Shown piece after piece: positions 1-52,279 of a stretch of DNA of 52,279 nucleotides; the first letter of the stretch is position 1, and each line of letters begins with the position of its first letter. The stretch spans positions 1 to 52,279 of the forward strand of contig CASDXH010000005.1 of assembly GCA_949285105.1 (NCBI GenBank), given 5' to 3'. Position numbers and translations under genes: made by a program. The notes below the pieces were generated by a model that saw nothing but the letters and a program-made list of their open reading frames with translations, ran no database searches and had not been told where the DNA came from. This DNA comes from an uncultured Mycoplasma sp. GTDB taxonomy: Bacteria > Bacillota_I > Bacilli_A > Mycoplasmatales > Mycoplasmoidaceae.

Positions 1-40
1 TCTAGTCATTGTTCTACTGTTAATTGTTTAGACATAAAAA

Positions 41-76
41 GACAATAATTCCTTTCCTGAGAATTGAATTATTGTC
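41..76 (-). terminator. Orphan hairpin with T-run on the minus strand
   Basis: Perfect 11-bp inverted repeat: GACAATAATTC at 41-51 and GAATTATTGTC at 66-76. Read on the minus strand it is followed by a T-rich run, as in an intrinsic terminator. No minus-strand gene is visible between here and 278, so what it would terminate is unknown. The rest of 1-220 shows no gene. Confidence 0.4.
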
Positions 77-221
77 CAATTTTAATGTCCATGTTTAATG
101 CTTTGCTTTTTATTTTTCATAAATAGTAATTAAATGCAACTTTATTATTTTTAAACTCATTAATAGATTTATAAGAACATGATTAGTTTTCTTAATAATG
201 ATGCTTTTACTTTTATAAATA

Positions 222-250
222 TTGAATTTTGATTAATGAATTAATATAAT
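222..250 (+). promoter_or_regulatory. Promoter of surface protein gene 1
   Basis: TTGAAT (222-227), 17-bp spacer, TATAAT (245-250). The segment around the -10 (TTAATATAATCAAAAAAA) is shared with the promoters of genes 2 and 3, but the sequence further upstream is not. Confidence 0.7.
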
Positions 251-278
251 CAAAAAAAGTGGTATCAAGAGATTTAAT

Positions 279-3200
279 ATGAAAAATAAAACAAAACTAA
301 TGATTTTTTCTGCTGTCGGTTTATCTGCAATGGCTGTTCCAACAGTTGCAAGTTTTAGTAAACTTGAACAAAATAAAATTACAAATGTTGTAAATACTAC
401 AACAAATAAAAGTTTGCTTGCAGGACAACAGGAACAAAAAAATGTTAATTTTCTAGACAAAAAAAGTCTAGATAATATTTCAACTTCAATTGGTCCAATT
501 GTAATGAAAGACCAAAAAACAGTTGAGAGTAGAGATTGATATGGGTATGCTAACTGAACTTTTGACATTACAACAATTGATAAAACAACAAATGGAACAA
601 CAACTGTAGTTGATTGAGAATACTTACAAACAAGCGATAGTTTATTTTTAATAACATCAAATAGTTACTTAATCAAACTAAATGCAACAACTGGTGAAGT
701 GTTAGCAACAACAGATAAGACAACTGCACAAATAGGCAATAACGCTGATAGAATTGCAGGGATTTCATATAATGATACACTTTATGTTTGAAGCTCTAAA
801 ACTGCTTCCACAACAATATATGAAGTAGATAGAAATACGCTTAAGAAAACTGGACAAATAAATTCAAGTGGAAATTCTTTCCTAACTTCAAACCGTTTAC
901 AAACTATATACCCACTAGAAGTTGGATATAATGTTGCAATAACTTCGACTGGAACAACAAATGGAACTGAAATGCTTACTAAATTAAAAGCAACTCTTGT
1001 TGACGATAATATGAAAGAATTAGTTCCAAGTTCTACAGCTCCAGGAAGTAAAGCTACAGCCCAAGCTAATGTTCAATCTATAGATATCGTTATTAATTCA
1101 AATACAGGGGGACTATCTTGAGATAACATCTACAAGAATTCTTTCTATAGATCTTCTACTAGAACAACTTTCCTTTTTATAGATAACAAAGCATATGAAA
1201 TAACTTTAAATAAAAACGCAGTTCAAAAATCAAATATCAAAGAGGTTACTTTGAATAGCGGACAAACTAGTGGTGCACAACAAAAAGCATTTAACTCATC
1301 GTTTATTGATTCAAATAACACCATTGTATTTAAAAGGGACGGAGACAAAGAAATCAGTTATATTTCTGGTAGCAATAATACTGTCCAAAAAATTTCTTTA
1401 TCTACTACAACAAATACTGAACTTAAAAAGATTATCGATGCTGATACTACAAACACTAACACGCTTACAGTTTATGGTGTTCCAACAGAACTAAATAAAT
1501 CAGTTAACTCAGGTAACTTAATTTACATGGTTGATAAATCAAGTAATTTTGCCACAGGGTTTATTTCAAATATTGTTCAAACATCAAATTTCTATAATAA
1601 CCAAATTCAATTAAAACTTAATGATGGAGTAACTCAATCTAGATTGCTACCTTCTCAAGTATCGATTAATAATTTTAAAATTGAAGGTATTGGTGCTGAC
1701 GCTTTAGACTATACAAAAACTAATGCAAAATTTGTTGTTGATGACAGACAAGGAAAATTGTCTGTATCTTTATTAGCAACAAGAAATGCTTGATACTCTC
1801 AATTGAACTCTGTAAAAACAAAAACTCATCTACATTTTGAAGGCACTGCTTTTATGAAAACATCACAAGCAATAACTTGAGCATCTGATCCAATATTTAC
1901 TAGTCTATATGGAAAAAATACTCCAGGTCAAATTACAGAAGAATTACTTGATAAAAACAAGGATAGAATTTTGCCTTCAAGCAACATTAACACTAATAAT
2001 GGGTATTCTAATATAACTAAGAATTTCTTAATTGTTAACAGGGAAGATACAACAGGAAAAATTAAAATTGAAGCAACTGTTTCATATACTGATAAGTACA
2101 ATACAACAATTAACTATTCTTTACCACCACAAGAATATACTATTAAAGTTGCGTCAGCTAAAGATTACAATTTTGAATTTTATGGACAAACAAATGGACA
2201 AAATGGATCTGATGGTAATGGTGAAAGTCTACCAGCTATTGATATAAATACAATCGATGGTAACAATGCATTAAATGATTTAAAGAAATATATTCCTTCA
2301 TTTATTGATCCAAATCCAGATAAACTTGCTGAGGCATTTATTAAGACTCAAGACTCTTATCCAATAGCTAACGGTTTAAGAAACATTTATATAAAAGATA
2401 AAGATAATCAAGATGGCACCCTAACAATCGCTGTAGACTATGTTGGTTTAAGTAATCAAATACCTTCAAGCTTCTCTAGAAAATTTACAGGATTTCAAAC
2501 AACAACAACTGCAGCAATTACTTTCAAAGGAAACAAAGTTCCTAGGGAAAATGTAGACACTAACATAACAAGTATATTCCCTGACCAAAGTACTACATTC
2601 ATTGACATCAAAGATGTTTATCCAATTTATTCAGATAGAATTTCTGATGAAATAACTGAAGCTGCCCAAACATATTCTGAAGGAATTGCAAGACTTGCAG
2701 CAATGGGATATTCTCCGGTTGTTAATGTTAAACGTGATGATAATGGTGCTCAATTTGGTTATCTACAAATTGAACTAGATTATTCTCAACCAACAACTGA
2801 ACAAAGAAAAAAATTACCACAAAGTTTCTACAACCAATTTGGTTTAAAAAATGGAAAAATTACTCAAGTCTATATTGGTTTTTTACCAGTAAGTACAAGA
2901 TTTGGAATTTCGTTAAAAAGTTATAATTCATCTGAAGTTCAAAATGTTGTAACTAATTACAGTGTTGAATCAGTTGTTCCATATCAAGAACTTTTAAGAA
3001 CACTTGATTATAAAGGTTATCTTGATGGGGAAGTAAGTATTATAGATATTAAATGAAATGGTGAAAAACTTGATTTTATGGTTTCTGGTAAATCAGCTAA
3101 ATATCCTTCAGTAACTTCAACTTATAATTTTGCAATTGACTGAGCACCTAAGTTTGCTTCAATTAGAGAAAGAAACTTAATTCTTGCTGCTTCGTTAACA

Positions 3201-3281
3201 CTGGTTGGAATCGGTGTTGTTGCGTTTGGTATTGGTGCATACATTCTTAGAAAGAATAAAATTAGAAGATTATTGAAATAA
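279..3281 (+). CDS. Surface protein paralogue 1 (subgroup A), 1000 aa
   Basis: A large secreted, membrane-anchored protein of unknown function, the first of five paralogues. Reading TGA as Trp gives one open frame. Residues about 7-25 are hydrophobic after a Lys-rich start and resemble an export signal or N-terminal anchor; there is no lipobox Cys. A conserved box follows (NISTSIGPIV, then VESRDWYG). The C-terminus has the conserved stretch DWAPKFASIRERN, a transmembrane helix and a basic tail (RKNKIRRLLK), so most of the chain should lie outside the cell. The middle is Thr/Asn/Ser-rich with no enzyme motif that I recognise. The start is fixed by alignment with the paralogues. Blocks of its 3' half are nearly identical in DNA to gene 3 but not gene 2, suggesting gene conversion. 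A role as adhesin or variable antigen is inferred from topology and amplification only. Confidence 0.85.
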
Positions 3282-3301
3282 TAATTATATAAAAAATTAT
3301 T

Positions 3302-3330
3302 GTGTTGCAATTTATTGCAGCACTTTTTTA
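3302..3330 (+). terminator. Terminator of surface gene 1
   Basis: GTGTTGCAA (3302-3310), TTTA loop, TTGCAGCAC (3315-3323), then a run of T. Nine-bp stem with one wobble pair, just after the stop codon. Confidence 0.85.
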
Positions 3331-3391
3331 TTTATCATAATCCTTTGAGTTTAATGTTTATATTTCCATTTTGTACTATTCTGCGTCTGGG

Positions 3392-3419
3392 TTGATTTTT
3401 ATCTTTGACTTAATATAAT
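3392..3419 (+). promoter_or_regulatory. Promoter of surface protein gene 2
   Basis: TTGATT (3392-3397), 16-bp spacer, TATAAT (3414-3419). About 40 bases around it match the gene 3 promoter with a single difference. Confidence 0.8.
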
Positions 3420-3448
3420 CAAAAAAACGAGTACAATTAGGATTAATT

Positions 3449-6400
3449 ATGAAAAATAAAGTTAAAGTTATGTTCTTTTCAGCCATCGGTATGTCTGCAA
3501 TGGCAATTCCTTCTTTGGCTGTTTTTTCAAGAAATCAACAACATACAAATGTAGTAAATAATGACCGTGCTAAAAGTTCTATATATAGAGATTCATTAAA
3601 TGTAAAACAAGACAATATGAATTTTCTAGATAAAAAAGGTTTAGACAATATATCAACTTCAATTGGGCCTATAGTTATGAAAAGCCAAACTACTATAGAA
3701 AGTAGAGACTGATATGGTTATGCTAACTGAAGTTTTGATATTACAACAATTGACAAAACAACAACAAATAATGGAACTACAACAGTAGTTGATTGAGAAT
3801 ACTTACAGAAAAGTGATAGTTTATTTTTAATTACTTCTAATAGTTGTCTAATCAAGATAAATGCAACTACAGGTGAAGTTTTAGCTAGTGCTGATAAAAA
3901 TGCTTTAGGTGTTAATAACGCTGATAGAATTTCTGGTATTTCATATAATGACACTCTATATGTATGAAGTTCTAAATCTACATCTACTACTATTTATTCA
4001 GTTGATAGAAATACACTTAAAAAAACTAACACCATAAGACCATCTAACAATACATTATTAACATCAAATAAATTAGAAGCTATATATCCATTAGATGTCG
4101 GATATAATGTTGCTTTAACTATTGCAAACAACGAAATGGATACTTCTGTTAAAACTATTAAAGCAACATTAGTTGATGACAACATAAAAGAACTAGTGCC
4201 ATCTAAAGTTACTAAAGTAGGTGAAGCAAATACTAATAAGCAATCAATTGATATTAGTGTTGCTGATATGAGTACTGCCGGTCTATCTTGAAATGATATT
4301 TACAAAAATTATTTCTATAGATCTGCAACTAAAACAACATTTTTATTTGTAGGTAATAAAGCTTATGAAATTTCATTAAATAAAAATGCTGTTGAAAAAT
4401 CAAACATTACTGAAGTTGAAACAACTCCAAAAGCTCCAGGTAAAAAAGGAACTGCTCAATCTTTTAACTCTTCTTTTATAGATGCTAATAATTTAATTGT
4501 TTTTAAAAGAGATGGTGATAAAACAATAAGTTCATTATCTATAAATAATAAAGTTTCAATTTTAGATTTAAATCAATCAACAACTAATCAATCTTTAAGT
4601 AACATAATAAAAGGTGATACTAGCAACTCAAATAAACTTAAAGTTTATGGTGTCCCAACTGAAGCTAATAAAAATATTAATTCAGCTAACTTAATTTATA
4701 TGGTTGATGCTAGTAGTAAGTTTGCTACAGGATTTGAATCAAATATTGTAAAAGCAACAAATTTCTTTGATGAACAACTTCAACTTAAAACTAATGATTC
4801 TGTTGTTGTATCAAGACTTTTACCTTCTCAAATGAATATTAGTAATTTTAAAATTGAGGGTTCTGGTGCTGATGCAATAAAACCTGAAAGTGTAGATGCT
4901 AAATTCACAGTAGATGATCTAAATGGAAAAATTTCATTAAAAGTTTTATCAACTAGAAATGCTTGATATTCTAGAACAAACAACATCAAAACAAAAACAT
5001 ATCTTTACTATAATAGTGAAAGTCTATTAAAAACTAGCACTGCGATTCAATGAGCATCTGAACAATTATTTAAAGGTCTTTATGGAAAAAATACTCCAGG
5101 ACAAATTACTGAAGACATTTTAGAAAAAAATAAAGATACAATATTGCCGTCAAATAACATTACTTCAAACAATGGATACACAAACATCAAAAAGAATTTC
5201 TTAATTGTTAATAGAGATGATACAAAAGGTCAAATTACAATTGAAGCTACTGTTTCTTATACAGATAAATACAACACAACTATTAACTATTCATTAAATA
5301 AACAAACTTATAATATTAAAGCAGCATCAACTTCAGATTACAAATTTGAGTTTTATGGTCAAACAAATGGAGAAGATGGTTCAAGTGGAAATGCTGACAA
5401 ATTACCTCCTATTGATATCAATTCAATATCTGGTAACAGCGCTTTAGAAAATCTTAAAAAATATATTCCATCATTTATTGAACCAGATCCAAATAAATTG
5501 GCTGACGCGTTTATTAAAACACAAGATTCATATCCAATTGCTAAAGAGTTAAGAAATGTTTACATTAAAAACAAAGATGATGCAAATGGTATATTAACTT
5601 TAGTTGTTGATTATGTTGGTTTAAGAAATGACGTTAAATCTCACTTTGAAAGAAGATTTAGTGGTTTTGAAACCACAACTACTGCAAGAATTTCTTTCAA
5701 AGGAAATTATGTTTCAAGAGATCAAGTAAGTGATGAAATAAAAGGTATATTTACTGATCCAAGTACAACTTTTATAAATATTAAAGATGTGTATCCAGAA
5801 TATACTGAAAAGATATCTGATGAAGTAACAGAAATTGCAAGAACTTATTCTGATGGTATTGCTAAACTTGCAACAATGGGATATTCACCAGATGTTAGAT
5901 TTATTAAAAATGATAATGGTACACAATATGGTTACCTTCAAGTAGAACTTGATTATTCAAAACCATCAACTGATCAAAGAAAAAAACTACCTAAAAGTTT
6001 TTATGACCAGTTTGGTTTAAGAGATGGAAAGATATATCAAGTTTATATAGGATTTTTACCAGTAAGTACTAGATTTGGTATTTCACTAAAAAGTTATAAT
6101 TCACCACAAGTTCAAAACATTGTGAACAACTATACAGCTCAATCGGTTGTTAACTATAATGATCTTTTAAACACATTAGATTACAAAGGATATTTAAAAG
6201 GTGAAGTTAATATCCTTAATATAAATTGAAATGGTGAGAAACTTGATTTTATGGTTTCTGGTAGATCAGCTAAATATCCTTCAGTTGCCTCAACTTATAA
6301 CTTTACAATTGATTGAGCACCTAAATTTGCATCGATTAGGGAAAGAAACTTAATTCTAGCTGTTGTATTAACTCTTGCTGGAATTGGTGTAGTTGCATTT

Positions 6401-6454
6401 GGTATTGGTGTTTATATTTTAAGAAAGAATAAAATTAGAAGACTATTGAAATAG
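3449..6454 (+). CDS. Surface protein paralogue 2 (subgroup A), 1001 aa
   Basis: Second paralogue with the same layout as gene 1: N-terminal hydrophobic segment (IGMSAMAIPSLAVF), conserved NISTSIGPIV/VESRDWYG box near residue 75, a long extracellular region, then DWAPKFASIRERN, a C-terminal transmembrane helix and a basic tail. Collinear with gene 1 over its length, but its codons differ from gene 1 in blocks where genes 1 and 3 are identical, so it is diverging more independently. TGA is read as Trp throughout. It has its own promoter and terminator, so it is a single-gene transcription unit that could be switched independently. Function unknown. Confidence 0.85.
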
Positions 6455-6460
6455 ATTCAA

Positions 6461-6492
6461 ATATATTGCTACATAAAAGCAATATATTTTTT
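6461..6492 (+). terminator. Terminator of surface gene 2
   Basis: ATATATTGCT and AGCAATATAT pair around a 7-base loop (6461-6487), then T-rich sequence. Confidence 0.8.
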
Positions 6493-6511
6493 ATTACCAT
6501 TTTCTGTTGGG

Positions 6512-6539
6512 TTGATTTTTATCTTTGAGTTAATATAAT
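6512..6539 (+). promoter_or_regulatory. Promoter of surface protein gene 3
   Basis: TTGATT (6512-6517), 16-bp spacer, TATAAT (6534-6539), nearly identical to the gene 2 promoter. Confidence 0.8.
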
Positions 6540-6567
6540 CAAAAAAACGGCTGAAAATGGTGGATTT

Positions 6568-9525
6568 ATGAAAAATAAAATAAAATTAATGATTGCATCA
6601 AGTATTGGAATTTCTGCAATAATGGTTCCCTCAATTATAAGTTACACACAAAATAGTAATAGCGTTAATAATAATGTTAATTCATATAAGGTTGCAAAAA
6701 ATGATTTGGTTGCTCCTAGAGCTTTTAATTTTCAAGATAAAAAAAGTCTTGAAAATATTTCAACTTCTATTGGTCCAATAGTTTTAAAAGATGAAAAGAT
6801 TGTTGAAAGTAGAGACTGATATGGTTATGCTAACTGAACACTAGATGTATCTACAATTGATAAAACACAAACCACTGGATCAGTTTCAGTTCTTGATTGA
6901 GAATACTTACAAACAAGTGATAGTTTATTTTTAATCACATCAAACAGCTATTTAATTAAAGTAAATGCAACAACAGGGGAAGTGTTAGCTGTTGCTGATA
7001 AAACAAGTTCTGGAATTAATAATGCAGATAGACTTGGAGGAATCCAATATAATGACACTTTATATGTTTGAAACTCTAAATCCACTTCAACAACAGTATA
7101 TTCTGTAGATAGAAATACATTAAAGATGACTTCTAAATTTATAACTAATGGTTATTTAACTACAAATAAATTACAAAGAATAATTCCATTAGATGTTGGT
7201 TATAATATTGCAATAACTTCTGATAACAACAATGGAGTAATAACAACTTTTTCAAAGTTAAAATTAACTTTAGTTAATGATTCATTACAACAACTTGTTA
7301 ATAAACAAAAAGCAGAAGAAGCAAATAAACAAGAACTTGAAGTTACTCTTTCATCTTCACTTGAATGAAATAATATTTATATTGATGGTTTTTATAGATC
7401 TTCAACACAATCAACTTTATTATTCATTGATAATAAAATATATGAAATTTTTTTAAACAAAAATACACCAAATAAATCTAATATAAAAGAGATAATAACT
7501 AATACTCAAAATCCTCCAGTAACAGGGACTGCCAAACCTTTCAACTCTTCTTTTATTGATGCAAACAATAATGTAATTTTTAAAAGAGATGGAGATTCTA
7601 CAATTAGTAATTTAAGTTCAACAAACCAAATTACTACTCCAATAGATTTAAGCAATGCCAACAATAATGAATTAAAAGAATTAATTAAAAAAGACGCTAG
7701 TAAAAACAATAAATTAAAAGTTTATGGAGTTCCAACAGAAGAACATAAAAATGTAAACTCTGCAAACAATATATACCTTGTTGATCAAGATTCAAACTTT
7801 GGTACAGGTTTTACTTCAAACATTGCTAAACCAACAAACTTTTATAATGATAAATTAGAATTAAAACCAAATGATAATATATCAATTACAAACTTGCTAC
7901 CTTCGCAATTAACCATTAATAACTTTAAAATTAATGGTAATGGTGACCCAATTGATATAAGAAACAGTAATGCTAAATTTACAGTTGATGATAGAAAGGG
8001 TGAATTATCTTTATCTTTACTTTCAACACGTAATGCATGATATTCACAAATTAATTCAGTTAAAACTAAAACTTATTTACATTACACAAGTTCAGCTTTT
8101 AAGAAATTACAAAATGCTGTTACTTGAGCAAAAAATGTTTTCCAAAGTATTTTTCAGAAATATACACCTGGTCAAATAACTGAAGAATTACTTGATAAGA
8201 ATGCTGAAAAAATTATGCCAAGTTCTAACATCACAACAGGTAATGGATATACAAATATAAGTAGAAGATTTTTAATTGTTGAAAGAACTGATACAACAGG
8301 GATGATTAAAGTAGAAGGTACTTTTTCATATACTGATAAATACAACACTACTATTAACTACTCTTTAAGTCCTGAAACATTCAATGTTAAAGCTGCAACA
8401 GCAAATGATTATCATTTTGAATTTTATGGTCAAGGAACTGAAGGCAACGGAAATGGGCAAGACTATACAAATTTACCAGCAATTGATATTAACAATATAA
8501 CTGGTAACCCAACACTTGATGGTTTAAAAAAATATATTCCTTCATTTATTAATCCTGATCCAGATACTTTAGCTGAAGCATTTATTAAAACACAAGATTC
8601 TTATCCAATTGCTAAAGGATTAAGAAATATATATTTAAAAGATTGAGATAATGAAAATGGTACTGTAACTGTTGCTGTTGATTATGTTGGTTTGGATAAT
8701 AAAATTCCTTCAAGCTTTGCAAGAAAGTTTACAGGATTTAAAACACTTAATCAATCAAGAATAGATTTTAAGGGTACAAAGATTAATAAAGAGGAAGTTC
8801 CTTCAAACATCACTTCATTATTTCCAAATTTAGACACTACATTTATTAACATTAAAGATGTTTATCCAGAGTACAATGATAAAATTTCAGACGAGGTTAC
8901 AGATCTTGCAAAAACTTATTCTGAAGGAGTTGCTACATTAGCTGCAATGGGATATTCCCCAGTCGCTAAAGTAATTCATAGTGATAATGGAACACAATAT
9001 GGATTTATACAAATTGAACTAGATTATTCTCAGCCATCAACTCAAGATAGAAAAAAATTACCACAAAGTTTCTATAACCAATTTGGTTTAAAAGATGGAA
9101 AGATTACTCAAGTATATATTGGTTTTCTACCAGTAAGTACAAGATTTGGAATTTCGTTAAAAAGTTATAATTCACCAGAAGTTCAAAATGTTTTGACAAA
9201 TTATAATGTTGAGTCTGTTGTTGGATATGATGATCTTTTAAAAACTCTTGATTATAGAGGTTATTTGGATGGCGAAATAAAAATCCAAGATAGAGAATGA
9301 GATGGAGAAAAACTTAATTTCACAGTTACTGGTAAATCAGTAAAATACCCTTCAGTTGTTTCAACTTATAATTTCATAATCGACTGAGCGCCTAAGTTTG
9401 CATCAATTAGAGAAAGAAACTTAATTCTTGCTGTTTCATTAACACTAGTTGGAATTGGTGTTGTTGCATTTGGTATTGGTGCATATATTCTTAGAAAGAA
9501 TAAAATTAGAAGATTATTGAAATAG
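6568..9525 (+). CDS. Surface protein paralogue 3 (subgroup A), 985 aa
   Basis: Third paralogue with the subgroup A plan: basic start and hydrophobic segment, NISTSIGPIV/VESRDWYG box, Asn/Thr-rich ectodomain, DWAPKFASIRERN, one transmembrane helix and a basic C-terminus. The frame is intact with TGA as Trp, including one at 8644-8646 (KDWDNENG) that would look like a stop under the standard code. A stretch of at least 46 bases (9129-9174) is identical to gene 1 (2885-2930) while gene 2 differs at several positions, and the last 130 bases are also close to gene 1. This fits recombination between genes 1 and 3. Function unknown. Confidence 0.85.
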
Positions 9526-9532
9526 ATTTCAA

Positions 9533-9565
9533 ATATATTGTCATGATTTGGCAATATATTTTTTT
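9533..9565 (+). terminator. Terminator of surface gene 3
   Basis: ATATATTG (9533-9540) pairs with CAATATAT (9552-9559), followed by a T-run. Confidence 0.8.
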
Positions 9566-9864
9566 AATTATTGTTTGTTAGAGAATGAATATAAAATTAT
9601 TAAGTCTCAATTTTCCAACAAGTGAGTTCATAAAAGAAAAAAATATTTGGTTGATAAAACATTTATATTCTAAAAAATTTTAGATTGATATTTTGTTTTT
9701 TTTATCAAGTGTAGTATAGATATTTAAAAAAATGTAAGAATTTTTTAATAATTTATTTGTAGTTTACATAGAAAATATTAAGAAAAATTCAATATAATAA
9801 AAGTATAGACAATTTACTTATTTGTATGATAATTTTTCCGATAGTTTATGGAGGAATTTAGAGA
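9566..9864. other. AT-rich intergenic leader of the coiled-coil gene
   Basis: No gene seen. It contains a TATAAT at 9793-9798 that can serve as -10 for the next gene, and a strong ribosome-binding site GGAGG just before the start at 9865. Otherwise featureless AT-rich sequence. Confidence 0.5.
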
Positions 9865-10428
9865 ATGACAAAAATAAGTAAAAAGGATTTAATTAATAAT
9901 ATCAAAGCTCTTAAAAATATTGAAATCAAAAAGATTGAAAATTGTAATAGAGATTTTGCTTTTGAAGTTTATGGTGACATAAATGATTCTAAAGGAGAGG
10001 GTATGACTTTAGCAAAATTAACTGGAATTGTAGAAAAACTTAGTCTTGTTGTTGAAAACATCTCTGTAAAGGTTGATGGTTTAATCACTAAGGTTGATCA
10101 TTTATCTAATACAGTTGATACTTTATCTAATACAGTTCTGAATTTATCTAATAGGGTTGATGCTCTAACAGATAGAGTAGATAACCTGACTGATAGAGTG
10201 GACAACTTAACACAAAGAGTAGATGATTTGACTTATAGAGTGGATAACCTAACACAAAGAGTGGATGATTTGACAGACAGAGTTGACACTTTATATGATA
10301 GAGTTGATAACTTATATGAAACTGTAGAAGAAGGGTTTAAAAGTGTAAATAGTAGACTTGATAAAGTTGAAGCAGATGTTAGTAGAATCATGCAATGTCC
10401 AACTATTCAAAGAGAAATAAAAAATTAA
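9865..10428 (+). CDS. Coiled-coil heptad-repeat protein, 187 aa (DUF16/UPF0134-like)
   Basis: A short basic N-terminal region (about residues 1-55) is followed by a long coiled coil built of 7-residue repeats of the form VDNLTDR, at least eight in a row, and a C-terminal tail. There is no signal peptide or membrane helix, so it is probably cytoplasmic. The repeats are visible in DNA as a 21-bp unit, partly organised as 42-bp pairs (VDNLTQRVDDLT appears twice). The pattern resembles the DUF16/UPF0134 coiled-coil proteins of mycoplasmas; the assignment is by pattern, not alignment. It sits alone between the two surface-gene subgroups with its own ribosome-binding site and terminator. Function unknown; the coiled coil implies oligomerisation. 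Confidence 0.75.
   Translation: MTKISKKDLINNIKALKNIEIKKIENCNRDFAFEVYGDINDSKGEGMTLAKLTGIVEKLSLVVENISVKVDGLITKVDHLSNTVDTLSNTVLNLSNRVDALTDRVDNLTDRVDNLTQRVDDLTYRVDNLTQRVDDLTDRVDTLYDRVDNLYETVEEGFKSVNSRLDKVEADVSRIMQCPTIQREIKN
10140..10330 (+). repeat. Tandem 21-bp repeats encoding coiled-coil heptads
   Basis: Imperfect in-frame 21-bp repeats with the core GATAGAGTDGATAAC, coding for VDxLTxR heptads. Unit loss or gain would change coiled-coil length without a frameshift. Confidence 0.7.
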
Positions 10429-10435
10429 TTTTTTA

Positions 10436-10462
10436 AGAGTGATTTAGATCACTCTTTTTTAC
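10436..10462 (+). terminator. Terminator of the coiled-coil gene
   Basis: AGAGTGA (10436-10442), loop TTTAGA, TCACTCT (10449-10455), then six T. Confidence 0.85.
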
Positions 10463-10673
10463 TCAAATAAATTATTATTGAATTTGTTTGGTTTATATGT
10501 AATAAACGATTTATTTTTTGATTATATATTTATTATTTACATTATTAGATTGTGTACTAGTTTAAAATAACTCATCAATTAACTTTTTTGTTTTTAAAAA
10601 ATATTTTTGAGCGTTTATAATCATAAAATCTTAATAGAATTTCAATTAGTCTATTTTCTATATAATTGCAAAG

Positions 10674-10702
10674 TTGATTTTGATTTTCATATTCTTTAAA
10701 AT
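10674..10702 (+). promoter_or_regulatory. Promoter of surface protein gene 4
   Basis: TTGATT (10674-10679), 17-bp spacer, TAAAAT (10697-10702). Different in sequence from the subgroup A promoters. The preceding 10463-10673 is AT-rich with no gene. Confidence 0.6.
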
Positions 10703-10731
10703 TTATTTTATATGATTTGGAGTTGTGAATA

Positions 10732-13698
10732 ATGAACATAAAGAGCAAAATTAAATTACTAGTTGCTTCAACAGTAGGGTTAGCATCAGCATCACTACCT
10801 TTTATTTCTATAAATACAGTTGGTTCTAAATATTCAAGTGAAATTCAAAAATCTATAAACTATAATAACAATTCAATTAATAACCTTCAAACTACAAACG
10901 ATGGTACTTTTGCTGTTGAAACAGGACTTGAAAATATATCAACTTCTGTTGGTCCAATAGTATTAAATAATGATAAAAAAACAGTTGAAAGCAGAGATTG
11001 ATATGGGGCAATTAACTGAAGTGTGGATGTAAGTAAAATTGATCCAACTATGAATGCGACTGTATCTGATTGAGAATATTTACAAAAGGATGAAAATCTT
11101 TATTTAATAACATCAAATAGTTACCTTATTAAAATAAATGCTACAACTGGTGAAATTCTAGCTAAGGCTTCAAAAGATGAATCTGGAATATCTGCAAATT
11201 CAGATAAAATTGGTGGAATAGATTACAATGATACTTTGTATGTCTGAAGTTCAAAAACTGCTAATCCAACTATCACTATTGTAGATAGAAACACATTCAA
11301 AAAAACTGGTAGTCAAATAACTAATACCTCTTTTTCAAGTGAGAGATTAGTTAAAATTTTGCCAATTGAAGTTGGTTATAATCTTGCTGTAACAATTCCT
11401 CAAAATTCTAGTGATATGGTTAGTACTTTAACTTTTACGTTAGTTAATGATGAAATGAAAACTATTATAAATAATAATGGTCCTGGATCTCCTAGTAATT
11501 TAACTGATTTTGGTAAAACTGGAAAATTCATAATATCAAATCTAAATTTAAAATATCAATCAATCTTTATTGAATTTATAGATAGAACTCAAACACAATC
11601 TAAAATACTTTTTGTTGATAAAAAAGCATATGAAATAAAAACATATAAAAATGCAATCGAAAAATCAACAGTTAGTGAAATTACTCCGACAAGTAATGGT
11701 AATGGAAGTTTTATACCTGATAAGCAAATTAATTCTGCTTTCATTGATGCAAATGGATTAATTTACTTTAAAAGAAAGAATGAAACTTCAATTTGAAAGT
11801 TAACTACTTCAAATTCATTAGATAATTCATTTGGTTTGACAAATACATCAAATAAGGATTTAAATGCCATCACAAGTAAAGGTTCAAATGATCTAATGAT
11901 TTTTGGTGTTCCAACAGAACAAGATAAGAAAAGAAATTCTGCAAACAATTTATTTTTAATTGACCCTAAAAGTAAGTTTGCTACTGGTTCTCAATCAAAT
12001 GTTTTAAAAACAGAAAACTTTTATAGTTCACAAGTTGAACTTAAATATGTTGGGGCTCAATCAAAACTTCCTTCATTATATTCATTAAGAGATTTCCAAC
12101 TATCTTCTTTTGCTGATATTATTAATATCAATAACAATGATGCTAAATTTGAAATTGATGACAGACAAGGAAAAATTAAATTAACTATAACTTCTTATCG
12201 TCAAGCATGATATTCACCATTATCTAGTGTTAAAACTAAAGTACAAGTTAGATATGAGAATACAGTTACTAAATTGGAAAATGCTGTAAATTGAGCAAGT
12301 GATTCTTTATTTAAAGCGCACTTTGGTATATATACTCCAAACCAAATAACTGAAGGTGCATTAGAAGCTCGTGGTTCTGATATTATAGTTTCAAGTAGTA
12401 TTACAACAGCTAATGGGTATTCAAATATCCAAAGAAAATTTTTAATTACAAATATAAATAATTCAAAAGGCGAAATTAATTTACAAGGAACTTTCACATA
12501 TACTGATAAATATAACACTACTATTGTTTACTCATTACCAGACAAGAAATATATGATTAAACTAGCATCAAGTTCTTCATATGAATTTAAAATGTATGGT
12601 CAATCAAAACCAAACAACACTAGTGGTGATGCACAACCAATTGATATTTCAAATATAGCAAATAACCAAAATTTAAATACATTAAAAAACTTTGTTCCTT
12701 CGCTTGTAACATCAGATCAAGAATTTTTAGCTAAAGCTTTTATTGAAACCCAAAATTCATATCCTATAGATAATGGAATCAGAAGTATTTATATATCTGA
12801 AAGAAATGATCAGGATGGTAGTTTAACTGTTAATGTTGATTACAATGGTTTAGCAAACAATATTCCAAGTAGTTTTAAACAAAAATATATTGGTTTTAAA
12901 ACTGATACTCAAGCACGTGTAGATTTTACTGGTACTAAAACTTCATATGACAGTTTAGAAATAGAAGGAATAAAACAAGAATATGCTAATAATCATCAAG
13001 AGTTTTCTTTTATAGATATTAGTCAAAATGGATTATATCCAAACTATGCTAAAGAGATAGCAAATCCAAATGGTCAATTCTCAAATACATATTCTGTTGG
13101 TATTCAATCACTTGCAACTATGGGTTATACTCCAAAGGTTGAAATTACAACAGGTAATAGTGGAGTGGAATATGGTTATGTTGAAATATTATTAGATTAT
13201 TCAGCTCCAACTGATGAGAATAGAAAGAAATTACCAAACTCTTTATTAAATAGTTTTGGTTTAAAAGAAGGAAAAATAAAAGCTGTTTATTTTGGGTTTT
13301 TACCAATTAAAGATTTATATTGAGTGACATTAAAAAGTTACAATTCTAAAGATGTTCAAAATATAGTTACTTCTTATAAAGTTGATGAAGTTGTTGATAA
13401 CCAAGTGTTAATCAACTCTCTTGAACTAAATGGATATACAAGTAATGAGATTGTTATTAGAGATAAAACTTGGGATGGAGAAAAATTAAATTTCGTAATT
13501 TTTGCTCAATCACAAACTTATAACTCTGTTAATGGTCAATATCAATTTACAATTGACTGAGCACCACAGTTTGCAGCAATTAGAGAAAGAAACATAATTC
13601 TTGCAGCATCATTAACATTAGTTGGTATTGGTCTAGTTTCTTTTGGAATCGGTGCTTACATATTAAGAAAAAACAAAATGAGAAGAATGTTGAAATAA
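10732..13698 (+). CDS. Surface protein paralogue 4 (subgroup B), 988 aa
   Basis: Same overall plan as genes 1-3: N-terminal hydrophobic segment without lipobox Cys, NISTSVGPIV/VESRDWYG box, Asn/Ser/Thr-rich ectodomain, DWAPQFAAIRERN, C-terminal transmembrane helix and basic tail RKNKMRRMLK. Subgroup B features are the TTNDGTF stretch before the box and a different region around residue 750. It uses TGA for nearly all Trp, but a TGG occurs at about 13471 (KTWDGEK) where gene 5 has TGA. Its start and 3' end align with gene 5. Function unknown; surface location is inferred from topology. Confidence 0.85.
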
Positions 13699-13711
13699 CA
13701 TTCTTTTTTGT
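13684..13711 (+). terminator. Terminator of gene 4 overlapping its stop codon
   Basis: AGAATGTT (13684-13691) pairs with AACATTCT across the stop codon, followed by a T-run. The hairpin includes the last codons of the gene. The same arrangement occurs in gene 5. Confidence 0.8.
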
Positions 13712-13744
13712 TTGCTTATATTACATTTTTTAAAATTTTCAAGT

Positions 13745-13773
13745 TTGAAATTTGTTTTCATAATCTTTACAAT
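13745..13773 (+). promoter_or_regulatory. Promoter of surface protein gene 5
   Basis: TTGAAA (13745-13750), 17-bp spacer, TACAAT (13768-13773). Confidence 0.6.
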
Positions 13774-13803
13774 TATTTATGAAGTATCTAAATGGAGTTT
13801 AGA

Positions 13804-16794
13804 ATGAACATAAAAAATAAATTCAAATTATTTTTAACATCTTCTATTGGTGTTGTATCGATTGCTGCACCAGTTATTGCTGCAGGTTATAGCAATATAA
13901 ATAAAAATATTTCATCTAAAAATGTTGATTATGATTTACAAAAAAGTGAATTAAAAGCTTCGCAAACAACTAATGATGGTACTTTTGCAAAAGATACTGG
14001 ATTAGAAAATATTTCAACTTCTATTGGACCAATTGTTGTAAATAAAGATAATAAAACAGTTGAAAGTAGAGATTGATATGGATCTTTAAATTGAACATTA
14101 GATATTTCTACATTAGATACTACTTCAATTTCTATATCAAGTTGAGAATACTTACAAGAACAAGAATGATTATTCTTTATTACAAACAATAGTTATCTAG
14201 TTAAAGTTAATGCTTTGACTGGTGAAATTTTAGCAAGAGCTAGTCAAACAGAAAGTGGTATTAGTGCGAATTCAAATAGAATTGCTGGAATTGCTTTTAA
14301 TGATACTTTATATGTTTGAAGTTCTTCAACAGCTAATCCGCAAATAACTCCTGTAGATAGAAACACTTTGAAAGCAAGTCGGAATAAGATTACTAGTACA
14401 AGTTTTGATAATGCAAAACTTTTAGATTTAATTCCTCTTGATGTTGGATACAATTTAGCAATTAGTACAGAAAATGGTAATACAGATTTAAATAATATTA
14501 CTTCATTAAACTTTACTTTAGTTAATGATGAAGCGACTACTTTAATAAGACCTACAACAGCAAAGGTTGTAGAAAATAGACTTAATAACTTTGGACAGAC
14601 AGGTAAATTCACTGTTACTGGTTTAACTGGAAAATATTCTTCTGTTTTTATTCAGACAATTAATAGAAAACAAACAAGCTCTAAAGTCTTATTTGTAGGT
14701 AAAAATGCTTATGAAATAAGACTAAATAAAAATAACTATAGTAAAACGACTGTTACTGATTTGTTTAATGGTAAGAGCAATAACGGATTCAACATGACTA
14801 ACAATTTGAATTCAGCTTTCATTGATTCAAATGGTTTAATTTACTTCAAAAAAACTAATGAAAAATATGTTTGAACATTAAATACTCAAAATGCAATTGG
14901 CCAAGCGATAGATCTTTCTTTTGATACAAATAGTCAACTTAAGCAAATTGTTAATGGAACAAGTGGAACGATGAATAATGATGTAATGATTTATGGTGTT
15001 CCAACAGAAAAAAATCATGTTCAAAATTTGGCAAATGCTGTTTATATAGTAGATCCAAATTCTAAGTTTGCTACAGGGGCCAATAATAACATCCTTAAAA
15101 CAAATAACTTTACATCAGACCAAGTGACTTTATCATTGGTTTCAACAACAAATAATAGAGTTCCTTCGCAATTTAGTATTAATGATTTTAAATTGTCAGA
15201 TAATACTTTTGCATTAAAAAATGATGGAACAAATAAACCTAAGTTTGTTATTGATGACTTAACCGGAAAAATTGAACTTTCTGTTTTAGCTTTCAGACAA
15301 GCTTGATATTCTAACCTTTCTAGTGACACTACAAAAACAACAGTTAGATACACAAACACTGTTTCTAAAACTTCTGATGTTGTTAAGTTTGCTTCAAATC
15401 AAATTTTCCAAAGTCTTTTCCCTAAAAAAACAGCAAGCCAAATAAGTGAAGCTATGCTTGCTGAAAAAGGAGATAAGATTTTAGTATCTGGAACAATTGC
15501 TAATGGTGTTAATTACTCTAATGTCCAAAGAACTTTCTTAATATCAAATGTTAAAAATACAGAAGGTAAATTAGAAGTTCAAGCAACTTTTAGTTATACA
15601 GATAAATATAACACTACAATTCAATATGCATTAGCAGCCCATGAGTTTAGTGTTCAACCATCAACAAGTAGTGATTATAAATTTAAATTTTATGGACAAA
15701 CAAGTGATAATCCATCAACAACTCAAGAGATAGATATTACACAAATAAAAGTTGCTAATCCAACATTAAAGAATTTAGGTAACTTCATTCCTTCTCTAGT
15801 TACAAGAAATGAAGATGTATTGGGTGAAGCTTTTATTGAAGTTCAAGATTCTTATCCTATTGCTAATGGGATCAGAACAATAACTATTGATAATGTTAAC
15901 AATGAAGAAGGTTCTTTAGTTGTTAAAGTTCACTACAATGGTTTAGCTCCAACAACTAAAGCTGACTTTGAACAAAAATTTACAGGTTTTCAAACATCAC
16001 AAAGTGCTGCTGTAAATTTTACTGGTAATTTAACTGCTTATGATGACCTGCCTTCTCAAGGAATTAAGAATGCTTATAGTGATAAACAAAAGGATATAAA
16101 ATTCATTGATATAAGCCAACAAGGTTTATATCCTGGTTATAAAACAGAATTAGCTTCTGTTGATAAAGCTATAGCAAATACATATTCAACTGGTATTTCA
16201 AAACTTAGTACAATGGGTTATGATCCTAAGATTGAAGTTACATTAGGACCAAGTGGAGTAGAATTTGGTTATGTTGAAGTTACATTAGATTATGCAACTC
16301 CATCCCCTGATGGATCTAGAAAACCATTAAGTAAATCATTAAGAAATTTATTTGGTTTAAAAGAAGGTAAAACATCTGCTGTATTCTATGGTTTTTTACC
16401 AGTTAGTGAATTATATTCAGTTCAACTAAAAACTTATGGATCAAGAGGTGTTCAAAGTATTGTAACAAATTATAGGGTTGATGATGAGATTTATAATGGA
16501 ATGTTAATTAACTCATTAGACCTTAAAGGTTATACAAGTGATGAAATTAATATTAGAGAAAAAAGATGAGATGGCGAAAAGCTTCACTTTATTGCATTTG
16601 CTCAATCTGAAACATATAAATCAGTTAATGGTGAATATCAATTTACAATTGACTGAGCGCCTCAATTTGCAGCAATTAGAGAAAGAAACATAATTCTTGC
16701 AGCATCATTAACATTTGTTGGTATTGGTGTAGTTTCTTTTGGAATTGGTGCTTATATATTAAGAAAAAACAAAATGAGAAGAATGTTGAAATAA
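13804..16794 (+). CDS. Surface protein paralogue 5 (subgroup B), 996 aa
   Basis: Fifth paralogue, closest to gene 4. The start at 13804 (MNIKNKFKLF) is preferred over the ATG 12 bases upstream because it aligns with gene 4 and leaves a GGAG ribosome-binding site in front. Hydrophobic N-terminus (IGVVSIAAPVIAAGY), TTNDGTF stretch, NISTSIGPIV/VESRDWYG box, Asn/Thr/Ser-rich ectodomain, then DWAPQFAAIRERN, a transmembrane helix and a basic tail. The last roughly 170 bases, terminator included, are almost identical to gene 4, so this duplication is younger than that of subgroup A or has been homogenised. Function unknown. Confidence 0.85.
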
Positions 16795-16806
16795 CATTCT
16801 TTTTTG
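16780..16806 (+). terminator. Terminator of gene 5 overlapping its stop codon
   Basis: Same AGAATGTT/AACATTCT hairpin plus T-run as at the end of gene 4, formed partly by coding sequence. Confidence 0.8.
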
Positions 16807-16851
16807 TTTTTACACTCAAAACATTAATATCAATATTGTTATGTGTTTTGA

Positions 16852-16927
16852 TATAATATTAATGCATTCAATAAAGATGCACTCTTTGCCGAGTTTAGGC
16901 TATTATCCATAAAGAGGAGAATTATAC
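16852..16927 (+). promoter_or_regulatory. Promoter -10 and leader of the rpsF operon
   Basis: TATAAT at 16852-16857 is followed by a leader of about 65 nt ending in the ribosome-binding site AGAGGAG. The leader has a GCCG within a possible ACTC/GAGT hairpin (about 16880-16896). In other bacteria the rpsF leader can carry an S6:S18-binding motif with a CCG bulge; I cannot confirm that structure here. Confidence 0.45.
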
Positions 16928-17365
16928 ATGTCAAAATACGAAATAATGGTAGTAGTTGACGGAACTTTAAAAGAAAGTGAAGCAAAAAGTACTATCAGTG
17001 AACTAAAAAATTTATTGAAAAAAACTGATAAGTTAAGTGTGACTGAATTAGGTCTTAAAGACTTATCTTATCCTATTAACAAAAAAAACAAAGCATTTTA
17101 TTATGTTATTAATTTCGAAACTAGTGACGCTCCAATCATAGCGGAATTTAGAAGAGTTACTTTATTAACTAAAAATGTTTTAAGACATTTAATTATTAAT
17201 GTAGAAAAAGACTATAGTTATAAAGCAACAGTTAACCCTAAAAAGGTTGCTAAATCTAAATTTAGAGCAGAAAGATATAAAAGAATTAAAGAAGCTAATG
17301 CTCTAGAACAAGAGAAAGTTAAAAGAGAAAAAGACAACACACCAGTTAAATTAACTGATATTTAG
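16928..17365 (+). CDS. rpsF: 30S ribosomal protein S6
   Basis: S6 of the small ribosomal subunit platform, partner of S18. The start [14 protein letters not shown], the segment [18 protein letters not shown] and the [10 protein letters not shown] strand are typical of bS6. At 145 residues it is longer than the usual 95-135 because of a Lys-rich C-terminal tail ([15 protein letters not shown] onward). It begins the conserved rpsF-ssb-rpsR operon, with ssb starting 14 bases after its stop. Confidence 0.95.
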
Positions 17366-17379
17366 TTTGGAGATTTATT

Positions 17380-17940
17380 ATGAATAAAGTATTTTTAGCA
17401 GGACGTTTAGCAAGTGATCCACAACAGTTTGTAACTCAAAACGGGATTACACAATCAAGATTAAGCATCGCTTGTTCTGATAATTGAAATAAAAATGAAA
17501 CATACTTTTTTCCGTGTGTTGCATGACAATCTACAGCAAATTATATAAACACTTACTTTAAAAAAGGTGATGCTGTTGTTTTAGATGGAAAGTTAATCAG
17601 AAGAAGCTACATTTCAAAAGAAGGAAAAACAACTTACATTATGGAAGTTGTTATTGAAACTATTAAACATTTTGGTGGTTCAAGAAAATCTGGAACTGAT
17701 GTAAATAGTTCTCAAAACTACTCAAGTAAACAAAACTTCAACAGTACAAACGATTTTTCTCAAACATCAATGAGTGAAGAAGATATTGATGCAATATTAA
17801 GTAACTCTAATGGTGTTGAAGATGATGAATTTGATGTTTATGCTGTTGATAACAAATCAAATCAAGAAAGCAACTCAAATCAACAAGATGATGAATACAT
17901 TAATCTAGATGATTTAGATTGAGTTAATGAACTTAAATAA
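17380..17940 (+). CDS. ssb: Single-stranded DNA-binding protein
   Basis: Protects single-stranded DNA during replication and repair. The N-terminal OB-fold (about residues 1-105) opens with MNKVFLAGRLASDP and includes the FPCVAWQSTANYI core and GKLIRRSYISKEGKTTYIMEV. A low-complexity Ser/Asn/Gln linker follows, then an acidic tail ending LDDLDWVNELK. That tail lacks the usual acidic-Pro-Phe tip (DDDIPF type) which docks partner proteins. The frame needs TGA as Trp at two OB-fold positions and in the tail. 186 aa, between rpsF and rpsR as in most Firmicutes. Confidence 0.93.
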
Positions 17941-17962
17941 TATAGAAAGGCGTTATTAAACA

Positions 17963-18388
17963 ATGGCAAAAGAAACAAAAACAACTGCTGCTAAAACAAC
18001 TGCAAGTAAAACTACTACTGTAAAAAAAGCAGCTCCAGTTGATAAAGAAAAAAAAGCTAATGTAAAAGCAACAAAAACAACAAAAGAAACAAAAACAACT
18101 GCTGAAAACAAAACTCCTGTTGAATCTTCAAATTCTACATACAAACAAAAGTACAACAATTATGGTCAAGGTAGATTTGTAAAAAGAAAGAAATTTTGTA
18201 AATTATGTGCTAAAGGAATTTTCCACGTTGACTATAAAGATGTAGAGTTAATTTCTAAATACTTAACTCATAATTTAAAAATTGCTCCTAGAAAACAAAC
18301 TGGTGCTTGTGCTATGCACCAAAGAAGAGTGGCTAATGCAATTAAAAGAGCAAGAATTGTTGCATTAATCCCTTACATTAAAGACTAG
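17963..18388 (+). CDS. rpsR: 30S ribosomal protein S18 with N-terminal extension
   Basis: bS18 of the ribosomal platform. The conserved core begins about residue 70 (RFVKRKKFCKLCAKG) and continues through LTHNLKIAPRKQTGACAMHQRRVANAIKRAR. At 141 residues it is nearly twice the usual 75-80, because of about 65 N-terminal residues rich in Lys, Thr and Ala. The start at 17963 has a good AGAAAGG ribosome-binding site, so the extension appears to be translated. The zinc-type cysteines (FCKLC) are present. Last gene of the operon; a strong terminator follows. Confidence 0.95.
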   Translation: MAKETKTTAAKTTASKTTTVKKAAPVDKEKKANVKATKTTKETKTTAENKTPVESSNSTYKQKYNNYGQGRFVKRKKFCKLCAKGIFHVDYKDVELISKYLTHNLKIAPRKQTGACAMHQRRVANAIKRARIVALIPYIKD

Positions 18389-18397
18389 TTTTAAAAT

Positions 18398-18426
18398 CTA
18401 GAAACTAAAATGTTTCTAGTTTTTTA
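18398..18426 (+). terminator. Terminator of the rpsF-ssb-rpsR operon
   Basis: CTAGAAAC (18398-18405), loop TAAAAT, GTTTCTAG (18412-18419), then a T-run. Confidence 0.9.
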
Positions 18427-18504
18427 TTGTTATAATATTTAGTATCATAGTTTTATAACTACCTCATTTATATTTTGTTTATTTTTATTGAAAGGAATAT
18501 TGTT

Positions 18505-20001
18505 ATGGATAATAAAGAAAAAGTTATCACAGGTTTAGATAATTCAGTTATTGAAATTGAAAGAATTGTTTTATCTCATGCAATGCGTCCTAGAGGGGAT
18601 GATGTTGATGAAATATTTTTACAACTTCAAGCTGATGACTTTAGCGACTTTAGAAATAGAACTATTTTTGTAGTTATTAATTCACTTAGAGTTGATGGTA
18701 AAAATACTGACTTTTTAAGTGTATTGACTTATTTTGAAACTAATCCTGAAATTCAATTTAATAATTTTAAACAATATGTAACTGATGTATATGCTCTACA
18801 TTCATACCAAACAAACATGTTGCAATTTATTGAGATCATTAAAAATAACTCAATAGAAAGTAAGATTAAAGAGTTTGGACAATTATTATCTACTACTAAG
18901 TTAGATGTTATTTCTTCAAAGGAAAAGCTTTGAAGTCTTGAAAGAGATTTTTTAAACATCACAAGCAATAAAAAAAGCAAAGAAATTTCTGTATTAAAAA
19001 GCGTTTTAAAAGAATACCAAGAAAAACTTAATGAACTAAGAAACTTTAAACAAGAGTTAACTGGAACTTCTTCAGGCTTTCCTACAATTGACAGATTCAC
19101 TAATGGTTTTCAAGGTGGAGATTTAATTATTCTTGCTGCAAGACCTGGTATTGGTAAGACAGCGCTTGCAATCAATTTCTTGGTTAATGCAGCTAAAAGA
19201 TTAATTGAAGAACAAAAAGAATTAGAACAAAACCAAGAAGAAAAAGCTATTTTATCAGAAAAAAGAAAACCTGGTGTTTTAATGTTTTCAATGGAAATGT
19301 CTAGTACCCAAGTTTGTCAAAGAATCCTTTCTTCTTTATCTATGGTAAATGGTGGTAATTTTAAAACTGGTGGTTTTACAAATTATGAATGAGCAAGTGT
19401 ATTAACATCAATTGATTTTGCAAATTCACTTCCAATTTACATAGATGATACTGGTGATTTATCCATCATGGACATTCAATCAAAAATAAAACAAATGTCT
19501 AATGATAAAGATATTAAACTTGTTGTTGTTGATTACTTGCAATTATTAAAAGGTGGTACAAAAAACAATCAACTAAATAGACAACAAGAAGTTACTTTAA
19601 TTTCAAGATCACTTAAAAGCATTGCTAGACAATTCAACATTCCAATAATTGCGATTGCTCAACTTTCTCGTAAAATTGAAGAAAGAAGAGGAGATAAAAA
19701 ACCAATGCTTTCAGACTTAAGAGAATCTGGTTCAATTGAACAAGATGCTGATTTAGTATGTTTTTTAAATTACATTGTTAGTGAAAATCCAGATAACAAT
19801 AAAAACCAGATGAACCAACAATACAACAATAATGCAGTTCCAATATCAGATAATGTTTTGGTTGAGTTTATCGTTGCTAAAAATAGAAATGGTTCAACTG
19901 GATCTACAAACCTAATGTTTAAAAAAGACACTAGCTTATATTTGGATTTGCTTAGTGCTTTTAATCAAACAGATGAAGAGAATAAAAATAAAATGAATTA
20001 A
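18505..20001 (+). CDS. dnaB: Replicative DNA helicase (DnaB family)
   Basis: Hexameric helicase that unwinds DNA at the replication fork. N-terminal DnaB domain about residues 1-120 (IEIERIVLSHAM start), then the RecA-like motor with Walker A ARPGIGKTA (about 212-220), Walker B VVDYLQL, and the arginine-containing LRESGSIEQDADLV segment. 498 aa, slightly long, with a Glu/Lys-rich insert (LIEEQKELEQNQEEKAI) after Walker A and an Asn/Gln insert near the C-terminus. The start at 18505 follows AAAGGA; an upstream in-frame ATG at 18475 lacks one. A TATAAT at 18431-18436 may be its -10. Confidence 0.93.
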
Positions 20002-20059
20002 TATAAATAGTTATTATATTAATATAAAATATTATTAGTAGTTTTTAAATAGGATTATT

Positions 20060-21364
20060 ATGATTAATAAAAAATTATCTTTATTATTTGTATCTCCATT
20101 TTTCTTGGCAACTCCACTATTGCTTGCTTCTTGTGCAACAGTTAGTCAATACGGTGTTGCAGCATCAATTAGCTTTAAAACTACAAATGGTGCAGGAACT
20201 GGTGGTTCATCAAGTGGTTCTAAAGAAGGTGAGTTAATGAGTGGTACTGCTGATCCAGATTATGATACAGAGTTTTCAAAATACCATTTTGATTGAACTA
20301 ACTCAAAATTATTTAAAGACAAAACAGAAGTTGGAAAAGATGAAAACAAAGAATTTGGTTTGTTGCTTTCAATGGGTATAATTCCTGAAATTTCTCTATT
20401 CAGCCATCTTGTAACAGGAAGTCATATTGGTTTTTCTTCTAGTGAAATGGACAATCCATTGTTTGGAGCATATGGATCAAATGGTAACACCCATCTTAAA
20501 GAATTTATGTTTGCTTCATCAAACACTTTAAACCAAGGTAGAAGTGGAGAAATAAGATTGAGTATATCTAACATTGATATCAAAGCTGATAAAAACTTCT
20601 TACCAAAATCTAATGATAAATTAAAAGTAACTGATGTTGTAGAAAAATCTGATTCGAGTAGCAATGGAAAAAAATATAAAGTAAGTAATGTTCAATTCCA
20701 AAATGAATCTAAATTAACTTTTAGCTTCACAATGAAATATTTTTATTCAGGTGACAGTAATCCATTTAAAACAGACGTAAAAAAAGAAACGGTTAATTCT
20801 TATATTGGTTCAAAAGGTCAATTGTGAAATGGAACAACTGCTACACAAGATTCATTCACTTTAAGTTCTAAACTGCAAGTAAACATTAATCCTATTTATT
20901 CTGTAAACTCTGATCATGAAATTGCTTATGACAAAGATAATGGTGTTACTAATGGTGGAACATCAGGAGCGACTTCTACTACAATGCCAAATAATGAAGT
21001 GATGTATTCTTCAATTAAAGATCATTTAACTCTTGTTGGGGCAAGTGTTCAATACACATACATGAATGGAACAAGTGGAAGCGGAATGGAAAATGATTTT
21101 GCTAAAGCACTAGAAGAATCTTTAAAATCTAAAGAAGAAGCAGCTAAATCATCTACTAAAGAAGAAAATAATGATGAACCAAAAGTTGAAAAAAGAAAAA
21201 TGGATAATGGTAGCACATTAACTACATGATTAAATAAAGCTAATGAATTTAGTAAAGTTACAACTAACCAAGATATTGAAAACTACAGAAATACTTTATC
21301 AACAGGATTTAAAAATACTATTACATTAACTAATACAACTAGTGCTAGTTTATCTAAAAAATAA
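20060..21364 (+). CDS. Putative lipoprotein, 434 aa
   Basis: A predicted lipoprotein: basic start, hydrophobic stretch and lipobox LLASC with Cys25 as the expected lipidation site, followed by a Gly/Ser-rich linker. The mature part has no enzyme motif that I recognise; it includes an acidic/basic segment (KEEAAKSSTKEENNDEPK) near the C-terminus. TGA is read as Trp at three places. It sits after dnaB and only two bases before ung, so it may share a transcript with ung. Function unknown, probably at the outer face of the membrane. Confidence 0.85.
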
Positions 21365-21366
21365 AT

Positions 21367-22050
21367 ATGAAAATAAATGTTAATACAACTTGAATTGAAG
21401 TTATTAACGCTGAATTAGAAAAAGATTATTTTAAGAAATTAATGCATTTCATAAATCTTGAATATGACTCTAATAAAGTCATATACCCCAAAAAGGATAA
21501 GATTTTTAGATGCTTTAATTTTTTTAATTACAGCGATTTATCTGTTGTCATATTGGGACAAGATCCATATTACTCAAAAGGTATGGCAGATGGTTTAGCT
21601 TTTAGTTGCAGTAATGGTCTTATACCAAAGTCATTACACAACATCTTTAATGAAATAAATAGAAGTTTAAATGTTAATAGAACAAATCCTAATTTAGAAG
21701 ATATAGCAAAACAAAATGTCTTACTTTTAAATACATGTTTAACTGTAGAAGAAAATTTACCATTGAGTCATTCTAATATTGGATGAGAAGTATTTGTTGA
21801 TAATGTGATAAAATTCATAGATAAAAAATGTAACAATGTTATTTTCCTACTTATGGGCAATAATGCTTTTAAGAAAGAAAAACTTATTACAAATAGATCA
21901 CATATCATTTTTAAAACATCTCATCCTTCACCATTGAGTTTTAAAAAAGAGTTTAAAGATAAAGATAAAAAAGCTTTCTATTGTTCTAATGTATTTAAAG
22001 ATATAAATGATACATTACTAACTTTAGGAAAGAATAAATTAAATTGATAA
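21367..22050 (+). CDS. ung: Uracil-DNA glycosylase
   Basis: Removes uracil from DNA in base-excision repair. Family 1 motifs are present: GQDPYY at residues 64-69, with the water-activating Asp66, and HPSPLS starting at His186. LLMGNNAFKKE corresponds to the LWG region. 227 aa, a normal length. The start at 21367 is 2 bases after the lipoprotein stop. It ends with an in-frame TGA (Trp) followed immediately by TAA. Confidence 0.93.
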
Positions 22051-22104
22051 GATTTATTTTGTTATATTAAAATTAATAACAATTAAGAGGAATAAAAGTA
22101 CGTT

Positions 22105-23193
22105 ATGGGAACAAACAGCAACATATCTTCAGTCCAAATAGTTTTAATTGTACTTGCTTTTTTTGTGGCTTTAATTGTTGTTGCCACTATTAAAAAAGTC
22201 TTTTATAAATTGAGATACAAAAAGAGATATTATATTTTCCCGCGTCCAAGTATTAATGGGATTGCATACATTGCAATGGTTGTTTCTTTATCTGTTGCTG
22301 TTCTTTTGCTTTTAACTGTAATTACTGCTAATGCTTTTGCAGTATTATTTAGAGCATTCCCTGGTACTAGAATTACCATTGAGGGTATCCTCATTAAAAT
22401 TGGTGGTTTATTATTTGGACCATTCACTGGTATATTTATTGGTTTGTTAACAGATATTTTATCTGTGGTTATGACAGCTGGGATATTCCATTATGGGTAC
22501 TTTATCTCAGCAATGGCTTATGGTTTATTAAGTGGGTTAATTAAAACTATTGTTACTTATTCATCTAATAACAAGTTTAAGTTTTCAATTTACTCGACTA
22601 TATTTTTGCTTGTAATTTTGGTTTTGTCTTTCTTATACTTTTATAGCATTTCATATGATCACCCAATCAAGTTAAACTTCTTTATAGATTTACCTGAAAT
22701 TACTTTTACAATCATAATTTCAATATTTATTTCATTCTTTAGTTTAACTATTGGTATTATTTGACTTTTCTATTTTATTTCTTGAAGAAGACAAATGTTA
22801 CAAAAAAAATTAAACCCTATAACTTTTGGGCAAGAAAATAATGTTAATAAAATTGAATACACAAAAAGCGGTAAAAGAAAAAGACCAAAAACCGATAAGT
22901 TCTTAACATTTTGTCCAGCAATTATTTGTGTAATAGCAAATGAAACTATAATTAATACAATAATGATGCCTTATTTTGATGCTGACTTAAGTACACTAAT
23001 GTTTGAAGATTGATTTGCAATTAGAATTTTATTATTCATTCCAATGGTAATCTTTAATATGGTATTTATTTATCCTGTATATAGCATTGTTGCGCCATTA
23101 ATTAAATATAATTATCGGGATGATTTTATTGATAGAACGCCAAGCAATTTAGAAATTAAAAAAACTGGAGTTATTAATGAAAAAAATAGATAA
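22105..23193 (+). CDS. ECF-type transporter S component (folate-family-like)
   Basis: Integral membrane protein of 362 aa with about six hydrophobic helices, a cytosolic basic loop (TKSGKRKRPKTDK) and a long extra N-terminal helix. The segment LLFGPFTGIFIGLLTDIL followed by FHYGYFISAMAYGLLSGL resembles the substrate-binding components of energy-coupling factor vitamin transporters, especially the folate family. Those are usually near 180-200 aa, so this is a longer variant. The substrate is inferred only weakly. Its 3' end overlaps gatC by 17 bases, implying co-transcription with gatCAB. Confidence 0.7.
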
Positions 23194-23455
23194 AGAAATT
23201 ATGGAAGAAATTTCAAGTAAACTGATGATTGATCTAACAGATAGTGAAATCCAAATTATTATGGATGAAGTAAGTAAATCAATTTCAGATTTAGAAACTG
23301 TTAAATCAATGAAGTTAGATGGTGTTGAACCAACTAATTTTGTTAACATCCAAGTTAATAATGACTTTAGAGAAGATGTTGTAGTTGAATTTGAAAACAA
23401 AGAGAAACTTTTAAAATGTGCAAAAGAAATAGAAAAAGGTTTAGTAAAAGTTTAA
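23177..23455 (+). CDS. gatC: Asp/Glu-tRNA amidotransferase subunit C
   Basis: Small structural subunit of the GatCAB complex that converts Glu-tRNA(Gln) (and Asp-tRNA(Asn)) into correctly charged tRNA. At 92 aa it has the usual size. The MDEVSKSISDLETVKSMKLDGVEPTNF region matches the family pattern of an N-terminal helix followed by a motif around DGVEPT. It overlaps the preceding membrane protein gene by 17 bases and is one base from gatA. Confidence 0.88.
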   Translation: MKKIDKEIMEEISSKLMIDLTDSEIQIIMDEVSKSISDLETVKSMKLDGVEPTNFVNIQVNNDFREDVVVEFENKEKLLKCAKEIEKGLVKV

Positions 23456-23456
23456 T

Positions 23457-24851
23457 ATGTCTAAAATTTTAGATTTTATTACCAAAAGTAAAAATGATAA
23501 AAATTTTGCACAAGCATATTTAAAAGAAACTTATTCAAAATTAGAAAAACAAAAAAACAATAATGCTTATATAACTTTGGTTAAAGATTATAAGTATGTT
23601 ATTGACAACTCTAAAAGTCTGATCAATAAAATCCCATATGCTATTAAAGATAACATTAATGCTTTAGATACTATTACAACAGGCGGGTCATTATTTTTTA
23701 AAAACTATAATAGTCCTTATAGTGCTACAGTTATTAATAACTTAAATAAAGCCGGTGCTATTCCTGTTGCAAAAGCTAATCTTGATGAATTTGGATTAGG
23801 TGGTACTGGTACTTTTTCAAGTTATGGACATGTATATAATCCAGTTGATAAAAATAGAATAACATCTGGGTCAAGTTCTGGTAGTGCTGTACTAGTAGCA
23901 AATGATAGTGTTATATTTGCTCTTGGTACAGATACTGGTGACTCTATTAGAAAACCGGCAAGTTATAATGGGATAATTGGATATAAACCAACTTATGGTT
24001 TGGTTTCAAGATATGGTGTTTTTCCCTATGCTCCAAGTTTTGATCATGTTGGTGTTCTAACTAAATCTGTAACTGATGCTGCTATAGTAAGTGATGTGAT
24101 GATAAGTTATGATGATAAGGATTTTACAAGTCAAAATATTAAACCGTTAGAACTTTATAAAAACATTGATTGTTTTAAACCATCATCAAAAATCGCTGTG
24201 TTTAAAAATGTTATTGAATATATGCAACCACAAGAAAAACAATTATTTTTAAGCACAATTAAAGAAAAATTTAATAACCTAAAAATAGATTTAATTGATT
24301 ATCCTATAGAACTAATTAGACTAATTCCTTCTGTTTATAAAATAGTAAGTTATTCTGAAGCTGTTAGTTGTTACCAAAATATTACAGGTATAGTTTTTGG
24401 TGAAAAAGATAGTGGAAATGGTTTTGATGAAAAGATTATTAAAACTAGATCTAAAAACTTTGGTAAAGAATTAAAGAGAAGATTTGTAATTGGAAGCTTT
24501 TGCACTTTAGAAGAAAATTATGAGGATATATTTTTAAAAGCTAAAAAAATAAGAACATTAATCATTAAAGCAACTGAAGATATATTTAAAAAGTATGATT
24601 TTATCTTAATGCCTGGAAGTTCATCAATTGCACCATTAATTGAAGATTTAAAATCTAAAAAATATCAAGATACAGAAGTTGATGACTATCTACAAATTGC
24701 AAACTTTGGTGGTTATCCATCAATAACTGTTCCAATGGGAGAAATAGATAAAAATCCTATTGGAATAAACATTATGGGAAAAATAAATGAAGATGCTAAA
24801 GTTTTATCTTTTGCAAAATATATTAACAACAAATTAAATGGAGGAGATTAG
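23457..24851 (+). CDS. gatA: Asp/Glu-tRNA amidotransferase subunit A (amidase)
   Basis: Glutaminase subunit of GatCAB, releasing ammonia from Gln for transamidation. The amidase-signature catalytic elements are visible: Lys in YAIKDNI (residue 64), the Ser-rich loop ITSGSSSGSAVLVAN, and the catalytic Ser in TDTGDSIRKPAS (about residue 163). The usual GGS here is GDS. 464 aa, slightly short of the 480-490 common in other bacteria. It lies between gatC and gatB with gaps of 1 and 3 bases. Confidence 0.95.
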   Translation: MSKILDFITKSKNDKNFAQAYLKETYSKLEKQKNNNAYITLVKDYKYVIDNSKSLINKIPYAIKDNINALDTITTGGSLFFKNYNSPYSATVINNLNKAGAIPVAKANLDEFGLGGTGTFSSYGHVYNPVDKNRITSGSSSGSAVLVANDSVIFALGTDTGDSIRKPASYNGIIGYKPTYGLVSRYGVFPYAPSFDHVGVLTKSVTDAAIVSDVMISYDDKDFTSQNIKPLELYKNIDCFKPSSKIAVFKNVIEYMQPQEKQLFLSTIKEKFNNLKIDLIDYPIELIRLIPSVYKIVSYSEAVSCYQNITGIVFGEKDSGNGFDEKIIKTRSKNFGKELKRRFVIGSFCTLEENYEDIFLKAKKIRTLIIKATEDIFKKYDFILMPGSSSIAPLIEDLKSKKYQDTEVDDYLQIANFGGYPSITVPMGEIDKNPIGINIMGKINEDAKVLSFAKYINNKLNGGD

Positions 24852-24854
24852 TAT

Positions 24855-26324
24855 ATGAAGCATAATTTTACTCCAGTAATTGGAATTGAAGTTCACGTAG
24901 TTTTGAATTCAAAAACTAAAATGTTTTCAAGCTCTAAAAACTCTCATAACGATTTACCAAACACTAATATTTCTCCAATAGATTTAGGTCACCCTGGAAT
25001 AATGCCCCAACCAAATAAAGAGTGTATTAAAAAAGGAATAATATTAGCTCATGCTTTAAATATGGAGATATCTCAAGACATAATCTTTGATAGAAAAAAC
25101 TATTTCTATCAAGATTTACCAAAAGGTTTTCAAATAACTCAACAATTTTTTCCTATTGGTAAAAATGGAAAACTTGATATTGGTAATAATGAATTTATAG
25201 ATATAGAAAGAATCCATTTAGAAGAAGATACTGCAAAACAAACTATTGAAGATGGAAAAATTTTATTAGATTATAATCGTGCAGGATTACCATTAATAGA
25301 AATTGTTACAAAACCATGTATTAAAAATTCTAAACAAGCAGCAGCTTTTTTAAAAGCTTTAAGAAGAATATTAGTATTCAACAATATTTCTGATGCCAAA
25401 TTAGAAGAAGGATCAATGCGTGCTGATATTAATATATCTGTAATGCCAATTGGTTCTAAACAATTTGGTACAAGAGTTGAAATAAAAAATATCAATTCAA
25501 TTTCTAATGTTGAAAAAGCAATTGAATTTGAGATTAATAGACAAATTAATACAACATTATCAATGCATGAATCTGTCCAACAGGAAACTAGAAGATTTGA
25601 TGATAAAACATTTTCAACTGTATTTATGAGATTAAAAACAAATGCAGTAGATTACCACTACATGTGTGAACCAAACATTCATGTTAGAAGAGTTGATGAT
25701 AAATTTATAAAAGAAACTATTAAAGATAATTATGTGAACATTCATGACATAATTTCTAATTTAGAAAAGGAAAATGTTAGTAATGAGTTCATTAATCTTT
25801 TGATGGATGACTATGATTTATTTAAAGTGTTTAATCAAATGAACAAAGTTGTTAATAATGCAAATGAAGTTGTTAAATGGTTATGTGTTGAATTAGTAGG
25901 CCTGATTTCAAAAGATAATAAATCAATCAACAATATTGAAACAGAAAAAATTAATAATATCTCTAATATGATTAAAATGTTATTAGATAAAAAAATAAAT
26001 GGTAAGCAAGCAAAAGAAATCTTGAAGTTTATTTATGAAACAAATGATAGCTTAGAAGATATTATTGAAAAAAATAACTTCAAACAAATTACTGACGAAA
26101 AAGTAATTGCTAATGTTTTAGTAAATCACTTAAATCAAAATAAGAAAATGCTAGATCAGTATAATGATAGACCAGAACGTGTTGAAAAGTTTTTTATAGG
26201 TATGGTTATGAAAGATACTAATGGGCAAGCAAACCCTGAAGTTACAACAACTGTTTTCAATAAGTTCTTAAAGATTTATCAAGATAGTAAAGATAAAGAA
26301 AATTTAGTTTTTGAATGTAACTAA
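24855..26324 (+). CDS. gatB: Asp/Glu-tRNA amidotransferase subunit B
   Basis: The kinase/transamidase subunit that activates the Glu or Asp on the misacylated tRNA. The start VIGIEVHVVLNSKTKMFSSS, the region DLGHPGIMPQPN and the LPKGFQITQQFFPI segment are classic GatB, and HLEEDTAKQ lies in the catalytic cradle. The C-terminal helical YqeY-like tail ends in DTNGQANPEVTTTVFNKFL. 489 aa, full length. It contains a TGG Trp codon near 25879, rare in this window. A terminator follows. Confidence 0.95.
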   Translation: MKHNFTPVIGIEVHVVLNSKTKMFSSSKNSHNDLPNTNISPIDLGHPGIMPQPNKECIKKGIILAHALNMEISQDIIFDRKNYFYQDLPKGFQITQQFFPIGKNGKLDIGNNEFIDIERIHLEEDTAKQTIEDGKILLDYNRAGLPLIEIVTKPCIKNSKQAAAFLKALRRILVFNNISDAKLEEGSMRADINISVMPIGSKQFGTRVEIKNINSISNVEKAIEFEINRQINTTLSMHESVQQETRRFDDKTFSTVFMRLKTNAVDYHYMCEPNIHVRRVDDKFIKETIKDNYVNIHDIISNLEKENVSNEFINLLMDDYDLFKVFNQMNKVVNNANEVVKWLCVELVGLISKDNKSINNIETEKINNISNMIKMLLDKKINGKQAKEILKFIYETNDSLEDIIEKNNFKQITDEKVIANVLVNHLNQNKKMLDQYNDRPERVEKFFIGMVMKDTNGQANPEVTTTVFNKFLKIYQDSKDKENLVFECN

Positions 26325-26344
26325 TTTGTAAAATCATTATTCAC

Positions 26345-26370
26345 AAATGAGCTACAGCTCATTTTTTAAT
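26345..26370 (+). terminator. Terminator of the gatCAB operon
   Basis: AAATGAGC (26345-26352), loop TACA, GCTCATTT (26357-26364), then T. Confidence 0.85.
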
Positions 26371-26476
26371 TCAATCAAGTAAAATAATTTTGGTCTTGAA
26401 TTAACTTTTTTATAAAATAAATATGTGTTTCGTTTTTGTTTTATGATTTTATGTAATTGATATAGGAGTTTATATT

Positions 26477-27286
26477 ATGCAACCATTTGTTAAATGAGTA
26501 GGGGGAAAAAGGGAAGTTATTAAAAAATATTTATGCAACCATATTCCAAAGAAATTTAATAAATATTATGAACCATTTGTTGGAGGCGGTTCAATGTTAT
26601 TTTTTTTGAAGCCAGCTTCTGCTGTGATCAATGATATAAACAAAGAATTAATAACTTGTTACAATGTAATAAAAAAATACCCAAAACAATTTATAAAAAA
26701 TATGGAAATTTTTAAAAGTAAAAATAATGAAACAGACTACTATATCATTAGAGATACAGAATATGATAACGAAATAGATATTGCTTCTAGGTTTTTGTAT
26801 CTAAATAAAACTTGTTTTAATGGTATTTATAGAGTAAATTCTAAAGGTAAATTCAACGTTCCATATAACGGTGGAAATTCTACTTCTTTCTTAGACCCTG
26901 AAAACATAATAAATATCTCCAATTATTTTAATGATAAAAAAATTGAAATTTTGAATATTGACTTTGAGAAAGTAATTCAGATGACAAAAAAAGATGATTT
27001 CTTATTTTGTGATCCACCGTATGATTATGAGATAGGTTCTAAAGGATTTGATAGTTATTCAAAAAATGGATTTGGAACAGAAGGTCAAATAAGGTTATCT
27101 AAATCTTTGAAAGAGGCAGATAATAGAGGGGTTAAATGAATGCTAACAAATCATGATACTAAATTAATAAGAGATTTATATAGCGATTTCAAAATAATAA
27201 ATATTAAAACAAATAGATTCATAAACTCCAATGCTAACAAAAGAAAGAATACAGGCAATGAGGTTATTATAAAAAACTATGAGTAA
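26477..27286 (+). CDS. dam: GATC adenine-N6 methyltransferase (DpnII/MboI-type)
   Basis: Modification enzyme that methylates adenine, most likely in GATC. Alpha-class (D12/Dam) motifs: N-terminal FVKWVGGKR, SAM-binding FVGGGSML starting at residue 34, and the catalytic DPPYDYE starting at residue 179. 269 aa, typical. The specificity is inferred from the partner, which overlaps it by 8 bases and is a DpnII-family endonuclease. It reads TGA as Trp (VKWVGG, VKWMLT), so it is functional only in a UGA-Trp host. The pair forms a complete type II restriction-modification unit at the left edge of the defence island, just after gatB. Confidence 0.92.
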
Positions 27287-28088
27287 TAAAAGAAATTTAG
27301 ATGAATTTTTTAGCACTTTAAAGATAACAAACAAAGAACTTGGTGACTATGTAGACTTTAAGAAAGTTGAGAATCTAGTTTTGGAAAACGAACTTAAGTT
27401 AAATATTTTGAATACTCTAATATGTAATAATGAGGAAGAATTTAAAAAACGACTCAAAATTATTTATAATAACTCTCCTGATGCTTTTTCTATAATAAAT
27501 TTGTTAATAGCAGAAAGGGATAATCTTGATTATTTTATATACGATGGAAATAATTTTCAACTTTCAGAGATTACTTCTGATATAAATATGCTATTTGTAT
27601 TTTTTAAAGAAACAAACCTTTTAAACATGATTATTAATGGAAGGATAAAAAATTTTATAGACTATGTTTTTGGTGTTGAAGTTGGAATGGACACAAATTC
27701 AAGAAAAAACAGATATGGGCAAAAATCTGAAAAAATACTATCAAAAATGATTGATGATGCTTTTAAAAATTCAAGTCATATAAAAATTTGTTATCAGTAC
27801 CAAATTAAAGATAAAAAATTCGATGTTGTTTTAGAGAATCTAAAAAATTATAAACGAGTTTTTTTGGAAAATTCTTTTTATAATAATGGAGGTTCTAAGA
27901 TATCTGAAACATATAGATCTTTCTCAAAAGTGAATAAAGAGGTTTCAAATGACAATAATAAATTCTTTTGGGTATTAGACGGAAAAGGTGCAAAAACTAT
28001 AAAAAAATTATTATCCAATTCAAATGATAATGACTTTATTGTTAATACGTCTGAAATCATAAGCAAAATAAAAGAAGTAATAGAATAG
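27279..28088 (+). CDS. DpnII-family type II restriction endonuclease
   Basis: Predicted to cut unmethylated GATC. From memory, the protein matches the DpnII family in the segment YVFGVEVGMDTNSRKNRYG and in the PD-(D/E)XK-like part KKFDVVLENL followed by FLENSFYNNGGSKISE, ending with WVLDGKGAKTIKK. 269 aa, close to the family length. It overlaps the methylase by 8 bases, the usual translational coupling of such pairs. Its Trp codon is TGG (near 27968), unlike the TGA in core genes. Specificity is inferred from the family, not measured. Confidence 0.9.
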   Translation: MSNKRNLDEFFSTLKITNKELGDYVDFKKVENLVLENELKLNILNTLICNNEEEFKKRLKIIYNNSPDAFSIINLLIAERDNLDYFIYDGNNFQLSEITSDINMLFVFFKETNLLNMIINGRIKNFIDYVFGVEVGMDTNSRKNRYGQKSEKILSKMIDDAFKNSSHIKICYQYQIKDKKFDVVLENLKNYKRVFLENSFYNNGGSKISETYRSFSKVNKEVSNDNNKFFWVLDGKGAKTIKKLLSNSNDNDFIVNTSEIISKIKEVIE

Positions 28089-28210
28089 TCGAAAAAATAT
28101 ACATTTTTATTATTGATTATTAATTTTAGTGTTACGCCTATAACAAGCGGTTACTTTATTTACACATAACTTTTTACATTATTTTAAACACAAGTGATTT
28201 TCTATCAAAA

Positions 28211-28240
28211 GAGTTTTTAAAAAGAAACTCATATTTTTTG
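28211..28240 (+). terminator. Possible terminator after the DpnII-type genes
   Basis: GAGTTT (28211-28216) and AAACTC (28225-28230) can pair, followed by a T-rich stretch. It lies about 120 bases after the endonuclease stop, in the gap between convergent genes. The rest of 28089-28321 shows no gene. Confidence 0.4.
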
Positions 28241-28321
28241 TTTATTATTAAGAACACCATTGTGAATTTGAGGAAATTTACAAAAAATTTATTCTAAAAA
28301 ATATCTTCAATATTAATGACT

Positions 28322-28661
28322 CTATAAAAAATACTTTATAACTAACGCTATTATTTCATTTCTTTTATTGGCTCATTGTTCGTTATTTTCAAATGCATAT
28401 TTTAGTGCACCAAAAATATAGTTCACTGAAGGATTAGAATAAGATTTAGTTCCTTCTTTATTTTTAAACCCATTAACAATTTTTGAATAATACTTATCAT
28501 TTGCTCATCCCAAATCATAAACGAATTCATCAATGGTTTTATTCATCATGTTTCTTAGATCCAATAAAAAATTTGATACATCAATATCAATTTTTTTAGC
28601 CCCATTTTCAAAGATCGAAGGGGGGGGGGTTAAATTTCCCCATATTTTTATTCTTTTTCAT
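28322..28661 (-). pseudogene. Small HTH-like gene, frame broken at a poly-C(10) tract (possibly phase-variable)
   Basis: The start ATG at 28661 lies inside the end of the PAPS-reductase-like gene (14-base overlap). Ten codons in, the coding strand has AA followed by ten C, which is ten G on the plus strand at 28620-28629. With ten C the frame hits TAA after about 21 residues. With nine C the product would be 112 aa and read cleanly to TAG at 28324. The restored protein has a segment resembling an XRE-type helix-turn-helix: LRNMMNKTIDEFVYDLGWAN followed by YYSKIVNGFKN and NPSVNYIFGALKYAFE. An internal ATGATG near 28548 could also start an HTH-only form. Either this is an ON/OFF contingency gene caught OFF, a decayed gene, or a homopolymer sequencing error. 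The HTH call is by eye. Confidence 0.65.
28620..28629. repeat. Homopolymer G(10) tract inside a coding region
   Basis: Ten consecutive G on the plus strand (ten C in the gene). I saw no comparable G/C run elsewhere in this AT-rich window. Its position, about ten codons after a start codon, is typical of slipped-strand phase variation. Confidence 0.9.
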
Positions 28662-30027
28662 TTTTGTATTTTTCTTTCAACTTTTTTTCTTTTATTCTGA
28701 TTTCATCTATTTCTTTTTTATTTGTTTTATGTCCTGTTTTAAAGAATTCCTGAGCTTTATTAAATTCTTTTACATCATATTTTCAGTTAGTTGAATTATT
28801 ATCACTTAATTCTATTTGTACCATCACTCTAATTAAGTTAATACCTAAATTTTGGTATCATTCATCAATTTTTTTTCTTCTTTTATAATAGAACTTCATG
28901 TATTTTTCATCATTTCTAATCTTTATGTTCATATCTGCTATGATGTTGTACATTCCTGTTCTTCATATTTGAGATTCGTATAGATTTGGCATGTACTCAT
29001 ATAATTTTTCAAACCTATTTCTATACTTGTATTCATTACATAGTTTATCGTATTTAGAATATTTGTTTGCTATATATTCTTCTAATGAACTTCCAAGTGG
29101 ACACGCTGTACAACCAAGCCTTGAAAATCTTAATTCGTTAATATTATGTTTACTTGGTTGATATCCATATGCATCATTAATATTTAATTTATTTTCTTTA
29201 ATATATGTTCATATATCATTTGTATTTCAGATAGAAAGTGGTCTACTCATTGGGTGGTTTTGGTTGTATATGTTACAACCATTTTTTATTCATGATTGTT
29301 TTCTAAGCTCTGATTCGTTTGCCATAGTTCCAATAAAACTTGGTCTTTTATCGTGTTTTAATCCACCTTTAACGTAATCACAACATTTTTCGCTAAAGAA
29401 GTAATTTATTCTATTTCCTTGTTCATCAATGAAATAAGTCATTTCAGAATCTAATAAAAATAGTCTTTGCTTTGATATTTTATATTTTGCACTTGGTTCT
29501 ATCCCAAATGCTATTCTTGATAGTAAAGTTTTAGTTTTGCTTCTTTTAAGTCTATTAAGCATTGTTGATATCTTTTTTGAATAGATTGGATAACCTTTTG
29601 ACTTTAGGATATCAATTCATGGTTTAATTGGTTTAACAAATAAAGGGTTTTTAATGTATGGATATTGATCTTGATATTGTTCTATAGTTGATTTAATAAA
29701 TTGGACTGTAGAAGGAAAAGTTATTTCTATAGCATAGGCTGGCACCAAATAAACTTCTGAATTTATTTCTTTGTGTACTTTTGCTACTAAATCTAACAAT
29801 ACTGTAGAATCTTTACCACCGCTAAAGGAAACAAGAACTTCCTTTTTATTTTCTTTTTGACATCAGTTTAAAAAATCAATTATCTTTTCTTTTGCTCAAA
29901 TTAATTTATCATTATATGGCATGTGATTACACAATTCCTCATAATGATCTTTTCTAGTTTGTTGTAAAGAATGTTTTTCATTACTTTGTTTTAAATTGAT
30001 TAATACATTAACATTCTTTACTTCCAT
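28648..30027 (-). CDS. PAPS reductase/DndC-like protein, 459 aa
   Basis: Member of the PAPS-reductase family of PP-loop ATP pyrophosphatases. Motifs: SGGKDSTV at residues 69-76 (nucleotide-binding PP-loop), GYPIYSKKIS, FFSEKCCDYVKGGLK, GTMANESELRKQSW, RPLSIWNTNDIW and RLGCTACPLG with two cysteines near the substrate or Fe-S site. A Lys/Glu-rich tail ends the protein. Several TGA codons are read as Trp. The family includes sulfate-assimilation enzymes, DndC of DNA phosphorothioation, and many phage and defence-island proteins of unknown role. I see no other sulfate-assimilation or dnd gene here, so assimilation is unlikely and a nucleic-acid-related role is inferred. It is transcribed divergently from the MORC-Z1 operon and overlaps the small HTH-like gene. 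Confidence 0.85.
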
Positions 30028-30080
30028 ACAATTACCGCATAATTTATTAACAATATAGTAATTTTAAAAATTACGATTCC

Positions 30081-30112
30081 TCATTAAAACCATCTATAGT
30101 TGGTTTTAATGA
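30081..30112. promoter_or_regulatory. 32-bp near-perfect palindrome between divergent defence operons
   Basis: TCATTAAAACCA (30081-30092) and TGGTTTTAATGA (30101-30112) are perfect reverse complements, and the 8 bases between are palindromic except for the outer pair, so 30 of 32 positions are symmetric. It lies about 54 bases before the PAPS-reductase-like start and about 68 before the MORC-type start. There is no T-run directly after it. A symmetric site between divergent genes suggests a dimeric repressor operator; a cruciform or transcript hairpin is the alternative. Confidence 0.65.
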
Positions 30113-30179
30113 TTAAGTCTTTTTCGTATTATCATTTTTGATTTTTGTTAAATACATAAAAACTCAAAATGAGGGAAAA

Positions 30180-32018
30180 ATGAACGAAATAAAAACTAAA
30201 ACTTTAACGGCTACTTATCTATATATGAAGAATTTTTCAAATATACCATCAACTAATTGGCTTTCGATATCTGAATTTATTGATAATAGTATTTCTTCTT
30301 TTTTAGGAAAAAATACTGGTGGTAGTTTAGAGGGATTAATAATTAAAATCACTTATGATATAACTGATTCAAATAGTAAAAAGTTGATTATTGAAGATAA
30401 TGCAAAAGGAATGGAACCAGAAGAACTTCTTGATGCGATGCAACCATATAGTCACCATAATGAAGGTAGATCAAAAGATTATAACCAATATGGGGTTGGT
30501 ATGAAGTCTGGTTGTTTTTTTAATGGTGAAGATGCATATATTTATTCAAAAACTGAAGCAAATAAAGAATATATTGTTGAATTTAAAACATCAGATAAAG
30601 AAGGCGGAGAACCTATTGTACTTTCTGTTGTTGAATCGCTTGATAATAAAGTAAAAACAAATTCAGGAACTACTATAATTATTGATAAGCTTTATAATAA
30701 AAGATCAACAGTTTCAGATAAGGACCTTAATGAGTTACTTGAAGCTTTGTCATGAAGATATGGGAAATTAATAATTGATAGAGGCTTAGAAATTTATTTA
30801 AAAAAAGTAAATAATAACGATGAAAAATTCCAAAAATATGATAAAAAGGTTTCTGGTTTCAAACAATCATCTATTAGCCTTCAAAGTTTCATAGAAATTA
30901 ATGGATTTAAAGATGAAGAAAAAGAAAGAGTTATTAAAAAATGTAAAGACTCCATAACTAAGGTTAAAAATGATAATATAGGTAACAAATTATTATCATT
31001 ATTTTGTGATAAATACTTAAATAATGAAATCTTGGAAACGGAACTACTAATAAACGTTAATAATGACAGCAAACCAGATACAGAGTCAGAAGAAAGTAAT
31101 GATAAAAAGCTATACTATATACCCAAAGATATAAATGATAGAGATGAAAAACTAAAAAGCAAAGAATACAATGTAGTACTAAAATTTGGTGTTTTAAAAT
31201 GTAAAAAAGGAGAATTTAGTAAATATAATGGGGTAACTACTTATCATATTGATAGAGCAATAAATCATGGTCCAAATAATAGAAATACTGCAAAGGATTC
31301 TAGGAGTATCCCTTTTAGAGTCACCAATAATGGCTCTGGTGGAGACCCAACATGAAGACGTTTATGAGGTGAAATCAATCTAACCGGAATAGAAGTCCCA
31401 GATACAAATAAATCCCAATTCCAGTGATCTCAAAATGGAAAAAGTGACCTTCAAAATGTACTACACGATATACATAAAGATATGAAACCACTTTTATCAG
31501 CGATGCAAAGCTGTGAAGAAATAAATTCAAAAAACGATACAAGCAATAAAGATGAATTGAAAAAAGTTTCTGATTTTCAAAAACATGATAAGATTTTTGA
31601 CGACAACATAATTGTTATCGATTTTAATAAAGATTTTTTAGGTTATCATATAAAAAATTCTAATCGTACTATAAAAATACAGGAAGCAAAACAAGGTCCA
31701 AAAAGTAATTTTTTGTATATTAATGAAAATGAAAAAGACTGCTCTACTGCAACAATTAATATAGATTCAGAGATATGAAAACCTTTTATTTATGATTCTG
31801 ATGAAGATAGAAAAACAAAGTTTAGGGCTAAAATTGTTTATAAACTTGTTTTGGCTTTAGTGCTTGCAAATAATAGAGAACTACTAGAACATGTTATTGA
31901 TTCTAATCAGTCCAATTTAACAAAAATATTATCATCTAGCAATTTAAAAAATAAGAATTATGAATTAATACATGTCATTGATGATGTATTAAAACTAATC
32001 GAACCAAAAGAAGAATAA
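30180..32018 (+). CDS. MORC/MutL-like GHKL ATPase, 612 aa
   Basis: ATP-binding protein with the Bergerat (GHKL) fold in its first roughly 200 residues: N-box EFIDNS (Glu32 to Asn36), G1 box EDNAKGM around residue 73, G2 box YGVGMKSG at 104-111. This family arrangement is the prokaryotic MORC type found in predicted restriction systems, where ATP-driven dimerisation would act on DNA. The remaining 400 residues are Lys/Asp/Asn-rich with no motif that I recognise. The start at 30180 follows GAGGG; an earlier ATG at 30138 lacks a ribosome-binding site. Trp is coded by TGG once (30258) and otherwise by TGA. First gene of an operon with the Z1 protein, one base apart. Confidence 0.85.
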
Positions 32019-32019
32019 T

Positions 32020-33495
32020 ATGGCAAAGTTCGTAAGTTATATTAAGTATAGTATTGAAGATTATAAGAAACAAGTTGTTGATAGTGATTTTATAAAAACA
32101 AATATTAGTAATATCTTTGCTAATGATAACATTGATAAAGAATCTATTTTATGTGTTGGAGAAGTGCAATCAGGAAAGACAAAAAATATAATTGAGTGTG
32201 TGAAGTATGCAATAGATAATTGTTATGACATAATAATAATCCTTGGTGGAGTCACAAACATTCTTCTAAACCAATCTAAAAAAAGATTGGTTGATGAATT
32301 ACACACTCACAAAACTAAAGCGAAAATTATCGGAGTAGAAGATAATTTATTTTTTAACCTAGAATCATGTTTTATTAAGAATATCACATCAGTTATTTTA
32401 ACCCTTAAGTCAAGTTATCAACTTGATGAACTTTTTAATTCAATTAACGACTGTAATATCGCAAATAAAAAAATACTTATAGTAGATGATGAATGTGACT
32501 TTGGTAGTATTAATGTTTCCAAAAACAAAGAAGATTCATCTGATATTTATAATAAAATTTCTAAATTATACTCAAGAATTTCATATGGTAAATTATTATC
32601 TTTTACAGCTACTCCTTTTTCAAATATATTATCTGATAAGTCACTAGAATTAAAACCAGATAGAGTTGTGGCTCTGATTTCATATAGCGATTATTGTGGT
32701 TGTGAATCATTCAATAATTCGAATTGCTATCTTTTAATTGAAAATGATAAGAGTGATTTTGATAGAAATGTTTTAAAAAAAACATTTATATATTGGTTGC
32801 TATGCACAAGTGTGATGTTGATAGACTTTGATAGGGGCATATATGATGGAAGCACCAAGTCACAGTTACTAATAAATGTTTGTTATGAAAATGATAAACA
32901 AAAAGAAATATTATATGAATTGCAAAATATCTTTGAAGAATTTATACATAACGATCTTTATAATATTAACTTTTGAGTTCACCCCTTTCTTTCTAAAATA
33001 AGTTTTGATACATCTCTTTATGAAAAAGACAAAATAGTTAGTAAAGTAAAAGATATTTATTCAAGTATTTTTAAAAACAAAAAAGAGAGTTTTGTTTTAT
33101 TAAATAGACAAGGAAATGGGTCTGAAAAAAATTATAAAAATGAGCAAGACTTTACCATCATTGTCTCAGGTTTCATGGCATCAAGAGGAGTTACTTTTGA
33201 AAATTTAATATGTGAATTATTTTTAAATAACCCAGAAAACTGCGTGAAAATCGACACCTTGTTGCAGAAATGTAGATGGTTTGGAAATAGAAAGAAAACT
33301 ATTAACTATATGAGAATAATACTAAACAAGGTGATCAAAGATTCTTTAATTCATGCACATAAATATATAAATCTTTTCAGGAAAGGAAATGTGTACACAT
33401 TACATGAATTGAAAAATGCTTTAATAGACTTAGATCATGAAAGTAGAAAAAATAAATGAAAGGTTGAGTCAACAGAAAATGGAAAAAGAAAATAA
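32020..33495 (+). CDS. Z1-domain superfamily II helicase-like ATPase, 491 aa
   Basis: Z1-type protein of MORC-linked restriction systems. Visible motifs: Walker A GEVQSGKT (residues 47-54), Walker B-like VDDECD (155-160), TATP (196-199), then the Z1 block with SRGVTFENL (from 388) and QKCRWFGNRK (around 416-425), close to the family pattern SRG-T-L...RWFGYR. At 491 aa it seems compact; many Z1 proteins that I know are much longer, so the accessory C-terminal part appears to be missing. Two Trp are TGG and two TGA; the last TGA (33457) is followed by 11 more residues before TAA. It overlaps the next gene by up to 59 bases. Confidence 0.88.
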
Positions 33496-34339
33496 TAGAG
33501 TAATTTTGGTAAATGATGATGAAAGTGATAAAAAAGGTATTGGTATTATAACTAGTTCAACTAGAACAATTGAAAGTATTAAGAAAATAAAAAAGACTTA
33601 TATTAAGTACGGAGGACGAGCTAGCATTATTGATGATTCTGGTAAAAATATAATTGTAGAGTTTATAGAATTTAACTCAATGCCAATAGATATTTTAAAA
33701 TCAATTACAGAAGAAATTTCTGAAAAAATTAAAGATGAAAATATTAGCATTGAAGAAATGCTTGAATTTATTTTTGACTTATTTTCAACTCATAGGTTAG
33801 AAAGAGATTATGAAAAGAAATTGATTGGAGATTTGGGTGAAGCAATCTTTATGATTGAGGCTAAAAACAATGGAATAAATGCTGACCAAATGATTAGAAA
33901 AGAAGATAATTCGTTATATGATTTTGTTTTCGGAAAAACATATGTTGAAGTTAAAACATCATCCAAATATCAAAATGAAATAAAGATAACTGAGAGACAA
34001 ATTTCTGAGTCAAATGATAGAGTTATAGTTGTTTCAAATTTTCAAAAGTTAGAAGATAAGTTAAATATTATTGATTTATACAAAATTCTTAATAGTAGTA
34101 ACCCGCTAATTTTAGAAAAGAAAGCAGCTTATGAAAATGACTTTAATGACCAAGCATTTGCTGAGGTAATGAGAAATTTCACTGTTGATTTAGATAATAC
34201 AGAAGTATTCATTTTAGAAGATAATGTGCTTCCAAAAATTGAGATAAAACATAGGGGAGGATTAAAAGAAATATCATATACAGTGGATATTACGAAAACT
34301 AATAGAACTAACATTAGTGATCTTAAAAAATATCTATAA
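33437..34339 (+). CDS. PD-(D/E)XK motif nuclease-like protein (DUF4420-like)
   Basis: Likely the nuclease of the MORC-Z1 operon. The core reads GDLGEAIF (Glu at about residue 138), YDFVFG (Asp162) and YVEVKTSS (Glu171-x-Lys173), the E...D...ExK arrangement of PD-(D/E)XK enzymes. An N-terminal region of about 120 residues precedes it and a beta-rich C-terminal part follows. 300 aa from the first ATG. An alternative ATG at 33480 (MEKENNRVIL) would reduce the overlap with the Z1 gene from 59 to 16 bases, and I cannot decide between them. No methyltransferase follows. Family assignment is from motif order and neighbours. Confidence 0.8.
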   Translation: MKVEKINERLSQQKMEKENNRVILVNDDESDKKGIGIITSSTRTIESIKKIKKTYIKYGGRASIIDDSGKNIIVEFIEFNSMPIDILKSITEEISEKIKDENISIEEMLEFIFDLFSTHRLERDYEKKLIGDLGEAIFMIEAKNNGINADQMIRKEDNSLYDFVFGKTYVEVKTSSKYQNEIKITERQISESNDRVIVVSNFQKLEDKLNIIDLYKILNSSNPLILEKKAAYENDFNDQAFAEVMRNFTVDLDNTEVFILEDNVLPKIEIKHRGGLKEISYTVDITKTNRTNISDLKKYL

Positions 34340-34421
34340 TTTTAACCTTGTATAGAATAGTCTTAACTAATTTAAAATAAATTATTTTTATATTCTTAAT
34401 TTACAAAAACTTATTTGTTTG

Positions 34422-34427
34422 TATAAT
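34422..34427 (+). promoter_or_regulatory. -10 element of a candidate small RNA
   Basis: TATAAT preceded by AT-rich sequence without a clear -35. A transcript would begin near 34434, just before the first stem of the structured region. Confidence 0.5.
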
Positions 34428-34433
34428 TTATTT

Positions 34434-34625
34434 GCTGGCACTCCTAGCTAAAGGGAGCCAAAAATACCGGGCAGCATGTGATATAAATGTTACAAATAAA
34501 ATAATAGGGTATTATGTGAAAAAGTTACGGTTCTTTATTTAGCAAAAACCGTTCTTATAATAAAAAAACACCAAGTTAAACATGGACATGAAATTTGGAG
34601 AATAATTCAAATTTCATGTTTTTTG
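34434..34625 (+). ncRNA. Candidate structured small RNA 1 (about 190 nt)
   Basis: Intergenic sequence richer in G and C than its flanks. Predicted stems by eye: GGCACTCC (34437-34444) with GGGAGCC (34453-34459); AATACC (34463-34468) with GGTATT (34508-34513), enclosing TGTGATA/TGTTACA (34477-34483 and 34488-34494); ACGGTT (34527-34532) with AACCGT (34547-34552); and a terminator hairpin at the 3' end. It has a TATAAT upstream and no open reading frame. It does not match the SRP RNA, tmRNA, RNase P RNA, purine or THF patterns that I know. Identity unknown. Confidence 0.55.
34586..34624 (+). terminator. Terminator of small RNA 1
   Basis: ACATGAAATTTG (34586-34597) and CAAATTTCATGT (34608-34619), perfect 12-bp stem, then T-run. 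Confidence 0.9.
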
Positions 34626-34836
34626 TTTATTGATATGTATAATTCTTTTGCAGAGGGATATAATAAAACATCAGGCAATAAATAAATATATGAAACTTGA
34701 ATATATCTTTTGCAAGCAAAAAAGTAGGCACATGTTATTTTGATTTTAGAAAACACCATATTTTTTACTTGTATATATAAAAATAAAAAATACTATAAAT
34801 TATAGTAATTTTCTTTAAAATACTATATAAAACGTG

Positions 34837-34842
34837 TATAAT
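34837..34842 (+). promoter_or_regulatory. -10 element of candidate small RNA 2
   Basis: TATAAT ending 6 bases before the GG expected to start the transcript at 34849. No clear -35. Confidence 0.5.
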
Positions 34843-34848
34843 AATATA

Positions 34849-34990
34849 GGTCATAAGAGATTTTTAACTTCCTTTATTTTTTTTGATTTAATTCTTTTTG
34901 TTTTTTAATCATAATTTTCCCTTATGACTCATTTAATAGTAAAAAGGTTTACATGACCAGTCTCATTAGTATTTGCTAATGAGATTTTTT
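34849..34990 (+). ncRNA. Candidate small RNA 2 or leader with alternative stems
   Basis: A pyrimidine-rich transcript of about 140 nt. GTCATAAG (34850-34857) can pair with CTTATGAC (34921-34928), or the overlapping GGTCAT (34849-34854) can pair with ATGACC (34953-34958); the two are mutually exclusive. The long loop carries AACTTCCTTTA, able to pair with ribosome-binding sites. It ends in a perfect terminator 115 bases before the recombinase start. It could be a free small RNA or an attenuator leader of the recombinase gene. Confidence 0.5.
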
Positions 34991-34992
34991 TT
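34961..34992 (+). terminator. Terminator of small RNA 2
   Basis: TCTCATTAG (34961-34969), loop TATTTG, CTAATGAGA (34976-34984), then eight or more T. Confidence 0.92.
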
Positions 34993-35105
34993 ATTTTTAT
35001 TTTCGAAAAATTTTAAAAAATCTTCGTAAAAAATCGATATTTTTTAACGCTAACATGTTTTACAAAAGCAGGATAAACTATAAGCACTTTTTTAAGGAGA
35101 TTAAT

Positions 35106-35858
35106 ATGTTATGCGAATTTAAAAAATATTTAAGCAATGTTAAGTGTTATTCCAAAACAACAATAAAAACTTACATGAAGTACATTGATAAGCTAGAGGA
35201 AAATAATTACGACTATAAGGTAATGTTGAATCTACACAGGGATAATTCAAACAATACTAAAAGAGTAATGTTAAGTGCAATTAAAGCTTTTTACAAATTC
35301 ACTAAAGATGACAGGTTTTATGAAATCGAACTACCAAAAAAAGAAAAGAAGGTTTTAGATTATTTATCTTATAAAGAATATCAATCAATTATTAAACACT
35401 TATATAGAAAACCTACAAAAAACTTTTCAAAAATAATAATTACAAAATTACTTTTTGAAACTGGCATTAGAAGTTCAGAGCTTTTGAACATAGAAATAAA
35501 AAATATAGATGAAAATAAAATCAAGATATTAGGAAAAAACAACAAGGAAAGAATTGTTTACATTTCTCATTCATTCAAAGAAATAATAAGTTCATATATA
35601 AAAACAAGAAAGGGACAAAAGTATTTATTTAATTTTTCATATAAATACTTACATAAAGTTATTGGTTCATTCCAAAAAGTAATTAATAAGAAATTAACCC
35701 CCCATATGTTCAGAAGAGGATTTGCAACCCACTGTATTGACAACAATATTGGGATATATGAATTATCGCTTATGATGGGTCATGATAACATTAATACTAC
35801 AAGAACTTATCTAAGAAATGAACATAGAATAGAGTTAATGAAAAACATATTCAATTAA
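35106..35858 (+). CDS. Tyrosine recombinase (XerC/D-like)
   Basis: Site-specific recombinase, probably resolving chromosome dimers or mobile DNA. The N-terminal SAM-like domain (about residues 1-95) opens with EFKKYLSNVKCYSKTTIKTY. Catalytic residues: Arg122 (TGIRSSEL), His200 and Arg203 (PHMFRRGFATH), His226 (MMGHDNI) and nucleophile Tyr235 (RTYLRNEH). 250 aa, shorter than the roughly 300 of classic XerC/D. The start at 35106 is preferred to an ATG at 35055 because AAGGAGA lies just before it. It sits between the defence island and mnmG, so it may be either the chromosomal Xer enzyme or linked to island mobility; its position next to conserved mnmG favours the former. Confidence 0.88.
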   Translation: MLCEFKKYLSNVKCYSKTTIKTYMKYIDKLEENNYDYKVMLNLHRDNSNNTKRVMLSAIKAFYKFTKDDRFYEIELPKKEKKVLDYLSYKEYQSIIKHLYRKPTKNFSKIIITKLLFETGIRSSELLNIEIKNIDENKIKILGKNNKERIVYISHSFKEIISSYIKTRKGQKYLFNFSYKYLHKVIGSFQKVINKKLTPHMFRRGFATHCIDNNIGIYELSLMMGHDNINTTRTYLRNEHRIELMKNIFN

Positions 35859-35885
35859 ACAAACTAAATTTATAATATATATGCT

Positions 35886-37757
35886 ATGAAAACTAATAAT
35901 AAAATTTATGATTGTATTGTAATAGGAGCTGGTCATGCAGGATTAGAAGCTGCATTTATTTTAGCTAAGAAAAAATATAATGTGGCTTTATTTGCGCTTG
36001 ATATTGAACTAGTTGGTAATATGCCTTGCAACCCTTCTGTTGGCGGACCAGCAAAAGGAATTGTGACAAGAGAAATTGATGCTCTTGGTGGTATCCAGGG
36101 AATAGCAAGCGATAAAACTCAATTACAAATGAAAATACTTAATAGCTCTAAAGGTGCTGGTACCTGAGCGCTTCGAGCTCAAATAGACAAAATAGAATAT
36201 AAAAAGTATTTCCAAAATACAATCAATTCAAATAAATTTATTGATCTCATCTGCAAAGAAGTTATAGATTTAAAAGTTGAAGATAACAAAATAAAAGGTG
36301 TAATTGATAAAGATAATCAATTGTATAAATCAAACTATGTGATTATTACAAGTGGTACTTTTTTAGACTCAACTATTCATATTGGATCTGAACAAATTAA
36401 AAAAGGTCCAGACAATTTTGAAAACTCAATAAACTTATTAAACAATATAAAAAAACTTGGTTTTGAAACTATAAGACTAAAAACAGGTACTCCACCAAGA
36501 ATATTAAGTGATTCTATTGATTATTCAAAACTAAGTATTGAACTTGGAACAAATAAAAAATTAAGCTTTGGTCATTTTAATCCAACATACTTAGATTTTG
36601 ACAAGCAACTACCTTGTTACCTTGTGCACACTACAAAAACAACTCATGAAATTATTAACAATAATTTAAAAAGATCTGCAATGTACAGTGGTCATATTAC
36701 AGGTACTGGTCCAAGATATTGTCCTTCAATAGAAGATAAGATTGTTAGATTTAATGATAAAGAAAGACACCAAATATTTGTTGAACCAGAATCTATACAT
36801 TTAGACACAATGTATTTATCTGGGTTTTCGACATCAATGCCTAAAGATGTTCAAGAACAATTAATTAAATCATTACCAGGATTTGAAAATGCAGTTATAA
36901 AAAAATATGCATACGCAATTGAATATGATGCAATAAACCCTATGCAGCTATATCCAACTTTAGAAACTAAAAAAATTAGTGGACTTTTTTTTGCTGGGCA
37001 AGTTAATGGTACAAGCGGATATGAAGAAGCTGCATGCCAGGGGTTAATTGCAGGTATTAATGTTATTTGTAAAATTGAAAACAAACCAAAATTTATTTTA
37101 AAAAGAAGTGAAGCATATATTGGTGTACTAATTGATGATCTTGTTACAAAAGAGATAACTGAACCTTATCGTTTACTTACAAGTAGAGCAGAATATAGAT
37201 TAGAACTAAGAAACGATAATGCAGATGAAAGACTTTTAAAATATGGTTATGAGCTTGGGACTATTGATAAAAATCAATATGACGAATTTTTATATAACAT
37301 GAATGTTTTAAACAAAACGTTAGAAGAATTAAAAGGCAAAACTTTATCAAGTTGCAAAGGAATGAAAATAAATTTTAAAAAGACTAATGTAACATTGTAT
37401 GAACTATTAAAAAGACAAGATTATTCATTTAATGATATTGAACAATATCTTGACAATAAAAATTTATTAAATGATATATGAAAAGAAAAAATTGATATCA
37501 AAATAAAATATGAGGGATATATAGTTTCTCAACAAAAGTTAATTGAAGAATCTAACAATATGGCAAATATTTTGTTAGCACCAATTAAAGATTATAAAGA
37601 TGTTCCAAATATATCACTAGAAGCAATCGATAAACTAAATAAAATTAAACCTCATTCTTTAGATCAAGCATCAAGAATTAGCGGTATAAATCTTGTTGAT
37701 CTTTTAAATATAAAACTTTATTTAAACAACCAGAAAAAGGATAAAAGTAATGACTAA
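35886..37757 (+). CDS. mnmG: tRNA uridine-5-carboxymethylaminomethyl modification enzyme MnmG
   Basis: FAD-dependent partner of MnmE that modifies U34 of tRNAs reading NNA/NNG codons, including the UCA anticodon of tRNA-Trp. FAD-binding motif [12 protein letters not shown] near the N-terminus, then [10 protein letters not shown], the second motif [12 protein letters not shown], and the GidA signature KTGTPPR and [15 protein letters not shown]. 623 aa, full length. Frame intact with TGA Trp in GAGTWALRAQ and near the C-terminus. It overlaps rsmG by 8 bases. Confidence 0.96.
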
Positions 37758-38445
37758 AGAACTTTTTTTAGAGAAACTAAAAAATGATTTTAAAAACATT
37801 GATATTGAATATGTTTCTTCAAAGATTGATATCTATGAAAATTTATTATCAGAATATAATGATAAGTTTAATTTAACAAGACTTAATAAAAAAGATATTA
37901 TTTATGATCAATACTTTTACCAATCTATTTTTGTTTATAAAGATATTGATTTTGAAGATGATATTAAGGTTTTAGATATAGGTTCTGGTTCTGGAATTCC
38001 TGGTGTTGTTTTAAAAATACTTTTTCCAAATATTAAGTTGACTATTATTGAACCAATTAAAAAGAAGTGTTTATTTTTAGAACAGTTAACAAAAGCTCTT
38101 GGTTATAATGATGTGGTTATTATTAACGATAGAGCTGAAGTATTTGGAATAAATAATAAAGAGATTTTTGACATAGTAACTTGTAGAGCTGTTGCTGAAC
38201 TTAAAATCATTTTAGAATTAAGTTTTCCATTAACCAAAGTTAATGGTTTAATGATTTTTCCAAAGTCATTAAATTACTTAGTGGAACTTGAAAGCTCACA
38301 AGACTTTTTATCAAAAGTTGGAAAGTTTCAAATGAAAGTCAATAATGAAGTTTATCAAGGTAAACAATTCAATACTTTATTTTTTTATAAGCTAGAAAAA
38401 ACAAGTAAAATTTTTCCAAGACCATGAAAGGATATTATTAAATAA
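37750..38445 (+). CDS. rsmG: 16S rRNA (guanine527-N7)-methyltransferase
   Basis: Methylates G527 of 16S rRNA. SAM motif VLDIGSGSGIPGVVLKI at about residues 75-91, and the segment VTCRAVAELKIILELSFPL typical of GidB. 231 aa, normal length. The last five residues follow a TGA Trp codon (PRPWKDIIK). The classic mnmG-rsmG pair; it also overlaps the next gene by one base (TAATG). Confidence 0.94.
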
Positions 38446-39041
38446 TGAAAATAATTTTCTTCTTTAATAAAAGCATTTCTTTCAAAACAATAAGTCTTTA
38501 TATGTTCGCCAAAATTATTAATGATAATAATAAAAAAGTTTTGGTAGTTAATTTTGATATAAAAAAAAACTCATATTTAAACAGCATTGGAGTAGATTAC
38601 ATTAATTTTGACAATTCATTAACTAATAGTTATCAAGAGTTTTTAAAGACAGTTGAAGAGAGAAAAGATGTGTATGATTTTATATTGGTTGACAGCTCTT
38701 CAAGCTTAAGTGAAATTAACTTAAATATTTTAAAGATGTCAAACAATGTAATTATTCCAATTGATGTATCAAATGATAATTCAAAAGAGATATTGGAAAT
38801 TTTATTAAGTTTGAAAACAAAAGAAAAATTTGATACTAAATTTAATTTCTTTGCTTGTGGTTTTAATAAGAATGATATTATCTCTGTTAACTCGCTTTTA
38901 AAAATTAAAAAAAATTTAAATAGCTTGCTATCAAATGTTGTGATTAATAAATATGAATTCAGTAATATAGAAGATTTATATAACAATAAAATTCTTATGG
39001 AAGAATATAAAAATTTAATTACTAGTTTAAAGATTATATAA
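38445..39041 (+). CDS. ParA/Soj-like ATPase with deviant P-loop
   Basis: Located where soj/parA lies after rsmG in many bacteria. The fold pattern matches ParA: N-terminal strand, P-loop position, VLVVNFDIKKNSYL, then DFILVDSSSSLSEINLNILKMSNNVIIPIDV. The Walker A (normally KGGxGKT) is NKSISFKT, keeping both Lys and the Thr but losing the glycines. 198 aa, shorter than the usual 250. No parB is seen next to it. It may be a divergent chromosome partition protein with weak or altered nucleotide binding. Confidence 0.7.
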   Translation: MKIIFFFNKSISFKTISLYMFAKIINDNNKKVLVVNFDIKKNSYLNSIGVDYINFDNSLTNSYQEFLKTVEERKDVYDFILVDSSSSLSEINLNILKMSNNVIIPIDVSNDNSKEILEILLSLKTKEKFDTKFNFFACGFNKNDIISVNSLLKIKKNLNSLLSNVVINKYEFSNIEDLYNNKILMEEYKNLITSLKII

Positions 39042-39065
39042 TTTAATATTGATTAAGGAGATAAC

Positions 39066-40307
39066 ATGAATTTTTTAGATGAGCTAAAATCTAGAGGAAT
39101 TATAAATAACATTACCAACGAAGAAAAAGTAAAGGAGTTTTTCCAAAAAAAAGATAAAGCTCTTTATATAGGTTTTGATCCTACAGCAATTTCTTTACAA
39201 ATGGGTAATTATGCAATGATCTGTTTATTAAAACGTTTTAAACAAAATGGTTTTAAAACATATGCAGTCTTAGGTGGAGCTACTGGAATGATTGGTGATC
39301 CATCTGGTAAAACAAGCGAGAGAAATTTATTAGACAAGAAAACTCTTGAACGAAATTGTGACAACATAAAAAAACAATTAGAAAAATATTCTGGTGCTGA
39401 GATATTTAATAACTATGATATTTATAAGGATATGAATGTTTTAGACTTTTTAAGAGACATAGGTAAATCTATAAATGTTAATCATATTCTTGAAAAAGAG
39501 ATTGTTAAAAAACGTCTAGAATATGGATTGTCTTTCACAGAATTTTCTTATTCAATAATCCAGGGTTATGACTTTTATTACTTATATAAAAATAAAAATG
39601 TTAGTTTACAACTTGGTGGCTCAGATCAATGAGCTAATATAACTGCAGGTACTGATTTTATAAGAAAACAAGTTGGCGATAAAAACACGGCTTGTGGGAT
39701 GACAATTAATTTATTAGTAAAAGCTGATGGAACAAAATTTGGTAAATCCGAAAAGGGTGCTATATATCTTGATAAAAGATTAACTTCCCCTTATGCAATG
39801 TACCAAATGTTAATCAATAGTGCTGATGCTGATTTAAAAAATCTATATAACTATTTTTCATTCAAAACACTTGATGAAATAGATAAAATTTTAGATAACC
39901 ACCAAAAAGAGCCTTTCAAAAAAATGGGGCAAAAGATTTTAGCTGAAGAAATAATCACAACAATTCATGGTAAAGAAGAGTATCTTAATGCATTGAAGAT
40001 ATCTGAATGTATTTTTAAAAATGAAATTGAAAAACTAACTGTTGAAGAATTACAACAAGCATTTATTTCTGTTCCAAGTTATGAGTGTGATAAAAAAGAA
40101 ACTAATATAGTTGATTTATTAGTTGAATCTAAAATTGTTGAGTCAAAAAGAATTGCAAGAGAGCTAATAGATGGAAAATCGATTTATGTAAATAATAAAT
40201 TAATTGATAACAAAGAAGAGATTATAAAAAAAGCTGATGGTTATAATAAATCATTCTCTTTAATTAGAAAAGGTAAGAAGAATTATTTTTTAATAAATTG
40301 AAAATAA
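39066..40307 (+). CDS. tyrS: Tyrosyl-tRNA synthetase
   Basis: Charges tRNA-Tyr. The class I core is evident: YIGFDPTAISLQMGN (HIGH region), GGATGMIGDPSGKTSER, YSIIQGYDFYYL, LGGSDQWANI and the KFGKS loop at about 226-230. An S4-like RNA-binding domain occupies the C-terminus (SKRIARELIDGKSIYVNNK). 413 aa, normal. The first His of the HIGH motif is replaced by Gln (QMGN), an unusual change at an ATP-binding position; N as the last residue is common in this group. Last two residues follow a TGA Trp. ffh starts 16 bases later. Confidence 0.95.
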
Positions 40308-40323
40308 TTATTTAGGAGTTTAT

Positions 40324-41661
40324 ATGTTTAAATCAATGATTGCTTCAATTGTTTCTAAAAACATGAAAAAGAAGCTTGAGAATTCAACAATTAAAGAAGA
40401 AGATCTAACAGATGTCTTAAAACAAATTAGAATTGCTTTACTTGATGCTGACGTTAATTTGATGGTTACTAAAAGCTTATTAAAAAATATAAAAGAAGCA
40501 GCTGTGGGAACAATGGTTGATCCAGGTAGAAAACCTGATGAAGTTTTATTATTAATCATTAAAGAAGAATTAGTTAAAATCCTTGGAAAGAAAACAAACC
40601 CAATTGATTATAAAAAGAAGCCTTTAAAGATTATGATGGTTGGTTTACAAGGTTCTGGTAAAACAACTTCTGCTGGTAAAATAGCTTATTATTTAAAAAA
40701 TAAACAAGAGAAAAAACCTTTACTTGTAGCATGTGATATTTACAGACCTGCCGCTATTGATCAATTAAGAACTTTAGCTCAAGAAGTTGGTACAGATTTT
40801 TATGAAAAGAATCAACAAGATCCTATAAAAACTTCTAAAGAAGCAATTGCAATAGCTGAAAAAAACAAGAATGACGCAATCATTATTGATACAGCTGGTA
40901 GATTACAAACTAATGAAGAATTAATGACAGAACTTGTAAAAATAAAAAAAAGTGTGAACCCAGATGAAATTCTTTTAGTCGTGGATGCAATGGCTGGTCA
41001 AGATATTATTAATGTTGCACAAGAGTTCAATGATAGATTAAACCTAACAGGTATAGTGATTACAAAGCTTGATTCTGATGCAAGAGCTGGTGCTGCACTT
41101 TCTTTAACAAGTATTTTGGATGTGTCAGTTAAGTTAACTGGGGTTGGTGAGAAACTGGCTTCTTTAGATGTATTCCATCCTGATAGAATAGCAGATAAAA
41201 TTCTAGGATTTGGAGATATGTTAACACTTGCTGAACAGGCAGCTGAAAATCTTGATGAACAGGTTGTTAAAAAATCATTTCAAAAAATGTTATCTGGAAA
41301 AATGGATCTAGAAGATCTTATGAACCAAATGGAACAAGTTACTAAAATGGGTTCAATTGGAAGCATTATGCAAATGCTTCCTGGTGCTCCTAAACTTGGT
41401 GATGAAAAACTATTTGAAATTGAAGAAAAAATTAAAATTTGAAGAGTCCTTTTATCTTCAATGACAGTCAAAGAAAGAAGAAACCCACAACTATTAAAAA
41501 AGAATGTTAATCGTAAAAACAGAATTATTAAAGGTTCTGGTAGAAAACCAGATGAATTAAATAAACTTCTTAGTGAGTGAGAAAAATCAAAAGAAAGAAT
41601 GGAAGAAGTTGGAAAACAAATAAAAAAAGGACACAATCCATTCGCTGATTGAATGAAATAA
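40324..41661 (+). CDS. ffh: Signal recognition particle protein
   Basis: GTPase that binds SRP RNA and signal sequences for co-translational export, relevant to the many secreted proteins here. N domain about 1-95, G domain with GLQGSGKTTS (106-115), DTAGR (about 192) and TKLD, then the Met-rich M domain (FQKMLSGKMDLEDLMNQMEQ, GSIMQMLPG). 445 aa, full length. Three TGA Trp codons occur in the M domain. Follows tyrS and ends at a weak terminator. Confidence 0.96.
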
Positions 41662-41692
41662 AATGCCTTTATGGTATTTTATTTTTTATTTT
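41659..41692 (+). terminator. Terminator after ffh
   Basis: AAATGCC and GGTATTT pair with one wobble around a 5-base loop, starting within the stop codon, followed by T-rich sequence. Confidence 0.65.
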
Positions 41693-41770
41693 ATCTTTAT
41701 ATTTAATACCCCAATAATTGTAAATTTGAGTGGTATAATAATACTTGATATTTTTACAATGAGGTAAATC

Positions 41771-43051
41771 ATGTTTAATAGAAAAAAGTCTAGTTCTACT
41801 TCTAAAAAAGAAGTTTCTGGAACGCTTAATAAAGATTTTATTAGTAGTGGTATCTTAGAAGGAAACATAAGAAAAATTGGTGAACCTAATAATGATTATG
41901 AAACTGCAAGAGAAAAGTTCATTAAAGAACAAGTTGCAAAAAAGAAAAGAAAGTCTAAACTAACAGCTGAAGAAATTCTTATTAACTTTGATAGATATGC
42001 TTTATCAAATGAAGAGTATAAAGTATTATTTCAAATGTTAAATGATAATGACATTCAAATTGATAAAAATCCTTTTAAAGATAACAATAAACAAGAAATT
42101 GACATTTTAAAAAACCAAGTTGCTGAAAAGATTGACTACATGGTAGGAGATTCAAATTCTTCTGGAACAACTAGAGATAAAGTTGATGATGGTATTAAAT
42201 CATTCTTAAATGTTTTAGGTTCTTCTAAAATGCTAACTAGTGAAGAAGAACAAGAGATTGGAGCAATGCTTAAGAGTGATGATCCAACAATTAGAGATTA
42301 TGCTATTAACCAATTGATGACTTCAAACTTAAGACTTGTTACATCAATTGCTAAAAAATATTTAAATAGAGGTCTTGATCTTGAGGACTTATTACAAGAA
42401 GGGTCATTAGGATTAATGAAAGCAATTACAAAGTTTGACTACACATTAGGTAATAAGTTCTCAACATATGCTACTTGATGAATTAGACAAGCAATTACAA
42501 GAGCGATTGCAGACCAAGCTAGAACTATTAGAATTCCAGTTCATATGGTTGAAACTATTAATAAACTTTCTAAAACAGAGCGTCAACTTATGCAAGAACT
42601 TGGAAGAGATCCAACACCGGATGAATTAAGTGAGGCTATGGGTGGACAAGCTGAAGGATTTAATGCAAAAAAAATTATTGCAATTAAAAAATTAAACATT
42701 GATCCAGTTTCACTTGATAAACCAGTTGGTAAAGATGAAGAATCAAAATTTGTTGACTTTGTTAAAGATAATGATGCATTAACACCAGAACAATTTACTG
42801 AAAAAGAATTAATGGGCGAACACATTGATGACATCTTAAAAAAATTCTTACAAGAAAAAGAAGAAATCATTATTAGAATGAGATATGGTCTACCTCCATA
42901 TCAACATCCTATGACTCTTGAAGAGGTTGGTCAAAAATTTAAAATCACAAGAGAAAGAGTTAGACAAATTGAAGCTAAAGCTCTAAGAAAAATTAAACAC
43001 CCTTCTAAATCTGGAGTTCTTAAAGGATTTACAGAATCTAATGAGAATTAA
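41771..43051 (+). CDS. rpoD: Primary RNA polymerase sigma factor (RpoD/SigA)
   Basis: Directs RNA polymerase to the TTGA/TATAAT promoters seen throughout the window. Region 2 contains [21 protein letters not shown] and the -10 recognition helix [18 protein letters not shown] (both Trp are TGA, adjacent, at 42476-42481). Region 3 has [13 protein letters not shown]; region 4.2 has [27 protein letters not shown]. 426 aa, with a Lys/Asn-rich N-terminal part. A TATAAT at 41734-41739 may drive it. It overlaps trmK by 11 bases. Confidence 0.96.
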
Positions 43052-43682
43052 TGAAATTGCTAATTTAATAAATGATGCGAATATTTGTGTTGATGTTGGA
43101 AGTGATCATGCGAATTTATCAATAATTTTGGCTACAGAAGAAAAAGCAAAAATTATTTACAATTTAGAAAAAAATGATGCACCGCTTCTAAATTCTATTA
43201 ACAACACAAAGCAATACAGCAATATAAAAAATATTAAAAGTGATGGATTCAAAAATTTTGATTCATCACTTTTAATTGATTATTGTACTATTTCTGGAAT
43301 GGGTGCTAATACAATTGTAGAAATTCTTAATGGATGCAAAAACAAAATAAGTAATATTATTGTTTGTCCAAACAATAATTATCATCTTATAAGAAAATGA
43401 GCAAAAAATAATAAGTGAAAAATAAAATTTGAAAAAACTATTTTAACAAACAAAATATATTATGAAATAATATGGTTAACAAAAACTGAGGGCAAAAAGG
43501 TTTTAACTCATAACCAATGTTTATTTGGGATTAGAAAAATAAAAAAGAATGATACTTTATATTTGCAAAAACTAAAACAAGAATTTGAATCTGAGAATTT
43601 GGATTTTTTTAAAGAAAAAAATCCAAAAAAATATAAATATTTAAAAATAGTTAAAAGGTATTTAAATAAGTATGACTGTTAA
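43041..43682 (+). CDS. trmK: tRNA (adenine22-N1)-methyltransferase TrmK
   Basis: Methylates A22 in tRNA. The SAM site CVDVGSDHANLSIIL and the downstream ISGMGANTIVEIL match the TrmK family, as does its place after rpoD, a conserved order in Firmicutes and Mollicutes. 213 aa with a Lys-rich helical C-terminal part. Frame requires TGA Trp. It overlaps both neighbours by 11 bases, implying one operon rpoD-trmK-Nif3. Confidence 0.88.
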
Positions 43683-44436
43683 TGATATATATACTTTATT
43701 AGATAAATGATATCCATTTGATCATCAAGATATATGAGATAAGTCTGGTTCATTTACATTCTTTAATGAAAAAGAAACAACAGGCATTATCATTGGTTTA
43801 GATGTAACAGAGAATTTAGTTTTACAAGCGATTGAAAAAAAATGTAATGTAATAATAACTCATCATCCAATATATATAGATGAAGACGATACTAAGAAAA
43901 AACATATTAAAAATATTATCAAAATACTAAATGATAATGAAATTTCTTTGTTTTCATTACATACCAATTTTGATAAAAACAAATATGGAATGAACTATAG
44001 TTTGTTAAAAAAACTAGGATTAAAAAATATAAAAAAATCACAAAAATCTGATTACTTATTCTTTGGTGAACTAAAAGATAAAATAGAAATAAATCAATTT
44101 TTATCAATATTAGACAAAAAAATGAATCCTGATTATGTTATTTTTGATAAAAACAATGATTATTTTAAAAATAATAAGAAGATAAAGAAAATAGGAATCG
44201 TTGGCGGAAGTGGCTCTAATGATTACGAAAAGATTCTAAAAAAAGATAAAATAGATCTTTTTGTTACTGGGGAAGTTAAATGACATGTATGAAATATTAG
44301 TTCTAAATCAATACCAATAATAGATATTGGCCATTCAGTTGAAAAAATTTTTACTGAAGTAATTTCATCTAAGCTTAAACAACTAAATATCAATATTTAT
44401 TGTCATAAATTAGAAATAAAATTAACAGATAAGTAG
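43672..44436 (+). CDS. Nif3-like dinuclear metal-centre protein (YqfO family)
   Basis: Conserved protein that forms ring oligomers with a dinuclear metal site; its cellular role is not firmly known. Metal ligands: THHP near residue 63, SLHTNFD, and the C-terminal TGEVKWHVW and IGHSVEK. 254 aa, the short form lacking the inserted domain of B. subtilis YqfO. The start at 43672 overlaps trmK by 11 bases, and the N-terminal 35 residues contain two TGA Trp codons that hide the true start under the standard code. Confidence 0.88.
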
Positions 44437-44601
44437 CAAAAAAGTATTTTTTATTCCCAATTATCATAGTAATTATTGTTCAATAATAGTAAGTATTAAA
44501 TTGTAGTAAGAAAGTTGCCCAAAAACTCTTATTGATGGGGAATTATGATTCATATGGATCTTTTATTTCATTTAAATTATATTAATACTACAATCTGAGG
44601 T

Positions 44602-44634
44602 GAGTTCTAATACAATATTAGGACTCATTTTTTA
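44602..44634 (+). terminator. Terminator of the rpoD-trmK-Nif3 operon region
   Basis: GAGTTCTAATA and TATTAGGACTC form an 11-bp stem (one wobble) at 44602-44626, then ATTTTTT. It lies 166 bases after the Nif3 stop; 44437-44601 shows no gene but could hold a short transcript. Confidence 0.8.
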
Positions 44635-44682
44635 TTCTATGTGGCATAAAAGTATTATAATCTTGATTAACTAGGAGTTAAT

Positions 44683-45516
44683 ATGAATCACAATTTTAAA
44701 TGTATAACAGATTATGATCCAAAAATATTTACAGATGTTGAAATTGAAATAATAAACGATATTAACTTAAACGTTAATGAATTTATTGATGCAAAGAGCT
44801 TAGTTGATTTTTGCTATAAGAAAACATATAGTCCTCCCAGTATTGATAAGTTAGCAAAAAAACTTGGACACAAGACAGCTAAGGATTTAAAAAATTTTAT
44901 AACAAAAACTTATTATGAAAAATGTAACATATCAAATAAGTTTAATTTTGATCATCAAAAGAGTGAGGGTATCTCAAATACGAGAATTAAATTCTTAAAA
45001 GAATATCTAAATAGATCGGCACTTTGTCTTTTTAATTTAAACTGAGTTCTAATTGAAAAGTTCAGAAATGAAATGATAAATAAAAAAACAATTTATGTTT
45101 TTCATTCAGATGATATATTTTCTTTAACTAATCTTGAGCTTATTTGTACTTTCTTTAAAAAGACTTTAATTGTTATAAAGAGTGAATATAGATTAGAATA
45201 TATAAATAAGTTTTCTATAGATAAAGATTCTTTATTAATAATTTGTAAAATGTATAAACCGTTGAACTCTGTAGAAACAATGACTATTTCAATGTTTTTA
45301 AAACATAATATTCCTATATATCTTATTTCCTCAAGTGAAGAAATAACGAAACATGAAAAATTTAAAACAGAATCTATTAACAAGATAATTATTGGTAATT
45401 TTAGCAACTTTGATAATCATTTATATGATATAGCAAATTATAAAATGATGTATGACCAAATATTTAATATAGTTTGTTATGAAATATTTTTAGAGTTACT
45501 AAATAGGCAAGAATAA
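44683..45516 (+). CDS. RpiR/MurR-like transcriptional regulator, 277 aa
   Basis: The N-terminal part has a helix-turn-helix of the RpiR kind (SPPSIDKLAKKLGHKTAKDLKNFI, residues about 45-70). The C-terminal half resembles a degenerate sugar-isomerase (SIS) domain: LLIICKMYKPLNSVETMTISMFLKHNIPIYLIS. One TGA Trp at 45043 joins two halves that would otherwise look like separate genes. Such proteins sense sugar phosphates; no sugar gene is adjacent, so the ligand is unknown. Single-gene unit flanked by terminators. Family call is moderate. Confidence 0.6.
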
Positions 45517-45564
45517 CTATAGTTATATTTTAAACATAATACTACTATTTAATAATTTAAAGAT

Positions 45565-45595
45565 CTTAGATGTTTAGACCATCTAAGTTTTTTTA
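45565..45595 (+). terminator. Terminator of the RpiR-like gene
   Basis: CTTAGATG (45565-45572), loop TTTAGAC, CATCTAAG (45580-45587), then T-run. Confidence 0.9.
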
Positions 45596-45599
45596 TTTA

Positions 45600-45632
45600 A
45601 AAAATAAAACCTACAATTAATTTAATTGTAGG
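45600..45632 (-). terminator. Terminator of rpsU
   Basis: CCTACAATTA and TAATTGTAGG (within 45610-45632) form a hairpin; on the minus strand it is followed by TTTTATTTTTT, just past the rpsU stop. Confidence 0.88.
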
Positions 45633-45653
45633 TCAATAATAAATTAGATAATA

Positions 45654-45842
45654 TTATTTATTATTACGTTTGTTGTATTTGTTTCTTTTTTTAGCAGCTG
45701 CTTTTTGTTTTTCTTTAAGTCTCAAACCTGGTCTTAAGTAGAACTCATGTCTTTTTCTACTTTTTTCAGTTTCAGAAGTAATTCTTTTAAAACTTTTTAA
45801 AGCTAACTCTAAATCGCCATTTTTTACTTCTACTTTTGGCAC
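45654..45842 (-). CDS. rpsU: 30S ribosomal protein S21
   Basis: bS21, 62 aa. MPKVEVKNGDLELALKSFKRITSETEKSRKRHEFYLRPGLRLKEKQKAAAKKR is characteristic, followed by a basic tail. The start codon is GTG at 45842, with GGGTGATG upstream as ribosome-binding site. It lies 81 bases downstream of the SprT-like gene on the same strand. Confidence 0.95.
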   Translation of the reverse strand: MPKVEVKNGDLELALKSFKRITSETEKSRKRHEFYLRPGLRLKEKQKAAAKKRNKYNKRNNK

Positions 45843-45923
45843 GTGTCATCACCCTTTTCTGCATCAATTAAATAAATTCTAACATAAATAGTACTAATTT
45901 AGAATTTTATAATTGTAATTTTG

Positions 45924-46769
45924 TTAACTAAATTCTTGAAGTTCACTTTCAATAAAATCCAGTAATTCTTTTGCTTCTTCAATTGTTTCTATTTTGCTTT
46001 CTATATAACGTCTATCATTAAATAAAAAATCTTCTCCGCATCTCCCGCATATTGTCTTTACCTTTAATTCTGACTGAATATTAGTATTACAACTTGGACA
46101 AGTGAATTTGAAATATTTCTTCAATGATTTTTTAGAGCTATCATTTTCTTTTTTGGTTTTGTGGAATGGTGTTTGAAAAGTAAAATTATTTTCTATCATA
46201 AAATCATCCACTAGTTTTTTAGTTTTATCATTTAACTTGCAGTATGAAAATCCATATTTTTTATCTGGAGTATCATCAAAGACCAAACCCCTTACTATTC
46301 CAACGTTCCTGAACATGACAGTATGGTAGTTTTTATTTTTTGTATCCTTTAAAGATTTAAGGTTACACTCAAAATGAACCATTTCGTGGATTAATGTAGC
46401 AACTAAATCATGATAACCTCTTCACTCGTTTAGTAATCACTCATTAGTAATCATTATTGATGGAATCATATTATTTTTAAAGTTTCATCCTTTTGGATCA
46501 AATCTTCCAAGAGTTATTGTGCTATCTTTTTTTGTTGCACCATAGTCAACAAAAGTTAGTGCAACTTTGCCAAGATAGTTTTCAAATATATTGTGGTTTA
46601 TAAAATTGAATAATTTGCTAATGAAGTTATAAAAGTCATAAAAGACATTAATATTTTCTACATTGTTTTTATTAACTATAATTTTGCTTTTTATTTCTTC
46701 ATCTAGATCACTATTTATATCATCTATATTGTTATCACTTTCTTCTTTCTTGTTTTCAATATCTGACAT
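45924..46769 (-). CDS. SprT-like zinc metalloprotease domain protein, 281 aa
   Basis: The SprT-like core has the metalloprotease motif HEMVH (His128, Glu129, His132) and further on a zinc ribbon CPSC...CGRCG near residue 220. An acidic Asp/Glu/Asn-rich N-terminus of about 50 residues precedes it. The motif region becomes visible only when three TGA codons (GWNFKN, NEWLLNEWRG) are read as Trp. The start at 46769 has GGAGG seven bases upstream. Related eukaryotic Spartan cleaves DNA-protein crosslinks; for bacterial SprT the substrate is unknown. Transcribed divergently from the RNase J-like gene and ahead of rpsU. Confidence 0.85.
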
Positions 46770-46966
46770 ATTCACACCTCCATCGATAAAAAAATTTTGT
46801 AAGAATATTATTAATAATATTTCACTTAATATATTACAATATAAACAATAATACTTAACCCTACTAACAACTTTTATTAATTTTTTAAAGTTTTAAATGA
46901 ACATGATTTTCATATTTCATATATTGGGGACATTTTAATATTTTATTTTTTATGGAGAAACTAAAT

Positions 46967-48643
46967 ATGAGCAAAATTAACTTTTTTTCTTTGGGTGGTT
47001 TAGATGAACAAGAAAAAGCTTGTTATGTTCTAGAAGTTAATGATAACTACTATATTTTTAATTTAGGGATTACAATTCCAGTTTACACAAAGTTAGGAAT
47101 TAAAAAGATAATTCCTTATGTTGACTGAATTGAAAAAAACTCAAGATTAATTAAAGGTATTTTTATTGGTAATGCAAGCCATAGAAATATGGGTGCTATT
47201 CAATATGTTTATGACAAAATAAAAAACATTCCTATTTACACTTCAAAAATCGGTGAACTAATTATTAATTCATATTTAAACAAAAAGAGTATGCATAAAT
47301 TTGCAAACTTTACAGATTTAAATATCAAAGTTTTAGATCCATTAAAAACTGTTGATATGGGTAATGTTAAAATTACTCCATTTAGAGTAGTAAGCTGTTT
47401 ACCAGATACTTATGGGTTTATAATTGGAACCCCTGATGGAAATATTATATATATTGATGAATTTATAATAAATGCTGATAGAAACAATGCTTTTATTAGT
47501 GACATCACAAAAATAAATATGATTACAAGAGGTAAGAATTTACTTTTAATTAACAATGTTGGCAATGTTGCTAAAAATAGTGGATTTACTTCACCAAATC
47601 ATAGAACCAAAAGTTTTTATACAAATTTATTAAACAATTGTACTGAAAATAGAGTTATTGTTTCATGTTATGATACTGACATTCATACTTTCTTAACACT
47701 TGCACAGATTGCTAAAGAGAAACAAATTCCTTTTATAATCTATAATCCTATATTTATGAATGTGTTTAATGGAATATCAAGGGAAGGTTATTTTGATAAC
47801 CGTAATTTGCCAATTATGCCAATTCATAAAATTAATGAAATGAAAAGAGGTATTGTTTTATTATCTTCTACTCCAGATAGATTGTTTAATAAGTTAATAT
47901 CAATTTCAAATAATGAAGATGACATACTAAAGCTTAAAAAGACAGATCTTGTTGTACTTGGTTTTAAAACTTCAGCAGGTTTTGAAAAGATTGAAGCAGA
48001 TATTATGGATAGATATTCTAAACTTGATTTAGATATTGTATCTTTACCTAAAACGGTTTTAAAGATGGAGGCGTCAGCTGAAGATCATAAATTCTTGATC
48101 AGTGAACTCCAACCAAAATATGTAATACCAACTCTTGGACTTTATTCTGAAGTAATTAAATATACTAACTGTATTAAAGAGGCTGGGTTTAATCCTAATA
48201 ATGTACAAATGTTATACAATGGTGAAATTTTTAGTTTAGTTAATGGAATTAAAAAAGATAAAGAAACTAGAAAAATTGATGTTAGAGAAATTTATGTTGG
48301 AGCACAAGGGATATTAGATGAAGGGGACAACATTCTCCAAGAAAGAGATGTTATGTCTGAAAATGGAATCGTATTTATTGTTTTACAACATGACTCAGCA
48401 AATAAATGTTTTGATCCAAATAATCATGATATTAAACACTTTGGTGTTGTACCAGAAGATAAAAAGAACTTAGAATGATTTAAATCTCTAAATCTAGAAA
48501 TATTAGATTTTGCAAACAAAACATATAAAGAGATAAAAAAATATGACTCAAAGGAATTTAAGTCATTAATTAAAAAATATGCAAGTAAGCAAATTGAGAA
48601 ATATTTTGGTAAAACTCCAATAGTTATTCCAACAATTATTTAA
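46967..48643 (+). CDS. RNase J paralogue with degenerate active site, 558 aa
   Basis: Metallo-beta-lactamase/beta-CASP protein of RNase J length and layout: MSKINFFSLGGLDEQEKACY start, beta-CASP middle (RVIVSCYDTDIHTFLTLA), and the C-terminal DVREIYVGAQGILDEGDNILQERDVMSENG region seen in RNase J. The zinc-binding HxHxDH motif is replaced by GNASHRNMG (about residue 68), the next His position reads RVVSCLPDT, and the late His region reads LGLYSEVI. It is therefore unlikely to cleave RNA by the usual mechanism, and may act as a structural partner of an active RNase J elsewhere in the genome, as J2 does for J1. Two terminator-like hairpins follow. Confidence 0.85.
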
Positions 48644-48662
48644 TATATAAAAACTTTAGTAA

Positions 48663-48692
48663 TCTTTATTTGTTTGTTAAATAAAGACTTTT
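48663..48692 (+). terminator. Terminator of the RNase J-like gene
   Basis: TCTTTATTT (48663-48671), loop GTTTGTT, AAATAAAGA (48679-48687), then CTTTT. Confidence 0.8.
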
Positions 48693-48693
48693 G

Positions 48694-48731
48694 AAAAGCT
48701 TTTGACTTTGAAATACAAGTTGAAAGCTTTT
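48694..48731. repeat. Dispersed hairpin resembling the IS30-end hairpins
   Basis: AAAAGCTTTTGACTT (48694-48708) pairs over 15 bp with AAGTTGAAAGCTTTT (48717-48731) around TGAAATAC. Stem sequence and loop closely resemble the two hairpins at 51551-51656 beside the IS30 transposase. It may be a second terminator or a remnant or target of an IS30-type element. Confidence 0.6.
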
Positions 48732-48980
48732 ATCATATTATTTATATATTCAGTATTGATTTTAATATAGAAATGTATGTTTGTTTGATTTCATCCTCAA
48801 TCCCATATATTATGTCTGCCATATTAAAATAGTTGATCAGTTTACTTTATCTTTTAAAGAAGAAAATTTTAAATATTAATATATTTTATAAATAATATAA
48901 TGATATGCTAATGCATTGTGGATAGCATCATTCTTAACTAATGAAAAATTAATTGACAAAATCACTTTGAAACAACAAAA
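48732..48980. other. Intergenic, possible gene remnants
   Basis: No complete gene. A 26-codon minus-strand frame (MADIIYGIEDEIKQTY..., start near 48824) and a plus-strand stretch near 48916-48980 (WIASFLTNEKLIDKI) look protein-like but lack context; they may be decayed ends or chance. Confidence 0.3.
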
Positions 48981-49005
48981 AGCACCTAACTTTAAATTAG
49001 GTGCT
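48976..49005 (-). terminator. Terminator of tRNA-Trp
   Basis: AGCACCTAA and TTAGGTGCT pair (48981-49005); on the minus strand the stem is followed by TTTTTG, about 20 bases past the tRNA 3' end. Confidence 0.85.
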
Positions 49006-49024
49006 CATATTTTGCTTGTTATAA

Positions 49025-49099
49025 TGGCAGGGGTAGCAGGACTCGAACCCACAACACGCGGATTTGAAGTCCGCCGTTCTACCATTGAACTATACCCCT
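49025..49099 (-). tRNA. tRNA-Trp (anticodon UCA)
   Basis: 75-nt tRNA with 7-bp acceptor stem AGGGGTA/TACCCCT, D-arm GTTCAATGGTAGAAC, anticodon stem GCGGA/TCCGC with loop CTTCAAA (anticodon TCA), T-arm GTGGGTTCGAGTCCTGC and encoded CCA end. UCA reads UGA (and UGG by wobble) as Trp, the molecular basis of the recoding seen in nearly every gene here. Followed by its own terminator. Confidence 0.96.
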
Positions 49100-49315
49100 A
49101 AAGTATTTAAGTACATGTATTATTCTACATTAAATATTAGTATAGTTGCAATTTTTATTTAGATATAATTGGTTACCTAAATTTTTTCATTAAAATTTAT
49201 ATATTTTCTTTTTTTATTCACTGTTCAAAAAAATTATATTTTTACTTTATCCTAATAATAAAAGCATATAATTTAAAAGGATAATAAAATTATCAATAGA
49301 TTTTAAGGAGAATAT

Positions 49316-50677
49316 ATGAGAACTATAGTAGTTGGTATTAACCACGCTGGAACATCAGCAATTAGAACTTTATTATCACAAAACCCAAAGGCAGATGTAG
49401 TTGCTTTTGATAGAAATAGTAATATTTCTTTCTTAGGATGTGGAATTGCATTAACAGTTGGAGGTGTTGTTAAAAACACTAAGGACTTATTCTACTCAAA
49501 TCCAGAACAATTAAAAAGTATGGGTGCAAAAATCTACATGGAACATGAAGTAGTAAAAATTGATAGAAAAGAAAAAGCGGTTTTTGTTAAAAACTTAGCT
49601 GAAAACAAAATTACCGCATGAAAATATGACAAATTAATTTATGCTGCAGGTTCATGACCAATTGACATGAGTATCAAAGGTCAAGAATTAGAAAACGTTG
49701 AAATTTGTAAAATTTATCAACACGCTCTTAAATTAATTGAGAGAGCAAATGATCCAAATATTAAAACTGTAACAGTAGTAGGTGCTGGATACATTGGATT
49801 AGAATTAGTAGAAGCTTACCACCAAAAAGGTAAAAAAGTTAATCTTATCGACTTCCAAGGAAGAGTATTAGCTAATTACTTTGATAAAGAATTCACTGAC
49901 ATTTTAGAAAAAGAAATGAAAAAAGATGGTGTTGGTGTTTATTTAAATGAAGCAGTTACAGAATATACTGGAAGCAATGGAAAAGTTACAGGTATTAAAA
50001 CTAAGAGCGGATTAGAATTACAATCTGATTTAGTTATTCAATGTGTTGGATTCTCTCCAAACCACGCTTTATTACCAGATTTAGAAAAAGCTAAAAATGG
50101 TGCTTTAATAATTAACTCTAAAACTCAAACAAGTGATCCAGACATTTATGCAATTGGAGACTGTGTGGCAATTTATGATGCTGCAACAAAAACTCATAGA
50201 AATATTGCATTAGCTACAAACGCTGTTAAAACTGGTATTGTTGCTGCATCTCAAATTAATGGTGCTGCAATGGTTCAATTAGATTCAATCGTTGGTACAA
50301 ATGCTTTATGTGTATTTGGACACAAATTTGCAAGTACAGGTGTAAGTGAAGAAGCGGCTGCAAGATTTGGATTAAAAGTTAAATCTTGTTATTATGAAGA
50401 CAACGATAGACCTGAATGAATGAACACAGTTCAAAAAGTTGCTATTAAAATTGTTTATGAAGAAGACACAATGAGAATTGTTGGGGCTCAAATTTTATCA
50501 TTTGGTGACTCAAACCACTCTGAATGAATCTTCTCACTATCATTAGCTATTCAAAAAGGATTAAGTTTATTAGATGTAGCATTCACTGATGTATACTTCT
50601 TACCGCACTTAAACAAACCATTCAACTTTGTTTTATCTGCGATATTAAAAGCATTAGGAATGAAATATATTCAATAA
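49316..50677 (+). CDS. nox: NADH oxidase (water-forming type)
   Basis: FAD enzyme that reoxidises NADH with O2, important for glycolysing mollicutes that lack respiration. N-terminal FAD motif VVGINHAGTSA, the redox-active Cys42 in FLGCG (the sulfenic-acid Cys of water-forming Nox), the NAD-binding GAGYIGLE, and YAIGDC near the second FAD contact. 453 aa, full length. Strong ribosome-binding site AAGGAG. The GntR gene begins four bases after its stop, so the regulator is probably co-transcribed. Confidence 0.94.
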
Positions 50678-50681
50678 TTTA

Positions 50682-51317
50682 ATGAAACAAAAAAATAATA
50701 AAGTAAAAATCAATAGTGTGAATTCAGTTAAAAGATATATTACAAATTATTTAATTTTAAAAATCTTAACTGGAGATTATTCACTTAACAAAAAGATTCC
50801 TAGTGAGAATAGTTTAGCTAAAAAATTTAACTGCTCAAGATTAACAGCAAGAAGTGCTTTACTTGTACTGAATAATGCTTCAGTTCTTGATGCAATAAGA
50901 GGTTCTGGATACATAGTTTCAGAAGAAGCGTTCAAAATACTAATGCCTCCTAAGTTTGTTCAAGAAAAGTCTAACTCTCAGAAAACTAAAGCAATTTCTA
51001 CAACTAATGATTTCATAACATTAGAAACAACTTATTTTAATAATAATGAAATAATTGGGGTTGTTACTTGAGATATTGCTAAACATGTCTATATTGAAAT
51101 GTCTAAAAACTATTCTATTGAAGAAAATGTTTGCGACAATTTAATACAAACAAATCTTGATTTCACTTTCTTTGAAGAACATGTGGAACTGGATAAAAAG
51201 GGAAGAATACTTTTAGTTAAAACTAACTATGATCAAGAAAGCAAAATAATTTTTAGATCTGCTACTTGATATGAGGATATTAAAAAAATAACTAGTAAAA
51301 CTGTTGATTTAATTTAA
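50682..51317 (+). CDS. GntR-family transcriptional regulator (HutC-like)
   Basis: N-terminal winged helix of the GntR type: YLILKILTGDYSLNKKIPSENSLAKKFNCSRLTARSALLVLNNASVLDAIRGSGYIVS (about residues 23-82, quoted in part elsewhere by position). The C-terminal ligand-binding half is shorter than in HutC proteins and poorly conserved by eye. 211 aa with two TGA Trp codons. It directly follows nox, so it may respond to redox or sugar state and regulate the pair; that is inference. A clear terminator follows. Confidence 0.8.
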
Positions 51318-51322
51318 ATTTA

Positions 51323-51351
51323 ACATCAAGCTAAATGCTTGGTGTTTTTTA
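51323..51351 (+). terminator. Terminator of nox-gntR
   Basis: ACATCAAGC and GCTTGGTGT form a 9-bp stem (one wobble, 51323-51345) around TAAAT, followed by T. Confidence 0.88.
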
Positions 51352-51508
51352 TATGGTTATTATTTAATGGGGATAATTACTTAATATAATTTAATAAAAT
51401 TATTAGAGACAATTTTAAACCTATCTTTGAGTTTAATAATTAATATCTTTAAATAATTAATAACCAATTAATTTATAAACTCAAAATGACTTAGAACCAA
51501 TAAGTCAT
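51346..51508. other. AT-rich intergenic beside the IS30 element
   Basis: No gene seen. It includes a short repeated TTAATAATTAATATC-like stretch and leads into the tandem IS-end duplication. Confidence 0.4.
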
Positions 51509-51658
51509 CCCTAACTGACATGTGAAGTGCAACACTTTAATGTTACATAAAACTCTCGACTTTAAAATATAAGTTGAGAGTTTCCCTAACTGACATGTGA
51601 AGTGCAACACTTCAATGTTACATTAAACTTTTGGCTTTAAAATATAAGTTAAGAGTTT
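51509..51658. repeat. Tandem 75-bp duplication of an IS30-type end
   Basis: Two direct copies, 51509-51583 and 51584-51658, each starting CCCTAACTGACATGTGAAGT. Each has the GAAGTGCAACACTT core typical of IS30-family terminal repeats and then a 13-bp hairpin around TAAAATAT (51551-51583 and 51626-51656). The stems differ by compensating or wobble changes, so the hairpin is preserved. The inner copy probably belongs to the element end next to the transposase; the outer copy is extra. Confidence 0.7.
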
Positions 51659-51664
51659 TTTATT

Positions 51665-52279
51665 TTAAATATTTTCTTGGTACATTTGATAAGCTGTTTT
51701 ATAACCAAACATTTTTCTTGGCATATTATTTACTTTTCATTCAAATGTTTTTATTTTGTCTTCACTTACTAAACTAAAATCAGTTCCTTTCTTATATCAT
51801 CTTCTAACTATCCCATTTAAGTTTTCGTTAGTACCTCTTTGGAATGAAGAATAAGGTTGGCAATAGTAAACTTTAAAGTTGAATTGTTTTGCTGTTATAC
51901 CCATCATTTGAAACTCTAATCCGTTATCAACAGTTATGCTCTTGATTGGTAATTTTTCATTTCTAATAATTGTGTACATTTTAGCCATCATTGACCTAGC
52001 GTTTTTACCTTTTATTTTTCTAATAATTGCCAACCTTGTTTTTCTTTCAACTAATGTTAATAAGTGATAATATCCACTTTGTCTTCTACTGACTATTAGA
52101 TCAGCTTCTCAATGTCCAAACTCTTTTCTGTTGTTTATCTTTTCTGGTCTTAAACTATATGGAATACAGTATTTTCCATAAATTTTGGAGAATATACCTA
52201 TTTTTCTTCTTTTTCCTTTGACATATTTTCTTCTTAAACAATCTCTTCTTTGTATCTTTCAAATCTTACTATTTATTCA
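51665..52279 (-). mobile_element. IS30-family transposase, 5' part cut by window end
   Basis: DDE transposase. In the visible 204 codons the triad is intact: Asp in GHWEADLI, Asp in SITVDNGLEF, Glu in RGTNENLNGIVRR. The frame is continuous through TGA Trp codons (WEAD, RRWYKKG, FEWKVNN) and ends ENI at 51665. The N-terminal helix-turn-helix and left end lie beyond the window. The element looks potentially active, and its right end is duplicated outside it. Confidence 0.88.

What the first reader, a model, noticed from the sequence alone, without database searches (positions are those of the whole stretch)
30081..30112. 32-bp palindrome between divergent defence operons
Thirty of 32 positions are symmetric, including 12-bp perfect arms. 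It is centred between two divergent starts and lacks a terminal T-run, so it looks like an operator for a dimeric regulator serving both directions. The HTH-like product of the slippery gene is an obvious candidate ligand.
Basis: partly seen in the sequence, partly recalled or inferred. Interest (0 to 1): 0.6.

Follow-up and report, generated by a model that had tools for sequence, protein, structure and literature searches.

The report
Operator of a switchable defence-gene controller
The palindrome is very probably the DNA docking site of a small regulator, resembling the controllers of restriction enzymes, that governs several anti-phage gene sets in mycoplasma relatives and whose own gene is built to flip on and off at random.

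Summary
The palindrome is real (30/32 symmetric, unique in its genome) and its first interpretation largely holds. Its 18-bp core, AACCAACTATAGTTGGTT, recurs 5' of PAPS-reductase-like genes in about 15 related Mollicutes, of HATPase-Z1-DUF4420 operons, and of HNH endonuclease genes (including an unlinked one in the window's own genome). Almost all close matches in genomes with the system lie there. The decisive test came from another Mollicute family: distant homologs (37-42% identity) of the 'slippery' HTH protein sit beside Dam/DpnII-type restriction-modification genes. In five of six such loci the same palindrome lies exactly 12 nt before the Dam start and exactly 33 nt before the HTH start; the sixth has degenerate copies. 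The HTH model weakly resembles restriction-modification controller (C) proteins, and the core NAC-TATA-GTN matches the published C.Esp1396I site GAC-TATA-GTC. Uncompensated changes and conservation of the 'loop' argue against an RNA hairpin. In 12 of 14 Malacoplasma-clade loci, and out of frame here, the controller gene carries a poly-C/G or (GA)14 tract. I read it as a C-box-like operator for a phase-variable C-protein-like controller of a multi-gene defence regulon. Binding and the sign of regulation are inferred, not measured. New variant of a known kind.

The parts
30081..30112 (.). 32-bp near-perfect palindrome (the finding); 34 bp symmetric in the closest relative G022
30088..30105 (.). 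conserved 18-bp operator core AACCATCTATAGTTGGTT (consensus AACCAACTATAGTTGGTT; one half degenerate here)
   Evidence: 26-site alignment: A5, C7, T14, G15 invariant; central TATA nearly invariant
30105..30110 (+). candidate -10 box TTTAAT for the HATPase operon, abutting the operator (inferred)
   Evidence: same place as TATAAT/TAAAAT in HNH and Dam promoters
30083..30088 (-). candidate -10 box TTTAAT for the PAPS-HTH operon, mirror image of the above (inferred)
   Evidence: sequence
28648..30027 (-). PAPS-reductase-like PP-loop protein (PF01507; weak DndC/BrxP similarity), first gene of the minus-strand operon
28325..28661 (-). HTH controller gene, out of frame in this assembly; start at 28661 or 28643, conserved domain 28325-28618
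28620..28629 (-). C10 homopolymer (phase-variation tract) between start codon and domain of the controller gene
30180..32018 (+). HATPase (MORC/MutL-like GHKL) protein, first gene of the plus-strand operon
32020..33495 (+). Z1-domain helicase-like protein
33437..34339 (+). weakly DUF4420 (PD-(D/E)XK)-like protein
   Evidence: below gathering score

Best explanation
The palindrome is the operator of a C-protein-like HTH controller encoded 1.5 kb away, downstream of the PAPS-like gene and apparently in the same transcription unit. A controller dimer reads the 18-bp core (two CAAC half-sites around TATA), which lies between and serves two divergent promoters: PAPS-HTH on the minus strand and HATPase-Z1-DUF4420 on the plus strand. 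SHOWN by sequence: the site, its conservation, its promoter-proximal position, its association with the HTH gene across two families, and the simple-sequence tract in the controller gene. INFERRED: direct binding, dimerisation, and the sign of control. Where the operator abuts a -10 box about 20 nt before the start (Dam, HNH), a bound dimer should block RNA polymerase. Where it is centred 42 nt before the start (the controller's own gene in the other family), it could activate. In the window the mirror-image TTTAAT boxes suggest repression of both operons at once (about 60% likely). Slippage in the C10 tract switches the controller off, as in this assembly, which would release the whole regulon, including an unlinked HNH nuclease gene.
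For: (1) PAPS homologs in about 15 relatives down to ~50% identity carry the core just 5' of the gene although the upstream neighbour differs. (2) In 95 family genomes, matches with <=2 mismatches number 14 in the genomes with the system against 2 for the reversed-pattern control; 13 of the 14 stand before PAPS, HATPase or HNH genes. The other genomes give 11 against 15, i.e. background (sites read). (3) HNH genes, including the unlinked one in the window's own genome, carry it with the core ending mostly about 10-13 nt before ATG. (4) Independent family: in five of six loci the core is 12 nt before Dam and 33 nt before HTH. (5) 39 uncompensated against 9 compensated changes, and a conserved central TATA, fit DNA recognition rather than an RNA stem. 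(6) AF2 model (pLDDT 84); the top re-aligned PDB matches are C.Esp1396I and C.EcoT38IS, with C.BclI also listed, Z 3.9-5.0. (7) C.Esp1396I's optimal site is GAC-TATA-GTC, with separate operators for M and for C/R (PMC3758141). (8) 12 of 14 HTH genes carry a poly-C/G or (GA)14 tract; 4 of these are in frame and 8 out.
Against: No binding, transcription-start or expression data exist here. The HTH family has no significant Pfam, NCBIfam or PDB sequence match. Z 5 for a small helical domain is within the range of chance matches, and Foldseek itself gave no match at E<=0.001. The neighbouring Dam-DpnII operon in the window lacks the site (best 7 mismatches). HNH genes of G023, G026, G029 and G030 lack it. 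HNH of G020 has a 3-mismatch copy although no HTH was found in that incomplete genome. In the sixth other-family locus both copies have 5 mismatches. Alternative -10 boxes (TATTAT 30129-30134; TATATT on the minus strand) would place the site near an activator position, so the sign is open.
Confidence: 0.85

Rival explanations
1. RNA element: an intrinsic terminator or attenuator hairpin (possibly bidirectional) that ends or interrupts transcripts.
For: Both strands fold well. At several PAPS loci a T-rich stretch follows the core and the site comes just after an upstream stop codon.
Against: Between divergent genes there is nothing to terminate. L056 and L006 carry separate terminator-like hairpins just upstream of the motif. 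Pairing is often broken (39 uncompensated against 9 compensated changes) while the loop TATA is conserved. The gap to Dam and HTH starts is fixed and that to HNH starts nearly so.
Confidence: 0.06
2. Operator bound by some other regulator, the HTH protein being only a neighbour.
For: No binding data. G020 has a site before HNH without a detected HTH.
Against: Site and HTH occur together in two families in different gene contexts, including directly before the HTH gene itself. G089, G093, G087 and G091, without HTH, lack the site where upstream sequence was available.
Confidence: 0.08
3. Recombination site for a tyrosine recombinase (an Xer-like gene lies at 35055-35858), an invertible or cassette boundary: 12-bp arms around an 8-bp centre look like such a core site, and some relatives have two copies flanking the PAPS gene.
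For: Arm/spacer geometry; L063 and L064 carry copies on both sides of PAPS.
Against: Single copy in the genome. In relatives each copy stands before a start codon and keeps only about 18 bp. The association is with HTH, and no Xer-like gene was seen beside most sites.
Confidence: 0.03

Closest known systems
R-M controller (C) protein operators, especially C.Esp1396I (O_M, O_L, O_R) (PMC3758141)
   Same: Small HTH protein encoded with the enzymes; pseudo-symmetric site of two short half-sites around central TATA (GAC-TATA-GTC there, AAC-TATA-GTT here); separate operators before the methyltransferase gene and the controller gene
   Different: Half-site AAC instead of GAC; HTH protein too divergent for recognition by Pfam/NCBIfam; in Malacoplasma it stands before MORC-Z1, PAPS-like and HNH genes rather than a methyltransferase; controller gene carries a slippage tract
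HsdC, C-protein of Mycoplasma gallisepticum (PMC5282649)
   Same: Mollicute controller of restriction genes, binding site overlapping the -10 box, inferred repressor
   Different: Its site is a direct repeat (GTGTTAN5)2, unrelated to CAACTATAGTTG; type I operon
RptR, repressor of an E. coli defence island (PMC12255303)
   Same: Small repressor gene inside a defence island, site overlapping -10
   Different: 6-bp TAGCTA palindromes in direct repeats; no phase variation reported; different organism
Phase-variable Mollicute R-M genes, e.g. (AG)12 tract in the methyltransferase gene of M. mycoides subsp. capri (PMC3498834, abstract only), and phasevarions
   Same: Simple-sequence tract switches a defence gene on and off
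   Different: Here the tract is in a transcription regulator, so several operons, one of them unlinked, would switch together
MORC/MutL-type restriction operons (PMC2292703) and MZA defence
   Same: GHKL ATPase plus helicase-like partner (Z1) plus predicted nuclease
   Different: Weak matches to Mza models, far below cut-off; linked to a PAPS-reductase-like gene and this operator

Membership tests
R-M controller (C) protein / C-box system | small (about 75-110 aa) stand-alone HTH protein | tested here: met
   about 98-120 aa; AF2 model helical with HTH-like helices, pLDDT 84
R-M controller (C) protein / C-box system | XRE/HTH_3 sequence family | tested here: inconclusive
   no significant Pfam hit (HTH_19 0.021 at best); C-proteins top the structural re-alignment at Z 5
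R-M controller (C) protein / C-box system | gene linked to restriction-modification genes | tested here: met
   six loci in a second family beside Dam-type genes; in the window beside Dam-DpnII and MORC-Z1
R-M controller (C) protein / C-box system | pseudo-symmetric operator with central TATA upstream of own gene and enzyme genes | tested here: met
R-M controller (C) protein / C-box system | consensus half-site GACT / GAC | tested here: not met
   half-site is AAC (or ATC) in the 26 sites; hence called C-protein-like, not a member of the GACT class
R-M controller (C) protein / C-box system | homodimer binds the operator and regulates transcription | not testable with these tools
   needs gel shift and reporter assays
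Phase-variable gene (slipped-strand) | simple repeat between start codon and domain, lengths in and out of frame among relatives | tested here: met
   12 of 14 genes, 4 in and 8 out of frame; lengths within one population not testable
MZA defence system | Mza gene set at curated cut-offs | tested here: not met
   only a partial hit to MzaC at 51.8 bits against cut-off 1500

The most novel reading that the evidence does not exclude
A C-protein-like controller with its own operator class (CAAC-TATA-GTTG) is shared with Dam/DpnII restriction systems of another family, and in the Malacoplasma clade has become a phase-variable master switch of a dispersed defence regulon (sulfur-transfer-like PP-loop enzyme, MORC-Z1-nuclease operon, unlinked HNH nuclease). 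Single-base slippage would thus let a minimal-genome bacterium hedge its whole anti-phage and anti-DNA-uptake state at once.
Probability: 0.5. Interest if true: 0.75.

Novelty: new variant of a known kind. Interest (0 to 1): 0.62.

Why it matters
Few transcription regulators are known in Mollicutes, and regulation of defence islands is poorly understood generally. This gives a defined protein, a defined site and a predicted regulon in several species, with a built-in genetic switch. It makes directly testable whether a reduced-genome bacterium switches entire defence programmes, rather than single methyltransferases, by slippage.

Tried and rejected
P0001 alone found nothing in genome contigs; the alignment did. 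Recombination-site idea: raised when copies flanked PAPS, rejected because copies track start codons and the HTH gene, and the palindrome is single-copy in the genome. Terminator idea: rejected on broken pairing and divergent context. Rfam: no RNA family at the palindrome. Sigma-70 consensus scan gave no promoter in the gap, which is uninformative for Mollicutes. Pfam/NCBIfam/PHROGs/PDB sequence searches with the HTH family gave only chance-level hits. A second full operator copy in the window gap was looked for and not found. Foldseek against PDB gave no match with E<=0.001; only the re-alignment ranked C-proteins first.

Full report
WHAT IS THERE. The window lies in a genome of 1.06 Mb in 67 contigs. 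Its GTDB genus includes records titled Malacoplasma. TGA reads as Trp. The palindrome TCATTAAAACCATCTATAGTTGGTTTTAATGA at 30081-30112 is symmetric at 30 of 32 positions. The same score arose in 4 of 300 dinucleotide shuffles of the window and in 0 of 5000 shuffles of the 152-bp intergenic region. It occurs once in the genome. It lies between ATG 30027 (minus) and ATG 30180 (plus). The minus-strand operon starts with a PAPS-reductase-like PP-loop protein (PF01507; weak DndC/BrxP), and the controller gene follows it. The plus-strand operon is HATPase_c_3, Z1, then a weak DUF4420-like gene.

ORTHOLOGOUS LOCI. The PAPS-like protein was found in 38 of 95 family genomes. Reading 5' of the homologs showed a recurrent core, AACCAACTATAGTTGGTT or close to it, in nearly all loci of three genera. 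The neighbouring gene differs from locus to locus: DUF4420 stop, SprT-like gene, divergent HTH gene, divergent HATPase. In the closest relative (G022, PAPS 89% identical) the intergenic region and palindrome are almost identical up to the HATPase start codon, after which the HATPase protein is only 26% identical. The operon was apparently exchanged under a conserved control region.

A REGULON, NOT A SINGLE SITE. A scan of 95 family genomes (<=2 mismatches) gave 25 sites against 17 for the reversed-pattern control. In genomes with the system the count is 14 against 2, and 13 of those 14 lie 5' of PAPS, HATPase or HNH_2 endonuclease genes. The remaining genomes are at background, 11 against 15 (sites read). 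The window's own genome has exactly one other such site, at C20:5507, before an unlinked HNH gene. At HNH genes the core mostly ends about 10-13 nt before ATG and usually runs into a TATAAT/TAAAAT-like box.

THE CONTROLLER. Its protein (about 98-120 aa) has no significant Pfam, NCBIfam or PDB sequence match. An AF2 model (pLDDT 84), re-aligned to the PDB candidates, puts restriction-modification controller proteins first (C.Esp1396I, C.EcoT38IS; C.BclI also listed; Z 3.9-5.0). The Z is modest and Foldseek alone found nothing significant, so fold is supporting evidence only. The putative recognition segment (W.N.KYY..I.NG) is the best-conserved part.

INDEPENDENT TEST. An order-wide search (320 genomes) found distant homologs (37-42% identity) in another family. 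All six retrieved loci are beside Dam-type methyltransferase genes. In five of six the palindrome (2-3 mismatches) stands both before Dam (12-nt gap, 5 of 5) and before the HTH gene (33-nt gap, 5 of 5). The sixth (L147) has degenerate copies with 5 mismatches at both places. At the HTH gene a second, weaker copy (such as GAACTATGGTTG) lies between the first copy and a GATAAT-like box. This resembles the published organisation of Esp1396I, which has O_M before M and O_L plus O_R before C/R, with sites GAC-TATA-GTC (PMC3758141). Here the half-site is AAC.

DNA, NOT RNA. Across 26 sites the left or right half is often degenerate: 39 uncompensated against 9 compensated changes. A5, C7, T14 and G15 are invariant and the central TATA nearly so. 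A hairpin would keep pairing and free the loop.

PHASE VARIATION. 12 of 14 HTH genes in the Malacoplasma clade carry C/G 8-12 or (GA)14 between start and domain; 4 are in frame and 8 out of frame, the window's C10 (28620-28629) among the latter. The two tract-free genes are intact. No such tract was flagged at the other family's HTH genes, so the tract looks like an addition in this clade. Lengths in draft assemblies could be affected by sequencing error; population data are needed.

MECHANISM. Where the operator abuts the -10 box about 20 nt before the start (Dam, HNH), steric repression is the natural reading. Where it is centred 42 nt upstream (HTH in the other family), activation is possible, as in C-proteins. 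In the window the extra symmetric arms supply TTTAAT at the same place on both sides, so I favour simultaneous repression of both divergent operons (about 60%). Alternative -10 boxes farther out (30129-30134 plus; TATATT minus) would favour activation. Binding, dimerisation and sign are not shown.

WHAT DOES NOT FIT. The adjacent Dam-DpnII operon in the window has no operator. Several HNH genes lack it. G020 has a site without a detected controller, in an incomplete genome.

COMPARISON. HsdC of M. gallisepticum (PMC5282649) is the described Mollicute C-protein, with an unrelated direct-repeat site. RptR (PMC12255303) is a defence-island repressor of another kind. No paper found in six searches describes this operator or controller; the library lacks many subscription papers.

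Noticed in passing
window 30180-34339 and L055 (G022) 11529-15961: The control region and first codons are almost identical between the two species but the HATPase-Z1-DUF4420 operon behind it is only 26-35% identical: apparent exchange of the effector operon at the start codon.
   Followed up: partly
window 26423-28088: Dam-type methyltransferase and DpnII endonuclease genes lie next to the controller gene in the same order and orientation as in locus L146 of another family, yet lack the operator.
   Followed up: partly
L060 3944-4290 and L061 11040-11400: The controller gene carries a (GA)14 dinucleotide tract where relatives carry poly-C/G: different repeats at the same place.
   Followed up: yes
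G000:C20:4474-5493 (L073): HNH_2 endonuclease gene with partial similarity to the NCBIfam phosphorothioated-DNA restriction endonuclease model (below cut-off), interesting beside the DndC-like PAPS gene: a sulfur-modification link is conceivable.
   Followed up: partly
window 34430-34640: GC-richer stretch ending in a strong terminator-like inverted repeat (34586-34619), possibly an uncatalogued small RNA; no credible Rfam match.
   Followed up: partly
window 35055-35858: Xer-like tyrosine recombinase between the defence operon and mnmG.
   Followed up: no
window 279-16794: Five ORFs of about 1000 aa each, all on the plus strand, perhaps a paralogous surface-protein family.
   Followed up: no
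window 49025-49099 minus: ARAGORN names a tRNA-SeC (anticodon TCA); in this code it is more likely tRNA-Trp(UCA) that reads UGA.
   Followed up: no
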